45,135 bases of DNA from a virus: the IMG/VR virus record IMGVR_UViG_3300042731_008294, positions 1 through 45,135 of that record; one strand, written 5' to 3'. This document shows, piece by piece, positions 1 to 45,135 of the stretch (positions within the stretch are counted from its first letter, which is position 1; each line of letters starts with the position of its first letter). The notes beneath the pieces were generated by a model. That model did not search any database. It was given only the letters and a program-made list of their open reading frames with translations, and was not told where the DNA came from. The position numbers and the translations under genes were made by a program.

Positions 1-511
1 TCATACCTACATCTGAATATCCATAATACCCTGTAGTTCCTAAATGCACCAAATGAATATCTTTACCTGATTCTACTATTGCACAAAGTACATTATTTGT
101 TGCATTAATATTATTATTAACAGTATATCTTTTATGGTAGGGTGACTTCATGCTATATGGAGCAGCACGTTGTTCTGCCAAATGAACTATTGTAACTGGA
201 TCATATTTATTAATTAATGTCAATAATCTATGATAATTATCAGCAACATTAAAATTCTCATATTTAATTATTTTTCCTGTTATATCTTTCCATGTCTGTA
301 ACCGTCCATGTATAGGCCAAATAGGAGTCAATGAATTACTTTCAAGTTCAACATCTGTTATTCGTCTAGCTAGATTATCAACAATAACCACATTAAATCC
401 TGCTTTAGAAAGTTTCAATGCTGTGGGCCAACCAACAAATCCATCTCCCCCCAATACTAATATTATAGGATAATTATTAAATTTTAAATCTTCATCTTTT
501 TTTGAGGTCAT
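1..511 (-). CDS. UDP-sulfoquinovose synthase-like NAD-dependent epimerase/dehydratase (3' end cut by window)
   Basis: Reading from an ATG at 511, about 170 residues are visible before the left edge cuts the gene. The N-terminus has an extended-SDR nucleotide-binding loop (GGDGFVGWPTALKLSK), then VDNLARR, a SLTPI...IHGRLQTW...TGK stretch, HLAEQRAAPYSM, and HLGTTGYYG. These are the hallmarks of SQD1/SqdB, which makes UDP-sulfoquinovose from UDP-glucose and sulfite; ordinary UDP-glucose epimerases lack the WPTAL and EQR.APYSM blocks. The Thr of LGT matches the active-site Thr; the catalytic YxxxK lies beyond the window. The start overlaps the previous gene by 20 bp. It is the last visible gene of a sugar-transfer island, so it probably makes a modified nucleotide sugar for those transferases. 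Whether it uses sulfite cannot be told from this fragment. Confidence 0.8.
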   Translation of the reverse strand, partial: MTSKKDEDLKFNNYPIILVLGGDGFVGWPTALKLSKAGFNVVIVDNLARRITDVELESNSLTPIWPIHGRLQTWKDITGKIIKYENFNVADNYHRLLTLINKYDPVTIVHLAEQRAAPYSMKSPYHKRYTVNNNINATNNVLCAIVESGKDIHLVHLGTTGYYGYSDVGM

Positions 512-1280
512 TTTGATACTCCCTTAGTGTATCTTGCTTTGCTCCTTTATTTGCTCCCCATAAAATTCCTTGTCCATGTCCTTGTGGACTTAAAAATGAT
601 GGTGGAACATCACCGAACTTTACTTCATCTTTTAAATCTAGATAAGCATAATAACATGATGTTTGCCCAAATCCTGTTTCTCTTTTATGAGCAGGAACTT
701 TACATAAATGATATATCCATCTATCTAAAAATTTCCTACTATTCTCACTACCATTATATCCTTGAACAGATATTAATGTAGCTCTATTTTCATATCTAAC
801 ATAACCTTCACGTTTTATCTGTTTTTCTATTCTCCATCTTGTAGTGAAATCATTAGCCTTAACAGTTTCAACTATAGGAGTTATATCTTTTTTAACGTAT
901 GTATCAATATCAACATGTAACATTGGTTCTTGATACATATCTAAAAGTTGTTTTATTTCTTTTAATCTATCTTCAGCCGCAATCATTAACTTCCAAACTT
1001 TACTTTCTTTATCAACCTTAACTGATTCTACTCTATTCTTATATTTTAATAAAGTTTTTTTATCAACCTTGGCACGTTTAGCCATTTGATCATAATCAAG
1101 GTCTTCATTCATGACTATTACATCATGATATAAATCATGTAATTTATCAATTCTTTTATCATCTAAATTTCTTGTAGACAAAAAAAGTCTTAAACCATAA
1201 CCATTACTTTTAGCTAATGACTGAACAAAAAGCTTTGCCCATTCAAAATATCCTTCTGTAAAATAACTATGTATTATCAT
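492..1280 (-). CDS. Putative GT-A type glycosyltransferase (paralogue A of tandem pair)
   Basis: 262 residues. The opening (IIHSYFTEGYFEWAKLFVQS) is a typical first strand and helix of a GT-A nucleotide-sugar transferase, and HVDIDTY near residue 124 looks like the metal-binding DxD. The C-terminal half carries LDRWIYHL, a GFGQTSCYYAY segment and ILWGANKGAK. It is clearly a paralogue of the next gene upstream: the same blocks occur in the same order. The two genes overlap by the ATGA at 1277-1280, so they are translationally coupled. The family looks GT8-like, but I cannot assign a CAZy family or a substrate. Its position between sugar kinases, transferases and the sulfoquinovose-synthase-like gene supports a role in building a glycan. 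Confidence 0.65.
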   Translation of the reverse strand: MIIHSYFTEGYFEWAKLFVQSLAKSNGYGLRLFLSTRNLDDKRIDKLHDLYHDVIVMNEDLDYDQMAKRAKVDKKTLLKYKNRVESVKVDKESKVWKLMIAAEDRLKEIKQLLDMYQEPMLHVDIDTYVKKDITPIVETVKANDFTTRWRIEKQIKREGYVRYENRATLISVQGYNGSENSRKFLDRWIYHLCKVPAHKRETGFGQTSCYYAYLDLKDEVKFGDVPPSFLSPQGHGQGILWGANKGAKQDTLREYQNDLKKR

Positions 1281-2080
1281 TTTCTATTAAAATCTGCTCT
1301 AAACCTTGCTAGGTTTTCGTGCTTTGCTCCTTTATTTGCTCCCCACAATATACAATTATCTCCTTGGCCTGATAGACTATATGTATTAGGTGGAATTATT
1401 CCCCAATACAGCATATCTTTTAAATAATCGTATGCTTCATAACACGTTATTTGTCCAAATCCTCTTGCTCTGTATTTTGGTGAAACTCTTTCTATATAAT
1501 ACATCCATCTATCTAAAAAAAGTAAACTAGGGTCTCCTATTTTATATCCCTGAATACAACAAATAATCACATAAGCTTTTTTCTTTATATATCCAAATTT
1601 TTTCATTTGTTGATCATATTTTATTATAGACGTAAAATCATGATTATCTATAATATCAAACCAAGGATCAAGAGATTTCCTTATATAAGAATCAATATCA
1701 AGATTTAACATCAAATCCCCTTTATTAAGACTGTATGCAACCCTTTTTATCTCCCTTATTCTATCTTCTGCCGATATCATCAACTTCCAAACCCAATTAT
1801 ACTTGTTGATTTTAACATTTTCAGTTTCAGTTTTATATTGCATTAAAGTGTCAAGGGGAATTTCTGCTCTTTTAGCTAATGTCTTATAATCAAGATTTTG
1901 ATTAATTACTTCAATATCACCTTTATAAAGTTTTTTAAGTTGCTCTTGTCTATTTTTATCAAGATTTCTTGAAGATAAAATTAATTTGTATTTCTTTTTA
2001 TTTGTTTTAGCTAATGATTCTACAAATAATCTTGCCCAATCATAATATCCTTCTGTAAAATAACTATGAACAATTTTCAT
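1277..2080 (-). CDS. Putative GT-A type glycosyltransferase (paralogue B of tandem pair)
   Basis: 267 residues, collinear with its downstream neighbour. Shared blocks include HSYFTEGYYDWARLFVESLAKTN, VWKLMISAEDRIREIK, a DxD-like NLDIDSY, LFLDRWMYYIERV, GFGQITCYEAYDYLKD and CILWGANKGAKHENL. The two copies have diverged throughout their length, so this is an old duplication rather than an assembly artefact. The two products could add successive sugars or use different acceptors. The start overlaps the end of the 307-residue upstream gene by 17 bp. The fold assignment rests on the DxD and N-terminal pattern; the donor is unknown. Confidence 0.65.
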   Translation of the reverse strand: MKIVHSYFTEGYYDWARLFVESLAKTNKKKYKLILSSRNLDKNRQEQLKKLYKGDIEVINQNLDYKTLAKRAEIPLDTLMQYKTETENVKINKYNWVWKLMISAEDRIREIKRVAYSLNKGDLMLNLDIDSYIRKSLDPWFDIIDNHDFTSIIKYDQQMKKFGYIKKKAYVIICCIQGYKIGDPSLLFLDRWMYYIERVSPKYRARGFGQITCYEAYDYLKDMLYWGIIPPNTYSLSGQGDNCILWGANKGAKHENLARFRADFNRK

Positions 2081-2987
2081 ATATAAACATCCTTTTCAAT
2101 TTTTTCTTAACTTTAGGTGTCAACCCAAAAGCTTCCTTACATGCTAATTTTACTTTTTTTTCTCTTGTTTTTCTATAGTTGTCTACCTTTCTTCTCAAAA
2201 AACTTGTTGTTCTTTTACCTGCCTTTTGTTTTCCTACTTTTGGATGTTTTTTTTCATATTCTTTTATCGTCTTCTCAATCAAATATCCAAGAAAATATCC
2301 ATGTTCACATCTTATAATTAATTCATCAATTATCTCAATATTTTCTTGAGGTAAAATAGGTTTTAAAGTGTTAAATGCAGATAAAAGTTGTTCATAACAT
2401 CCTTTAACATCCCATTTTAAATATTCAGGAGTTGGATTACATATTTCACTTACATATTTCTCTCTATTCAATCTTTGAAATTTAAATGGTGTATTAGACC
2501 ATTTTTCAATTTCAGTATCAATATCATCAGACCATTCAGCTATTTTATCTTTATCAAAATTTGCAAAAAAATTCGGAAATAAAGTTCCTGTATGTTTATC
2601 AACTTTCTCTAGAAAATTTCTCAACCTTGCACTAGCCGCTTGATTAGTAACTAATACCCTATCTAATAAAAGTCTTATATGATGAAATGCCTTATACTGA
2701 TCTTTAGTATAATCATCAATCAACTCATAAAAATAAAGAGTAAATCCAAGACCTCTTAATACAAGGCATACATGACCTGATTTAATTCCATATTTTGGTA
2801 TATCAACTTCATTTTGATCTGATTCTCCAATAGCAACCATCCATTTACCAAAAACCTTCCAAGCTTCACCTATCTTAAGTTTAGAAGGCAAGTCTTTTTT
2901 CTTACCCATTAAACGAACTCCATATCCACTCCTTTTTTTCTTTTTAACAACTTCAATATCTGCTATTATTGGTATTTTACATTCCAT
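2064..2987 (-). CDS. Hypothetical protein, 307 aa, lysine-rich C-terminus
   Basis: I do not recognise this protein. It has a basic N-terminal stretch (KKKKRSGYG near residue 16), a mixed alpha/beta first half, a helical middle and a strongly basic C-terminal third rich in KK/RK pairs (about residues 245-300). No signal peptide, membrane helix or metal-binding cluster is visible. It overlaps the genes on both sides (17 bp downstream, 11 bp upstream) inside the glycosyltransferase run, so it is almost certainly co-expressed with them. The basic tail could bind nucleic acid or an acidic partner, but that is only a guess. Confidence 0.6.
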   Translation of the reverse strand: MECKIPIIADIEVVKKKKRSGYGVRLMGKKKDLPSKLKIGEAWKVFGKWMVAIGESDQNEVDIPKYGIKSGHVCLVLRGLGFTLYFYELIDDYTKDQYKAFHHIRLLLDRVLVTNQAASARLRNFLEKVDKHTGTLFPNFFANFDKDKIAEWSDDIDTEIEKWSNTPFKFQRLNREKYVSEICNPTPEYLKWDVKGCYEQLLSAFNTLKPILPQENIEIIDELIIRCEHGYFLGYLIEKTIKEYEKKHPKVGKQKAGKRTTSFLRRKVDNYRKTREKKVKLACKEAFGLTPKVKKKLKRMFIYENCS

Positions 2988-4056
2988 TTATAACTTCCCT
3001 AAATATCTTTCTTTCATTATTATTTATTACCTTTTCCCATGTCCAATCTTTCAATATAGTTTTTCTTGCTTTTAATCCCATTTCATAAACTTTTCTTTGA
3101 TTTTTCTTCATCCATTTCAATCTATGAGAATATTTAGAAACTTTCAATTTTACTAACCATCCATTCTCACCTTGTTTTATAAATTCAGGCATATTACCTA
3201 TTTCATTTGATAAAATTGGCTTTCCACAACTAGCTGCTTCTAATGCTGTATTTGGTGTACCATCCATAGTAGACGCTACAATATATGCATCAGCACTATT
3301 ATAAAACTCATTCATTTTATCTTCAGGTAACGCATTCTCAAAATTTCTTTCATTGGTTATAAGTTTAACATTAGCTTCTCTACATGCAGGTTTTATTATT
3401 GATTCTAAGCCCTTTTCTGGATTTGCTTTACCACAAAAGGCAATAGTGAATTTAGCTTCAGGCTTTTTTTCAAAAACATTTCTAGTTGGAAAAAAAACTT
3501 TAGGATCAACCCCTCTTGGAGCTAAAAAGGTAGGCCCATTATATATTTTTCTAAGGTCTTTTAAGCTCAACTCATTATTAGCAAGTATAGCTTTACATTT
3601 ACTAGTGAGATTTCTAAAATTTGATATAGCCATTTCTTTAGATTTTCCACTCATAAAAATAGGTCTTAAAGTAGGATATACAGTAACCATAGTAATTACT
3701 TTATTCCCTCTTTCTAATGTTCTTTTAGTACTTTTCTTAATAAGCATTGTATGAAAAAGAAAGTATATAAGATCGAATTTTTTTGATTGCTTCTTTTGAT
3801 CATTAAGCCATTTATTAAAATGATTTATATCCATAAAATCAGGATCATTTCCATGCATTTTATTATTTATATACCTATTTACATCCTTTTTACTGAAAGC
3901 ATTAATAGTGCTCATTCTTTCAAAATTATTATAACTTTCAGAATCCATTAAAACAAAATCAAATTCGTCTTCAAGATACTTCTTAATCATTTGTGCTCTT
4001 TTCCATCCCCCCCATTTTTTAGTATCAGATACTAAAAGAACAGATTTTTTATTCAT
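2977..4056 (-). CDS. GT4-family (GT-B fold) glycosyltransferase
   Basis: 359 residues. The C-terminal half is a classic Glycos_transf_1 domain: GVDPKVFFP, then FCGKANPEKG (the family GR...KG donor-binding region), NSADAYIVASTMDGTPNTAL and EAASCGKPILSNEIGNMP, which together give the EX7E-like donor site, and ENGWLV. A retaining sugar transfer from a nucleotide-sugar donor is expected. It is a paralogue of the larger GT4 at 7394-8656, sharing the DGTPNxALEAA, GNMPEFIK and DWTWEK-type blocks. The start has a good SD (GAGGGGG, about 5 nt upstream) and sits at an ATGA overlap with the kinase gene. The acceptor is unknown. Confidence 0.85.
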   Translation of the reverse strand: MNKKSVLLVSDTKKWGGWKRAQMIKKYLEDEFDFVLMDSESYNNFERMSTINAFSKKDVNRYINNKMHGNDPDFMDINHFNKWLNDQKKQSKKFDLIYFLFHTMLIKKSTKRTLERGNKVITMVTVYPTLRPIFMSGKSKEMAISNFRNLTSKCKAILANNELSLKDLRKIYNGPTFLAPRGVDPKVFFPTRNVFEKKPEAKFTIAFCGKANPEKGLESIIKPACREANVKLITNERNFENALPEDKMNEFYNSADAYIVASTMDGTPNTALEAASCGKPILSNEIGNMPEFIKQGENGWLVKLKVSKYSHRLKWMKKNQRKVYEMGLKARKTILKDWTWEKVINNNERKIFREVINGM

Positions 4057-5018
4057 AAATCCCCCTCAAATAATTCCTTATATGTAACAACAGAAGTCTC
4101 TTTTTTCGATACAGCAATTTTACCTGCTCTTGCTGCATATATTAATATCTTTTCCATATCATCTTCCCAAGGTTCATAACACATCATATAAGCTAATACA
4201 GCAATAACAACATCCCCTGCTCCACATACATCATATATATGTTCAGGTTTGTCCATTATATGACATGGATTCTTTTTATATTTTGATCTATTAAAATATG
4301 CCATTCCTTCATATCCAAGAGTAACCAATATCTGATATGTACTAAATTTATCGAAAAGAATTCTACCTACATCAGGTAATGATTCCTTTGTAACTTTCAA
4401 TCCTGAAAAATATTCAGCTTCTTTCTTATTCAGTTTTACTAATTCACATATATAATCTTGATTATAATAATGATCTCCTTTATATGGATCAATCAACATT
4501 TTTATTTTTCTTTCAATACAAAATTTAGAAAGATAATATAACATGGTCTCTGTAACTGCTCCCTTACCATAATCAGCCACAATAACAATATCAATATGTT
4601 CATCATCAAACTGATCTAATGCTTTTTCAATTTCAATATCAGTTATTTTTCTACCCTTACCAACATCAAGTCTAACTATTTGTTGTTGACCGCTACATAT
4701 TCTTGTTTTAACAAATGTCTTAGGTATATCAAATGTCCATCTATCATCAAGCATGTTTTCAATCCAACGTCCATCAACAGTATTTGAAGTTCCACCTATT
4801 ATAATAGGTTCTCCACCAATAGCTTTAATATTTTGATATACGTTACCTGCTCCCCCTAAATATCGTCTTTTTGTTTCAATATCAACAATTGGAATAGGAG
4901 CTTCAGGAGATAATCTATTTACTTCTCCATAAACCCATTCATCAATCATTAAATCTCCCACTATAAGGACTTTTGGATTATGAACACCCTTCTTTTCATC
5001 ATAATAGCTCCACTTCAT
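4053..5018 (-). CDS. PfkB-family kinase, HldE/RfaE N-terminal-like (heptose-7-phosphate kinase type)
   Basis: 321 residues spanning a whole PfkB kinase domain. Visible blocks are VLIVGDLMIDEWVYG, RLSPEAPIPIVDI, YLGGAGNVYQNIKAIGG, TRICSGQQQIVRLD, VIVADYGKGAV, LVKLNKKEAEYFSG and YDVCGAGDVVIAVLA, whose Asp (about residue 268) is the catalytic base. SPEAP.P, the GGAGNV block, QQ.VRLD and DYGKG are diagnostic for D-glycero-beta-D-manno-heptose-7-phosphate kinase (HldE domain 1/HldA) rather than ribokinase. The C-terminal adenylyltransferase half of bifunctional HldE is absent, so this is a kinase-only form; a partner could come from the host. In context it probably feeds ADP-heptose or a related activated sugar to the neighbouring transferases. 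ATGA overlaps couple it to both neighbours. Confidence 0.82.
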   Translation of the reverse strand: MKWSYYDEKKGVHNPKVLIVGDLMIDEWVYGEVNRLSPEAPIPIVDIETKRRYLGGAGNVYQNIKAIGGEPIIIGGTSNTVDGRWIENMLDDRWTFDIPKTFVKTRICSGQQQIVRLDVGKGRKITDIEIEKALDQFDDEHIDIVIVADYGKGAVTETMLYYLSKFCIERKIKMLIDPYKGDHYYNQDYICELVKLNKKEAEYFSGLKVTKESLPDVGRILFDKFSTYQILVTLGYEGMAYFNRSKYKKNPCHIMDKPEHIYDVCGAGDVVIAVLAYMMCYEPWEDDMEKILIYAARAGKIAVSKKETSVVTYKELFEGDL

Positions 5019-5416
5019 ATCTTCACCACCCTTTTAGGTACAGATAGACCTCTATTTTTTAATATAGATGTAAATTTATTCCATAAAGCATCAGGCAACC
5101 ATCTCATTTCATATCTGCCTTTTTTCTGAACATCCTTGAATCCTTGCTCCATTCCTGAAGTCATTCCAAGATCACAATAAAAAACTGTTCTTTCTGCAAC
5201 ATCTCTCCAAAAAAATCCTGCTTTAATTCCTTTTTTTCTTTCATTCGGTATATCATCTCTTAAAACAAATTCTTGAGTATATAATAGATGTGATGCATAA
5301 GGCGATTCATTGTGATTTACCAACATATCATGCATACAAAATCTACCATACATCTCATTAACTTTAATCATATCTTTATCACCTGCATATGGTGATTCCA
5401 AAATAACTCTTTCCAT
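5015..5416 (-). CDS. DUF7768-like (nucleoside 2-deoxyribosyltransferase-like) protein
   Basis: 133 residues. The opening VILESPYAGD, then RFCMHDMLVNHNESPYASHLLYTQ, DDIPNERKKGIKAG and ERTVFYCDLGMTSGMEQGF, match a small phage/bacterial family I know as DUF7768, related to nucleoside 2-deoxyribosyltransferases. That fold binds nucleotide-like ligands through an N-terminal SPY.G loop, and here the ESPYAGD and MTSGM segments would line the pocket. No reaction is established for this family as far as I know. It sits between a GT and the HldE-like kinase with an ATGA overlap, so it may act on nucleotide sugars, but the family is also common alone in phages. Confidence 0.65.
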   Translation of the reverse strand: MERVILESPYAGDKDMIKVNEMYGRFCMHDMLVNHNESPYASHLLYTQEFVLRDDIPNERKKGIKAGFFWRDVAERTVFYCDLGMTSGMEQGFKDVQKKGRYEMRWLPDALWNKFTSILKNRGLSVPKRVVKI

Positions 5417-5429
5417 AACATTTTTCTCC

Positions 5430-6368
5430 TTATATTTTTTCTAATACTTTTAAAACATCTTCTAATCTTCTTTTACATGAATGATGAGATTGCATATATT
5501 GAAATGCTTTCTCTCTCATTTTTGTGGTATTCCTATTTTTCCACTCATCCCATAAATTTTTAACTATCATAGGATCATTATAACTATAAAATGGAACATA
5601 AAGGTCTTCAGGTATGTATCTGTCCATATCTTTGAATTTTCGCATTATCATGAATGCTCCTGCTCCCAAATATTGAAAAGGTCTAACGTCCATATACCCA
5701 TCAATCTCATATCCCACACACAAACCTAAGATACATTTTGCAGAAGCACTTAATTCAAGGGTTCTCTCTCTTAAATCTTGAGCAGATTGAGTTTTAAATA
5801 TTTTAATCTTCATTACTTTTTGTAAACTTTCTATAAATCCTGCTCTGTTATCAGCCCATCCTTGTCTATGAGCACCCGGTGAACCTGTAAAAACAGGATT
5901 CTTAAAAGCAAGTTCTTTCTCCCATTCTCCCATAACATCATAACACAAAGATGAATAAGGACTATAAAAAACAGGTATTTTAAAAGCTTTTGAGCAATTT
6001 TCCACCATTGGATAAGTTCCAACAAAAGCTGCATCAAATACTCCCCTCAAATCTCCCATATATCTATCTTTAGTTCTAGCATCTTGACAAGTATGGACAA
6101 TTATAGTAGGTAATTTTGATTTAATATCTTTAAAGAAATTCATTATTGTATTTGTTGGATGGATATTAGCATGAAAACTTAAATGAGTAAAAATATAATG
6201 AGGTTCTATTTTTAAAATTTCCCATCTTAAATCATTTAATGGAGTCGATTTATAATCTATATGATAAACAGCAACATTATTCATATTTAACCCTTGTGTA
6301 AAGGTTTTCACAAACCAAGAGTAACCTAAATTCGTATTACCTATTATTAATGCTTTTTTTATACTCAT
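5430..6368 (-). CDS. Putative GT-B glycosyltransferase, CgeB-like
   Basis: 312 residues. The N-terminus (KKALIIGNTNLGYSWFVKTF) begins a Rossmann-like domain, and the middle (IFTHLSFHANIHPTNTIM, HTCQDARTKDRYMGDL) resembles the acceptor domain of CgeB/DUF3880 proteins. The C-terminal half has YMDVRPFQYLGAGAFMIMRKF and a VPFYSYNDPMI segment, the usual donor-side pattern (VRxFE..ACG.F.L...) of these enzymes. It ends with a helical tail (KAFQYMQSHHSC) like other GT-B proteins. The start overlaps the small zinc-ribbon gene by 32 bp. I infer sugar transfer, with lower certainty than for the GT4 genes because the conserved Glu of the donor site is not obvious. Confidence 0.65.
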   Translation of the reverse strand: MSIKKALIIGNTNLGYSWFVKTFTQGLNMNNVAVYHIDYKSTPLNDLRWEILKIEPHYIFTHLSFHANIHPTNTIMNFFKDIKSKLPTIIVHTCQDARTKDRYMGDLRGVFDAAFVGTYPMVENCSKAFKIPVFYSPYSSLCYDVMGEWEKELAFKNPVFTGSPGAHRQGWADNRAGFIESLQKVMKIKIFKTQSAQDLRERTLELSASAKCILGLCVGYEIDGYMDVRPFQYLGAGAFMIMRKFKDMDRYIPEDLYVPFYSYNDPMIVKNLWDEWKNRNTTKMREKAFQYMQSHHSCKRRLEDVLKVLEKI

Positions 6369-6561
6369 ATGATAAACATTCCTTTATAAGTTTTTCCAAT
6401 TCATCTATATTCTTCATCGTATTTTCTAAAGGTGTATTTTCTTCTAATATATAGCTATCACCACCACACCAATCACATCTTGGATTAACACATTCAGCAC
6501 CCTTCTTTTCAGGATATGCTTCAAATTCATGATGACATTTATTACAATGAAAATATGACAT
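6337..6561 (-). CDS. Small zinc-ribbon protein, 74 aa
   Basis: The N-terminal half has FHCNKCHHEF and then CVNPRCDWCGG, giving CxxC and CxxxxCxxC groups that can hold one zinc. The C-terminal half is a charged helix. It has a GGGGGA-type SD about 6 nt upstream of the ATG and overlaps the CgeB-like gene by 32 bp. No function is recognised; such ribbons usually mediate protein or nucleic-acid contacts. Confidence 0.6.
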   Translation of the reverse strand: MSYFHCNKCHHEFEAYPEKKGAECVNPRCDWCGGDSYILEENTPLENTMKNIDELEKLIKECLSYEYKKSINNR

Positions 6562-6574
6562 TTTTACTCCCCCA

Positions 6575-7324
6575 TTAATTATCTATATAATCCAATATAC
6601 ACATATCTTTAGCTGTGGTAGTATCAAACCATGAAGTTTTAGCTTCTAATAAAATCCATTTATCATAACTTAAACATGAATTATTAACTAATTTTTCCAT
6701 GTATAATCTCTGTAATAAATCCATTAATGAAGTTTGCGATCTAATATCTGAAGCTGTTTCTCTTCCGGGCCATTTCCACAATGCAGCTTCATGAACCATG
6801 AAAATAGTTGCTTTTGTAGCATGTGTTTCATCACATACAGCAAATATAGGAACTGCTGCACTAGCTATAATACCAGTTCCATGAGCAATAAACTTAATAC
6901 CTTTTTTTTGGTATTTCTCAATTAAATCAGCTAATGCTAAACCAGAAAATGCATCACCGCCCGGAGAATCAATGAATAAATGAACTTCACTTCCTTCTCC
7001 AAACCCGAATTCATCTACAGCAATAATCATATCAGTCCAAGCTCTTGTAACATCTGCAACTGATAATCCTGAAAATAATTTAATATAAAGTTTGTTTCCA
7101 TATCTTGCAGATAGTTGAGAAAGCTCATATCCTTCTTTTCTAACTTCCATACTCTTTACAACTTTATCCCCTTCTTTTACTTCAACAACTGCATTTTTAG
7201 AATCTTTGCTTCTAATATCAATTGTAACTTTATGCTCTACAACTCGATTATTATCAACTTTTTTATCCATCATAGAACATCCAAAAAAACTTAACAATAC
7301 CATTAAAAAAATAACTTTCTTCAT
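6575..7324 (-). CDS. ClpP/SppA-type serine protease with lipoprotein signal peptide
   Basis: I place the start at 7324, not at an upstream ATG at 7357, because AAAGGAG lies 8 nt before it and the protein then begins with a signal peptide (MKKVIFLMVLLSFFGC) with a lipobox-like Cys16. The mature part is a ClpP/crotonase fold: FIDSPGGDAFSG (oxyanion loop, about 119-128), GIIASAAVPIFAV with the nucleophile at Ser155, and FMVHEAALW with His178. At the position where E. coli ClpP has its catalytic Asp (RDRF segment) the sequence reads KTSW, so the third residue is Thr or lies elsewhere. The domain should be anchored to a membrane and face the periplasm or outside, unlike cytoplasmic ClpP. It sits inside the sugar island just after a 76-bp repeat. 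The substrate is unknown. Confidence 0.8.
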   Translation of the reverse strand: MKKVIFLMVLLSFFGCSMMDKKVDNNRVVEHKVTIDIRSKDSKNAVVEVKEGDKVVKSMEVRKEGYELSQLSARYGNKLYIKLFSGLSVADVTRAWTDMIIAVDEFGFGEGSEVHLFIDSPGGDAFSGLALADLIEKYQKKGIKFIAHGTGIIASAAVPIFAVCDETHATKATIFMVHEAALWKWPGRETASDIRSQTSLMDLLQRLYMEKLVNNSCLSYDKWILLEAKTSWFDTTTAKDMCILDYIDN

Positions 7325-7341
7325 AGTAAATCTCCTTTCTT

Positions 7342-7417
7342 TAGGTGATTCTGACACCCAAAATGTAAAAATTTCTTCTAAAAAAATTTTGACTTAGCTT
7401 TTTAAAATCGGTTTTTC
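7342..7417 (-). repeat. Copy A of a 76-bp direct repeat
   Basis: This stretch is identical at 70 of 76 positions to 23565-23640, in the same orientation. It spans the last seven codons and stop of the GT4 gene (7394-8656) and ends just before the SD of the ClpP-like gene. It contains an AT-rich self-complementary part (AAATTT...AAATTT) and, in this copy only, a short GGTG/CACC stem. It could be a leader, a weak terminator/promoter unit, or the scar of a duplicated junction. Confidence 0.85.
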
Positions 7418-8656
7418 TATTTTTCTCTTGAAAATATCATGAAACATATTTCTGTAATTTTCAGCTTGCTTTTCCCATGTCCAATTTTCTAATACTGTCT
7501 TTCTTGCATTGTTACCCATTCTTATTAACTCATCTCTATTTTCCTGAAAATATTTGATCTTCTTTACATACTCTCCTATTTTTCTTTCAACTATAAAGCC
7601 ATTATAACCGTCTTTAATGAATTCAGGCATATTTCCAATTTGATTTGATATTATAGGTCTTCCACATGCTGCTGCTTCCAATGCAGGATTAGGTGTACCA
7701 TCTTCAATGGAAGCAACTACAAAAACATCCATTTTATTATATATATCTGGCATTTCTTTATGTGGTATTCTATCTTTCCACGTCTTTAAATTAGTAACAC
7801 TCTTTGCATTACATGATTTTATTGCAGGTAGGATAAATTCTCTTTGTCCTTTTACAGGACATTCTTTCCCAACATGACCAACAATTAATTCACTATTTCT
7901 TTTAATTGGTTCTATAGGTCTAAATAATTCTTCATCAACACCATTGGGAATATAATATGCCTTTTTAAATCCCATATCATGAAGCTCTTTTAAAAGCATT
8001 TTACTGTTAGCATGATGGTGTCCTGCTAATCTCATTTTAGGAAATATAACATTTTTACGTCTATGAGCAGTGATTCCAGTTATTTTTTTATGTTTTGGAA
8101 CTCTATATAAAAAATCAATATATGAAAATCCATATGAAAAATAAAGATCATATGCATTCTGATTTATTCTATTGGTAGGTTGACAACCATCACCTAAGAC
8201 ACATTTAATATCAATTCTAAAATCCTCAGAAAGATATTTTTTAAGATAGTGAGATTTAATCCACCACGCCCATCCCATTACGTCACATATAAATAATATT
8301 TTTGGTTTATAATCTAATGGAACTGTGATGTGTTTCTTTTTGGTATCCATATCTTTTTGGTTTCTTGGCATACCAATATTTTTACCTTTATCTTCAGATA
8401 AACCCTTGATAATTGTCTTTTTTTTGAGTTTTGGATTAGCTTTAAGGATGGAATTTACCTTTTCTTCAAGTAAACTTCTTTCTCTTTTTGATTTATTACT
8501 ATGTTCTCTATTTTTAATCTTCCGAATAATATTTTTTATAGTAACAAGTTTTGTTTCACTTAACCTATAAATATTTTCTGCTTTATCTTCAGAAAATCCA
8601 AGGTATTCTTTAACGTCTTTTTTTAATTGTTCGATTTCTATATTATTCATAAACAA
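7394..8656 (-). CDS. GT4-family (GT-B) glycosyltransferase with helical N-terminal extension
   Basis: 420 residues. Residues 1 to about 105 form a basic, helix-rich extension (KNIIRKIKNREHSNKSKRER) not needed for catalysis. The rest is GT-B: KILFICDVMGWAWWIKS opens the acceptor domain, and PNGVDEELFRP, GHVGKECPVKGQREF, MDVFVVASIEDGTPNPAL and EAAACGRPIISNQIGNMP mark the donor domain with the EX7E-like site. It is a paralogue of the gene at 2977-4056. Its C-terminal codons (EKPILKS) lie in repeat copy A, and the same codons recur as a non-coding remnant at 23621-23640. The start overlaps the next gene by 10 bp. Confidence 0.85.
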   Translation of the reverse strand: MFMNNIEIEQLKKDVKEYLGFSEDKAENIYRLSETKLVTIKNIIRKIKNREHSNKSKRERSLLEEKVNSILKANPKLKKKTIIKGLSEDKGKNIGMPRNQKDMDTKKKHITVPLDYKPKILFICDVMGWAWWIKSHYLKKYLSEDFRIDIKCVLGDGCQPTNRINQNAYDLYFSYGFSYIDFLYRVPKHKKITGITAHRRKNVIFPKMRLAGHHHANSKMLLKELHDMGFKKAYYIPNGVDEELFRPIEPIKRNSELIVGHVGKECPVKGQREFILPAIKSCNAKSVTNLKTWKDRIPHKEMPDIYNKMDVFVVASIEDGTPNPALEAAACGRPIISNQIGNMPEFIKDGYNGFIVERKIGEYVKKIKYFQENRDELIRMGNNARKTVLENWTWEKQAENYRNMFHDIFKRKIEKPILKS

Positions 8657-9501
8657 TTCCCTATAATATGTGAAGCATGATCAACAGTAAATTCACTCCA
8701 CTCAGTTTTTATTCTATCAAATATTTCTTCTATTATAACATTTTTCACCCTTCCATATAAGGAAACATAATACTCCATCTCCTTTATATTTGAGACTATA
8801 AGCCCCTTAAACATTCCCTGAAAGTATTTATGTTTTTCAGGTAGCAATGGAAGACAACCTAAGTTCATTGCATAAAAAATTAATGGATTTAGATAACCCA
8901 TTTGATAGCATTGTAATTGATCAATAGCAACTGTAAACATGCCTTCATTAAATATAGGAATATTATTCTCTAATAAAATAAGACCATTTTTCTTATAATC
9001 TTCTTTTTTGAAATCAGTTATTTTTAAACTTGAATAGGCAACTTTCATATCAGGAAAAAGTCTTGCAAAATCCTTAAACCAAAATTCAAATTCCTTTAAC
9101 TGATATTCAATATTAGGATATGAATATACCACATCATAATTTCTATCTTCATCATCAATTAATATATCAAAATTAGATATCCATTCAGGTAAATATTCGA
9201 ATCCATATCTAACACTACATAAAACAGGTTCAAACAGTCTAACATTAAATTTCTTAACCCATTCAACCTCTTTGGATGTAAGAGACATATACCTATCAAA
9301 TATAACAATAGGTATTTCTTTAATAAACTTCTGCAATAAAGATGCTTGTTTAACCCAAATATCTTCATTTGCAGAAGTTTTAGCAACCCAATCTATAAAG
9401 AGACCATCAACATCTACATCTATATTATCTTCTATAATAATATGAGGTTTGAATTTATCAAGAAACACATCATCAACATTTTTTGATAGTATACCTATCA
9501 T
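8647..9501 (-). CDS. Putative glycosyltransferase-like protein, 284 aa
   Basis: No strong family signature. The C-terminal half (LNPLIFYAMNLGCLPLLPEK, then GLIVSNIKEMEYYV and a helical finish DHASHIIGN) has the look of the donor domain of GT-B enzymes, in which a helix after FYAMNLGCLPLL holds the nucleotide sugar. The N-terminal half has Rossmann-like strands (IPIVIFDRYMSL, YDVVYSYPN). It overlaps the GT4 gene by 10 bp and shares an end base with the next gene upstream, so it belongs to the same operon. A sugar-transfer role is inferred mostly from context. Confidence 0.5.
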   Translation of the reverse strand: MIGILSKNVDDVFLDKFKPHIIIEDNIDVDVDGLFIDWVAKTSANEDIWVKQASLLQKFIKEIPIVIFDRYMSLTSKEVEWVKKFNVRLFEPVLCSVRYGFEYLPEWISNFDILIDDEDRNYDVVYSYPNIEYQLKEFEFWFKDFARLFPDMKVAYSSLKITDFKKEDYKKNGLILLENNIPIFNEGMFTVAIDQLQCYQMGYLNPLIFYAMNLGCLPLLPEKHKYFQGMFKGLIVSNIKEMEYYVSLYGRVKNVIIEEIFDRIKTEWSEFTVDHASHIIGNCL

Positions 9502-9902
9502 TATTCATCCTTTGAAATAATACTTTTCTTTTTACCTGTTGTAGTAATTTTCTTCTTATTTTCTTTTAATAAAGAATCATAGTCTTCTTTTTTAACTACT
9601 TTACCTTCAAGTATAGAAGTTTTCAGAACTGCATCTTTTACAGCTTCACTCATTGTATGAATAGGCCCCTCAAATGCTACTTCATGAGTTCTCATACCTT
9701 TGAATCCTTTTACACTTGTTCTTGCAAACTTTACAAGAGTCTGTACAGCTTCATCACTAGAATAAGCCATAACACCCGCAATGTAATTCTGATCTTTTGT
9801 AGAACCTTGAACATCCATTTCATATTTGATCTTATAAAGACCAATACCTCTTACTGTTTTAAAATTATCAGGTTTTTGTTCTTCTTCAACATTCATTAAC
9901 AT
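9501..9902 (-). CDS. Hypothetical protein, 133 aa
   Basis: Not recognised. A beta-rich N-terminal half (GIGLYKIKYEMDVQG, NYIAGVMAYSSDEAVQTL) is followed by a Lys/Thr-rich tail (KKKITTTGKKK). AGGGGGA lies about 9 nt before the first ATG, which favours that start over the ATG two codons later. The domain resembles small phage proteins that follow recombination genes, but no homology is claimed. It lies between the nucleotide-metabolism/recombination genes and the sugar island. Confidence 0.55.
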   Translation of the reverse strand: MLMNVEEEQKPDNFKTVRGIGLYKIKYEMDVQGSTKDQNYIAGVMAYSSDEAVQTLVKFARTSVKGFKGMRTHEVAFEGPIHTMSEAVKDAVLKTSILEGKVVKKEDYDSLLKENKKKITTTGKKKSIISKDE

Positions 9903-9906
9903 AATA

Positions 9907-10137
9907 TTAATCCCCCTTGATTAAATCTTTTTCAAGCATGTCAAATACAGGCCCATATTCAATATGCCTTCCATTCTTATTCATTACTACAAAATATGAT
10001 ATCTCTTGGCCTATTTTTTTATTTTGTTTTTGAGCTATCATATTTGTTCCATAAAGAAAATAATCATGAACTTCCAACTTATCCATTTCTTCTTCTTCTG
10101 TTATTTCAATCATTTTTTTCCAATCTGATTCTATCAT
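9907..10137 (-). CDS. Hypothetical protein, 76 aa
   Basis: A small acidic-to-neutral protein beginning MIESDWKKMIEITEEEEMD. Its start overlaps the stop of the MazG-like gene in an ATGA, which supports real translation by coupling. No motif is recognised. Confidence 0.5.
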   Translation of the reverse strand: MIESDWKKMIEITEEEEMDKLEVHDYFLYGTNMIAQKQNKKIGQEISYFVVMNKNGRHIEYGPVFDMLEKDLIKGD

Positions 10138-10505
10138 CTTATATCTCCATCACCATGAATCTTTTCTCTTTTCTTTCTTGATTGTAACTTATCAACATTC
10201 ATCAAAGCTACTTGATCAAATTTCACTCCAAGATGAGAACAAAGTCTTGCCATATACCACATCATATCTCCCATCTCAAGAATAACAGCTTTCTTTCTTT
10301 CTTCTGTCATTTCGCCATAATCATCTCTGAAAAGCTTCTTTATTTTTTCTAATAATTCTCCTGTTTCCCCACCAATACCAAGAACATAATACATCCATCC
10401 CGGTTTCAGATTATCTTGAGCAGAAGTTCCAACATCTGTCTTAGCACATTCATTTTGATACTCCTTAAAAGTCATTATTCTACTTCCATCAAAATCAGTT
10501 ATCAT
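10134..10505 (-). CDS. MazG-like nucleotide pyrophosphohydrolase
   Basis: 123 residues. The all-alpha NTP-PPase signature is visible: GGETGELLEKIKKLF (Glu47, Glu50) and VILEMGDMMWYMARL (Glu77, Asp80), the acidic groups that hold magnesium, followed by NVDKLQSRKKREKIHGDGD, the usual MazG ending. These enzymes hydrolyse NTPs or dNTPs to monophosphates and pyrophosphate; in phages they are thought to adjust nucleotide pools or alarmones. The first ATG has AAGGGG 7 nt upstream and is preferred over the one ten codons in. It overlaps the recA-like gene by 11 bp. Confidence 0.85.
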   Translation of the reverse strand: MITDFDGSRIMTFKEYQNECAKTDVGTSAQDNLKPGWMYYVLGIGGETGELLEKIKKLFRDDYGEMTEERKKAVILEMGDMMWYMARLCSHLGVKFDQVALMNVDKLQSRKKREKIHGDGDIR

Positions 10506-11610
10506 CTTTTTTCCCCTTTATCTTTTTTGGTTCTTTAATTTTCTGTTCTGTTTGAATCAATTCCTCTGCTTCTTCTGCTTCCTTATTGTAAGTTGAATAA
10601 CCTGTACTTTCAAGCCAAATATCAATATCATCTAAGATTTCAGGGAATTCCTCAAGATTTTTCATTGAATTCAACTTACCTTGTCCTAATCTTTCGCCTT
10701 TATATGAATACCATGAACCTGATTTTTCAATTATTTCAGCTTCAACAGCAAGATCAAGAACACCCGCAAAAGGTCTAACACCATCAACATAATCAATCAT
10801 TACTGTTGCATCTTGGAAAGGTGGATAACCTCTATTCTTTATTGTAGTAGCTACAATACGATTTCCTATAACGGGGTCTTCCTGATTCTTTCGTTTCTCC
10901 CCACCTTCTTTATAGATAGCATATTTCCTCAATGTAACAAGTATACTTGGTAATAATCTCATTGCATTACCACCACCAATCTTTTCAGAATGATATTTAT
11001 CATTCGGGTCTCCATAATAATGACCTGTTGTGATACCAATTGAGTTTTGTGCAATACAAATATTAAGATATAATTTTAACATCTGTTTAATTTCTCTTTG
11101 CAGTAACCCTTGATCTGCTTTTGGATCACCTTCTAATGCATCATGATATGCTTTTAACCTCTGGATACCACCAACTGAATCAAGACCAATAACCAAATCT
11201 TTCTCACCTGTTTCTTTGATCTGAGCTAAAACAGGCATAATTTCATCAATCCAAGGTGTATATACATAAAATAGCTCATCCGTATTCAAGCCCCATCTCT
11301 TACAAAAATCATTATCACATCCACCTTCAGTATCTATAATAATAGCTTTTTTACCTTGTTGTTGAGCATTAACCATACATAATACCATAAAAGAACTTTT
11401 CATGGTATGTTCAGGCCCAATAATACCCATAAGATTCCTTGATTTGATACCATGTCTTAATTTACCACTTAGAATTCGATTTAGATCATAGCATGGTGTC
11501 ATGATATCAAATCTTTTTGATGCAATCTCACTTTCAGACATTATAGATGAATGAACACCTTTTACATTTTTATTAATTTTATCTTGTAAGTCCTTAAAAA
11601 AATCTGGCAT
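10495..11610 (-). CDS. uvsX: UvsX/RecA-type recombinase
   Basis: 371 residues, the usual length of the T4 UvsX group. Walker A is GPEHTMKS (65-72), with Met in place of the second Gly; T4 UvsX also lacks that Gly. The catalytic Glu is in IIIDTEGG (Glu95) and Walker B ends in LVIGLDSVGG (Asp144). A GGNAMRLLPSILVTLRK stretch corresponds to the DNA-binding loop 2 region. The C-terminus is acidic then basic (EAEEAEELIQ, KKIKGKKDD), as in RecA-like tails. It forms filaments on ssDNA and drives strand exchange in recombination-dependent replication, together with the adjacent Mre11-Rad50 protein. A strong AGGGGGA SD precedes the ATG, and a TATAAATA motif lies 19-26 nt upstream. Confidence 0.9.
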   Translation of the reverse strand: MPDFFKDLQDKINKNVKGVHSSIMSESEIASKRFDIMTPCYDLNRILSGKLRHGIKSRNLMGIIGPEHTMKSSFMVLCMVNAQQQGKKAIIIDTEGGCDNDFCKRWGLNTDELFYVYTPWIDEIMPVLAQIKETGEKDLVIGLDSVGGIQRLKAYHDALEGDPKADQGLLQREIKQMLKLYLNICIAQNSIGITTGHYYGDPNDKYHSEKIGGGNAMRLLPSILVTLRKYAIYKEGGEKRKNQEDPVIGNRIVATTIKNRGYPPFQDATVMIDYVDGVRPFAGVLDLAVEAEIIEKSGSWYSYKGERLGQGKLNSMKNLEEFPEILDDIDIWLESTGYSTYNKEAEEAEELIQTEQKIKEPKKIKGKKDDN

Positions 11611-11628
11611 ATTACATCCCCCTAATAT

Positions 11629-11636
11629 TATTTATA
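11629..11636 (-). promoter_or_regulatory. T4-type late promoter motif TATAAATA upstream of uvsX-like gene
   Basis: An exact TATAAATA on the minus strand in the 42-bp gap between the release-factor-like gene and uvsX. Transcription would start near 11623 and leave a short leader carrying the SD. A gp55-like factor is encoded nearby. The motif is expected several times by chance in such AT-rich DNA, so only its intergenic position supports it. Confidence 0.45.
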
Positions 11637-11652
11637 AAATTTTTTCAAAAAA

Positions 11653-12012
11653 TCATTTAAGAGCACAATATGTCTCCCATCCTTGCTTTCCTTTGACCTC
11701 AATTTTAAGGTTTTCAGGTCTCATTTGTTCTTCAACTTTTTCTTCTAAACGCTTACCCTCTATTACTTCAAGAGCTTTTCTATTCAACCAAAGCTTGAAC
11801 TCCTTACTATCTGTCAACCGTCTAAGTGCTTCTTTTTTATTCTGATATTGGTGTCTATAATTTCGGCATTCTCCCCTTGCACCTGATTCTTCATGAATAA
11901 TTCTAACACCACTAGATACTTTATTTTGATTTTGACCACCCTTCCCACCTGCTCTAAATGTTTGAATCTTAAAATCTTTTTTCTGAACTGAAAATAATAA
12001 TTCTTTTTTCAT
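11653..12012 (-). CDS. GGQ-domain peptide release factor-like protein (ArfB/RF-1 domain type)
   Basis: 119 residues, consisting essentially of domain 3 of class I release factors. FRAGGKGGQNQNKVSSGVRI contains the GGQ (25-27) that triggers peptidyl-tRNA hydrolysis, then IIHEESGA, a RNYRHQYQNKKEALRRL segment and a basic helical tail. It lacks the codon-recognition domains of RF1/RF2, like ArfB (YaeJ) and RF-H type proteins, so it may free stalled ribosomes or act as a peptidyl-tRNA hydrolase. The tail is not the typical ArfB KxxR-rich one, so which subfamily applies is open. It lies between the Mre11-Rad50 and uvsX genes. Confidence 0.85.
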   Translation of the reverse strand: MKKELLFSVQKKDFKIQTFRAGGKGGQNQNKVSSGVRIIHEESGARGECRNYRHQYQNKKEALRRLTDSKEFKLWLNRKALEVIEGKRLEEKVEEQMRPENLKIEVKGKQGWETYCALK

Positions 12013-12024
12013 TACCTATCTTCC

Positions 12025-15000
12025 TTAATATACTATCTCTGAAAACCCATCTTTCTTCACAGCTTTATATAGATAATCTATAAGGTCTCCATCAATCTCA
12101 TCTCGATGTGATATAACAAAAATCTTACCATCAAACTCTTTTTGTTTGAATTTTATAATTTTCATTAATTCATGAATTCCTCTTGCATCAATACTTGAGT
12201 CCAATAATTCATCGAGCACCAATAAATCAGGAAAAATACCTGCTTGACTCCTTGAAACATCAAGTAAAGATAACTGTAGAGAAATATCAATTCCCCTTCT
12301 TTCTCCCCCGGATAGATTACCATATGTGGCATTTCGAATACCCGGCCCTTTAATATCCACATCTAACCACTTATCAATCTTGACATAGAATCCATAGTTG
12401 ACCTCAGATAGATAATAGTTTACCTGTTTATTGAGGAATGGCATGATCTGTTTAATGGTATATTGTTTAATGTTCTCATCTTTTAATATATCTTTAATAG
12501 CATTTAAATAATCGGAAATATCCTTAAATTTTAATACTGTTTTACTTAAAGATTCTTTCTTGTCTTTTGCCTTTTCAATATCATCATTCTGATCATCAAT
12601 CATTTTTTGTAATGATTCTATATGTTTCTGATCTGATTTAGCTTCGGATTCAGCTAACTCTAATTCACGCTTCTTGGTACTTATGGTTGATTGTTCTCTT
12701 ACTAAATCAGTAAGCTTATTCTTAAGAGCTTCCAATTCTGTCTTATGTTTTTCACTCTTTTCATTATACTTAACCAATGCTTCCTGCATCTTCTCAATAT
12801 TAGAATTTTTTTCATCTCTAAGTTCATCAGCCTTTTCTTCTGAACCTGCTTCTTTAATTTGATTCTCAAGTCTATATAATTTTTCTTTAGCATTGTCAAG
12901 AGTTGATTTTTTATCTCTAACCGCTTTAAGATCATCCATGATAGATTGTTTTTCAGCCTTAACAGCAAACAATTTATTACTTTTTTTAGTAACATTTTTC
13001 TTGATGGTTGTTCGTTCCTTTTTATAATGATCTTGTGGGTCTTTTACATCCTGTCCACATGTTGGGCAAACACCTGTTTTTAATTGTTCGAGATTCTTTT
13101 CAACAGTTTCTAATTCTGTATTAAGTTTAACCAAATCCTTTTCTATATCTGATTGTTCAACAAATTTTTTATCAAAATCATTTGATAATCTATCTTCTTC
13201 TTTCGTTAATTTTTTTAAATTTTCTTGAATCTTCTCTATCTTTCCCGTTTCTTCTTGAATCTTCTCTATCTTTCCTTGTATTTCTTTATTTTTCTTTCTT
13301 TGTTCTTCAAGTTTTTCAATTTGCTTAATTTCCCTTTCTAAGTGACTTATTTCAGCATCTAATCTAGCTTTCCATTTCTCAAACTGAAGCGTAACCTTTT
13401 GAAATTTTTCTTCCTTTTCATTTATCTTAATATTAAGGGATTCAGTTTCTTCCTGAAGATTAGGATTTGATTCCAAAAGTCTTTCATATTCCTCTTTGAT
13501 CTCATTTACTTTTTCAATAGTTTCTTGCTTACTCTTAATCTCTAATTGAAATTTAATCTTTAATCTTTTACAAGATTCAATCTTTTCATTTATAGATTCG
13601 ATATCGGTATTGATCTTATATTCTTTATCGGATAATCCTCTTAGCTTTTCATTACATAGCTTATTCATTTCAGAATAAATTTCAAGACCAAACATTCTCT
13701 CAAGAAATACTCTTTTGTCTCCTTTTTTCATGTTCATGATACTTCCTGAGTTGTTCACATTCGAATGAATCAAGCTCATGAATGTCTTAACATCCATACC
13801 AAATATGTCTTCCTCAAACATATTTTGATAATCTTTATTGTGAGCATCTTTATCTATTAATTCACCATCTTTATAGATTTCAAGCTTATTAGGTTTAAGA
13901 CCCCTCATAATTTCATACATTGTATCATTTATTTTAAATCTAAAACAAACTGAACAATTCTTTTTATTTTTCCAATTAGGTATTTGAGACTGATTAATAT
14001 CTCTTGCAGTTTTTCCGAACAGAGCAAATGGAATAGTCTCAAGGAAGGATGATTTCCCTGCTCCATTACTCTTTCCCTTATCCATATCAATACCTGTTAC
14101 AAAATTAACCCCTTTATGAAGATTTACATCTTGCCATTTACTACCAAACGATAGAAAATTTTGAAACCCAACAGAAGCACATTCAATTTTTGTTCCTTCA
14201 GCCGATCTAATTTTAGATTCTCCTTGTCCTGCTTCCTTCATTAACTTCATAAACATAGCTTTCAATGTGATAATGTTTATATTAGTTGGAAAGGTTTTAT
14301 CATCAATATAAGAATTAACAATCTTCTCTTTAGTGTCACAAATCGTTACCTCATCTGTCTCATCATTTGTTTCAATATTGGCATAATTAATTGAATATAA
14401 AAATGGTTCACATTTCAATACCTCATCAATAATCTTCTGATTTGAATTACTTCCAAAATCCTCTGTAAATACTATTCTAACCACATTACCCTTAATTTTA
14501 TCCTCATCCATATAAAATTTTAACCAATTATCATCTGATGGTTTAGATGTTGTATTTAACTTGACAAACTTTGGGGCTTTCTCATAATTAACAAACTTGA
14601 GATGCCCCTTATCATTATCAAACACATGAAATCCTCTAATACCACCTGCATCATGAAAAGTTTGTCCATATGGAGCACCAAGATATGTTACATTATGATT
14701 ACTTGAAGGTGTATGGAAGTGTCCTGAATAAACTCTATCAAAATCTTTAAATAATGCTTTATCCAATCCATTCTTACATTTATATGAATCATTCATATGA
14801 AACCCATTAATAGCAAAATGACCCATGCAATATCTAACATTTTTAATTTGAGTTTTTGTAGGCATTTCACCCCAAGGAACAAACATTATATTATCTAATT
14901 TTGTAATCTCATCAATTACAGTAATATGATTATATTTGTTAAATAATTCTAATGTGTTAGGATGAATTGTATTTTTATAATAGCAATCATGATTGCCCAC

Positions 15001-15243
15001 TATTATATAGGTATGAAGGTCTCTTAATCCCAAAACCTTTCCAATTCTATGAGCAACATTTTGTGTTTTGGTGTTAAGACTTTTTCGATTATCAAAGAAA
15101 TCTCCTAAATGAATTATCTCTTTGATATTATTTTCAATACAATATTTTACGATGTATTTAAAAAAAGAAAGAACTATATCTAACCATGCATCAGCATCAG
15201 AATATAATCCTAAATGTGTATCTGTAACAAGTAATCTTTTCAC
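12025..15243 (-). CDS. Fused Mre11-Rad50 (gp47-gp46/SbcD-SbcC) recombination nuclease-ATPase
   Basis: 1072 residues in one uninterrupted frame. Residues 1 to about 340 are an Mre11/SbcD calcineurin-type nuclease: DTH (Asp8, His10), GDFFDNR (Asp48), GNHD (Asn84, His85), GHF (His142) and GHFH (His175, His177). From about 353 a complete Rad50/SbcC follows: Walker A GKSNGAGKSS (390-399), a long coiled coil, a CPTCGQ zinc hook near 725, a second coiled coil, the LSGGERRG signature near 978 and Walker B LLVLDELLDSS near 1010. In T4 and bacteria these are two proteins from adjacent genes. Its role is DNA end processing for recombination and recombination-dependent replication, and possibly host DNA breakdown. 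The start is GTG (15241-15243) with AAGGAG 5 nt upstream. Confidence 0.93.
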   Translation of the reverse strand: MKRLLVTDTHLGLYSDADAWLDIVLSFFKYIVKYCIENNIKEIIHLGDFFDNRKSLNTKTQNVAHRIGKVLGLRDLHTYIIVGNHDCYYKNTIHPNTLELFNKYNHITVIDEITKLDNIMFVPWGEMPTKTQIKNVRYCMGHFAINGFHMNDSYKCKNGLDKALFKDFDRVYSGHFHTPSSNHNVTYLGAPYGQTFHDAGGIRGFHVFDNDKGHLKFVNYEKAPKFVKLNTTSKPSDDNWLKFYMDEDKIKGNVVRIVFTEDFGSNSNQKIIDEVLKCEPFLYSINYANIETNDETDEVTICDTKEKIVNSYIDDKTFPTNINIITLKAMFMKLMKEAGQGESKIRSAEGTKIECASVGFQNFLSFGSKWQDVNLHKGVNFVTGIDMDKGKSNGAGKSSFLETIPFALFGKTARDINQSQIPNWKNKKNCSVCFRFKINDTMYEIMRGLKPNKLEIYKDGELIDKDAHNKDYQNMFEEDIFGMDVKTFMSLIHSNVNNSGSIMNMKKGDKRVFLERMFGLEIYSEMNKLCNEKLRGLSDKEYKINTDIESINEKIESCKRLKIKFQLEIKSKQETIEKVNEIKEEYERLLESNPNLQEETESLNIKINEKEEKFQKVTLQFEKWKARLDAEISHLEREIKQIEKLEEQRKKNKEIQGKIEKIQEETGKIEKIQENLKKLTKEEDRLSNDFDKKFVEQSDIEKDLVKLNTELETVEKNLEQLKTGVCPTCGQDVKDPQDHYKKERTTIKKNVTKKSNKLFAVKAEKQSIMDDLKAVRDKKSTLDNAKEKLYRLENQIKEAGSEEKADELRDEKNSNIEKMQEALVKYNEKSEKHKTELEALKNKLTDLVREQSTISTKKRELELAESEAKSDQKHIESLQKMIDDQNDDIEKAKDKKESLSKTVLKFKDISDYLNAIKDILKDENIKQYTIKQIMPFLNKQVNYYLSEVNYGFYVKIDKWLDVDIKGPGIRNATYGNLSGGERRGIDISLQLSLLDVSRSQAGIFPDLLVLDELLDSSIDARGIHELMKIIKFKQKEFDGKIFVISHRDEIDGDLIDYLYKAVKKDGFSEIVY

Positions 15244-15257
15244 AATTTCTCCTTTTT

Positions 15258-15734
15258 TTAAACTACTTTATCTCTTGATCTATCTTCCATTTTCTTTTTT
15301 CCTTTTTTCTTTTTCTTGTTTCCTCTAATTACCTGATAATCTATTCCACATACATCAAAATATGAAAAATCACTATCATCATAACCAACTTCAGGTATAA
15401 TAGTTTCTAAATTTTTATAACAAATATCTTTAATAGTTGAATGTTTCTTTTGTTTGGCTATATAATTAAGAAATGAATTGTGAATTATTCTTGAAAAATA
15501 CGCAAATGGATTAGGATTATCAATATTTACATCAAAATTATGCATATATTTTAAACATGTTAAAACAGCATCACATTGCATATCGTCTTTCCAAGAATAA
15601 CCTGCAAAAGACCCCCTTTCAGAATATCTTTTTGCAAGTAACAATAACATATTACCTAAATTTTCTGTCTTTCTTCCTGTTTCTTTATATATAACTATTT
15701 CTTTTAACAACTTCTCATTATTAATATAATTCAT
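15258..15734 (-). CDS. T4 gp55-like late-transcription sigma factor
   Basis: 158 residues. The central part (MLLLLAKRYSERGSFAGYSW, DDMQCDAVLTCLKYMHNFD, NPFAYFSRIIHNSFLNYIAKQKK) matches the gp55 core, a reduced sigma region 2 that binds RNA polymerase and reads TATAAATA late promoters. T4 gp55 ends in a sliding-clamp binding motif; here the tail is basic (KKKKKGKKKMED), and an acidic aromatic stretch (DDSDFSYFD) lies about 30 residues before the end. The clamp contact may therefore be moved or missing. It is the first gene after a 60-bp gap containing an extended -10 promoter, and it precedes the Mre11-Rad50 gene by 14 bp. Confidence 0.88.
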   Translation of the reverse strand: MNYINNEKLLKEIVIYKETGRKTENLGNMLLLLAKRYSERGSFAGYSWKDDMQCDAVLTCLKYMHNFDVNIDNPNPFAYFSRIIHNSFLNYIAKQKKHSTIKDICYKNLETIIPEVGYDDSDFSYFDVCGIDYQVIRGNKKKKKGKKKMEDRSRDKVV

Positions 15735-15756
15735 ATTCTCACCTAATTTATATCAC

Positions 15757-15765
15757 ATTATATCA
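15757..15765 (-). promoter_or_regulatory. Extended -10 host-type promoter for the gp55-like gene
   Basis: The minus strand reads TGATATAAT, a perfect TGn-TATAAT extended -10, 23 nt before the ATG of the late sigma gene. No good -35 is seen at 17 bp, as is usual for extended -10 promoters. A factor needed to start late transcription would be expected to be made by host polymerase, which fits. Confidence 0.5.
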
Positions 15766-15793
15766 TACTTTAATCAAAATCTTTACAAAAAAA

Positions 15794-16099
15794 TTACGAA
15801 TATCTAACAGCACCATAAAAATTTGTAGCGTACATTGCCGCAAACCTATAGGTAGCTGAACCTAATGTATGTACATTATCTGCTCTAGGCCCATCAACAT
15901 TAGATGGACTAACAGCTAATAATGGTCTAACCCATGCCGTACCATCATGGTATACAATCCTGTTCTGTCCGTAAACATCCCCAACACCATTTATTTGTGT
16001 ACCTGTATTTAATGCAAGTCTTCTTGTTGATCCTGCATTAGGACTGCTTACTGCCTGTAAATAATATTCACCTTTCATATTAATGCCATGATTTTCCAT
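15794..16099 (-). CDS. Small tail-fibre-like protein, 101 aa
   Basis: The C-terminal segment (NVHTLGSATYRFAAMYATNFYG) follows the pattern of phage fibre tips in which LGS..YRF..IYA repeats come before the receptor-binding or chaperone region. The middle (RIVYHDGTAWVRPLLA) is also fibre-like. It follows the large fibre cluster and the 180-aa gene at 16111, 11 bp away. It may be a separately made fibre tip or a fragment of a once longer fibre. The start at 16099 has a SD-like AGGAG upstream. Confidence 0.55.
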   Translation of the reverse strand: MENHGINMKGEYYLQAVSSPNAGSTRRLALNTGTQINGVGDVYGQNRIVYHDGTAWVRPLLAVSPSNVDGPRADNVHTLGSATYRFAAMYATNFYGAVRYS

Positions 16100-16110
16100 T
16101 TCTTACTCTC

Positions 16111-16653
16111 CTATACTTTCAATTTCTTTGAAGATATTATCCATTCACCATGTTTAGGATGTTGTGTATCAATAATATTTATCTTAATATTACTGCCTTT
16201 TAGATTTTTCTTTGCATAATATTTTGCATTATCAAATGCTGCCCTTTCTGTTCTTCCATAAACTACATTATTAATACCTATATCATCCCCCTTTTCCATT
16301 ATTCTAACTTCAGCATAATATCTATCCTCAACTAATTTTCTTTCTAATTGTCTTTTCATCTCTGACAAAAATGAATTTGATTCAAAAAGTTTGAGTTTAA
16401 CAGCTTCTAATTTTCTCTTGTTCAGCTTCTTGATCTTCTTTTCTATACTCCCTGTTTCTGTTAATGTGAATCCAATCTTGGTCTTCTTGCCTAATAAAAT
16501 ATTAACATCCTCAATCAAATCAATTGTTTCATTGCTAATGCCATATTTTTCTTCAATTTTACGCACCAATTCATCCTTGGAGTCCTTGACAATTCCAATA
16601 TTTAATTTTCTGAAATCCTCTATATCAGAGTCTATGAATGATTTAAACTTCAT
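16111..16653 (-). CDS. Hypothetical protein, 180 aa, MKFKSF leader
   Basis: Not recognised. The N-terminus (MKFKSFIDSDIEDFRKL) resembles the basic/aromatic leaders of the accessory genes at 33677-39537 but lacks the LxE cleavage-type ending. The middle is helical and lysine-rich (KKIKKLNKRKLEAVKLKLF). The C-terminal part (YYAEVRIMEKGDDIG, AAFDNAKYYAKKNLKG, HGEWIISSKK) looks like a small alpha/beta domain. No SD is visible before the ATG, and a TATAAATA motif ends only 8 nt upstream, so a leaderless message is possible. Confidence 0.55.
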   Translation of the reverse strand: MKFKSFIDSDIEDFRKLNIGIVKDSKDELVRKIEEKYGISNETIDLIEDVNILLGKKTKIGFTLTETGSIEKKIKKLNKRKLEAVKLKLFESNSFLSEMKRQLERKLVEDRYYAEVRIMEKGDDIGINNVVYGRTERAAFDNAKYYAKKNLKGSNIKINIIDTQHPKHGEWIISSKKLKV

Positions 16654-16661
16654 ATTACTTA

Positions 16662-16669
16662 TATTTATA
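16662..16669 (-). promoter_or_regulatory. TATAAATA motif before the 180-aa gene
   Basis: An exact late-type octamer in the 36-bp gap after the giant fibre gene. Transcription would start at or within a few bases of the ATG at 16653, giving a leaderless mRNA. Because the gap is nearly all A and T, a chance match is quite possible. Confidence 0.3.
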
Positions 16670-16689
16670 TTTTTTATGAAAATATTTCA

Positions 16690-19600
16690 TCAAGTTCCAC
16701 CACCCGAAACTATCTGATATTTTCCTGTAACTCCTGTTGCTGTATCTGATGGATTTACTATATCATCTCCCCTTGATTGAACCACATACATATACCTTTT
16801 TGTTCCAGTTTCACAATTAATAGATAGTGAATCTATTAAAGAACCTGATGTTCTTGCAGAATCAGTATACATATCCAATGTTAAAGTTGAATCATTTCTT
16901 TCAAAAGTCATATACCAAATTCCATTGGTAGAATTTTCTCCTGAATCTATATATGTATCACTATTATCTGTATTTCTATCTTGTAAAAGAACTCTTAAAT
17001 CACCTGAATTACCGTCAATTTGTGCCATAAGTGAATCATTAGCCAAATTATGATTACCTGTAGTTCCAGTAGCTTCATTAGTAATAGCTATAAAACCAAG
17101 TACTGCTCTACTTTCAAGCTCAGTAACATTCACTTGAAATTCTATCTTGAAATCTCCAAAAAATCCTGCACCATAATCTCCTACAAGATAACTAACTGCA
17201 TCTCTTCTCATAGTATCAACCGATGCACTTAAAGGAGTAATTGTAAAATCACTATCTTCATCTGTTACAGAGAATGTTAATAAGTTTTCAAATGGTTCAT
17301 ATGAAGTAGAACTTGAACTTGAACTAGATGAAGTTGAACTTGAACTTGAACTTGAACTAGATGAATTTTCTATTATTTCGAAATTTCTATTTATTCCACT
17401 TATTTCGGCGGTCTTTCCGGGATTATCTCTACTTGCAAGAGCATACATATATCTCTTATCTCCTGTCTCACAAGTAATAGACAATGTATCTACCAAAGAA
17501 CCTGATGTTCTTGATGAATGAGTATAAAATTTTGCAGTAGCAGTAGTTCCACTTCTTTCAAATTTATAATAAAGATTTGGTAGTGAACCTGTTGCCCCAT
17601 ATGAGAATGTATCAGAAGTATCCCCACCACTGAAATCAACTAATCTAATCTGAACTTCAGTACCAGTTCTTAAAATATCTATAAATATACCATCATCTGC
17701 TGTACTTTGATCTTGCCAATCTCCTATTGTATTAGATAAACCACAAAGAAGTGCTTGACCATTATCACCTGCTTCAACATTTTCAATAAATGTAATTTCA
17801 GATTCAAATTCTATGTCAAAATCAGCAAAATAATTTGCACCATAATCTTTATAAACATATGAAGTAATACCATTTTGCATAGTATCAAATGATACACTTA
17901 AAGGATTAACTGTAATATCTCCATTTTCATCAGTTTCAGAGAATGTTCTTAAATCCTCAAATGGTTCATAGCTTGTTGAGCTTGATGAACTTGATGAACT
18001 AGAACTTGATGATTCACTTGAAGAACTAGAACTTGATGATTCAGAACTCGAACTTGAACTTGAGCTTGAAGAACTGCTTAGAGAACTCGAACTTGAACTT
18101 GAGCTTGAAGATTCAGAACTAGAACTAAGTAAAGATTCACTTGAAGAACTAGAACTTGAGCTACTTGAACTTGATATGGAACTGCTTGAACTTGATATGG
18201 AACTAGAACTGGAACTTGAGCTACTTGAGCTTGATGAACTTACAGAACTGGAACTTGAGCTACTTGAGCTTGATGAACTTCCAATACCAAATAATTCAAT
18301 CTCACCTATTCTTTGCCCAAGTGTTCCGGGTTCAAGTGATGATATACCATTCGTATCATTATATCTAACTTTAATCCATGATGCACTTACAGGAACACCA
18401 CAAGTTGCTCCACTTGGTAGAGCACCACTTGTTGTCATATTAACTGTAAATCCCCATTGACCTGAAGCTTTTTGATGTAATGTAGGTGAAGTAACAGTCT
18501 TTAACAATGTATAAGTTACATTATCATTTGAATAGTAAATTTCAAATGTACTTGCACCTGTTGTCCATCCTGTAGGAGTTGTACTTGTAGCTAAATTACC
18601 ATAAATTTTCATCTTTGATATCTGTTGTGCTGAACCTAAAGATACACCATAAGACCATCCCTTATACCAGAATTGTCCTGTATCAATATATCTATTCTTA
18701 TCAACCAATAACGGTTCTTCAACAGAATATGCCGTTGAAGTAGGATTATTATCAGGTTCAAGTTTCCATCCCTTAAATTCAGTTATACCAACACCTGTTA
18801 ATGAACATGAACTGGAACTAGAGCTACTTGAACTTGATTCACTCGAACTTGAACTCGAACTTGAACTCGAACTTGAACTTGAACTTGAACTACTAACCGA
18901 ACTTGAGCTTGACGAACTACTAACCGAACTTGAACTACTTGAACTACTTGAGCTTATACTTAATGAATTACTAGAACTCGAACTACTTGAGCTTTCAGAA
19001 CTTGAAGATAAGCTTTCACTTGAGCTACTTACTGATGAGCTACTTGAGCTTGATGAACTACTTGAACTCGTAGGACATTCAACTGCTGCACCTGAAACTA
19101 ATAAGAAGTTATCAAAATAACCCCATACATCAGGTTTATTTGTCCAATTTTGCATATAAATTCTAATTTCAACTTCATCTCTACCAATATTAGATGAACT
19201 TGCCATTTGAGACCATGTTCCACCTATATTCTTATAATAACCTTGCCATTTTTTTCCTATTCTTGTTATTCTAAATGATCCACTTGTTTGACTCGTAGCT
19301 GTTGCTGTCAATATTGGAACACCATCCACATAAGCTTGTTCAACATAAGTTGTATCATTACCTCTAATATAAATTCTTAATCTATTATTATCGTCACCTG
19401 GATACCTTGCTTCGAATATTGCTCCCCATCCACCTATACCATTATCAGCACTTGGAGAAATATCAAAATCTACTTGAGTATCAAAATCACTCCCACTTGC
19501 TATTCTAAATCTTGACTGTATAATTGAATTATTATAAACATCATTGACTCTCATCAATACTCTATTTCCACCTGAAATTATAGGTGTATTAGAATACCCT

Positions 19601-21597
19601 TTAGTAAAATCCCATCTATGTACATTAGGAGTATCACCATCTATTCCATCAAAACTATCATTAAACGGATTAACATAACAAGATTCTGAACTTGAAGATG
19701 AACTGCTTGATACAGAACTAGATGATGAACTTTCAGAACTTGAGCTTATACTTGCTGAACTTGATGAACTTGAACTACTTGAGCTTGAGCTTGAACTCGA
19801 TGAAACGGAACTCGAACTCGATGAAACGGAACTCGAACTCGAACTTTGTGAACTTGAACTGCTAGATTCGCTTGATTCTGAGCTTGAACTACTTGAACTG
19901 CTTGATACAGAACTAGATGATGAACTTTCAGGACATGTCCATTCACCAATTTCAAGTTTAAAATTATCAAATTGACCTCTTGCTTTAGGTTCATTCGTCC
20001 AATTTTGTAGATACAGTCTAAATTCAACCTCTTTATCTGTACCAATATTGGTTGAACTTGCCATCTGTGACCAAGTTTCACTTACATTTTTATAATAGCC
20101 TTGCCATAGATTACCAATTCTTGTAATTCTAAATCCACCACTTGTTTGAGTTGTTCCTGTAGCTGTCTGAGTTAATACTCCTTCTTTATATGCTTGTTCA
20201 ACATAAGTTGTATCATTACCTCTAATATAAATTCTTAATCTATTATTATCATTATTTACTTCTCTAGCTTCAAGAAATAATCCCCATCCACCTGCTGATG
20301 TAGCAGGATTATTTAAATTAGGATTTCCAGAACCAGAAGTTGGCAAGAACCAATCAACTTGTACATCAAAATCACTTCCACTTACAACTGTTGTTCTAGA
20401 AGCCACAATCTTCAAATTTTCAGAATTTGTTACTTTACCCTGCAATCTTCCACCACTAACTAGCATTGATGTAGATTGATTATAATCCCATCTTTGTACA
20501 TATGGATATCCATCTATTGTATCTGAAAAATCATCTCCCGGAGCTACAAAACATGAAAAACTCGAACTACTTGAGCTTGAACTATTACTACTTGAAGATG
20601 ATGAATTACTTGACGAACTCACAGAACTTGAACTCGAACTGCTTGAACTACTCGAAACGGAACTCGAACTCGAACTGCTTGAACTACTCGAAACGGAACT
20701 CGAACTCGAACTTGATGAGCTTGAAGATGAACTGCTAAATGAACTTGAACTTGAAGATGAACTGCTCGAACTTGATACGGAACTGGAACTGGAACTTGAG
20801 CTACTTGAGCTTGATGAACTCACAGAACTTGAACTTGAACTTTGTGAACTTGAACTTTGTGAACTTGAACTTGAACTTTGTGAACTTGAACTCACAGAAC
20901 TTGATGAACTAGAACTACTTGAACTTGAAGATGAACTAATACTAATAGAAAAACTAGAACTGCTTGAACTTGAACTCAGAGAACTTGAACTTTGTGAACT
21001 TGATGAACTCTGTGAAACGGAACTTGAACTCGAACTTGAAGACGAACTCGAACTTGAAGACGAACTACTTGAAGACGAACTTGAAGAAATAAATCTTTCT
21101 TCAAGTAAATCCTGTAATTCAATTACACATGGGTCTGTATATTTTCTCTTTGCTCTTGCATTTGGGCCTGGGTCTGCTTGAACAACAATTTTACATGAAA
21201 CTCTTTCCCATGCCCAAGCTATAGCATTTCTTGTACTCCCATACCAAATATTCTTAAGTTTAAATTCTTTTTGATCTCCCCTTTGCCATGCAATAACTTG
21301 AGGATATTTATTATCAAAATAATGTGCAATTTCATACCAAAATATTCCACCACTTGGAGTCCAATCACTTTCCTCAATAACAAACTGTTTAAAAAAAACA
21401 CCGTCACCAACTATAAGAGGAAATGCAGCATCCTTTAAAGAATCAAACATAAAGAAAAGATCATTATTAGATATAACTTTATTGAATCTATTACTAGTTC
21501 CATTAACGATATTAACAACTTCCATTCCATGAGGACACCTAAACTTATCGCTTGAACTAGAACTGCTTTGTGAACTTGAACTACTTGAACTTGCCAT
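16690..21597 (-). CDS. Giant poly-Ser multidomain tail fibre protein, 1635 aa
   Basis: A modular fibre with globular domains separated by long Ser runs with occasional Val, Gln, Glu or Leu. Approximate residues: 1-16 short Ser-rich start; 17-169 an N-terminal fibre domain with a WYEIAHYFDNKYPQVIAW motif shared with other fibres here; 170-346 poly-Ser; 347-555 LamG/jellyroll-type domain; 556-638 poly-Ser; 639-842 a second copy of that domain; 843-930 poly-Ser; 930-1105 a discoidin (F5/8 C)-like domain (WIKVRYNDTNG, RIGEIELFGIG); 1106-1209 poly-Ser; 1209-1408 and 1432-1635 two copies of another beta-sandwich (YEPFEDLRTF, KRYMYALASR). These folds usually bind glycans, so host-surface recognition is likely. 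AGGAG precedes the ATG by 7 nt. Confidence 0.8.
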   Translation of the reverse strand: MASSSSSSSQSSSSSSDKFRCPHGMEVVNIVNGTSNRFNKVISNNDLFFMFDSLKDAAFPLIVGDGVFFKQFVIEESDWTPSGGIFWYEIAHYFDNKYPQVIAWQRGDQKEFKLKNIWYGSTRNAIAWAWERVSCKIVVQADPGPNARAKRKYTDPCVIELQDLLEERFISSSSSSSSSSSSSSSSSSSSSSSVSQSSSSSQSSSSLSSSSSSSSFSISISSSSSSSSSSSSSSVSSSSQSSSSSSQSSSSQSSSSSSVSSSSSSSSSSSSSSVSSSSSSSSSSSSFSSSSSSSSSSSSSSVSSSSSSSSSSSVSSSSSSSSSSSVSSSSNSSSSSSNSSSSSSSSFSCFVAPGDDFSDTIDGYPYVQRWDYNQSTSMLVSGGRLQGKVTNSENLKIVASRTTVVSGSDFDVQVDWFLPTSGSGNPNLNNPATSAGGWGLFLEAREVNNDNNRLRIYIRGNDTTYVEQAYKEGVLTQTATGTTQTSGGFRITRIGNLWQGYYKNVSETWSQMASSTNIGTDKEVEFRLYLQNWTNEPKARGQFDNFKLEIGEWTCPESSSSSSVSSSSSSSSSESSESSSSSSQSSSSSSVSSSSSSVSSSSSSSSSSSSSSSSASISSSSESSSSSSVSSSSSSSSESCYVNPFNDSFDGIDGDTPNVHRWDFTKGYSNTPIISGGNRVLMRVNDVYNNSIIQSRFRIASGSDFDTQVDFDISPSADNGIGGWGAIFEARYPGDDNNRLRIYIRGNDTTYVEQAYVDGVPILTATATSQTSGSFRITRIGKKWQGYYKNIGGTWSQMASSSNIGRDEVEIRIYMQNWTNKPDVWGYFDNFLLVSGAAVECPTSSSSSSSSSSSSVSSSSESLSSSSESSSSSSSSNSLSISSSSSSSSSSVSSSSSSSSVSSSSSSSSSSSSSSSSSSESSSSSSSSSSCSLTGVGITEFKGWKLEPDNNPTSTAYSVEEPLLVDKNRYIDTGQFWYKGWSYGVSLGSAQQISKMKIYGNLATSTTPTGWTTGASTFEIYYSNDNVTYTLLKTVTSPTLHQKASGQWGFTVNMTTSGALPSGATCGVPVSASWIKVRYNDTNGISSLEPGTLGQRIGEIELFGIGSSSSSSSSSSSSVSSSSSSSSSSSSSSISSSSSSISSSSSSSSSSSSESLLSSSSESSSSSSSSSSLSSSSSSSSSSSSESSSSSSSSESSSSSSSSSSSSTSYEPFEDLRTFSETDENGDITVNPLSVSFDTMQNGITSYVYKDYGANYFADFDIEFESEITFIENVEAGDNGQALLCGLSNTIGDWQDQSTADDGIFIDILRTGTEVQIRLVDFSGGDTSDTFSYGATGSLPNLYYKFERSGTTATAKFYTHSSRTSGSLVDTLSITCETGDKRYMYALASRDNPGKTAEISGINRNFEIIENSSSSSSSSSSTSSSSSSSSTSYEPFENLLTFSVTDEDSDFTITPLSASVDTMRRDAVSYLVGDYGAGFFGDFKIEFQVNVTELESRAVLGFIAITNEATGTTGNHNLANDSLMAQIDGNSGDLRVLLQDRNTDNSDTYIDSGENSTNGIWYMTFERNDSTLTLDMYTDSARTSGSLIDSLSINCETGTKRYMYVVQSRGDDIVNPSDTATGVTGKYQIVSGGGT
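17971..18280 (-). repeat. AGTTCA-type hexanucleotide tract (poly-Ser linker)
   Basis: Degenerate hexamer array, mostly AGTTCA, AGCTCA and AGTTCG on the minus strand, encoding about 100 mostly Ser residues between the discoidin-like and the C-terminal domains of the 1635-aa fibre. Confidence 0.85.
18808..19069 (-). repeat. AGTTCA-type hexanucleotide tract (poly-Ser linker)
   Basis: Degenerate Ser-codon hexamer array between the second LamG-like domain and the discoidin-like domain of the 1635-aa fibre. Confidence 0.85.
19334..19392 (-). repeat. 59-bp exact duplication in fibre gene, copy 1
   Basis: Identical base for base to 20192-20250. It encodes the same NRLRIYIRGNDTTYVEQA segment of the two LamG-like domains, while the flanking DNA differs. 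This implies recent copying or gene conversion between the modules. Confidence 0.85.
19681..19930 (-). repeat. AGTTCA-type hexanucleotide tract (poly-Ser linker)
   Basis: Ser-codon hexamer array joining the two LamG-like copies of the 1635-aa fibre; it includes AGTTCG variants and AAAG-containing interruptions that give Val, Gln and Glu. Confidence 0.85.
20192..20250 (-). repeat. 59-bp exact duplication in fibre gene, copy 2
   Basis: Second copy of the segment at 19334-19392, in the first LamG-like domain. Confidence 0.85.
20558..21087 (-). repeat. Longest AGTTCA-type hexanucleotide tract (poly-Ser linker, about 176 residues)
   Basis: A 530-bp low-complexity array between the N-terminal domain and the first LamG-like domain. 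It contains a local tandem duplication around 20630-20710, where a block of about 39 bp occurs twice in a row. Any gain or loss of whole hexamers keeps the reading frame. Confidence 0.85.
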
Positions 21598-21610
21598 TAA
21601 ATACTCCTAT

Positions 21611-22753
21611 TTAACTCCAAACTACTACCAATCTTGCTTTACCACTTGAATTATAATCTGCCATACCTGCCGTACCACCACTATTATGATTAAGTCCTCT
21701 TGCTTGAACACAAACATCATTACCTGCTACCCATCCCCCTCTATTTATAACTTCTTGCAGAGAAGTTGTTAAATCTACTGTATAATCATGATCATCCGTT
21801 GTAGTAGGTGGTAATTGTTTATTAGTAAAAGCCGTAGTTAATGATCTTGATAAATAATCTGTTCTCTTAGCTTGATTATCTGCTCCTGTATATGGTAAAG
21901 CATCATCTGTATCTTCAAACCTAAATCTGAAATCCGGCATATTACCTGAAAATGAACCTGCATTACAAGTTAATTGAAGTATACAACTAAGAATAGTATC
22001 ACCTGAATCAATACTAGGTAACGTAAATCTCCACCATCCTTGATACCACCAAAAGCCACTAATATCTCCAAGAGTAATATATGCAGGATTCTCATTATAA
22101 AATGGACTACCATCAGTCTGAACCATTCCATCATTAGCCTCAAGTACAATTGTTATTGTTTGTTCTTGAGCAGATTGACTTGAACTAGAACTTTCTGAGC
22201 TACTTGATACAGAACTTGAACTACTTGAACTTGAAGATGAACTGCTTGAGCTACTTGATATAGATTCAGAACTTGATGAACTTTGACTTGTTGAACTACT
22301 TGAACTTGAACTTGAACCACACCCTGTAATCTCTCCAAATTTAGCATCAACATGTTGATTAAATTTACCACCAAGATAATTACTCATTGTTCTATTTAAT
22401 CTTGCTAAATTTCCTGAAACTGAACCTGATTCATATTCACCAAATATATGATCTCCCCTTATTATTCCACTTGCAGGAGATTTAGACCACGAAATAATAA
22501 ATTGAGTATCCCATTCATAACCTGTACTTCTTGAATAGATATGATCTCTAACATAAAAATCAAAAACTCCTTGAGAATCCGTTATCAATCCACTACCTGA
22601 TGATGGAGTTGATATATCATTATCATCTACATCAAAAATTCTTAATGGAGTTGTTGGGCTTTCATATTCATATAGCCATATAGATGCACCTGATATAGGA
22701 ACCCCTTCCTCATCTAAAAGTTTATACCATATATGATTTCTAAATCCACTCAT
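21611..22753 (-). CDS. Tail fibre protein with N-terminal attachment-type domain, poly-Ser hinge and DNRLRE-like head
   Basis: 380 residues. Residues 1-145 (HIWYKLLDEEGVPISGASIW, then a YESGSVSGNLARLNRTM helix region and NQHVDAKFGE) share the opening pattern W..L.DE.G.PI..A.I.LY with the 265-aa gene and with residues 753 onward of the 1207-aa fibre, so it is probably a common attachment module. Residues 146-192 are poly-Ser. Residues 193-380 (WWRFTLPSIDSGDTILSCIL, VDLTTSLQEVINRGGWVAGN) follow the pattern of DNRLRE/CBM-like beta-sandwiches. Its role is presumably adhesion to a host or environmental glycan. It lies 13 bp after the giant fibre start in genome order and 3 bp before the next gene. 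Confidence 0.75.
   Translation of the reverse strand: MSGFRNHIWYKLLDEEGVPISGASIWLYEYESPTTPLRIFDVDDNDISTPSSGSGLITDSQGVFDFYVRDHIYSRSTGYEWDTQFIISWSKSPASGIIRGDHIFGEYESGSVSGNLARLNRTMSNYLGGKFNQHVDAKFGEITGCGSSSSSSSSTSQSSSSSESISSSSSSSSSSSSSSSSVSSSSESSSSSQSAQEQTITIVLEANDGMVQTDGSPFYNENPAYITLGDISGFWWYQGWWRFTLPSIDSGDTILSCILQLTCNAGSFSGNMPDFRFRFEDTDDALPYTGADNQAKRTDYLSRSLTTAFTNKQLPPTTTDDHDYTVDLTTSLQEVINRGGWVAGNDVCVQARGLNHNSGGTAGMADYNSSGKARLVVVWS
22177..22316 (-). repeat. AGTTCA-type hexanucleotide tract (poly-Ser hinge)
   Basis: Shorter Ser-codon array in the 380-aa fibre, splitting the N-terminal module from the DNRLRE-like head. Confidence 0.8.
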
Positions 22754-22756
22754 TAT

Positions 22757-23554
22757 TTATCCAAAAATTGATGCTCTCATTTGTACTAACTCATCAATCC
22801 AAACTATAGTATTATTGGGATTATAAGATTCAACTCTTTTCGGTGTAACTTCTTCCCAATTACTTGTCTTAAATAATTTTAATATTACAAAATAATTATT
22901 AAAATTATGTCTTAATCTAACCCAATAAGCTCCACCTGAAGCTTGCCATCCTTGAGTTTCCCCACCTGTTGTATTTATCTGTTGTGAAAAGAATCTAGCT
23001 CCTGAAACATCAACATCTGTTGTTGAAGCTGTTCTTGCCATTTCATACATTTGATACCCAAGTTTATTACTAATAACCTTATTCTTTAAATTATTTAAAT
23101 CAAAGAAAACAACAGGTTCTAAGTCATGTGGACTAGCTGAAGGTACAATAGAATCAACATGTGTATCCCATTTATGACCTTGTTTATTGGATATAACCTT
23201 ATCTAAATCGGTATTATCATTACTAGTATTAATTGGTCTTACTGCTGAAAAAATTAACAAATTATCTATTTCTTCTTCTATACCATCAACAGTATTTTGC
23301 CATACTATTTTAAAAAGTTGATCTTCATCATATCCACCTTCAATTTCCCACTGATCACCTATCCAAAACTGAACAAAACCAAATTTATTAGTTTTTAGAT
23401 CAACAGAAGATGATACATTAAAAGAACCAAATTCAGGATGAGTAAAAATATTTGCTTCTATTAATGTACCTGCAAGATATATCCTTACTTCTGCATCCTC
23501 TAGAGGTCTACCCCTTCTATCTACTAAATATTGCCAATAATCTGCTCTTGCCAT
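22757..23554 (-). CDS. Tail fibre/attachment protein without poly-Ser, 265 aa
   Basis: Composed only of the shared attachment module and a C-terminal fibre domain. YWQYLVDRRGRPLEDAEVRIYL opens it, HKWDTHVDSIVPSASPHDLEP is nearly the same as a segment of the 1207-aa fibre (SHRIAEVPSASPHDLHP), and the end has YWVRLRHNFNNYFVILKLFK with TIVWIDELVQMR, the H-N-F/L-N type domain seen in the neighbouring fibres. With no Ser linker it may be the socket or adaptor that joins the long fibres to the baseplate. It is preceded by an AGGA SD, repeat copy B as leader, and a TATAAATA motif. Confidence 0.7.
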   Translation of the reverse strand: MARADYWQYLVDRRGRPLEDAEVRIYLAGTLIEANIFTHPEFGSFNVSSSVDLKTNKFGFVQFWIGDQWEIEGGYDEDQLFKIVWQNTVDGIEEEIDNLLIFSAVRPINTSNDNTDLDKVISNKQGHKWDTHVDSIVPSASPHDLEPVVFFDLNNLKNKVISNKLGYQMYEMARTASTTDVDVSGARFFSQQINTTGGETQGWQASGGAYWVRLRHNFNNYFVILKLFKTSNWEEVTPKRVESYNPNNTIVWIDELVQMRASIFG

Positions 23555-23564
23555 ATTAAATTCC

Positions 23565-23640
23565 TAAGTGATTCTGACAGCCAAAATACAAAAATTTCTT
23601 CCAAAAAAATTTTGACTTAGCTTTTTAAAATTGGTTTTTC
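23565..23640 (-). repeat. Copy B of a 76-bp direct repeat
   Basis: Matches copy A (7342-7417) at 70 of 76 positions. Here it is entirely non-coding, but its first 24 bases still read EKPILKS-stop, the C-terminal codons of the GT4 gene at 7394, with an in-frame TGA three codons before. It therefore looks like a transplanted gene junction. It forms most of the leader of the 265-aa fibre gene downstream of a TATAAATA motif. Confidence 0.85.
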
Positions 23641-23653
23641 AAATATTCATCTA

Positions 23654-23661
23654 TATTTATA
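23654..23661 (-). promoter_or_regulatory. T4-type late promoter motif before the 265-aa fibre gene
   Basis: An exact TATAAATA overlapping the stop codon of the 1207-aa fibre gene. A start near 23648 would give a leader of about 95 nt made up mainly of repeat copy B. It is placed in one of the few large gaps of the fibre cluster. Confidence 0.45.
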
Positions 23662-26600
23662 CTGAATATGTCACTCTTATATCTATTTGACCACACTGAA
23701 CAAAATCATTAGGCCCATCTCCTGCATTATTTTGAAATACTATTTTACAGTCTAAATTCTGAACATCAGTCCATGACCAAGTACCGGGGGCATTTGAATC
23801 ATTTGTTATATCAAAGTAATCAGACCACCCATAACTGCTACCAATTGATGGTTCTAAATCATAATTATCTCCATCAGTACTTCCACTAAACACAGGTGTT
23901 AAATGAAAAGCTGTTGGATTTCCGGGTTTTCTACCATATGCTCTAAGTTCAACTTTTGTTATAGTTCCCGAACCTGAAGAAGTATTAGTATCATTTAGCT
24001 GAGTATAATTTGCTCCTTGTGCTGTAGAAACAGTACCAACAGCACCATCAACCATATTTTCAGGATTTGTAGGCCAAGCTGTTCCAACATCATATCCATC
24101 AAAATAAAAACTTCCTGATGTTTCAGTAGCAGAAGTTGATGAACTAGAACTAGAAGATGAAAAACTTGAACTTGATGAACTTGAAGATATTGAAGTTGAA
24201 CTTGACGAACTGCTTGAGCTTCCTTGAATATTAACTCTTACAGCTTCATTAGTATACATATAAATTCTTTTGACAGATTGACTTATAGCATCTATAATAT
24301 AAGGTCTAACTTGTTTTAAAGTACTTAACTTTGTAACTTGAACTGTTAAAGCTCTACCAATGACATTAGGTGAATGATCCACATCAGCATAATAATGATC
24401 ACCATCAGGAGTCCATGATGTTATAGTTTCTTGATATTCATTTACTCCCTCAAAATCAAATGATTCAGCCGATGAACTTTCACTCCAAGTATAAATTTGA
24501 TTTAAAAGTGCATCACTTACAACCTTATTATATCTATCATCAGAACCCACACATCCTAATGTTACATCAACAGGATGTAAATCATGTGGACTAGCTGAAG
24601 GTACTTCTGCTATTCTATGAGAGTACCATTTATTAAGTAGAAAATCCGATACAAACTTATTTTTAGAATCTCTATCTGCTCCCGTATTAGTATCCACCCA
24701 TGACAAAGCTGTAGGCCAAGGATTTATATCGGTAACAACACCCGGAGCTATTCCTGCCTTATACCATTCCAATCTAAATGATTGAGTATGTGAATATCCA
24801 CCATCTTCCCATTCAGAACCTAACCAAAACTCAAAAAATCCATTATTATCTGTCAAAATATCAGCTACACTTGTAGTTGTATAAAGTTTACTTGTTTCAG
24901 CTAAAAATATAGTTGCTTCAGTAGTTGGATCATCATCCAAATATAATCTAATTTGAGCATTTTGAATTGGTCTTCCTTCCTCATCAACAACATAATGCCA
25001 AAAATGTGTTCTCGATGCATCAAAAAATGAACTAGAACTTGAGCTACTTGAACTATTAGAGCTTGAACTTGAAGATTCACTTGAAGAACTTGAGCTTGAA
25101 GAACTCTTTGAGCTACTTGATGAACTACTTGAGCTACTTGATGATATACTCTGACTCGAACTTGATGATACTGAACTAGAGCTTGAAGAACTCACTGAAA
25201 TAGAGCTTGAAGAACTCACTGAACTAGAGCTTGAACTTACTGAGCTTGAGCTTGAACTTGTGGAACTTGAGCTTGAACTTACTGAACTACTTGAGCTTGA
25301 ACTAGAACTACTTGATGAGTCAGAATAACAACTTACACAATCTGAAGTAAATGTAGCTTGGAAATTATCAACTTCAATATCAAGATATCTATTTGCAGAA
25401 GTTGAAGCATCATGATTAAAATATATACCTATTTGACTATTATTATTAAAATTACAAGTCTGAAGGAATATACCACTTGTATTTCCATCCCATTCCCATC
25501 TAGATAAACTATTGTTCCAATAATAACCGTATATTTGATAAGTTGTTCCACTTATATATCTTTTTTCTAATCTAAATTTTCCTGTTGTTGGTGGACTCGA
25601 AACTGAATCTAGTTGCCCCGCACCATTATTCCATGCAAGATATTTTAAAACTCCACCTGAATGTTCAACCTTAACTTCACCATAACTACCTGTAACAACA
25701 TCTCTCCACCTTAAAGAAAACCAATTTCTTCCAGTATTAGGAGAATTTATAAAATTTCTTGTCCAATCATATTGACAGAACATAGTACAATCAGGTGGAA
25801 TTATCCATCTTGATCTTATTATATAATCATAATTACTACCATATGAATATCCTGATGAATCATAATAAAGAACTCCACCACCAACACCCCCAAAACTTGA
25901 ATCATTTTCAATAACTTGCCATCTTTGAGGATTAACGGAAGCACTTGGAGAACTAAAATCATCGTCTGTACAAGTTGAACTACTTGATTCTGATGATGAA
26001 GATTCACTTGATTCTGAGCTACTTGAACTGCTTGATGAACTTGCACAAATAACATCATCATAAGAAACAGCTTCAAGATTATCAAAATCTATAGTTCCTA
26101 TCGGAAACGAATTTTCATTTTCTACATATAATCTAACTTGAACTGCCGATGCACCAATACTTTTTGTCTGAACTAGCTGCCAACCAGAATTATAATAATA
26201 TGAATTAAAAGTTGAACCTGATCTAGTAATCCTAAATGAACCTGATGTTGCAGTAGTTGGAGTAGCACTTGAATCTGATACACCATTAACCTTAGATGAG
26301 CCAATATAAGTTGTTGTATGCCCATCTATGGAAACTCTCATATGATTAGACTCATCATTAGTAAATCTAATTTCTAATCCACCATTCCATCCTTGTACTC
26401 CTAAATCTGCTCCTGATGGAATACTGAATCCAACTTGAACATCAAAATCACCAATAAGTTGATAATTAGATTTAACACCTTCAACACCATATCCTGAACC
26501 CACATTACATCTCAAAGTATTATTTCTTATTTTAGGCCCATCAGCCGAACCAGAAGTAAAAATAGACCATGTTTGATTATTAGGATTATCACCATCTGAA

Positions 26601-27280
26601 CCTGTAAAATTATCATTAATATTTACAGCACATGAGCTAAAAGAACTTGAACTTGATGAACTTGAAGAACTTATACTTGAACTTGATGAGCTTACACTTG
26701 AGCTACTTGAACTTGAAGATGAACTGCTTGAGCTACTTGAACTTGAACTTAAACTACTTGAACTTGAAGATGAACTGCTCGAACTTGATACGGAACTGGA
26801 ACTACTTGAACTTGATGAGCTACTAACAGATACATCAAATTGATCAATCCTCATTACATGAGTAAGATTTCCAGGAGTTGCATGATAAACATTCAACCAT
26901 AATTCACCACCTGAAACAACAGAAGCAGACAATGGAAGTATCCATTTATCCTCAATCCAATCTGCCGAATCAGGAAAATCAAATGAACCTGTAGGTGGAG
27001 TAACATAAGTTGATGTATTAAAATTATAAAATCTTAAGAAAACATCATGAGAAATATTACCTTCATACCAACTTCTATGCCTTAATGTATAAGTATGACC
27101 AAGATTTTCAGCTATAAGTATATCACCTGAAAACTTAAAAGTGAATGAAAATCCCGGTGAACCTGTAACTTCATTTAAACCTAACCAATTATTGTCTCCT
27201 GAAGTAACAATACTTGCAGTCGTTCCACCACTAATAGTAGAAGTTAAAGCTTGAATTTCATATGCATTTAATATAGACAT
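23657..27280 (-). CDS. Poly-Ser multidomain tail fibre protein, 1207 aa
   Basis: Approximate layout: 1-150 beta-rich N-terminal domain; 151-215 poly-Ser; 215-412 LamG-like domain (FDVQVGFSIPSGADLG, GSFRITRSGSTF), related to those of the 1635-aa fibre; 412-434 Ser/Glu linker; 434-652 another jellyroll-like domain; 653-752 poly-Ser; 753-1019 the attachment-type module (FWHYVVDEEGRPIQNAQIRL) also found as a separate gene at 22757; 1019-1050 poly-Ser; 1050-1207 a C-terminal domain (FYFDGYDVGTAWP, NLDCKIVF) shared with the baseplate/fibre fusion at 27294. The mosaic of shared domains implies shuffling among the fibre genes. The SD is weak; the start lies 13 bp after the upstream stop. Confidence 0.78.
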   Translation of the reverse strand: MSILNAYEIQALTSTISGGTTASIVTSGDNNWLGLNEVTGSPGFSFTFKFSGDILIAENLGHTYTLRHRSWYEGNISHDVFLRFYNFNTSTYVTPPTGSFDFPDSADWIEDKWILPLSASVVSGGELWLNVYHATPGNLTHVMRIDQFDVSVSSSSSSSSSSSVSSSSSSSSSSSSLSSSSSSSSSSSSSSSSSSVSSSSSSISSSSSSSSSSFSSCAVNINDNFTGSDGDNPNNQTWSIFTSGSADGPKIRNNTLRCNVGSGYGVEGVKSNYQLIGDFDVQVGFSIPSGADLGVQGWNGGLEIRFTNDESNHMRVSIDGHTTTYIGSSKVNGVSDSSATPTTATSGSFRITRSGSTFNSYYYNSGWQLVQTKSIGASAVQVRLYVENENSFPIGTIDFDNLEAVSYDDVICASSSSSSSSSESSESSSSESSSSTCTDDDFSSPSASVNPQRWQVIENDSSFGGVGGGVLYYDSSGYSYGSNYDYIIRSRWIIPPDCTMFCQYDWTRNFINSPNTGRNWFSLRWRDVVTGSYGEVKVEHSGGVLKYLAWNNGAGQLDSVSSPPTTGKFRLEKRYISGTTYQIYGYYWNNSLSRWEWDGNTSGIFLQTCNFNNNSQIGIYFNHDASTSANRYLDIEVDNFQATFTSDCVSCYSDSSSSSSSSSSSSVSSSSSSTSSSSSSVSSSSSSVSSSSSISVSSSSSSSVSSSSSQSISSSSSSSSSSSSKSSSSSSSSSESSSSSSNSSSSSSSSSFFDASRTHFWHYVVDEEGRPIQNAQIRLYLDDDPTTEATIFLAETSKLYTTTSVADILTDNNGFFEFWLGSEWEDGGYSHTQSFRLEWYKAGIAPGVVTDINPWPTALSWVDTNTGADRDSKNKFVSDFLLNKWYSHRIAEVPSASPHDLHPVDVTLGCVGSDDRYNKVVSDALLNQIYTWSESSSAESFDFEGVNEYQETITSWTPDGDHYYADVDHSPNVIGRALTVQVTKLSTLKQVRPYIIDAISQSVKRIYMYTNEAVRVNIQGSSSSSSSSTSISSSSSSSSFSSSSSSSSTSATETSGSFYFDGYDVGTAWPTNPENMVDGAVGTVSTAQGANYTQLNDTNTSSGSGTITKVELRAYGRKPGNPTAFHLTPVFSGSTDGDNYDLEPSIGSSYGWSDYFDITNDSNAPGTWSWTDVQNLDCKIVFQNNAGDGPNDFVQCGQIDIRVTYSV
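25022..25321 (-). repeat. AGTTCA-type hexanucleotide tract (poly-Ser linker)
   Basis: A 300-bp Ser-codon array in the 1207-aa fibre with Val, Ile, Thr, Lys, Glu and Asn interruptions, just before its attachment-type module. Confidence 0.85.
26636..26826 (-). repeat. AGTTCA-type hexanucleotide tract (poly-Ser linker)
   Basis: Ser-codon array separating the N-terminal domain from the first LamG-like domain of the 1207-aa fibre. Confidence 0.85.
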
Positions 27281-27293
27281 ATATTATCTTTTT

Positions 27294-30200
27294 TTATGAA
27301 TAAACTACTCCTATTTCTATTTTTGAACATCTAGCTATATCTTCCGGCCCACCTGCCGTAATATATTCTATTCTACAATCCAAATTCTGAACATCAGCCC
27401 ATGTCCAATTTCCTGCTGATGGAGATTGACTATCATTAGTTATATCTACATAATTAGACCATTGACCTGATATAGTAATACCGCTATTTATATCATATTT
27501 TGAACCTGATGTAGTTCCACTAAATATAGGAATTAAATTTAACTGAGCAGGAGCACCATTTATATAAGAACGATATGCTCTTAGTTTAACACTTATTATA
27601 GTTCCCGATGCTCCCGAAGTAGCAGTATTTGAATTACATAATTGAGTATCATCAACATTAATAGTACCAGAATTTGTAGCTGTTGACCCATCAACCATAA
27701 ATCCCGGAAAATTAAGCCATGTTTCTCCTGCATCATAACCATCAAAATAGAATGTTGCAGAAGGAATAGCAGTAGATGTTGAAGAACTAGAACTAGAATT
27801 TGAACTAGAGCTTGAACTTGATGAACTTGATGAACTACTTGAACTTGAATTTAATGCTGCAATTCTGTAATGAAAATATGTCTGTACATCTTTAGGTTTA
27901 TGTAATACAGTACATCTTGAGAAAAATATAAGTTGATCTAAATAATTAAATAAACCAACTTCAGTTATATCAACATCAGCAACCTCATTTGGAACAATAA
28001 AATCTATAAAAATATTATTAAAATCGTTTTCTATTGATTTATATGTTCCACTCGCAACAGGAGATTCCAAATCGTTTTGTGTATATGGATTCCAAATAGT
28101 CGATGTTCCCGTTCCCACCTTCCAATATCCTAATGTATCAGGACATATTCCCAATCCATAAATATCACATGGATATGGTGAATAGATAACTTGATCTCTC
28201 AAAACCTGTACAATATGAGCATATCCTCTAACATTAATATCTTCAGTCCAATAAATTTTTAAATTATCTTGATCTATAATTTCTATTTTATCAGGAGATA
28301 TTTCTTCATATAAAATATCTTCCCCACCTGTCTGAGCTATACCATAACATTGAACAATAACCCATCCATTAAGCTTGTGATTTACATTCCATATATTTGA
28401 AGGATCATATTGATAATGAATATGATCTGATCTTCTTATAAATGTTGTTCCAGAAACAGCTTGATTCCATGTTGTTATCATTAAATTACTATTAGGACTA
28501 CTAACCATATCATTTTCATCAGGAATAATTCTATAACCATCAGTATCATAATGCATAACAACAGGCCCCGGTGGAGTTGTATAAGCTGATGGAGTCTGTG
28601 AATTTAAATTATGACTTATATTCCATACTGATGATGCTGCCGATGTAAATTGACTTCCAGTATCATACGCTATACCTTGACTTGCTGAACCTGCTATTGC
28701 TGCAACCCCTCTTATGGATTCATTAAACGTAAGTTGAATAGTATTTTTATTTACAAGTTCAACTGTATCAGGTTGAACTACAATTGCTCCTTGAGATGTT
28801 GGATTTGGAAATTTAAAAGCTTGAACTACAACAAAATCACTATTTAAATTGTGAGTAATAGTCCATATTTTTGATGCAAACTGTTGATAATAAGATGTTG
28901 TATTTGGAGCTTGACCTATTCCACCTGCTGAAATAAACTGTGAACCTGTGAAAAAGGTATTCATATACCCTGTAGAATTAGGATCATATAATGGAACTGA
29001 TAAACCTGTTCTATCTATAATTCCTTTCGGAGCAATTAATTCCTCATATTTTACATACTTTGAATTGGGTCTTGCATACTCCCAATTTCTAACCAACTCA
29101 TCTATGATACTATCGTCTATAATGAAATCTTGATCTACAAATAAATCACCTAATGGTTCAGTAGATAAATCAACCTGTACTTTATAATGTGGTGTAATAA
29201 CAGGATATCCACTTGCGGCAATAGCACTTGTATAATTAATATCTAAATACAATCCATATATATATCCTGTAAACTTTCCATGACCTGTTGTTCGTCTTCC
29301 ATTTAAAACATGAATATTAGAATATGTTTCGGAGCTTTGTAAAGTATGAGTAATAGTATGTACTAAATCATCTACCCACCTTCTTGCTTTACTATAAAAT
29401 CTAATTGTTATGGTTGTTGCTGTTCTATCTATGGTAACATAATATGAAGTATCCAAGACAAAAGCATAAGATGATCTAGTAGTATATTTTGTTCCACTAT
29501 ATGATTCTTCAAATCTAAAAAATAATGAACCCCCTGATGTTTCATAACTTAATGCAAGATAATCTCCTGTATGATCACTTAACATTAATATTTCATTACT
29601 TAGCATCCAAAATACTATATTAGTTTCTGAATCCGAAGCAGAACCCATTTGAATACCAATTGAATGACTAAAATTACCACTAAATAATTGACCACTTAGA
29701 GCAATTATTTGAGTATTATATGTAGTTGGGTCATAATCCGTAATTGTAATTTGATTATTTGTTATATCACCAACAGAACAATTTAAATTCAAATGTTTAT
29801 AAACCAAATAATTTTCTGAAAACCCAACATCCCATGCTTGTGTATTGCAATCTATTGGTGGAGCTTCCAAAGCATGAGTTGGATAATTATTAGGATTGTA
29901 TCTTGAATAATAATAGTCTCCTGAACCCCCACTAGGTTGAACACCATAAAATTCAAGAAAATGATGGTCTTCAAATGTATCAACCAAATCTTCTATATTT
30001 TGAATGCACCATTCACCCCATCTTTCATATATATTCAATTGATTTTGTGTATTTGATAAGAAGACTTTCCAAACAATATAAATGGAACTAAATGTACCAA
30101 CTCTCTTTAAAAAATATGGTAAGTTCTCTACCCAATCCCTTAATGGTAACTCATTTAAATAATCTTCATTTATTTCTATACCATATTTACCTGCAATGTA

Positions 30201-30812
30201 TCCTATCCATCTCAAATCTATCTCTTTTGGATCAAGCATAGACCAAAATGTTTTGGTCATGTTATACATTTCGTGATGAATTTGATCAAAATAGACCTTT
30301 AACCATTCAGTAATATTAACAGTTTGATTATGTTGTGGAAGACCTTTAAGAGTGAAATCCTTTAATCCTTCGAATTCGATTGAATATGTATTTGCTTCAT
30401 TGGATACAGGCCATATTTTACCAAAAAATATAAAAGTCCTTTCTTGATTACAATAATCATGAAAAAGATCATCTTGTTCAGGTCTAGCAAGCCAGTAATG
30501 AAAAAATGAATCCTTTCTAAAATACATTTCATTACCGATTTCAAAAGCACTTGAAGCAACTGAGAAAGTTGATTCAAGACCCTCATAGGTCATTTTAAAT
30601 CTGTTACCATCAATCTCTTTAATCTTAAATCTATGCCCAACAAACCCTCTTTCAGGATGTTTCTCATATAAGATAGACCATAAACCACCTTCAGAAACAA
30701 CAGTCTTATTAGGCCCGATTAAGAATGATTTTTGATTTCCTGTTCTCGTAGCAACTAGAGCATTAAAATAATTTGCTAGTAAATAATAATTAGGGTCGCT
30801 AAACTTTCCCAT
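27294..30812 (-). CDS. Baseplate wedge/tail-fibre fusion protein with Tail_P2_I-like N-terminus, 1172 aa
   Basis: Residues 1 to about 260 look like a baseplate-bound tail protein: FWSMLDPKEIDLRWIGYIAG, then ELPLRDWVENLPYFLKRVGT and VWKVFLSNT follow the Tail_P2_I pattern of P2 gpI and the T4 gp7 neighbourhood. A LamG-like domain covers about 320-545 (YYVTIDRTATTITIRFYSKA). Three fibre repeats with W-x-I/V-x-H-x-L-N occur near residues 649, 727 and 809 (IWTITHNLN, VWNISHNLN, IWNVNHKLN). A short poly-Ser (987-1010) leads to a C-terminal domain shared with the 1207-aa fibre. Following the gp6-like gene in order, it probably joins the wedge to the fibres. AAAGGA precedes the ATG by 8 nt. Confidence 0.72.
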   Translation of the reverse strand: MGKFSDPNYYLLANYFNALVATRTGNQKSFLIGPNKTVVSEGGLWSILYEKHPERGFVGHRFKIKEIDGNRFKMTYEGLESTFSVASSAFEIGNEMYFRKDSFFHYWLARPEQDDLFHDYCNQERTFIFFGKIWPVSNEANTYSIEFEGLKDFTLKGLPQHNQTVNITEWLKVYFDQIHHEMYNMTKTFWSMLDPKEIDLRWIGYIAGKYGIEINEDYLNELPLRDWVENLPYFLKRVGTFSSIYIVWKVFLSNTQNQLNIYERWGEWCIQNIEDLVDTFEDHHFLEFYGVQPSGGSGDYYYSRYNPNNYPTHALEAPPIDCNTQAWDVGFSENYLVYKHLNLNCSVGDITNNQITITDYDPTTYNTQIIALSGQLFSGNFSHSIGIQMGSASDSETNIVFWMLSNEILMLSDHTGDYLALSYETSGGSLFFRFEESYSGTKYTTRSSYAFVLDTSYYVTIDRTATTITIRFYSKARRWVDDLVHTITHTLQSSETYSNIHVLNGRRTTGHGKFTGYIYGLYLDINYTSAIAASGYPVITPHYKVQVDLSTEPLGDLFVDQDFIIDDSIIDELVRNWEYARPNSKYVKYEELIAPKGIIDRTGLSVPLYDPNSTGYMNTFFTGSQFISAGGIGQAPNTTSYYQQFASKIWTITHNLNSDFVVVQAFKFPNPTSQGAIVVQPDTVELVNKNTIQLTFNESIRGVAAIAGSASQGIAYDTGSQFTSAASSVWNISHNLNSQTPSAYTTPPGPVVMHYDTDGYRIIPDENDMVSSPNSNLMITTWNQAVSGTTFIRRSDHIHYQYDPSNIWNVNHKLNGWVIVQCYGIAQTGGEDILYEEISPDKIEIIDQDNLKIYWTEDINVRGYAHIVQVLRDQVIYSPYPCDIYGLGICPDTLGYWKVGTGTSTIWNPYTQNDLESPVASGTYKSIENDFNNIFIDFIVPNEVADVDITEVGLFNYLDQLIFFSRCTVLHKPKDVQTYFHYRIAALNSSSSSSSSSSSSSSSSNSSSSSSTSTAIPSATFYFDGYDAGETWLNFPGFMVDGSTATNSGTINVDDTQLCNSNTATSGASGTIISVKLRAYRSYINGAPAQLNLIPIFSGTTSGSKYDINSGITISGQWSNYVDITNDSQSPSAGNWTWADVQNLDCRIEYITAGGPEDIARCSKIEIGVVYS
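27780..27851 (-). repeat. Short AGTTCA-type hexanucleotide tract
   Basis: A 72-bp Ser-codon array before the C-terminal domain of the 1172-aa protein, the shortest linker in the fibre cluster along with the one at 17301-17370. Confidence 0.75.
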
Positions 30813-31205
30813 CTATTGTATCCTTTGCATTGCTTCTTCCATTTTCTTTTGGACTCCTCTTTTCCGTTCCAAAGTATCTCTATAATCCTCTCTTAAAGCT
30901 TGATCTTCAGGATACCTTCTCATTTGTCTTCTTAATTCTTTTAACTCGTTTTCAAGAATTTCAATCTGGAACTGCCAAAATGTTACACTACTTTTCATCT
31001 GCTGATTTTGTAGTGCTCCTGCAATTTGGATTTCTAAGTCCTCTACATTTTCTTTAGCTTTTATCTCAACTTCTGCAACTCTAACCTTCACTTCTGTAAC
31101 TTCCTCATCCTTTGCATAGTGAGCATCAAAAGCCCATATACCACCTATTAAGGAAAGTATAGCTGTAATCACTCCTATATATGTCATTAATTTTTTAGTA
31201 AACAT
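30813..31205 (-). CDS. Membrane-anchored coiled-coil protein, 130 aa (spanin-like or hub-associated)
   Basis: An N-terminal signal anchor (KLMTYIGVITAILSLIGGIW, about residues 5-24) is followed by a charged, heptad-rich helix to the end (EVTEVKVRVAEVEIKAKENV, ELKELRRQMRRYPEDQALRE). This is the architecture of an inner-membrane spanin (Rz) but also of other phage membrane proteins. No outer-membrane spanin partner is visible nested in or next to it. It sits between the gp6-like and the wedge/fibre genes, sharing one base with the former's stop and abutting the latter. Confidence 0.55.
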   Translation of the reverse strand: MFTKKLMTYIGVITAILSLIGGIWAFDAHYAKDEEVTEVKVRVAEVEIKAKENVEDLEIQIAGALQNQQMKSSVTFWQFQIEILENELKELRRQMRRYPEDQALREDYRDTLERKRGVQKKMEEAMQRIQ

Positions 31206-32908
31206 TAAACTTCCTCTAATATCTTAACTGTGTTACTAGATAAATAAGGAAATTGATTGAGACCAAGTTGAATCGGCCTTAACTTATTATCCCTATTAAC
31301 CCAAGGTGGATCAACCCATCTTGGATAAAACTTAGAATCATAATTATATATTATTTTATTACTATTGATATCTCTTATATTTAGATTTCTTATACCCTTA
31401 ATATATTCGAAATCATCATCAGGTGAAATATTACTTGTATCTAAAAGATATTCAACAACATCGTTAAAATCCATTTCACTATAAAATGTCTGATTTTCAG
31501 GTCTAAAATAATAAATCAACTTATTCAAAACATCTCTTGCAATATCTGTAAACTCATATATTCTTTTCTTTCTAACACCAATTTCAAAACTAAAATAAAC
31601 TAAATCAGGAACAGTCATGATTTCATAAGCAGAAATCATTTTTCTTGGTTTCAAATAATCAAGCAATTCTTCTTCCCATGCTGTTGCATATCTAGTTGGA
31701 ACCAAAACTGATTCTGTCTCCCCCCAATCTGTTGTTATACTTCCTGCTGATGTTTGTATTGTATTTGCATTATAATCTTCAGGAATAACACTAATTTGAA
31801 CTATATTATATAATTGTGGGTCTCCTGCTCCTGATGGAACAACATCTTGTTCACCATATGCATTTGCTTTTACAACATCTGATCTTGCTGATAAATAAGA
31901 ATTATAAGCTACTGCATTTATATCTCTAAACTGAGACCTTAAAGCTGAAGCTGAATTAAATTTGATTTCATCAATTGTTTCAGGAGAACTTGCCCCTATA
32001 GTAGCAGCACTCAATGTCATTGTAATACTATCATTAGATACATAAGAAGTTGTTATTCCTCTTGTCAATTCAATTAATTCATCTGATTGTATTGTCCATT
32101 CTTCATCAACATCAGCACCTATACTACCATTTATCCCTAAACTATCTAAAACTCTAACATCTATATCATCATCTTCCGTTGGAACATTTCTTGCTGAATT
32201 AAATACAATTTTACCCCTTCTATATCTATCATAAATTAACATATAGACATTATCTGAATCATCTGATACAACATCTAAATAAAAATCTGATACTCTTATC
32301 CATTCTGTATTATTTACCGTCACTCTACAACTTGGTAGACTATCTGTTAAATCATCATCATATGCGTATTCTTGTGGTAAAATTAATTCATTATCAATAA
32401 GGTCATCCCCTGTATACCCTGTTAAATTAAGTACTTCTCCCTGTCTTACAGGTAAATTAATGATTGTCGTTGTTCCTGTTGCTGTAACTTGAACTGAAGC
32501 TGTTGTAGCAAATAAAATTTCATTGCCTTCTTCAGAATCTTGTCTACCTGAGTTTAATTGCTTCCAAGGCAATACTCTTAAAACATCACCCACTTGTGTT
32601 CCTGAAACAGAAACTTGTAATGTTCCTCTTGCCGATCTAGTTCCTTTGGGTTCATATCCCACCTGTCTTGCTAACCTATTTGCAGCTTCATAAACATCTG
32701 CTGTTTCAAGAAAATTATTTTTTGCAACTTTATTTATGAAAAATGTGTTTAATTCAGATATATAAGCATTCAACTCCATTAACACTGAGATATTAGCACC
32801 TTCAAAATCATAATCTTTAAATATGTCACTATCTCTTAATTCGCTTCTAAATTTCTCAATAAGTGTAAGATAATCTATGCTTAAATATTCCGGGATAAAT
32901 TCTGCCAT
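31205..32908 (-). CDS. Baseplate wedge protein, gp6/baseplate-J-like
   Basis: 567 residues. The start (YLSIDYLTLIEKFRSELRDS, then a DFEGANISVLMELNAYISEL helix and NNFLETADVYEAANRLARQV) is characteristic of gp6-like wedge proteins of T4-type jumbo and marine phages, followed by a long beta-rich region (GTLQVSVSGTQVG, RGKIVFNSARNVP) and a C-terminal baseplate-J-like domain (SFEIGVRKKRIYEFTDIARD). It forms the dimeric ring that ties baseplate wedges together. The gene follows the gp25-like gene by 15 bp, the same order as in many contractile tails. Confidence 0.85.
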   Translation of the reverse strand: MAEFIPEYLSIDYLTLIEKFRSELRDSDIFKDYDFEGANISVLMELNAYISELNTFFINKVAKNNFLETADVYEAANRLARQVGYEPKGTRSARGTLQVSVSGTQVGDVLRVLPWKQLNSGRQDSEEGNEILFATTASVQVTATGTTTIINLPVRQGEVLNLTGYTGDDLIDNELILPQEYAYDDDLTDSLPSCRVTVNNTEWIRVSDFYLDVVSDDSDNVYMLIYDRYRRGKIVFNSARNVPTEDDDIDVRVLDSLGINGSIGADVDEEWTIQSDELIELTRGITTSYVSNDSITMTLSAATIGASSPETIDEIKFNSASALRSQFRDINAVAYNSYLSARSDVVKANAYGEQDVVPSGAGDPQLYNIVQISVIPEDYNANTIQTSAGSITTDWGETESVLVPTRYATAWEEELLDYLKPRKMISAYEIMTVPDLVYFSFEIGVRKKRIYEFTDIARDVLNKLIYYFRPENQTFYSEMDFNDVVEYLLDTSNISPDDDFEYIKGIRNLNIRDINSNKIIYNYDSKFYPRWVDPPWVNRDNKLRPIQLGLNQFPYLSSNTVKILEEV

Positions 32909-32923
32909 ATGATTACTCCCTCT

Positions 32924-33304
32924 TTATCTTGTTAATACAAAGTCTACTGACTCAATTTCGTTACTACCAATAACTGTAAAATTCAATCTACATCTATAAT
33001 AATTTTCATCAGCCCTTGGTTCTATATCAAATCCTGTTACTTCAATTCTGTTTTCCCATATTCTTATAGCATCAAGTAAATTTTCAGCTATGAGTCTTGC
33101 AGTTATAGCGTCTATGGGTTCAAATAAAAGCTTCGTGATATTAGATGCAAATGTAGGTAACATTCTTCTCTCACCTTGAATAGTTAATATGATATTTCTT
33201 AAACTATTAAAGATAGCATCAACATCCGTATCTCTTTGTATATCACCATCAGACTGTCTTGTAAGAGAATCGTCTGTATCACTCCAATAATATCTAGTTG
33301 TCAT
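32924..33304 (-). CDS. Baseplate wedge protein, gp25-like
   Basis: 126 residues matching the GPW/gp25 family in size and pattern: RDTDVDAIFNSLRNIILTIQ, GERRMLPTFASNITKLLFEP, an AENLLDAIRIWENRIEV helix and a C-terminal beta strand pair (LNFTVIGSNEIESVDFVL). The EPR-like core of the family appears here as ERRMLP. It initiates sheath contraction contacts in the baseplate. It sits 2 bp after the small zinc-finger gene and directly before the gp6-like gene. Confidence 0.88.
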   Translation of the reverse strand: MTTRYYWSDTDDSLTRQSDGDIQRDTDVDAIFNSLRNIILTIQGERRMLPTFASNITKLLFEPIDAITARLIAENLLDAIRIWENRIEVTGFDIEPRADENYYRCRLNFTVIGSNEIESVDFVLTR

Positions 33305-33305
33305 A

Positions 33306-33680
33306 TTATTTCCTCTTTGGGTCTATAACAATATATATTTCTCTACCCTTATTTATCTTTCTTTGGGAAGAAATTTTATAATTTTCAGTAATTAATATAC
33401 ATTCTGTTTCTTCTCTAGCTCTTTTATTATATAAAATTCTTTCCTTATTTTCTTGATAATACTTTTTATTGTATTCTCTAATATGTTTTTTATTCTTTTT
33501 CTTCCATTTTTGGATAGTTTTTTGCTTTGCTAACCTACCAATAGGTGTACAAGCATATTTTAATCTTTTATCCCTCATGCAATCTCTACAATAAATATTT
33601 TTACCATCAGGATTATCAGACCTTTTACCGAACTTACCTATTTTTCTGTTCCTACCGCAACATTGACATATCTTTTTCAT
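33306..33680 (-). CDS. Zinc-finger protein resembling the N-terminus of phage HNH/endonuclease VII-type proteins
   Basis: I choose the ATG at 33680, which forms an ATGA overlap with the upstream stop, over the one at 33698. The 124-residue product has CQCCG...CRDCMRDKRLKY (a four-Cys zinc site) and KKNKKHIREYNKKYYQENKE, the combination found ahead of HNH or endonuclease VII domains in many phages. The catalytic half is missing: after residue 100 only a short basic tail follows. It may be a remnant of a homing-type endonuclease placed between structural genes, or a DNA-binding protein in its own right. Confidence 0.6.
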   Translation of the reverse strand: MKKICQCCGRNRKIGKFGKRSDNPDGKNIYCRDCMRDKRLKYACTPIGRLAKQKTIQKWKKKNKKHIREYNKKYYQENKERILYNKRAREETECILITENYKISSQRKINKGREIYIVIDPKRK

Positions 33681-34204
33681 TTTCTTGTTCTCAACCAATT
33701 TCTTGCAGCAACTTCTCTTGTCTTTTCAGGCCATCTTTTGAATTCTCCTGTTACTGACAATGACCACATAGAATCTGTATCAGTCAAATCCCATACAATG
33801 AACCCCAATGGTTCACCTTCAGGATTCTCAACCAATACAACACCCAATGGATACCGAACCTCAATGAAGTTTCTGACCTTTTCTAATTCTGCTTTCGTCT
33901 TGTACTTGACAACAAACTCTTTGGCCTTATCAATTCCTTGAGCAACCTTCCAAATGTTATCCATCTTTCTTTTAGGTGGTTTTTTATTAGTGCCTTGCAT
34001 TTGCATCATGAGCTTTGCCGCACAATCAACCCCTGTACAGAAAGGATTCCCTACCTTTTCGCCTTGAGAATTCAACTCACTAAACCATACTACTTTCTTA
34101 AGGCTAGTCTTTCCACATACATCACACACGTCTTGATCTTGGTTGACACCCAATACTGCATACTTTGATATTGCTTCGGTAATAAGATATTTTTTTAATC
34201 TCAT
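33677..34204 (-). CDS. Zinc-ribbon accessory protein with capsid-targeting-like leader, 175 aa
   Basis: The N-terminus MRLKKYLITEA ends in ITE-A, fitting a T4-type prohead-protease site after the Glu. The body has CDVCG...FCTGVDCAAKLM (zinc-binding Cys set near residues 27-60), a basic patch (KKPPKRKMDN) and a C-terminal domain with VRNFIEVRYPLGVVLV and LGFIVWDLTD. Such zinc-ribbon proteins recur in phages with internal protein genes, but I know no function. It is the last of a run of four genes with this type of leader. Confidence 0.6.
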   Translation of the reverse strand: MRLKKYLITEAISKYAVLGVNQDQDVCDVCGKTSLKKVVWFSELNSQGEKVGNPFCTGVDCAAKLMMQMQGTNKKPPKRKMDNIWKVAQGIDKAKEFVVKYKTKAELEKVRNFIEVRYPLGVVLVENPEGEPLGFIVWDLTDTDSMWSLSVTGEFKRWPEKTREVAARNWLRTRK

Positions 34205-34205
34205 T

Positions 34206-34571
34206 TCATTTCACTTTCAATACTCTATCAGGTTTTTTTAAATTTATTTTCTTTGATCTATCCCAAATTCTTACTTCTTGCCCCCTTACACCAATTTTTT
34301 TAACGAAAGCTCTAACATCATCTAATGTATTGACAGTTTTAGAATGTGGATTTTTATTGTCTTCAGGATCATCAACCTCAACATAATAATTATACTGTTC
34401 ATCTAAATGCTTCTTATGTTTTTCTTTTCGAGTATATCTCTTTTTATCTTTAAAATCCTGTCCTTTTGGTGGTATAGGAATTCTTAAAGCTTTCTTTTGA
34501 TCTGATTTTTCCTTATCAAAAACTCTTTTCTGTTTTCTTTTGCCTTCATCTAAAAATCTTTTAAATTTCAT
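34206..34571 (-). CDS. Very basic accessory protein with capsid-targeting-like leader, 121 aa
   Basis: Begins MKFKRFLDEGKRKQKRV, where LDE-G would fit prohead-protease cleavage. The rest is strongly basic (KKRYTRKEKHKKHLDEQ, KKINLKKPDRVLKVK) with one acidic stretch (YYVEVDDPEDNK) and a small VNTLDDVRAFVKKIGV domain. A basic internal protein could bind packaged DNA, as T4 IP proteins do. The start overlaps the CCA-enzyme gene stop by 4 bp (ATGA). Confidence 0.55.
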   Translation of the reverse strand: MKFKRFLDEGKRKQKRVFDKEKSDQKKALRIPIPPKGQDFKDKKRYTRKEKHKKHLDEQYNYYVEVDDPEDNKNPHSKTVNTLDDVRAFVKKIGVRGQEVRIWDRSKKINLKKPDRVLKVK

Positions 34572-35992
34572 TTTCCCCCTAACTGAATTATATATTTTTC
34601 TATTTCTTCTTTATCTTCTATATTATTATCCATAATCCATTCTGTAGTTTTTCTTATTATATCTCCAACTTTTTTTCCAGGTTTTAAACCTGTAAGTCTC
34701 ATTACATCCTTTCCATCCACAAGCTTTACTTGTTTATTGACTTGTTTCATACCATATTTCTCTTTAACCTTAATTGCTTTATCAACCGTCTTAGCAAAAT
34801 CTCCCTCATTATCAAATCCTCTGACTAATTCATCAGCTTTGGCAACCGAAACCAATACATCCCAATTATCATCATTAACAAGCTTTGCAATCTTGGATGG
34901 TTTCATATCAAGAATCTTATGAAACTTCATATGATTTCCAACCGCAAAAAGTAAAGCATCCCTTTCCTTATTGCTCATCTTTAGTCTGTCTGCAATAGCA
35001 TTCACAAGTTCAACCGATTTCTTAGCATGTCCAAGATATTTCGGTAGTCCTTCTTGCTGAGTTTGTGTGACTCCTTTTCCGATATCATGTAAAAGTATAG
35101 CCAAATTTTTAATCGGATTCGCAGAATCACTCTTTTTAAGTGCTTGCATAACATGACTGAATACCGTTCCACCTTTACCCCTTGTTTCAGGGTGATGTTG
35201 TAAATTTTCTCTGAACCATTTCAGGTTCATAACTTCAGGAAGTATATGCTTCAGAAGTTTAAGTTTATCTAACTGTAAAATATATTCTGCAAATTTCTCC
35301 CCACTTTGACTTGCAGATTTCATTAACTCATCTTTTATCCTTTCAGGAGCTAGACCTGCTATGTTATGGGATAACTTCTGAGCCGCTTTTTCTGTTTCCT
35401 TTTCAACATCAAATCCAAGTTTTGATGAGAACCTTGCTAACCTCATCATCCTCAAATAGTCCTCACCGAACCTCTTATATGGGTCTCCTACTGTCTTGAG
35501 AACTCTATTAACAATATCCCTTCTACCGTCAAAATAATCTATGATTTCGCCTTTAGCATTGATACCCATAGCATTGATAGTAAAATCCCTTCTCTCTACA
35601 TCCTCTTTGAACTTGCCTGTTATAGTAACTGATTCGGGTCTCCTACCATCAAAGTAAGTTCCATCATTTCTGAATTGAGCTATCTCAAAATCAAATCCAC
35701 CATGTTTAACTGTAACTATACCAAAGTCCTTTGACTTACCTATATCATAGGTCTTAAACATCTTACCCAATTCTTCCATTGGCATATTAGTAGCAATATC
35801 AACATCATGGGGTTTGAGATTCCCAAGGATGATATCCCTAACAGAACCACCAACTATATAAGCCTTATACTTTGCCCTGTTAATCTTGTTTAAGATACTC
35901 ACACCTGCTTGAAGCTCTTTATTCCTTCTCACATAATCTTGCCAATCCTTTAGAAGTTCCCTTGCTTCATTCAAATATCTTTTAAATCTCAT
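34568..35992 (-). CDS. CCA-adding enzyme/poly(A) polymerase family nucleotidyltransferase with HD domain and capsid-targeting-like leader
   Basis: 474 residues. After MRFKRYLNEA (LNE-A cleavage-type end) comes a complete class II nucleotidyltransferase: GGSVRD (48-53), DVDIAT (two Asp, 63 and 65), RRDFTINAM (134 onward) and GDPYKRFGEDYLRMMRLARF, then a FSSKLGF segment. The second half is an HD domain with ILLHDIGKG (His-Asp near 302-303) and NHMKFHKI. The family adds CCA to tRNA 3' ends or poly(A) to RNA; HD versions also have phosphatase or phosphodiesterase activity. Repair of tRNA ends cut by host defence nucleases is one attractive role. The enzyme is rare among baseplate genes and here is translationally coupled to its neighbours. 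Confidence 0.88.
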   Translation of the reverse strand: MRFKRYLNEARELLKDWQDYVRRNKELQAGVSILNKINRAKYKAYIVGGSVRDIILGNLKPHDVDIATNMPMEELGKMFKTYDIGKSKDFGIVTVKHGGFDFEIAQFRNDGTYFDGRRPESVTITGKFKEDVERRDFTINAMGINAKGEIIDYFDGRRDIVNRVLKTVGDPYKRFGEDYLRMMRLARFSSKLGFDVEKETEKAAQKLSHNIAGLAPERIKDELMKSASQSGEKFAEYILQLDKLKLLKHILPEVMNLKWFRENLQHHPETRGKGGTVFSHVMQALKKSDSANPIKNLAILLHDIGKGVTQTQQEGLPKYLGHAKKSVELVNAIADRLKMSNKERDALLFAVGNHMKFHKILDMKPSKIAKLVNDDNWDVLVSVAKADELVRGFDNEGDFAKTVDKAIKVKEKYGMKQVNKQVKLVDGKDVMRLTGLKPGKKVGDIIRKTTEWIMDNNIEDKEEIEKYIIQLGGK

Positions 35993-35993
35993 A

Positions 35994-36479
35994 TTATTTC
36001 CACCTAGATATTATTAATTCTCCCCCCCGTTTTTTTGCAAGATTTCTTAGAATAGAGATTTTATCCCCTGATTCCCTTTCCCCCTCTATTCTATCTTCAT
36101 ATCTTTCATCTTTTTTTGACCATGACCCACCTTTAAGAATATGCATTTGTCCTTTAGCTGATATGAGACCTATTTGATCAATCCCATATTGTTGAAGACC
36201 TTTTAACATTTTTATATCACCACCTGAAAACGTATCAAATCCTTTATCGTCTTTACCAGAACTTGAACTATGAGAATGAAATTGAATTGCATCTTTATCA
36301 TCCAATATTTCTTTCCACCTTTTTTTCCATTGTTTATTATCTATAATTTCACCATTTGACATAACCCAAAATGATGGGCCATGCCCTAATCTTTTTGGGT
36401 CTTCCTTTATAGCTTTCTTTATGGCTTTCTTTATTAAAGATAATGATATATTTTCATTTAGATATCTTACAAATCTCAT
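35994..36479 (-). CDS. JAMM/MPN-type metalloprotease-like protein with capsid-targeting-like leader
   Basis: I start at 36479, whose ATG overlaps the upstream stop as ATGA, giving MRFVRYLNENISLSL; an upstream in-frame ATG at 36512 has no such support. The 161-residue product has FHSHSSSS (His68, His70) and, after an insertion, FSGGDIKML (Ser85, Asp88), the HxH...SxxD zinc site of JAB/JAMM proteases. A Glu in MSNGEIID could be the general base. The spacing between HxH and SxxD is longer than usual, so activity is likely but not certain. JAMM enzymes cut isopeptide or peptide bonds. Confidence 0.65.
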   Translation of the reverse strand: MRFVRYLNENISLSLIKKAIKKAIKEDPKRLGHGPSFWVMSNGEIIDNKQWKKRWKEILDDKDAIQFHSHSSSSGKDDKGFDTFSGGDIKMLKGLQQYGIDQIGLISAKGQMHILKGGSWSKKDERYEDRIEGERESGDKISILRNLAKKRGGELIISRWK

Positions 36480-37195
36480 AGTTTTATTAACTCTTTTATA
36501 GCTTTTTTCCATTTACCGGGAACTTTTCTATCAAAAAAACCATATACCTCTTTCCATCCTGCTTCTAAATAATTTGGTGAAATACAATAATTTAAGAAAT
36601 GTTCTGAAAAAATCTCTACAGGAGATAGATCATAGACTGAGCTTTTCATATTATGCAAAAACAAATCACTATTAGCTGAAATAGTGTTAAGCCTTTCATC
36701 TAATAAATGACCTAATTCATGAATGATAACCTCTTTTGGTATTTTCTTATTTAAGTATTCCTTTCTGAATATAACTTTTCCCCCTCTGACATGAGCTTCC
36801 TCTGTACCTTGGACATTTCCGAACTTCATCTCAAAACCCAATGATTTATAAAACTCAATCGCTTGTTGTGGATTCGTATATGGTTTAGATAAGTTCTTTA
36901 TTTTTGAATTATATGTATTCCATTTAAGCCTGAATAATTCATCTGCATATTTAATATAATCCTGATACCTTTGGAAATCTTTCTTTGAATATACCTTATC
37001 TAAAGATGGTTTAGGCACAAATTCTTTATGAGCCTGATACTCAACACCTATTTTATCAAAATATATCTTACGATAATGGACTTCTTTTTTCTTATCCCCT
37101 GTCTCAATATACATCTCAATAAAGTCTGATAAGGTTTGCTCTAACTCTGAACTCTCTGTTATTAAAAAGGAATAAAAATATTTTTTAAATCTCAT
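36476..37195 (-). CDS. Zincin metalloprotease-like protein with capsid-targeting-like leader
   Basis: 239 residues. The leader MRFKKYFYSFLITES is longer than in the other accessory genes but again ends in ITE-S. The catalytic motif is VIIHELGHLLDERL (His159, Glu160, His163), and SPVEIFSEHFLNY (Glu194 or Glu198) supplies the likely third ligand, as in gluzincins related to anthrax lethal factor-type domains. No secretion signal other than the leader is seen. Together with the JAMM-like gene it forms a tight pair of peptidase genes. Confidence 0.75.
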   Translation of the reverse strand: MRFKKYFYSFLITESSELEQTLSDFIEMYIETGDKKKEVHYRKIYFDKIGVEYQAHKEFVPKPSLDKVYSKKDFQRYQDYIKYADELFRLKWNTYNSKIKNLSKPYTNPQQAIEFYKSLGFEMKFGNVQGTEEAHVRGGKVIFRKEYLNKKIPKEVIIHELGHLLDERLNTISANSDLFLHNMKSSVYDLSPVEIFSEHFLNYCISPNYLEAGWKEVYGFFDRKVPGKWKKAIKELIKL

Positions 37196-37221
37196 TAGTT
37201 TTAACCTTTTTCCATACTTTT

Positions 37222-37938
37222 TTAATATTTAGTCTTTGGATTTGTTGTGGTTACGCTAATAATATCATTTACATCATCCGTTATCTCTTGTTGTAATTCT
37301 TCCGATCTTGTTTTAAATAATTTTAAATTATCTTGTAAACCCGAAACAAACCCTGTCATTAAATTATCAACATCAAAACTACCATCATCTGCTAAATAAA
37401 GATCACTAATAACAGTATCAATTCTTGTTTGTAAAGCTGTCACTTGAGCAGTATATACTCCCAATGTATCATTAGTAACAACACATTGAAGTTTTCTATC
37501 AAGACCTGCTATTAAATTTCTAATGTCATTACATAATCTCCATAACTTCTGTAGTAATTTCATTAAAGTATTTTCAGGTAAATTTAATAGATCATTAATT
37601 AGATCAATACCATCCTCAATATTCTTAAGAAGATCATTCAAATATTTTCTAACCATTGATAAGATATCATTCAAACAATCTTCAATAAAATCATCAATAG
37701 GAGCAAGGTCTGTTTTTGATGCACATATAGCTTCTTTAGTAAAAGCACTTAAAGCTGCATTTACAGCATTTGTAGGTGATAAATTATTAGGGTCAAATGC
37801 AGACCCTTGATCTCTAAAATCTGTAACAAACGGCAAGATATCTGCTGCTTGTTTTTCAAGTGTTCCTATTCCCCTATCAACTTTATCTAAAAGCATTTGA
37901 TAAGGATTTAAAGTTTGATTTGCTGCTTGACAAGACAT
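37222..37938 (-). CDS. Probable structural protein, helical, 238 aa
   Basis: Not recognised. It begins with MSCQAANQTLNPYQMLLDKV and is largely helical with regular hydrophobic spacing (DFIEDCLNDILSMVRKYLND, LQKLWRLCNDIRNLI) and a late coiled-coil-like segment (GLQDNLKLFKTRSEELQQEI). No leader of the MRFK type, no membrane helix. It lies between the gp5-like gene and the accessory enzymes, so a baseplate hub or tail role is most likely. Confidence 0.55.
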   Translation of the reverse strand: MSCQAANQTLNPYQMLLDKVDRGIGTLEKQAADILPFVTDFRDQGSAFDPNNLSPTNAVNAALSAFTKEAICASKTDLAPIDDFIEDCLNDILSMVRKYLNDLLKNIEDGIDLINDLLNLPENTLMKLLQKLWRLCNDIRNLIAGLDRKLQCVVTNDTLGVYTAQVTALQTRIDTVISDLYLADDGSFDVDNLMTGFVSGLQDNLKLFKTRSEELQQEITDDVNDIISVTTTNPKTKY

Positions 37939-37983
37939 ATTTATTCCTTATAATTTATCTATTAAATTCATTTAAACCCCAAC

Positions 37984-39309
37984 TTAACTTGCTTTAGCAT
38001 TACTAGTAGCTATTCCACCTATACTAAGAGTAGGAGTAGGTGGATTAGATGTAAATGTTGCTCCATCACTTGTTGATCCTGTATGAACATGAGCATTGTA
38101 CCATGTTAAAAATCTTTCATCTATTAATCTCCTAAGAGTAGCTTGATCTGCAACATTTACTGCTCCTGTTATTCCTATATTAGAACCAACTAGCTGTATG
38201 TTTCCACTTGCTGTAAGAGTTATATTCCCACTTACAGTTATACTTAGATTCCCACCTATAACATCTGTTTTATCACCTGTTACCTCATTTGCTTCATCAC
38301 CTTCATATAACCTATCTTTATCGCCTTGTATATTCTCATATTTATTTCCAGTTATATTCTCTATTTTATCTCCACTTATGTTTTCTGTCTTATCTCCACC
38401 TACAGTCTGAGTAAGGTCTCCATCTATATCTTCAATTTTATTTCCATCTATTTGAATCTGTTTATTCCCACCCACTTCAATAGTTTCATCACCTTCTACT
38501 TTTTTCTTTGAATCACCATCAATTGTTAGATTCCTTTGCTGCTTTATATGAATATTTTTACCTTCTGTTACTATCTCATATTTTTCAGCATTATTTTTTA
38601 CAACCATATTTCCATCATTATCAATTTCGATAAAACTATTAGATGGATGATAAATATTTATTCTTGCGGCATTTGGAGTAGAATCTAATTCAATAGTAAG
38701 TCCACCATGAGTAGTTATAACATAATTATGTGGATATCTTGCAGCAAAAGGAGATTGAGGTTCAGACCAATTGCCCCCCAAAGCTGTAGGAACTGAAATA
38801 TCTCTTTCATTATTCTTAGTTTCAACTAATGTTCCTGCTTTTTTTCCTCTTGATAATCTATGCCAATCAGGTTCACCCAATCTTTGTCTTGTAGGATATT
38901 GTCCATTAGGGTCTTTAAATCCATCTGTACTCATTGTATCCCTATTATCATTAGAATATGATTCCTTACTTTCGGGTATACCTGGCATTGAACCAAAATA
39001 TCTTAATTGAGTTGGATTGCCATTCTCAAAAAAACACATAACATGAGACCCCTGAAGTGGAACAGCCCAAATTCCAAATCCACTTATAGAACCCTCATTA
39101 ATTGGTAAAATTGGTTCAGCCCAAGGTAATTCGTCTGTTGGAATTCCTTCTAATTCTGTCTTAATCTTTGATGAGGTATGAATCCCATGAACCCTAACTC
39201 TAACTCTACCTGCTTTCAATGGGTCTTCATTATCCTCAACTACCCCACGAAAAATACCATCTAATCTTTCTACTTCTATCATTGAATCACTAGGTGGACT
39301 TTTAAGCAT
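37984..39309 (-). CDS. Baseplate central spike, gp5/VgrG-like, without lysozyme domain
   Basis: 441 residues. An OB-fold start (IFRGVVEDNEDPLKAGRVRV, then LPWAEPILPI and WAVPLQGSHVMCFFENGNP) is followed directly by a linker and, from about 250 to 373, a long series of octad-like VxGxxxx repeats (IDGNKIED, VGGDKTEN, ITGNKYEN) that form the gp5-type triple beta-helix needle. The C-terminus (DERFLTWYNAHVHTGS) resembles other gp5-like ends. T4 gp5 carries a lysozyme between these parts; none is seen here, so cell-wall degradation must be done elsewhere. AAGGAG precedes the ATG by 7 nt. Confidence 0.88.
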   Translation of the reverse strand: MLKSPPSDSMIEVERLDGIFRGVVEDNEDPLKAGRVRVRVHGIHTSSKIKTELEGIPTDELPWAEPILPINEGSISGFGIWAVPLQGSHVMCFFENGNPTQLRYFGSMPGIPESKESYSNDNRDTMSTDGFKDPNGQYPTRQRLGEPDWHRLSRGKKAGTLVETKNNERDISVPTALGGNWSEPQSPFAARYPHNYVITTHGGLTIELDSTPNAARINIYHPSNSFIEIDNDGNMVVKNNAEKYEIVTEGKNIHIKQQRNLTIDGDSKKKVEGDETIEVGGNKQIQIDGNKIEDIDGDLTQTVGGDKTENISGDKIENITGNKYENIQGDKDRLYEGDEANEVTGDKTDVIGGNLSITVSGNITLTASGNIQLVGSNIGITGAVNVADQATLRRLIDERFLTWYNAHVHTGSTSDGATFTSNPPTPTLSIGGIATSNAKAS

Positions 39310-39312
39310 ATC

Positions 39313-39537
39313 TTATCTCCTTTTCGGAACTTTTTTAAACTGTCTTGTTTCTTTTCCTAATCCCCTTAACAATTGTATGGTCTGTTGAAAAAGTCTAGAA
39401 GCTTCTTTTTGTGTTTTCATTCCTGCATCTTTTAATTTCTCTAGTATATCAGAATTCATTAAAAGATCATGAAGCTCATTACCTCTATCAACAGCTTGAG
39501 ATGCACTTGCTTCTCCTATATATTTTTCAAATTTCAT
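39313..39537 (-). CDS. Small internal-protein-like ORF with capsid-targeting-like leader, 74 aa
   Basis: MKFEKYIGEASASQAVD matches the leader pattern with IGE-A. After it comes a helical body (ELHDLLMNSDILEKLKDAG, EASRLFQQTIQLLRGL) and a basic tail (KKVPKRR). Its size and basic helical character are like T4 internal proteins. It is placed between the gp27-like and the gp5-like genes, 2 bp from the former. Confidence 0.55.
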   Translation of the reverse strand: MKFEKYIGEASASQAVDRGNELHDLLMNSDILEKLKDAGMKTQKEASRLFQQTIQLLRGLGKETRQFKKVPKRR

Positions 39538-39539
39538 TT

Positions 39540-40853
39540 TTATTTCCTCTTAATAATTGAAATTACACCCTTTTCTTGATATATATTTGCCTTCTTTGAT
39601 TCATATAAAATTCTACTTCCAATATCAGAATAGGCATTTCTAATCAAAACAAGTCTCTGTCTATAATAATAACTATGTCCGGGGTCAAATGAATGTGTAA
39701 TACTCTTTATTAGATATTTGCCTTTTAAAAGATCATTAAATTGCTCTCTATTTCCTTCTCCCCTTCTCCAACTAGGCCACTCTACTTTAATATGTTGACC
39801 TGCATATCTCTTTTCATGACCCTGAACAACCAAATTCATTATAAATTGCATATTATATCTTTTTGCCCAATCATTATAAGATATATTATCAATCAAATCA
39901 TAATTTGAATCTCCTACCATTGTATTAGATGATCTCACATCATCTATTTCTGGATATAAAGTTTTTCTACCTAACATAACAGTTTCATCGGCCCCATCAG
40001 AATATAAAAAATCATGATTCAAAAGCTTCTTAGTTTGAAAATCATATCCTTTCCATGTTCCCCCTCTAATTATAGGATTAGATTTTCTATCTAACCCACT
40101 AATCCACCATTCGAGAATCTCATTATCTCTATCAACCCCTGTAAAAAGATATGGGTCTTTATCAAGTGTTCTACCTATATCTCCTAATAGATAATTCATG
40201 GTAACGAGATTATGACTGAACCCATTTCTTGTATTATTAAAACAAAGATATCCTGATGTTCCAGTTTCTTTTCCCTTTGCCCTTCTCATCAACCATCTCA
40301 TTGCTACTTGTGGAGTCCAATATGGAATAATAAAATCTGTTTTATTACTACTTTCTTCATAAATAAATGGTCTCCCCCCATTTTTAAAAAATACCATATT
40401 ATTTAAAATTTCTCTCATTATCGTAGAATATTTTTCGTCTTGCCAACTTCTACTATATTTTCTCAATGTAAATGCAGCAAAAAATGTATCAACAAAATGT
40501 AATGTAATTAAATTTTCAGATTCTTCTCTAACCCCCGGCCCGACTTGAGATATTCTACTTATTTTCCATATATCAAAAACCAATTCTCTTCTTGAATTTG
40601 TATTTTTATCATCAACAGAATAAATAACAGCTATTTTTTCATTCCCTGTAAATGGAGCTAACTCCATCAAATTAAAACGATCATTAAATGTTATTGTTCC
40701 CACCATGCAGAATTTAAAAATATCCTCAATGAAATATAATTCATGTATATCAGCATTATCTAGAACAAGTGATTGATTCTCTGTGATAAACATAACCGTA
40801 AAAAGCTCTTTTCTTAAGGTTATGTTTCCTGTTTTTTGATATTCTGTTACCAT
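39540..40853 (-). CDS. Baseplate hub protein, gp27-like
   Basis: 437 residues. The position just before gp5 and the pattern (IHELYFIEDIFKFCMVGTIT, FNDRFNLMELAPFTGNEKI, LHFVDTFFAAFTLRKYSRSW, then LLKGKYLIKSITHSFDPGH) fit tube-like hub domains of the gp27 family: two beta barrels with a helical middle. In T4 a gp27 trimer holds the gp5 needle. The assignment rests on context and overall pattern more than on a signature. The start overlaps the gp53-like stop by one base. Confidence 0.7.
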   Translation of the reverse strand: MVTEYQKTGNITLRKELFTVMFITENQSLVLDNADIHELYFIEDIFKFCMVGTITFNDRFNLMELAPFTGNEKIAVIYSVDDKNTNSRRELVFDIWKISRISQVGPGVREESENLITLHFVDTFFAAFTLRKYSRSWQDEKYSTIMREILNNMVFFKNGGRPFIYEESSNKTDFIIPYWTPQVAMRWLMRRAKGKETGTSGYLCFNNTRNGFSHNLVTMNYLLGDIGRTLDKDPYLFTGVDRDNEILEWWISGLDRKSNPIIRGGTWKGYDFQTKKLLNHDFLYSDGADETVMLGRKTLYPEIDDVRSSNTMVGDSNYDLIDNISYNDWAKRYNMQFIMNLVVQGHEKRYAGQHIKVEWPSWRRGEGNREQFNDLLKGKYLIKSITHSFDPGHSYYYRQRLVLIRNAYSDIGSRILYESKKANIYQEKGVISIIKRK

Positions 40854-41239
40854 TAATCCTCTGCTATCTTCTCAAGGTCTGCTGTTAACGTATAAACATA
40901 CTCTTCTCTAAGGACAATCAATTCTTGACCTTCCTCTAATTCCTCAAATGGATTCACTGTATTATTCAATAAAGCTATAACCCACCATAAAAAAGGTGTA
41001 TTATATAAATTATATGATACATTATCCCAATATTCTCCATTGGATACTTCATATGATTGAAAGAAAGAAACATTACTGTATACGTCTTCATTTGCAACAT
41101 AACTTCTAAATATATTTAGGAATTTTGTTTCTCTGTCCTCATCCAAAAGAACATTAAATAGCCTTAAAAAGCTAAATGTATTCTTTTCAATACCTGTTAA
41201 CTCAAAGAAAGATTTCTCTGTATAAGTAGTCACTGCCAT
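40853..41239 (-). CDS. Baseplate wedge protein, gp53-like
   Basis: 128 residues. The central block (YEVSNGEYWDNVSYNLYNTP, FLWWVIALLNNTVNPFEELE, EGQELIVLREEYV) matches the N-terminal domain of T4 gp53, a LysM-like fold that clamps neighbouring wedges together. The family pattern is Y.v.dGErWD.IAy..Yg...lwWvI...N...dPf..l..G. It sits at the head of the baseplate operon with two small genes and the late promoter upstream. Confidence 0.8.
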   Translation of the reverse strand: MAVTTYTEKSFFELTGIEKNTFSFLRLFNVLLDEDRETKFLNIFRSYVANEDVYSNVSFFQSYEVSNGEYWDNVSYNLYNTPFLWWVIALLNNTVNPFEELEEGQELIVLREEYVYTLTADLEKIAED

Positions 41240-41476
41240 TTATTTATCCCATTTTATCTTAGCTATTTTTTTATCTTTCTCAAACCATTTCATTATATCT
41301 TGTTGGGTTCTTGCAGTAGTAGAACTTTCTATATCACCAAATTCATCTCTAATTTCACCATAATACATACCACTTTTATCTTGACCCATTTTTATTCTTT
41401 TCTTTCCTGCTATACCACTCCAAGAACTTTTTCCTTTAATAACTTCCCCTAAATATTTTTCTACTAAATCTTTCAT
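41240..41476 (-). CDS. Hypothetical protein, 78 aa
   Basis: Begins MKDLVEKYLGEVIKGK; KYLGE-V is a weak version of the leader seen in nearby accessory genes. The remainder has a small beta-rich part (RIKMGQDKSGMYYGEIRDEF) and a basic end (WFEKDKKIAKIKW). No family recognised. It abuts the gp53-like start. Confidence 0.5.
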   Translation of the reverse strand: MKDLVEKYLGEVIKGKSSWSGIAGKKRIKMGQDKSGMYYGEIRDEFGDIESSTTARTQQDIMKWFEKDKKIAKIKWDK

Positions 41477-41481
41477 AATTA

Positions 41482-41766
41482 TTATCTCCTTAAATCAATA
41501 GTTTTACCACAATGAGGACACTTGAACCCCTTGTTAAGTCCTATTCTACCCCTTCCACCATGAGGATGAGCAGTTGTATATGCCATTACACCATCTTCTG
41601 ATTCATTGACAATGACAACTCCCTCAAAAATTACATTACCTTCTGAATCTCTGATAAGCATTTTAGCCTTATCTAATGATTTAGCATAAACCTTATCCAT
41701 TGTTTCAACTTCCTTATATTTATCTTTTTTGTTTAGATATTTCTCCATTTGATCTGATGTTGCCAT
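41482..41766 (-). CDS. Hypothetical protein with C-terminal zinc knuckle, 94 aa
   Basis: I choose the ATG at 41766 because GAGGGGG lies about 7 nt before it, while the in-frame ATG at 41796 has no SD. The product starts MATSDQMEKYLNKKDKYKEV, has a beta-rich centre (IFEGVVIVNESEDGVMAYTT) and ends in FKCPHCGKTIDLRR, half a zinc ribbon. It is the first gene after the late promoter at 41890. Confidence 0.55.
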   Translation of the reverse strand: MATSDQMEKYLNKKDKYKEVETMDKVYAKSLDKAKMLIRDSEGNVIFEGVVIVNESEDGVMAYTTAHPHGGRGRIGLNKGFKCPHCGKTIDLRR

Positions 41767-41889
41767 TACAAACCCCCTCTTTTTTAGATTCCCCATTACA
41801 TAATGGTTTATTTTTATATCGCTTCTTTTTTTTAAGTCTCCAATTAATAAATTTCATAAGCTTAAAAATACAGATATCCTACTAAGATA

Positions 41890-41897
41890 TATTTATA
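41890..41897 (-). promoter_or_regulatory. T4-type late promoter TATAAATA heading the baseplate operon
   Basis: An exact TATAAATA between a terminator (41938-41977) and the first baseplate-operon gene (start 41766). Transcription would begin near 41883 with a leader of about 115 nt. This is the best-placed of the late motifs, since it follows a transcript end and precedes 11 kb of late structural genes. Confidence 0.65.
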
Positions 41898-41898
41898 A

Positions 41899-41952
41899 AA
41901 ATTTAGTGGATTTAAAAAAGAAAGGTAAATTTAGTGGATTAAAAAAAGAAAG
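41899..41952 (-). repeat. Two 26-bp direct repeats (28-bp period) upstream of the late promoter
   Basis: 41899-41924 and 41927-41952 match at 25 of 26 bases; each contains TCCACTAAATTT on the minus strand. They occupy exactly the space between the terminator hairpin and TATAAATA, with the second copy supplying the terminator's T tract. Two adjacent copies at a promoter could bind a regulator. Confidence 0.75.
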
Positions 41953-41977
41953 AGGGAATGGATTTCTCCACTCCCTC
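41938..41977 (-). terminator. Rho-independent terminator
   Basis: On the minus strand 41977-41952 folds into GAGGGAGTGGA-GAAA-TCCATTCCCTC, an 11-bp stem (one G-T pair) closed by a GAAA tetraloop, followed by TTTCTTTTTTT. It ends transcription of the 48-aa unit before the baseplate late promoter. Confidence 0.85.
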
Positions 41978-42003
41978 TAACTCAGAAAGGAAAAAAATTC
42001 ACA

Positions 42004-42032
42004 ACAGAGAAAAACAATGGTAAAAACTCTGT
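42004..42032 (-). other. Stem-loop in the 3' untranslated stretch of the 48-aa unit
   Basis: ACAGAG and CTCTGT pair around a 17-nt loop. The 134 bases from 42111 to 41978 contain no ORF with a ribosome site, so they form a long 3' UTR or a small RNA ending at the terminator. Confidence 0.4.
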
Positions 42033-42111
42033 CATGTTTTTGATGAAATTACGCTTTGAATTCTTATGGTATCATACGCTTATCCCATCAAAATCGTTAT
42101 AAATATGGATT

Positions 42112-42258
42112 CTATATTGTTGTAAAAATGTCCTGCTCAACCCCCGATGAAAAAATATCAGGTTCTATACCTGTATCCCAAGTTTCACCATCTTTATTTT
42201 CAAGCTCATCAGGATCAATTAAAAAATCTTCTTGATCAAAAAAATCTTCAAATTCCAT
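42112..42258 (-). CDS. Small, extremely acidic protein, 48 aa
   Basis: ATG at 42258, TAG at 42112-42114. AAAGGAG lies 7 nt upstream, one of the best SDs in the window. The product starts MEFEDFFDQEDFLIDPDELE and has 17 Asp/Glu against a single Lys, with many Phe/Ile/Leu between them. It has its own promoter with a perfect -35 and its own terminator, unlike all its neighbours. The composition fits a DNA mimic, an inhibitor of a host protein, or a short acidic coactivator (T4 gp33 is a longer example of the last). None of these can be chosen from sequence alone. Confidence 0.7.
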   Translation of the reverse strand: MEFEDFFDQEDFLIDPDELENKDGETWDTGIEPDIFSSGVEQDIFTTI

Positions 42259-42298
42259 AATAAAACTCCTTTGTTTTTTAAGTTAACATTATTTATTA

Positions 42299-42334
42299 TA
42301 TTTATACTTTATCACACCAAAAATGTATTGTCAA
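42299..42334 (-). promoter_or_regulatory. Dual promoter: sigma70-type TTGACA/TAAAGT plus TATAAATA
   Basis: On the minus strand TTGACA (42334-42329) is followed after exactly 17 bp by TAAAGT (42311-42306), and TATAAATA (42306-42299) follows immediately. The -35 overlaps the stop of the GT2 gene. The unit could therefore be read both by host holoenzyme and by the late gp55-type enzyme. Its target is the 48-aa acidic ORF. Confidence 0.7.
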
Positions 42335-43011
42335 GCATTTTTTAATAAAGGTTTAATAAAATCTTCATAAACTCTCATATATTTAATCTGATAATCTTTA
42401 TCATCTCTTGCTGATATATCATCTTTAGTGCTATGAGCTATAAACCATGCTTTAGGTTGAGGTATGCCTATGATACCCCTTCCAAAACATTTCAATAAAA
42501 ATGCATAATCTAATAATCTCTTATATTTATCATCAGTTACAAGACCAACTTCCTCAATAACCTCAGTTAAAAACATAGAATTTGAACTAATATAGTTGGA
42601 TCGAACTAACCTATTAATGTCAAATGGCCTTGCAGGGAAATTAGCATTCACATGTCCTTGAAACTGAAAAGTTGCATAACAATATCCTATTTTAGATGTT
42701 CCAGATGAATATGAAAATTCATTCAATCTATTATACAACCTATCAAGCATATTCCTTCCCATCTCTATATCCCTATCAATCATGATATAATATGGGGGAA
42801 GTTTACCAATATTCTTTTTATACCAATCTATTCCTGCTTGTGCATTTGTAGGTATATTATAGTTTCCCTCACTTGTCAACCAAAAAAAGGGAACTTTATT
42901 CCTTTTTATGGTTTTTTTAGTCAATTTACTTACCTGATGATTTGGTAATAAGGGTGTTACAACCAAAATTTCAGGGTGTCTATCATCAGCTAATTTTCTA
43001 ATTTTATTCAT
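42331..43011 (-). CDS. GT2-like glycosyltransferase, 226 aa
   Basis: A compact GT-A protein. EILVVTPLLPNHQ opens the nucleotide-binding domain, TNAQAGIDWYKKN and PPYYIMIDRDIEMGRNMLDR supply the acidic metal site (DRDIEM in the DxD position), SSNSMFLTEVIEEVGLV corresponds to the acceptor-loop segment of GT2 enzymes (..F....lr.iGg.de..), and DYAFLLKCFGRGIIGI matches ED.dl..Rl...G. It follows the poly-Ser fibre gene by 53 bp with its own promoter, so it could act on that fibre. The acceptor is not known. Confidence 0.72.
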   Translation of the reverse strand: MNKIRKLADDRHPEILVVTPLLPNHQVSKLTKKTIKRNKVPFFWLTSEGNYNIPTNAQAGIDWYKKNIGKLPPYYIMIDRDIEMGRNMLDRLYNRLNEFSYSSGTSKIGYCYATFQFQGHVNANFPARPFDINRLVRSNYISSNSMFLTEVIEEVGLVTDDKYKRLLDYAFLLKCFGRGIIGIPQPKAWFIAHSTKDDISARDDKDYQIKYMRVYEDFIKPLLKNA

Positions 43012-43019
43012 AATGACAC

Positions 43020-43048
43020 ATTATAACATATTTTTTAAAAAAAGTTAA
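43020..43048 (-). promoter_or_regulatory. Host-type promoter with extended -10 for the GT2 gene
   Basis: TTAACT (43048-43043), a 17-bp spacer, then TGTTATAAT ending at 43020. The -10 is a perfect TATAAT with the TGn extension, and the ATG is 8 nt further on, so the message would be nearly leaderless. It uses the same extended -10 form as the promoter of the gp55-like gene. Confidence 0.55.
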
Positions 43049-43064
43049 CAAAAATATTCATTTT

Positions 43065-45135
43065 TTAAGACCAACTGCCTGATACAGGAGCACTATAAGT
43101 AATCAAATTATCATCTAATGATAATCTTGTTGCATCCACCCAAGCATTCGATCTTTCTGTATTAGATATTCTTAACTCATCAACTAGACCATCATAATAT
43201 CCACCCCCACCATCTGAATTTCCTACATAAACTCTTTGAAGATTACCGCTTGAATCTTTATTCGGGTCTCTTGAATAACTATTTGAATCTGTTGAACCAT
43301 CTCTATTATATGTAACAGTATTACTTGATACATTTCTTCTCATCGCAATATAATAATATGTACCTGTACTTAAAACTAGATTACTAGAATCTTCCACATT
43401 TACACCTGAATCATATTCCCAAAATATTCTCAATCTTTCTGAGGGATCTAAAGTTAAAGAATATAAATAATTAGTTACTTTAGATTCACCACCTGCTCCA
43501 CACATCATAAAATATTGGTTATGATTTTCATCTCCATCTCTTCTTACAACCATTTCAACAGTTACATTTCCATTTATTTGAAGTTCAGAATGTATACCTG
43601 TTCTTAACCAATCTCCCGACTGACCCGGAAAATCAACACCTTTTCCTATTTTACTATCTTTAAATGCAGAATCAGAAAGACTATTAGCAGTTAAATTTCT
43701 TCCATATTTACTTTCTATAACTGAAGCTGATAAAGGAGTATTAAAATGACAAACAAATTGTAAGTTGGAATTAACCCAAACCTCAGAAGCGGGAGCCGAA
43801 CCTGTTTCTCCAATATAAGTTTCATTATCAACTTGATCATTATCATAATATAAAGTCAAAGTTGTTCCACTAGTTGGAAGTGTCTCAATATTTGTATGTA
43901 ACCATGCTTCCTCTCCTGAACCATTCCAATATTCTATCTCAACATATTTTTCATTACCTTGTTTATCTTCTATTTTTATCTTTTTACTATTCTCACCCAA
44001 TACTGTAAAAACATCTGTTACATCTGTATTAGTTATACCTGAAGAACTAGATAAATATATCATTACAGGAATATCAGAAAGTATGGATGATGATCCATTA
44101 ACAGTAAGTTCTATTGAATTATTCCAAGGAGTTACACTAAAACTACTCGAACTGCTTGATACAGAACTAGAACTTGATGATGAACTTTCGGAACTAGAAC
44201 TTGAAGATGAACTAGAACTTGAAGATTCTGAGCTTGAACTTGAAGAACTGCTTAGAGAACTAGAACTTGAACTCACTGAACTCGAACTTGAACTTGAAGA
44301 ACTGCTTAGAGAACTTGAACTTGAAGAACTGCTTAGAGAACTCGAACTTGAACTTGAACTTACTGAGCTTGAGCTTGAACTTGAAGATGAACTTGAAGAA
44401 CTTGAACTTGAAGAACTTGAACTACTTTCACCACATATAATTTCATCATAAGAATTAAACTTAAGATTATCAAAATCAAATCTATAATTAGCATTTGTTG
44501 TAATTCCTTGTCTCCATCCAAGAATTCCTATATAACAAGCAGAAGTTACCCATGTCTCTGTATTACCTATTTGTACCCAATCTCCACCACTAACAACATA
44601 TCCCGATAATTGATCTCCTGACCTCACTAACCTTAATCCACCTGATGTAACTGTAGTAGCTACATCATAAAAACCATTATTAGCACCATCATCATCATAT
44701 CTAAATCTATACTTTGGTTCACCTGAATTTTGTCTTCTAAATATTCCACCCCATTTTGTATTTTCATTTCTATCTACAGAAGTAGTTAATCCCATCATTT
44801 GATCTTGATCTACTTGACCTGAAATAGCAACAAATTTGATTTGAACATCAAAATCCCCTATAAAAGTTGAACTAAGAAGCTTCCAATGATTACCATAATA
44901 TCCATTATTTATTACAAATCTTCCTTGATTGAGACTATTTATATATGCCGAACCTTGACCATTTGTTGGATTTGCATAGAATAACTCCCATCTATGAACA
45001 TTCCAAGGATCATTCTCTGAACTTGTAAAATCATCATCAAGAATTACATAACAAGATTCACTTGAAGAACTTGAGCTTGAACTTGAAGATTCAGAACTTG
45101 AGCTTGAACTTGAAGATTCAGAACTTGAGCTTGAA
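43065..45135 (-). CDS. Poly-Ser tail fibre protein with DUF2341 and LamG C-terminus (5' end beyond window)
   Basis: The frame stays open to the right edge, so the ATG at 44798 is internal and the true start lies outside; about 690 residues are visible. Reading in: poly-Ser with Glu (45135-45055), a LamG-like domain (SCYVILDDDFTSS, FIGDFDVQIKF, GGLRLVRSGDQL) to about 44430, a long poly-Ser tract, then WNNSIELTVNGSSSILSDIP with TLPTSGTTLTLYYDN (DUF2341) and a jellyroll LamG domain (VNSNLQFVCHFNTPLSASVI, GLVDELRISNTERS). DUF2341 plus LamG is common in large adhesins and glycan-binding proteins. It belongs to the same fibre family as the genes at 16690-27280. Confidence 0.78.
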   Translation of the reverse strand, partial: SSSSSESSSSSSSSESSSSSSSSSSESCYVILDDDFTSSENDPWNVHRWELFYANPTNGQGSAYINSLNQGRFVINNGYYGNHWKLLSSTFIGDFDVQIKFVAISGQVDQDQMMGLTTSVDRNENTKWGGIFRRQNSGEPKYRFRYDDDGANNGFYDVATTVTSGGLRLVRSGDQLSGYVVSGGDWVQIGNTETWVTSACYIGILGWRQGITTNANYRFDFDNLKFNSYDEIICGESSSSSSSSSSSSSSSSSSSSSVSSSSSSSSLSSSSSSSSLSSSSSSSSSSVSSSSSSLSSSSSSSSESSSSSSSSSSSSESSSSSSSSVSSSSSSFSVTPWNNSIELTVNGSSSILSDIPVMIYLSSSSGITNTDVTDVFTVLGENSKKIKIEDKQGNEKYVEIEYWNGSGEEAWLHTNIETLPTSGTTLTLYYDNDQVDNETYIGETGSAPASEVWVNSNLQFVCHFNTPLSASVIESKYGRNLTANSLSDSAFKDSKIGKGVDFPGQSGDWLRTGIHSELQINGNVTVEMVVRRDGDENHNQYFMMCGAGGESKVTNYLYSLTLDPSERLRIFWEYDSGVNVEDSSNLVLSTGTYYYIAMRRNVSSNTVTYNRDGSTDSNSYSRDPNKDSSGNLQRVYVGNSDGGGGYYDGLVDELRISNTERSNAWVDATRLSLDDNLITYSAPVSGSWS
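44140..44428 (-). repeat. AGTTCA-type hexanucleotide tract (poly-Ser linker)
   Basis: A 289-bp Ser-codon array with Val, Leu, Glu and Phe interruptions between the LamG-like and DUF2341 domains of the window-edge fibre. A further tract of the same type runs from 45055 off the window edge. Confidence 0.85.

Follow-up and report, generated by a model that had tools for sequence, protein, structure and literature searches.

T4 late promoters are of an 8-bp type that has no -35 element (PMC2988020). Peptides that bind the sliding clamp carry a QLxLF or Q-aliphatic-x-[L/M]-[F/L] motif (PMC11139829), and the C-termini of T4 gp43, gp55 and gp33 are clamp-binding peptides of this kind (PMC2988020). 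In T7, Ocr is an acidic early protein that mimics DNA (PMC7064336). Together with morons, these are the closest described counterparts of a locus found in a viral sequence of 45,135 nt (IMG/VR record IMGVR_UViG_3300042731_008294, analysed over its whole length and hereafter called the window), whose lineage is not represented by any cultured phage in the collections searched.

As in T4-type phages, two classes of promoter can be distinguished, TTGACA-17-extended -10 on the one hand and the 8-bp TATAAATA on the other, and a gp55-like gene is present. The difference is that here a sigma70-type unit lies inside the late baseplate cluster. With morons, this unit has in common an own promoter, a single ORF, an own terminator and a position amid late genes. 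Unlike morons, it is not sporadic: it is found in 13/13 readable close relatives, whereas the distant phage L024/G004 is without it at this site. Since all readable relatives have the unit at the same place, it behaves as a gene of the lineage. Like Ocr, its product is small, acidic and probably early; however, it is much shorter than Ocr, is predicted to be disordered and conserves motifs rather than a charge pattern. Comparative sequence analysis identifies a real and new family of small phage proteins, conserved in position, whose gene is fixed in an uncultured T4-like lineage.

Organization of the transcription unit

The unit occupies the minus strand from 42334 to 41941 (Table 1) and is headed by a promoter that can be written TTGACA-17 bp-TGATAAAGT, with matches at 10/12 hexamer positions. 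Because a consensus scan of positions 38000-45135 gave 32 promoter-like sites as against 37.7 in shuffled sequences, that is, no enrichment in this AT-rich DNA, such a motif by itself is no proof. The whole window contains a single TTGAC-17-TGnTA arrangement, and within its own upstream region the promoter has a p value of 0.007. Moreover, in 12/13 family loci an exact TTGACA stands 67-109 nt 5' of the start of the small ORF, with TA 17 nt later, the exception being L012, where no TTGACA is recognisable. The background, assessed on four of the family's contigs, is 33/497 predicted genes with TTGACA at most 120 nt upstream. The TGA stop codon of the upstream gene sits within TTGACA in the window and, overall, in 8/12 TTGACA-bearing loci, and this overlap is found behind two unrelated upstream genes. 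In L011, the Shine-Dalgarno sequence is AGGGGG. A terminator equivalent to that of the window closes the unit in 13/13 family loci.

The preliminary description of this DNA had proposed an autonomous transcription unit with a perfect TTGACA at 17-bp spacing, an AAAGGAG Shine-Dalgarno motif and a strong downstream terminator. All these elements are in place, and the conservation of promoter, terminator and acidic protein bears out the autonomy of the unit.

Table 1. Features of the small-ORF locus in the window, and hairpin chains of related contigs
Feature	Position	Strand	Basis or remark
Sigma70-type promoter TTGACA-17-TAAAGT, TGA before -10 (extended -10)	42306..42334	(-)	Sequence and promoter scan; TTGACA 42334-42329, spacer 17 nt, -10 TAAAGT 42311-42306
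TATAAATA, T4-type late-promoter-like octamer	42299..42306	(-)	Shares last base of -10
Shine-Dalgarno AAAGGAG	42266..42272	(-)	Sequence; AGGAG or longer in 12/13 relatives
48-aa acidic protein, MEFEDFFDQEDFLIDPDELENKDGETWDTGIEPDIFSSGVEQDIFTTI	42112..42258	(-)	ATG at 42258, 48 codons, TAG ending 42112; family of 13 distinct members, conserved under purifying selection
Two strong 3' UTR hairpins	42093-42038, 42036-42000	(-)	Folding
Intrinsic terminator: 12-bp stem, 4-nt loop, T tract	41941..41978	(-)	Stem 41978-41951
TATAAATA, late promoter of next operon	41890..41897	(-)	Context TATAAATA...TTAGTAGGAT, recurs in relatives
104-aa zinc-ribbon-like protein (CPHCG)	41482..41796	(-)	First gene past terminator
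Baseplate wedge protein gp53 homolog	40853..41239	(-)	Anchor of conserved locus
226-aa putative GT-A glycosyltransferase	42331..43011	(-)	Directly upstream; neighbour in 13/13 loci
Promoter of the glycosyltransferase, TTAACT-17-TG-TATAAT	43048-43020	(-)	Promoter scan
Poly-Ser adhesin-like protein, concanavalin/lectin-type domain in window	43065-44798		Beyond glycosyltransferase
gp55-like late sigma factor	15258-15734	(-)	PHROG 234, E 2e-30
Hairpin chains, ORF to terminator	L013:4913-5170, L014:5204-5445, L018:1295-1580, L020:4927-5225, L021:5065-5305, L022:5044-5338		Compensatory changes, CTAGTCA/TGACTAG stem

Conservation of the small ORF

A protein search of IMG/VR with the small protein returned one relative and a search with the neighbouring baseplate gene gp53 returned 20 loci. 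With an HMM made from three members, the ORF was detected in all close relatives with a contig extending to the site. Within the locus set, L015-L017 repeat L014 and L023 repeats L022, while L006, L019 and L025 extend too little upstream for the ORF to be scored. The family comprises 13 distinct sequences, namely the window and 12 other distinct IMG/VR contigs. The ORF is always located about 0.6-1.1 kb upstream of gp53, between this gene and a GT-A-type glycosyltransferase on its upstream side, so that the search for a conserved short ORF in related phages, suggested earlier, has a positive outcome at this very site.

The reservation that the reading frame might lack conservation is answered by two measures: dN/dS is <1 in every pair for which dS could be computed, and variation at third codon positions (0.49) is about twofold that at first and second positions (0.26 and 0.24). 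These patterns place the small ORF under purifying selection. Short ORFs are common, and an AT-rich intergenic region could hold one by chance. Here, conservation of the frame in 13 contigs together with dN/dS refutes this explanation, whose probability is negligible.

In the more distant phage L024/G004, whose gp53 is 53% identical, neither the ORF nor its neighbours are found at gp53. A weak profile match (E 0.002) designates an 87-aa ORF elsewhere in the contig (MFDDIFKDTDF...DVWHTGQAPDIWAV...SGIFDDIF), which overlaps the end of a sugar-epimerase-like gene. It retains the MFDDIF and WxTGxxPDIW motifs, with FDDIF repeated at the C-terminus, and is probably a distant homolog of the family.

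An acidic protein with conserved motifs

The 17 D+E and the single K+R of the 48-codon product agree with the counts given previously. Its net charge, -0.33 per residue, makes it the most acidic protein of the window gene set, the runner-up being at -0.12. Matches were absent from Pfam, PHROGs, PADLOC and the PDB, where the best hit, an antifreeze protein (E 0.74), was rejected. At the sensitivity used, GTDB genomes gave no match to the small protein either, and no family member was found in 50,697 annotated phage records, an E=1 match of a relative's protein being rejected; the DNA of the locus had no match in these records. No paralogs of the small protein were seen in four contigs examined.

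In the alignment, D4, F6, F11, I13, D14, P15, T29, G30, D34, F36, S38, G39, D43 and F45 are invariant. They group into an N-terminal block, D-x-F...F-x-I-D-P, a central one, E-x-[W/F]-[D/N]-T-G, and a third in which D-[I/L]-F comes twice, spaced by about nine residues; the motif series can be read as N-terminal [D/E]DxF...[D/E]FxIDP, then [W/F]DTG, D[I/L]FxSG and D[I/L]FxT. AlphaFold predicts no stable fold (pLDDT 63, pTM 0.19); with a protein of 48 aa and an alignment of 13 sequences, this is weak evidence of disorder. A PAAR-like repeat was also noticed by eye, TGSPNVFTNG in a tail-spike gene as against TGSSPDIFTSG.

The preliminary description had pointed to DNA mimicry as frequent among small acidic phage proteins and had proposed a host-takeover or anti-defence factor. 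A DNA-mimic role in anti-defence or anti-restriction would suit the most acidic and likely early product of the window. The predicted disorder, the D-[I/L]-F and [W/F]-D-T-G motifs conserved beyond charge alone, and an acidity less conserved than these motifs all speak against mimicry; no sequence relation to known DNA mimics was found in the PDB, Pfam, PHROGs or PADLOC. Neither PADLOC nor the PDB contains a relative that would suggest anti-defence, and the gene is locked in position in 13/13 readable relatives, unlike typical anti-defence genes, which are variable. We consider a DNA-mimic anti-defence or anti-restriction protein very improbable.

The short hydrophobic-acidic D-[I/L]-F motifs, carried here by a predicted disordered chain, recall clamp-binding peptides and make binding to the sliding clamp a natural guess. 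The strict clamp-binding consensus was nonetheless rejected: Gln is at position 1 in 7/26 repeats and an aliphatic residue at position 2 in 0/26, and the motifs do not resemble the C-termini of the phages' own polymerases (..KAFF, ..VRAFF) or of gp55. Mimicry of the acidic tail of SSB was discarded as well, as no matching tail was found among acidic C-termini in related contigs. A 116-aa acidic protein in G002 (128569-128919, (-); L035:8569-8919) ends in EHWTTDNKVDNELEEDVDIFTTEDDV (DVDIFTTEDDV); this echo of the family's C-terminal motif is not significant by phmmer and was regarded as coincidental.

Structure in the 3' untranslated region

In the window, the 3' UTR has a minimum free energy of -49.6 kcal/mol (z -5.76, terminator included). 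Values against shuffled sequences are -9.4 in L021, -7.1 in L012, -6.5 in L022, -5.7 in L014 and -5.4 in L009, part of which is owed to the terminator itself. An invariant CTAGTCA...TGACTAG hairpin, whose loop measures 10-41 nt, is found in 7/7 subgroup-2 contigs, and in G003 it occurs nowhere but at the family locus. Compensatory changes affect 4/26 pairs of a three-hairpin core among four sequences. A covariance model of this core, built from L018, L020, L021 and L022, matches L013 and L014 weakly at the corresponding site (E 0.02-0.09) and finds the core only at the family locus, including one reverse-strand match inside it (E 0.57). The subgroup-2 hairpin chain is a candidate for a new structured phage RNA. 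Since the model has no match in the window, the window phage does not share this RNA. By eye, the hairpin loops contain no GGA, and a Csr-type sponge was rejected.

It could be asked whether the unit exists mainly for its RNA, a stable chain of hairpins that would regulate or act as a sponge, the ORF being secondary. The very stable 3' UTRs of the window and of L009, L012, L014, L021 and L022 (z -5.4 to -9.4), the compensatory changes and the invariant stem would fit such a role. However, the hairpins are not homologous between subgroups, the 3' UTR has no Rfam match at the gathering score and the z-scores partly reflect the terminator. Moreover, L002, L004, L010 and L011 keep the ORF with short 3' UTRs that extend little past the terminator. 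As the long UTR is missing from these four relatives, the protein is the constant part, and a primary role of the RNA appears quite unlikely.

Genomic setting

An AlphaFold model of the 226-aa protein upstream (pLDDT 67, pTM 0.70; C-terminal half poor) matches in Foldseek WrtF (E 2.7e-5), TarP (9e-5) and other glycosyltransferases to 1e-4. Its gene has a sigma70-type promoter in 5/6 group-1 contigs (window, L002, L004, L009, L011). Poly-serine adhesin-like proteins are also encoded in L002, L004 and L009-L011. The adhesin and the GT-A-type glycosyltransferase with its own sigma70-type promoter possibly form a phage tail glycosylation system.

These neighbours raise the question of whether the small protein assists the glycosyltransferase, or glycosylation of the poly-Ser tail adhesin, as chaperone, activator or substrate tag. 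The enzyme gene adjoins in 13/13 loci and has the promoter just described, like the window, most group-1 contigs have the poly-Ser/lectin adhesin upstream, and the G004 homolog overlaps a sugar-epimerase-like gene. On the other hand, the small gene has its own promoter, a 101-aa ORF intervenes between it and the glycosyltransferase gene in L014, L018, L020, L021 and L022, and a close homolog of the enzyme in L061 (1802-2464) has no small ORF downstream. Such a partnership is conceivable, at rather low probability. L061, found through a GTDB match to the glycosyltransferase, is a contig of 3 kb that was assigned to the MAG of a Thermoplasmata archaeon, but it is probably of phage origin and misbinned; given its shortness and this likely misbinning, it was not retained as an indication of a Thermoplasmata host. 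In L035 (4323-5102; IMGVR_UViG_3300031111_000007), the product of a phage gene with an early-type promoter combines a signal peptide with a PEP-CTERM-like C-terminus (VPEPASMLLLGTGLIMFGSVSRKKFF), which may hint at an exosortase-bearing host.

Elsewhere in the window, two further glycosyltransferase-like genes flank a ClpP-like head maturation protease (2977-4056, 6575-7357, 7394-8656, (-)). The baseplate gene cluster contains a tRNA nucleotidyltransferase gene (34568-35992, (-); PHROG 2244, E 2.4e-75), despite which ARAGORN detects no tRNA gene in the window.

Timing of expression

The octamer TATAAATA belongs to the T4-type late class. With a gp55-like late sigma factor among the products of the window, TATAAATA sites are credible as the late promoter class of this lineage. 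In these contigs other such sites occupy intergenic gaps ahead of genes, and the one at 41897 directly follows the small-ORF terminator, ahead of the zinc-ribbon/gp53 operon. The gp55-like gene adjoins SbcC/D-like (12025-15243) and UvsX-like (10495-11610) genes.

The TTGACA-type promoter of the small ORF differs from the gp55/TATAAATA class, and is thus most simply read by host sigma70, that is, early. The unit is therefore probably expressed early, and the description of the locus as a sigma70-type, probably early unit within a late baseplate region is well supported. Expression both early and late had been proposed initially. The early part agrees with the promoter type. The late part relied on the octamer at 42306-42299, which is the least secure element of the unit: it is present in the window, but only 3/13 relatives have TATAAATA 5' of the small ORF, with 0.34 expected by chance. 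The octamer is thus not the conserved feature that would mark a T4-type late unit, and a second, late start is a possibility for the window phage rather than a feature of the lineage.

The same data bear on the idea that the protein is a small virion component, or a baseplate or tail assembly protein, made from a constitutive promoter. Synteny with gp53, retention in all readable relatives, as expected of a structural gene, and the octamer in 3/13 loci would agree with it. In contrast, the conserved promoter is of sigma70 type and the terminator stands between the small gene and the late operon, the latter being provided with a TATAAATA of its own. We regard this assignment as unlikely.

Possible function

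The reading that we prefer, although with slightly less than even confidence, is that the small protein serves early as an adaptor or decoy, a disordered peptide whose motifs engage a conserved partner. It is preferred because short motifs conserved in a predicted disordered chain have the look of short linear binding motifs. Likewise, the gp55-like factor and the TATAAATA sites elsewhere set the sigma70-type promoters apart from the late class. We infer early timing, disorder and motif-based binding from these features. A stand-alone, host-sigma70-type and probably early unit, lying amid the late baseplate genes with the terminator as insulation, would produce the 48-aa, largely disordered acidic peptide. 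Its repeated short motifs would then dock onto a conserved host or phage protein early in infection. Host takeover through binding of a conserved host machine is possible. It should, however, be noted that synteny with the glycosyltransferase and baseplate genes suits a virion-side role equally well.

A bolder proposal would unite peptide and RNA in one phage regulator, whose mRNA carries both a disordered multi-motif peptide and a stable hairpin chain. Early in infection the peptide would titrate a universally conserved machine of the host, such as RNA polymerase or the sliding clamp, via its D-[I/L]-F repeats, and the 3' RNA would act separately in trans. Its probability is slight.

Concluding remarks

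What the locus contributes is a compact family of proteins, sharply defined by its motif and without a counterpart in the libraries searched, and a portable promoter-ORF-terminator unit fixed across a whole uncultured T4-like lineage. The 3' UTR hairpins that one subgroup conserves are in turn a candidate for a new phage RNA. Because the protein is short, locked in position and motif-based, its partner could be identified by a single pull-down. Once found, this partner would tell how the lineage acts early on its host, or how it prepares the glycosylation of its tail.
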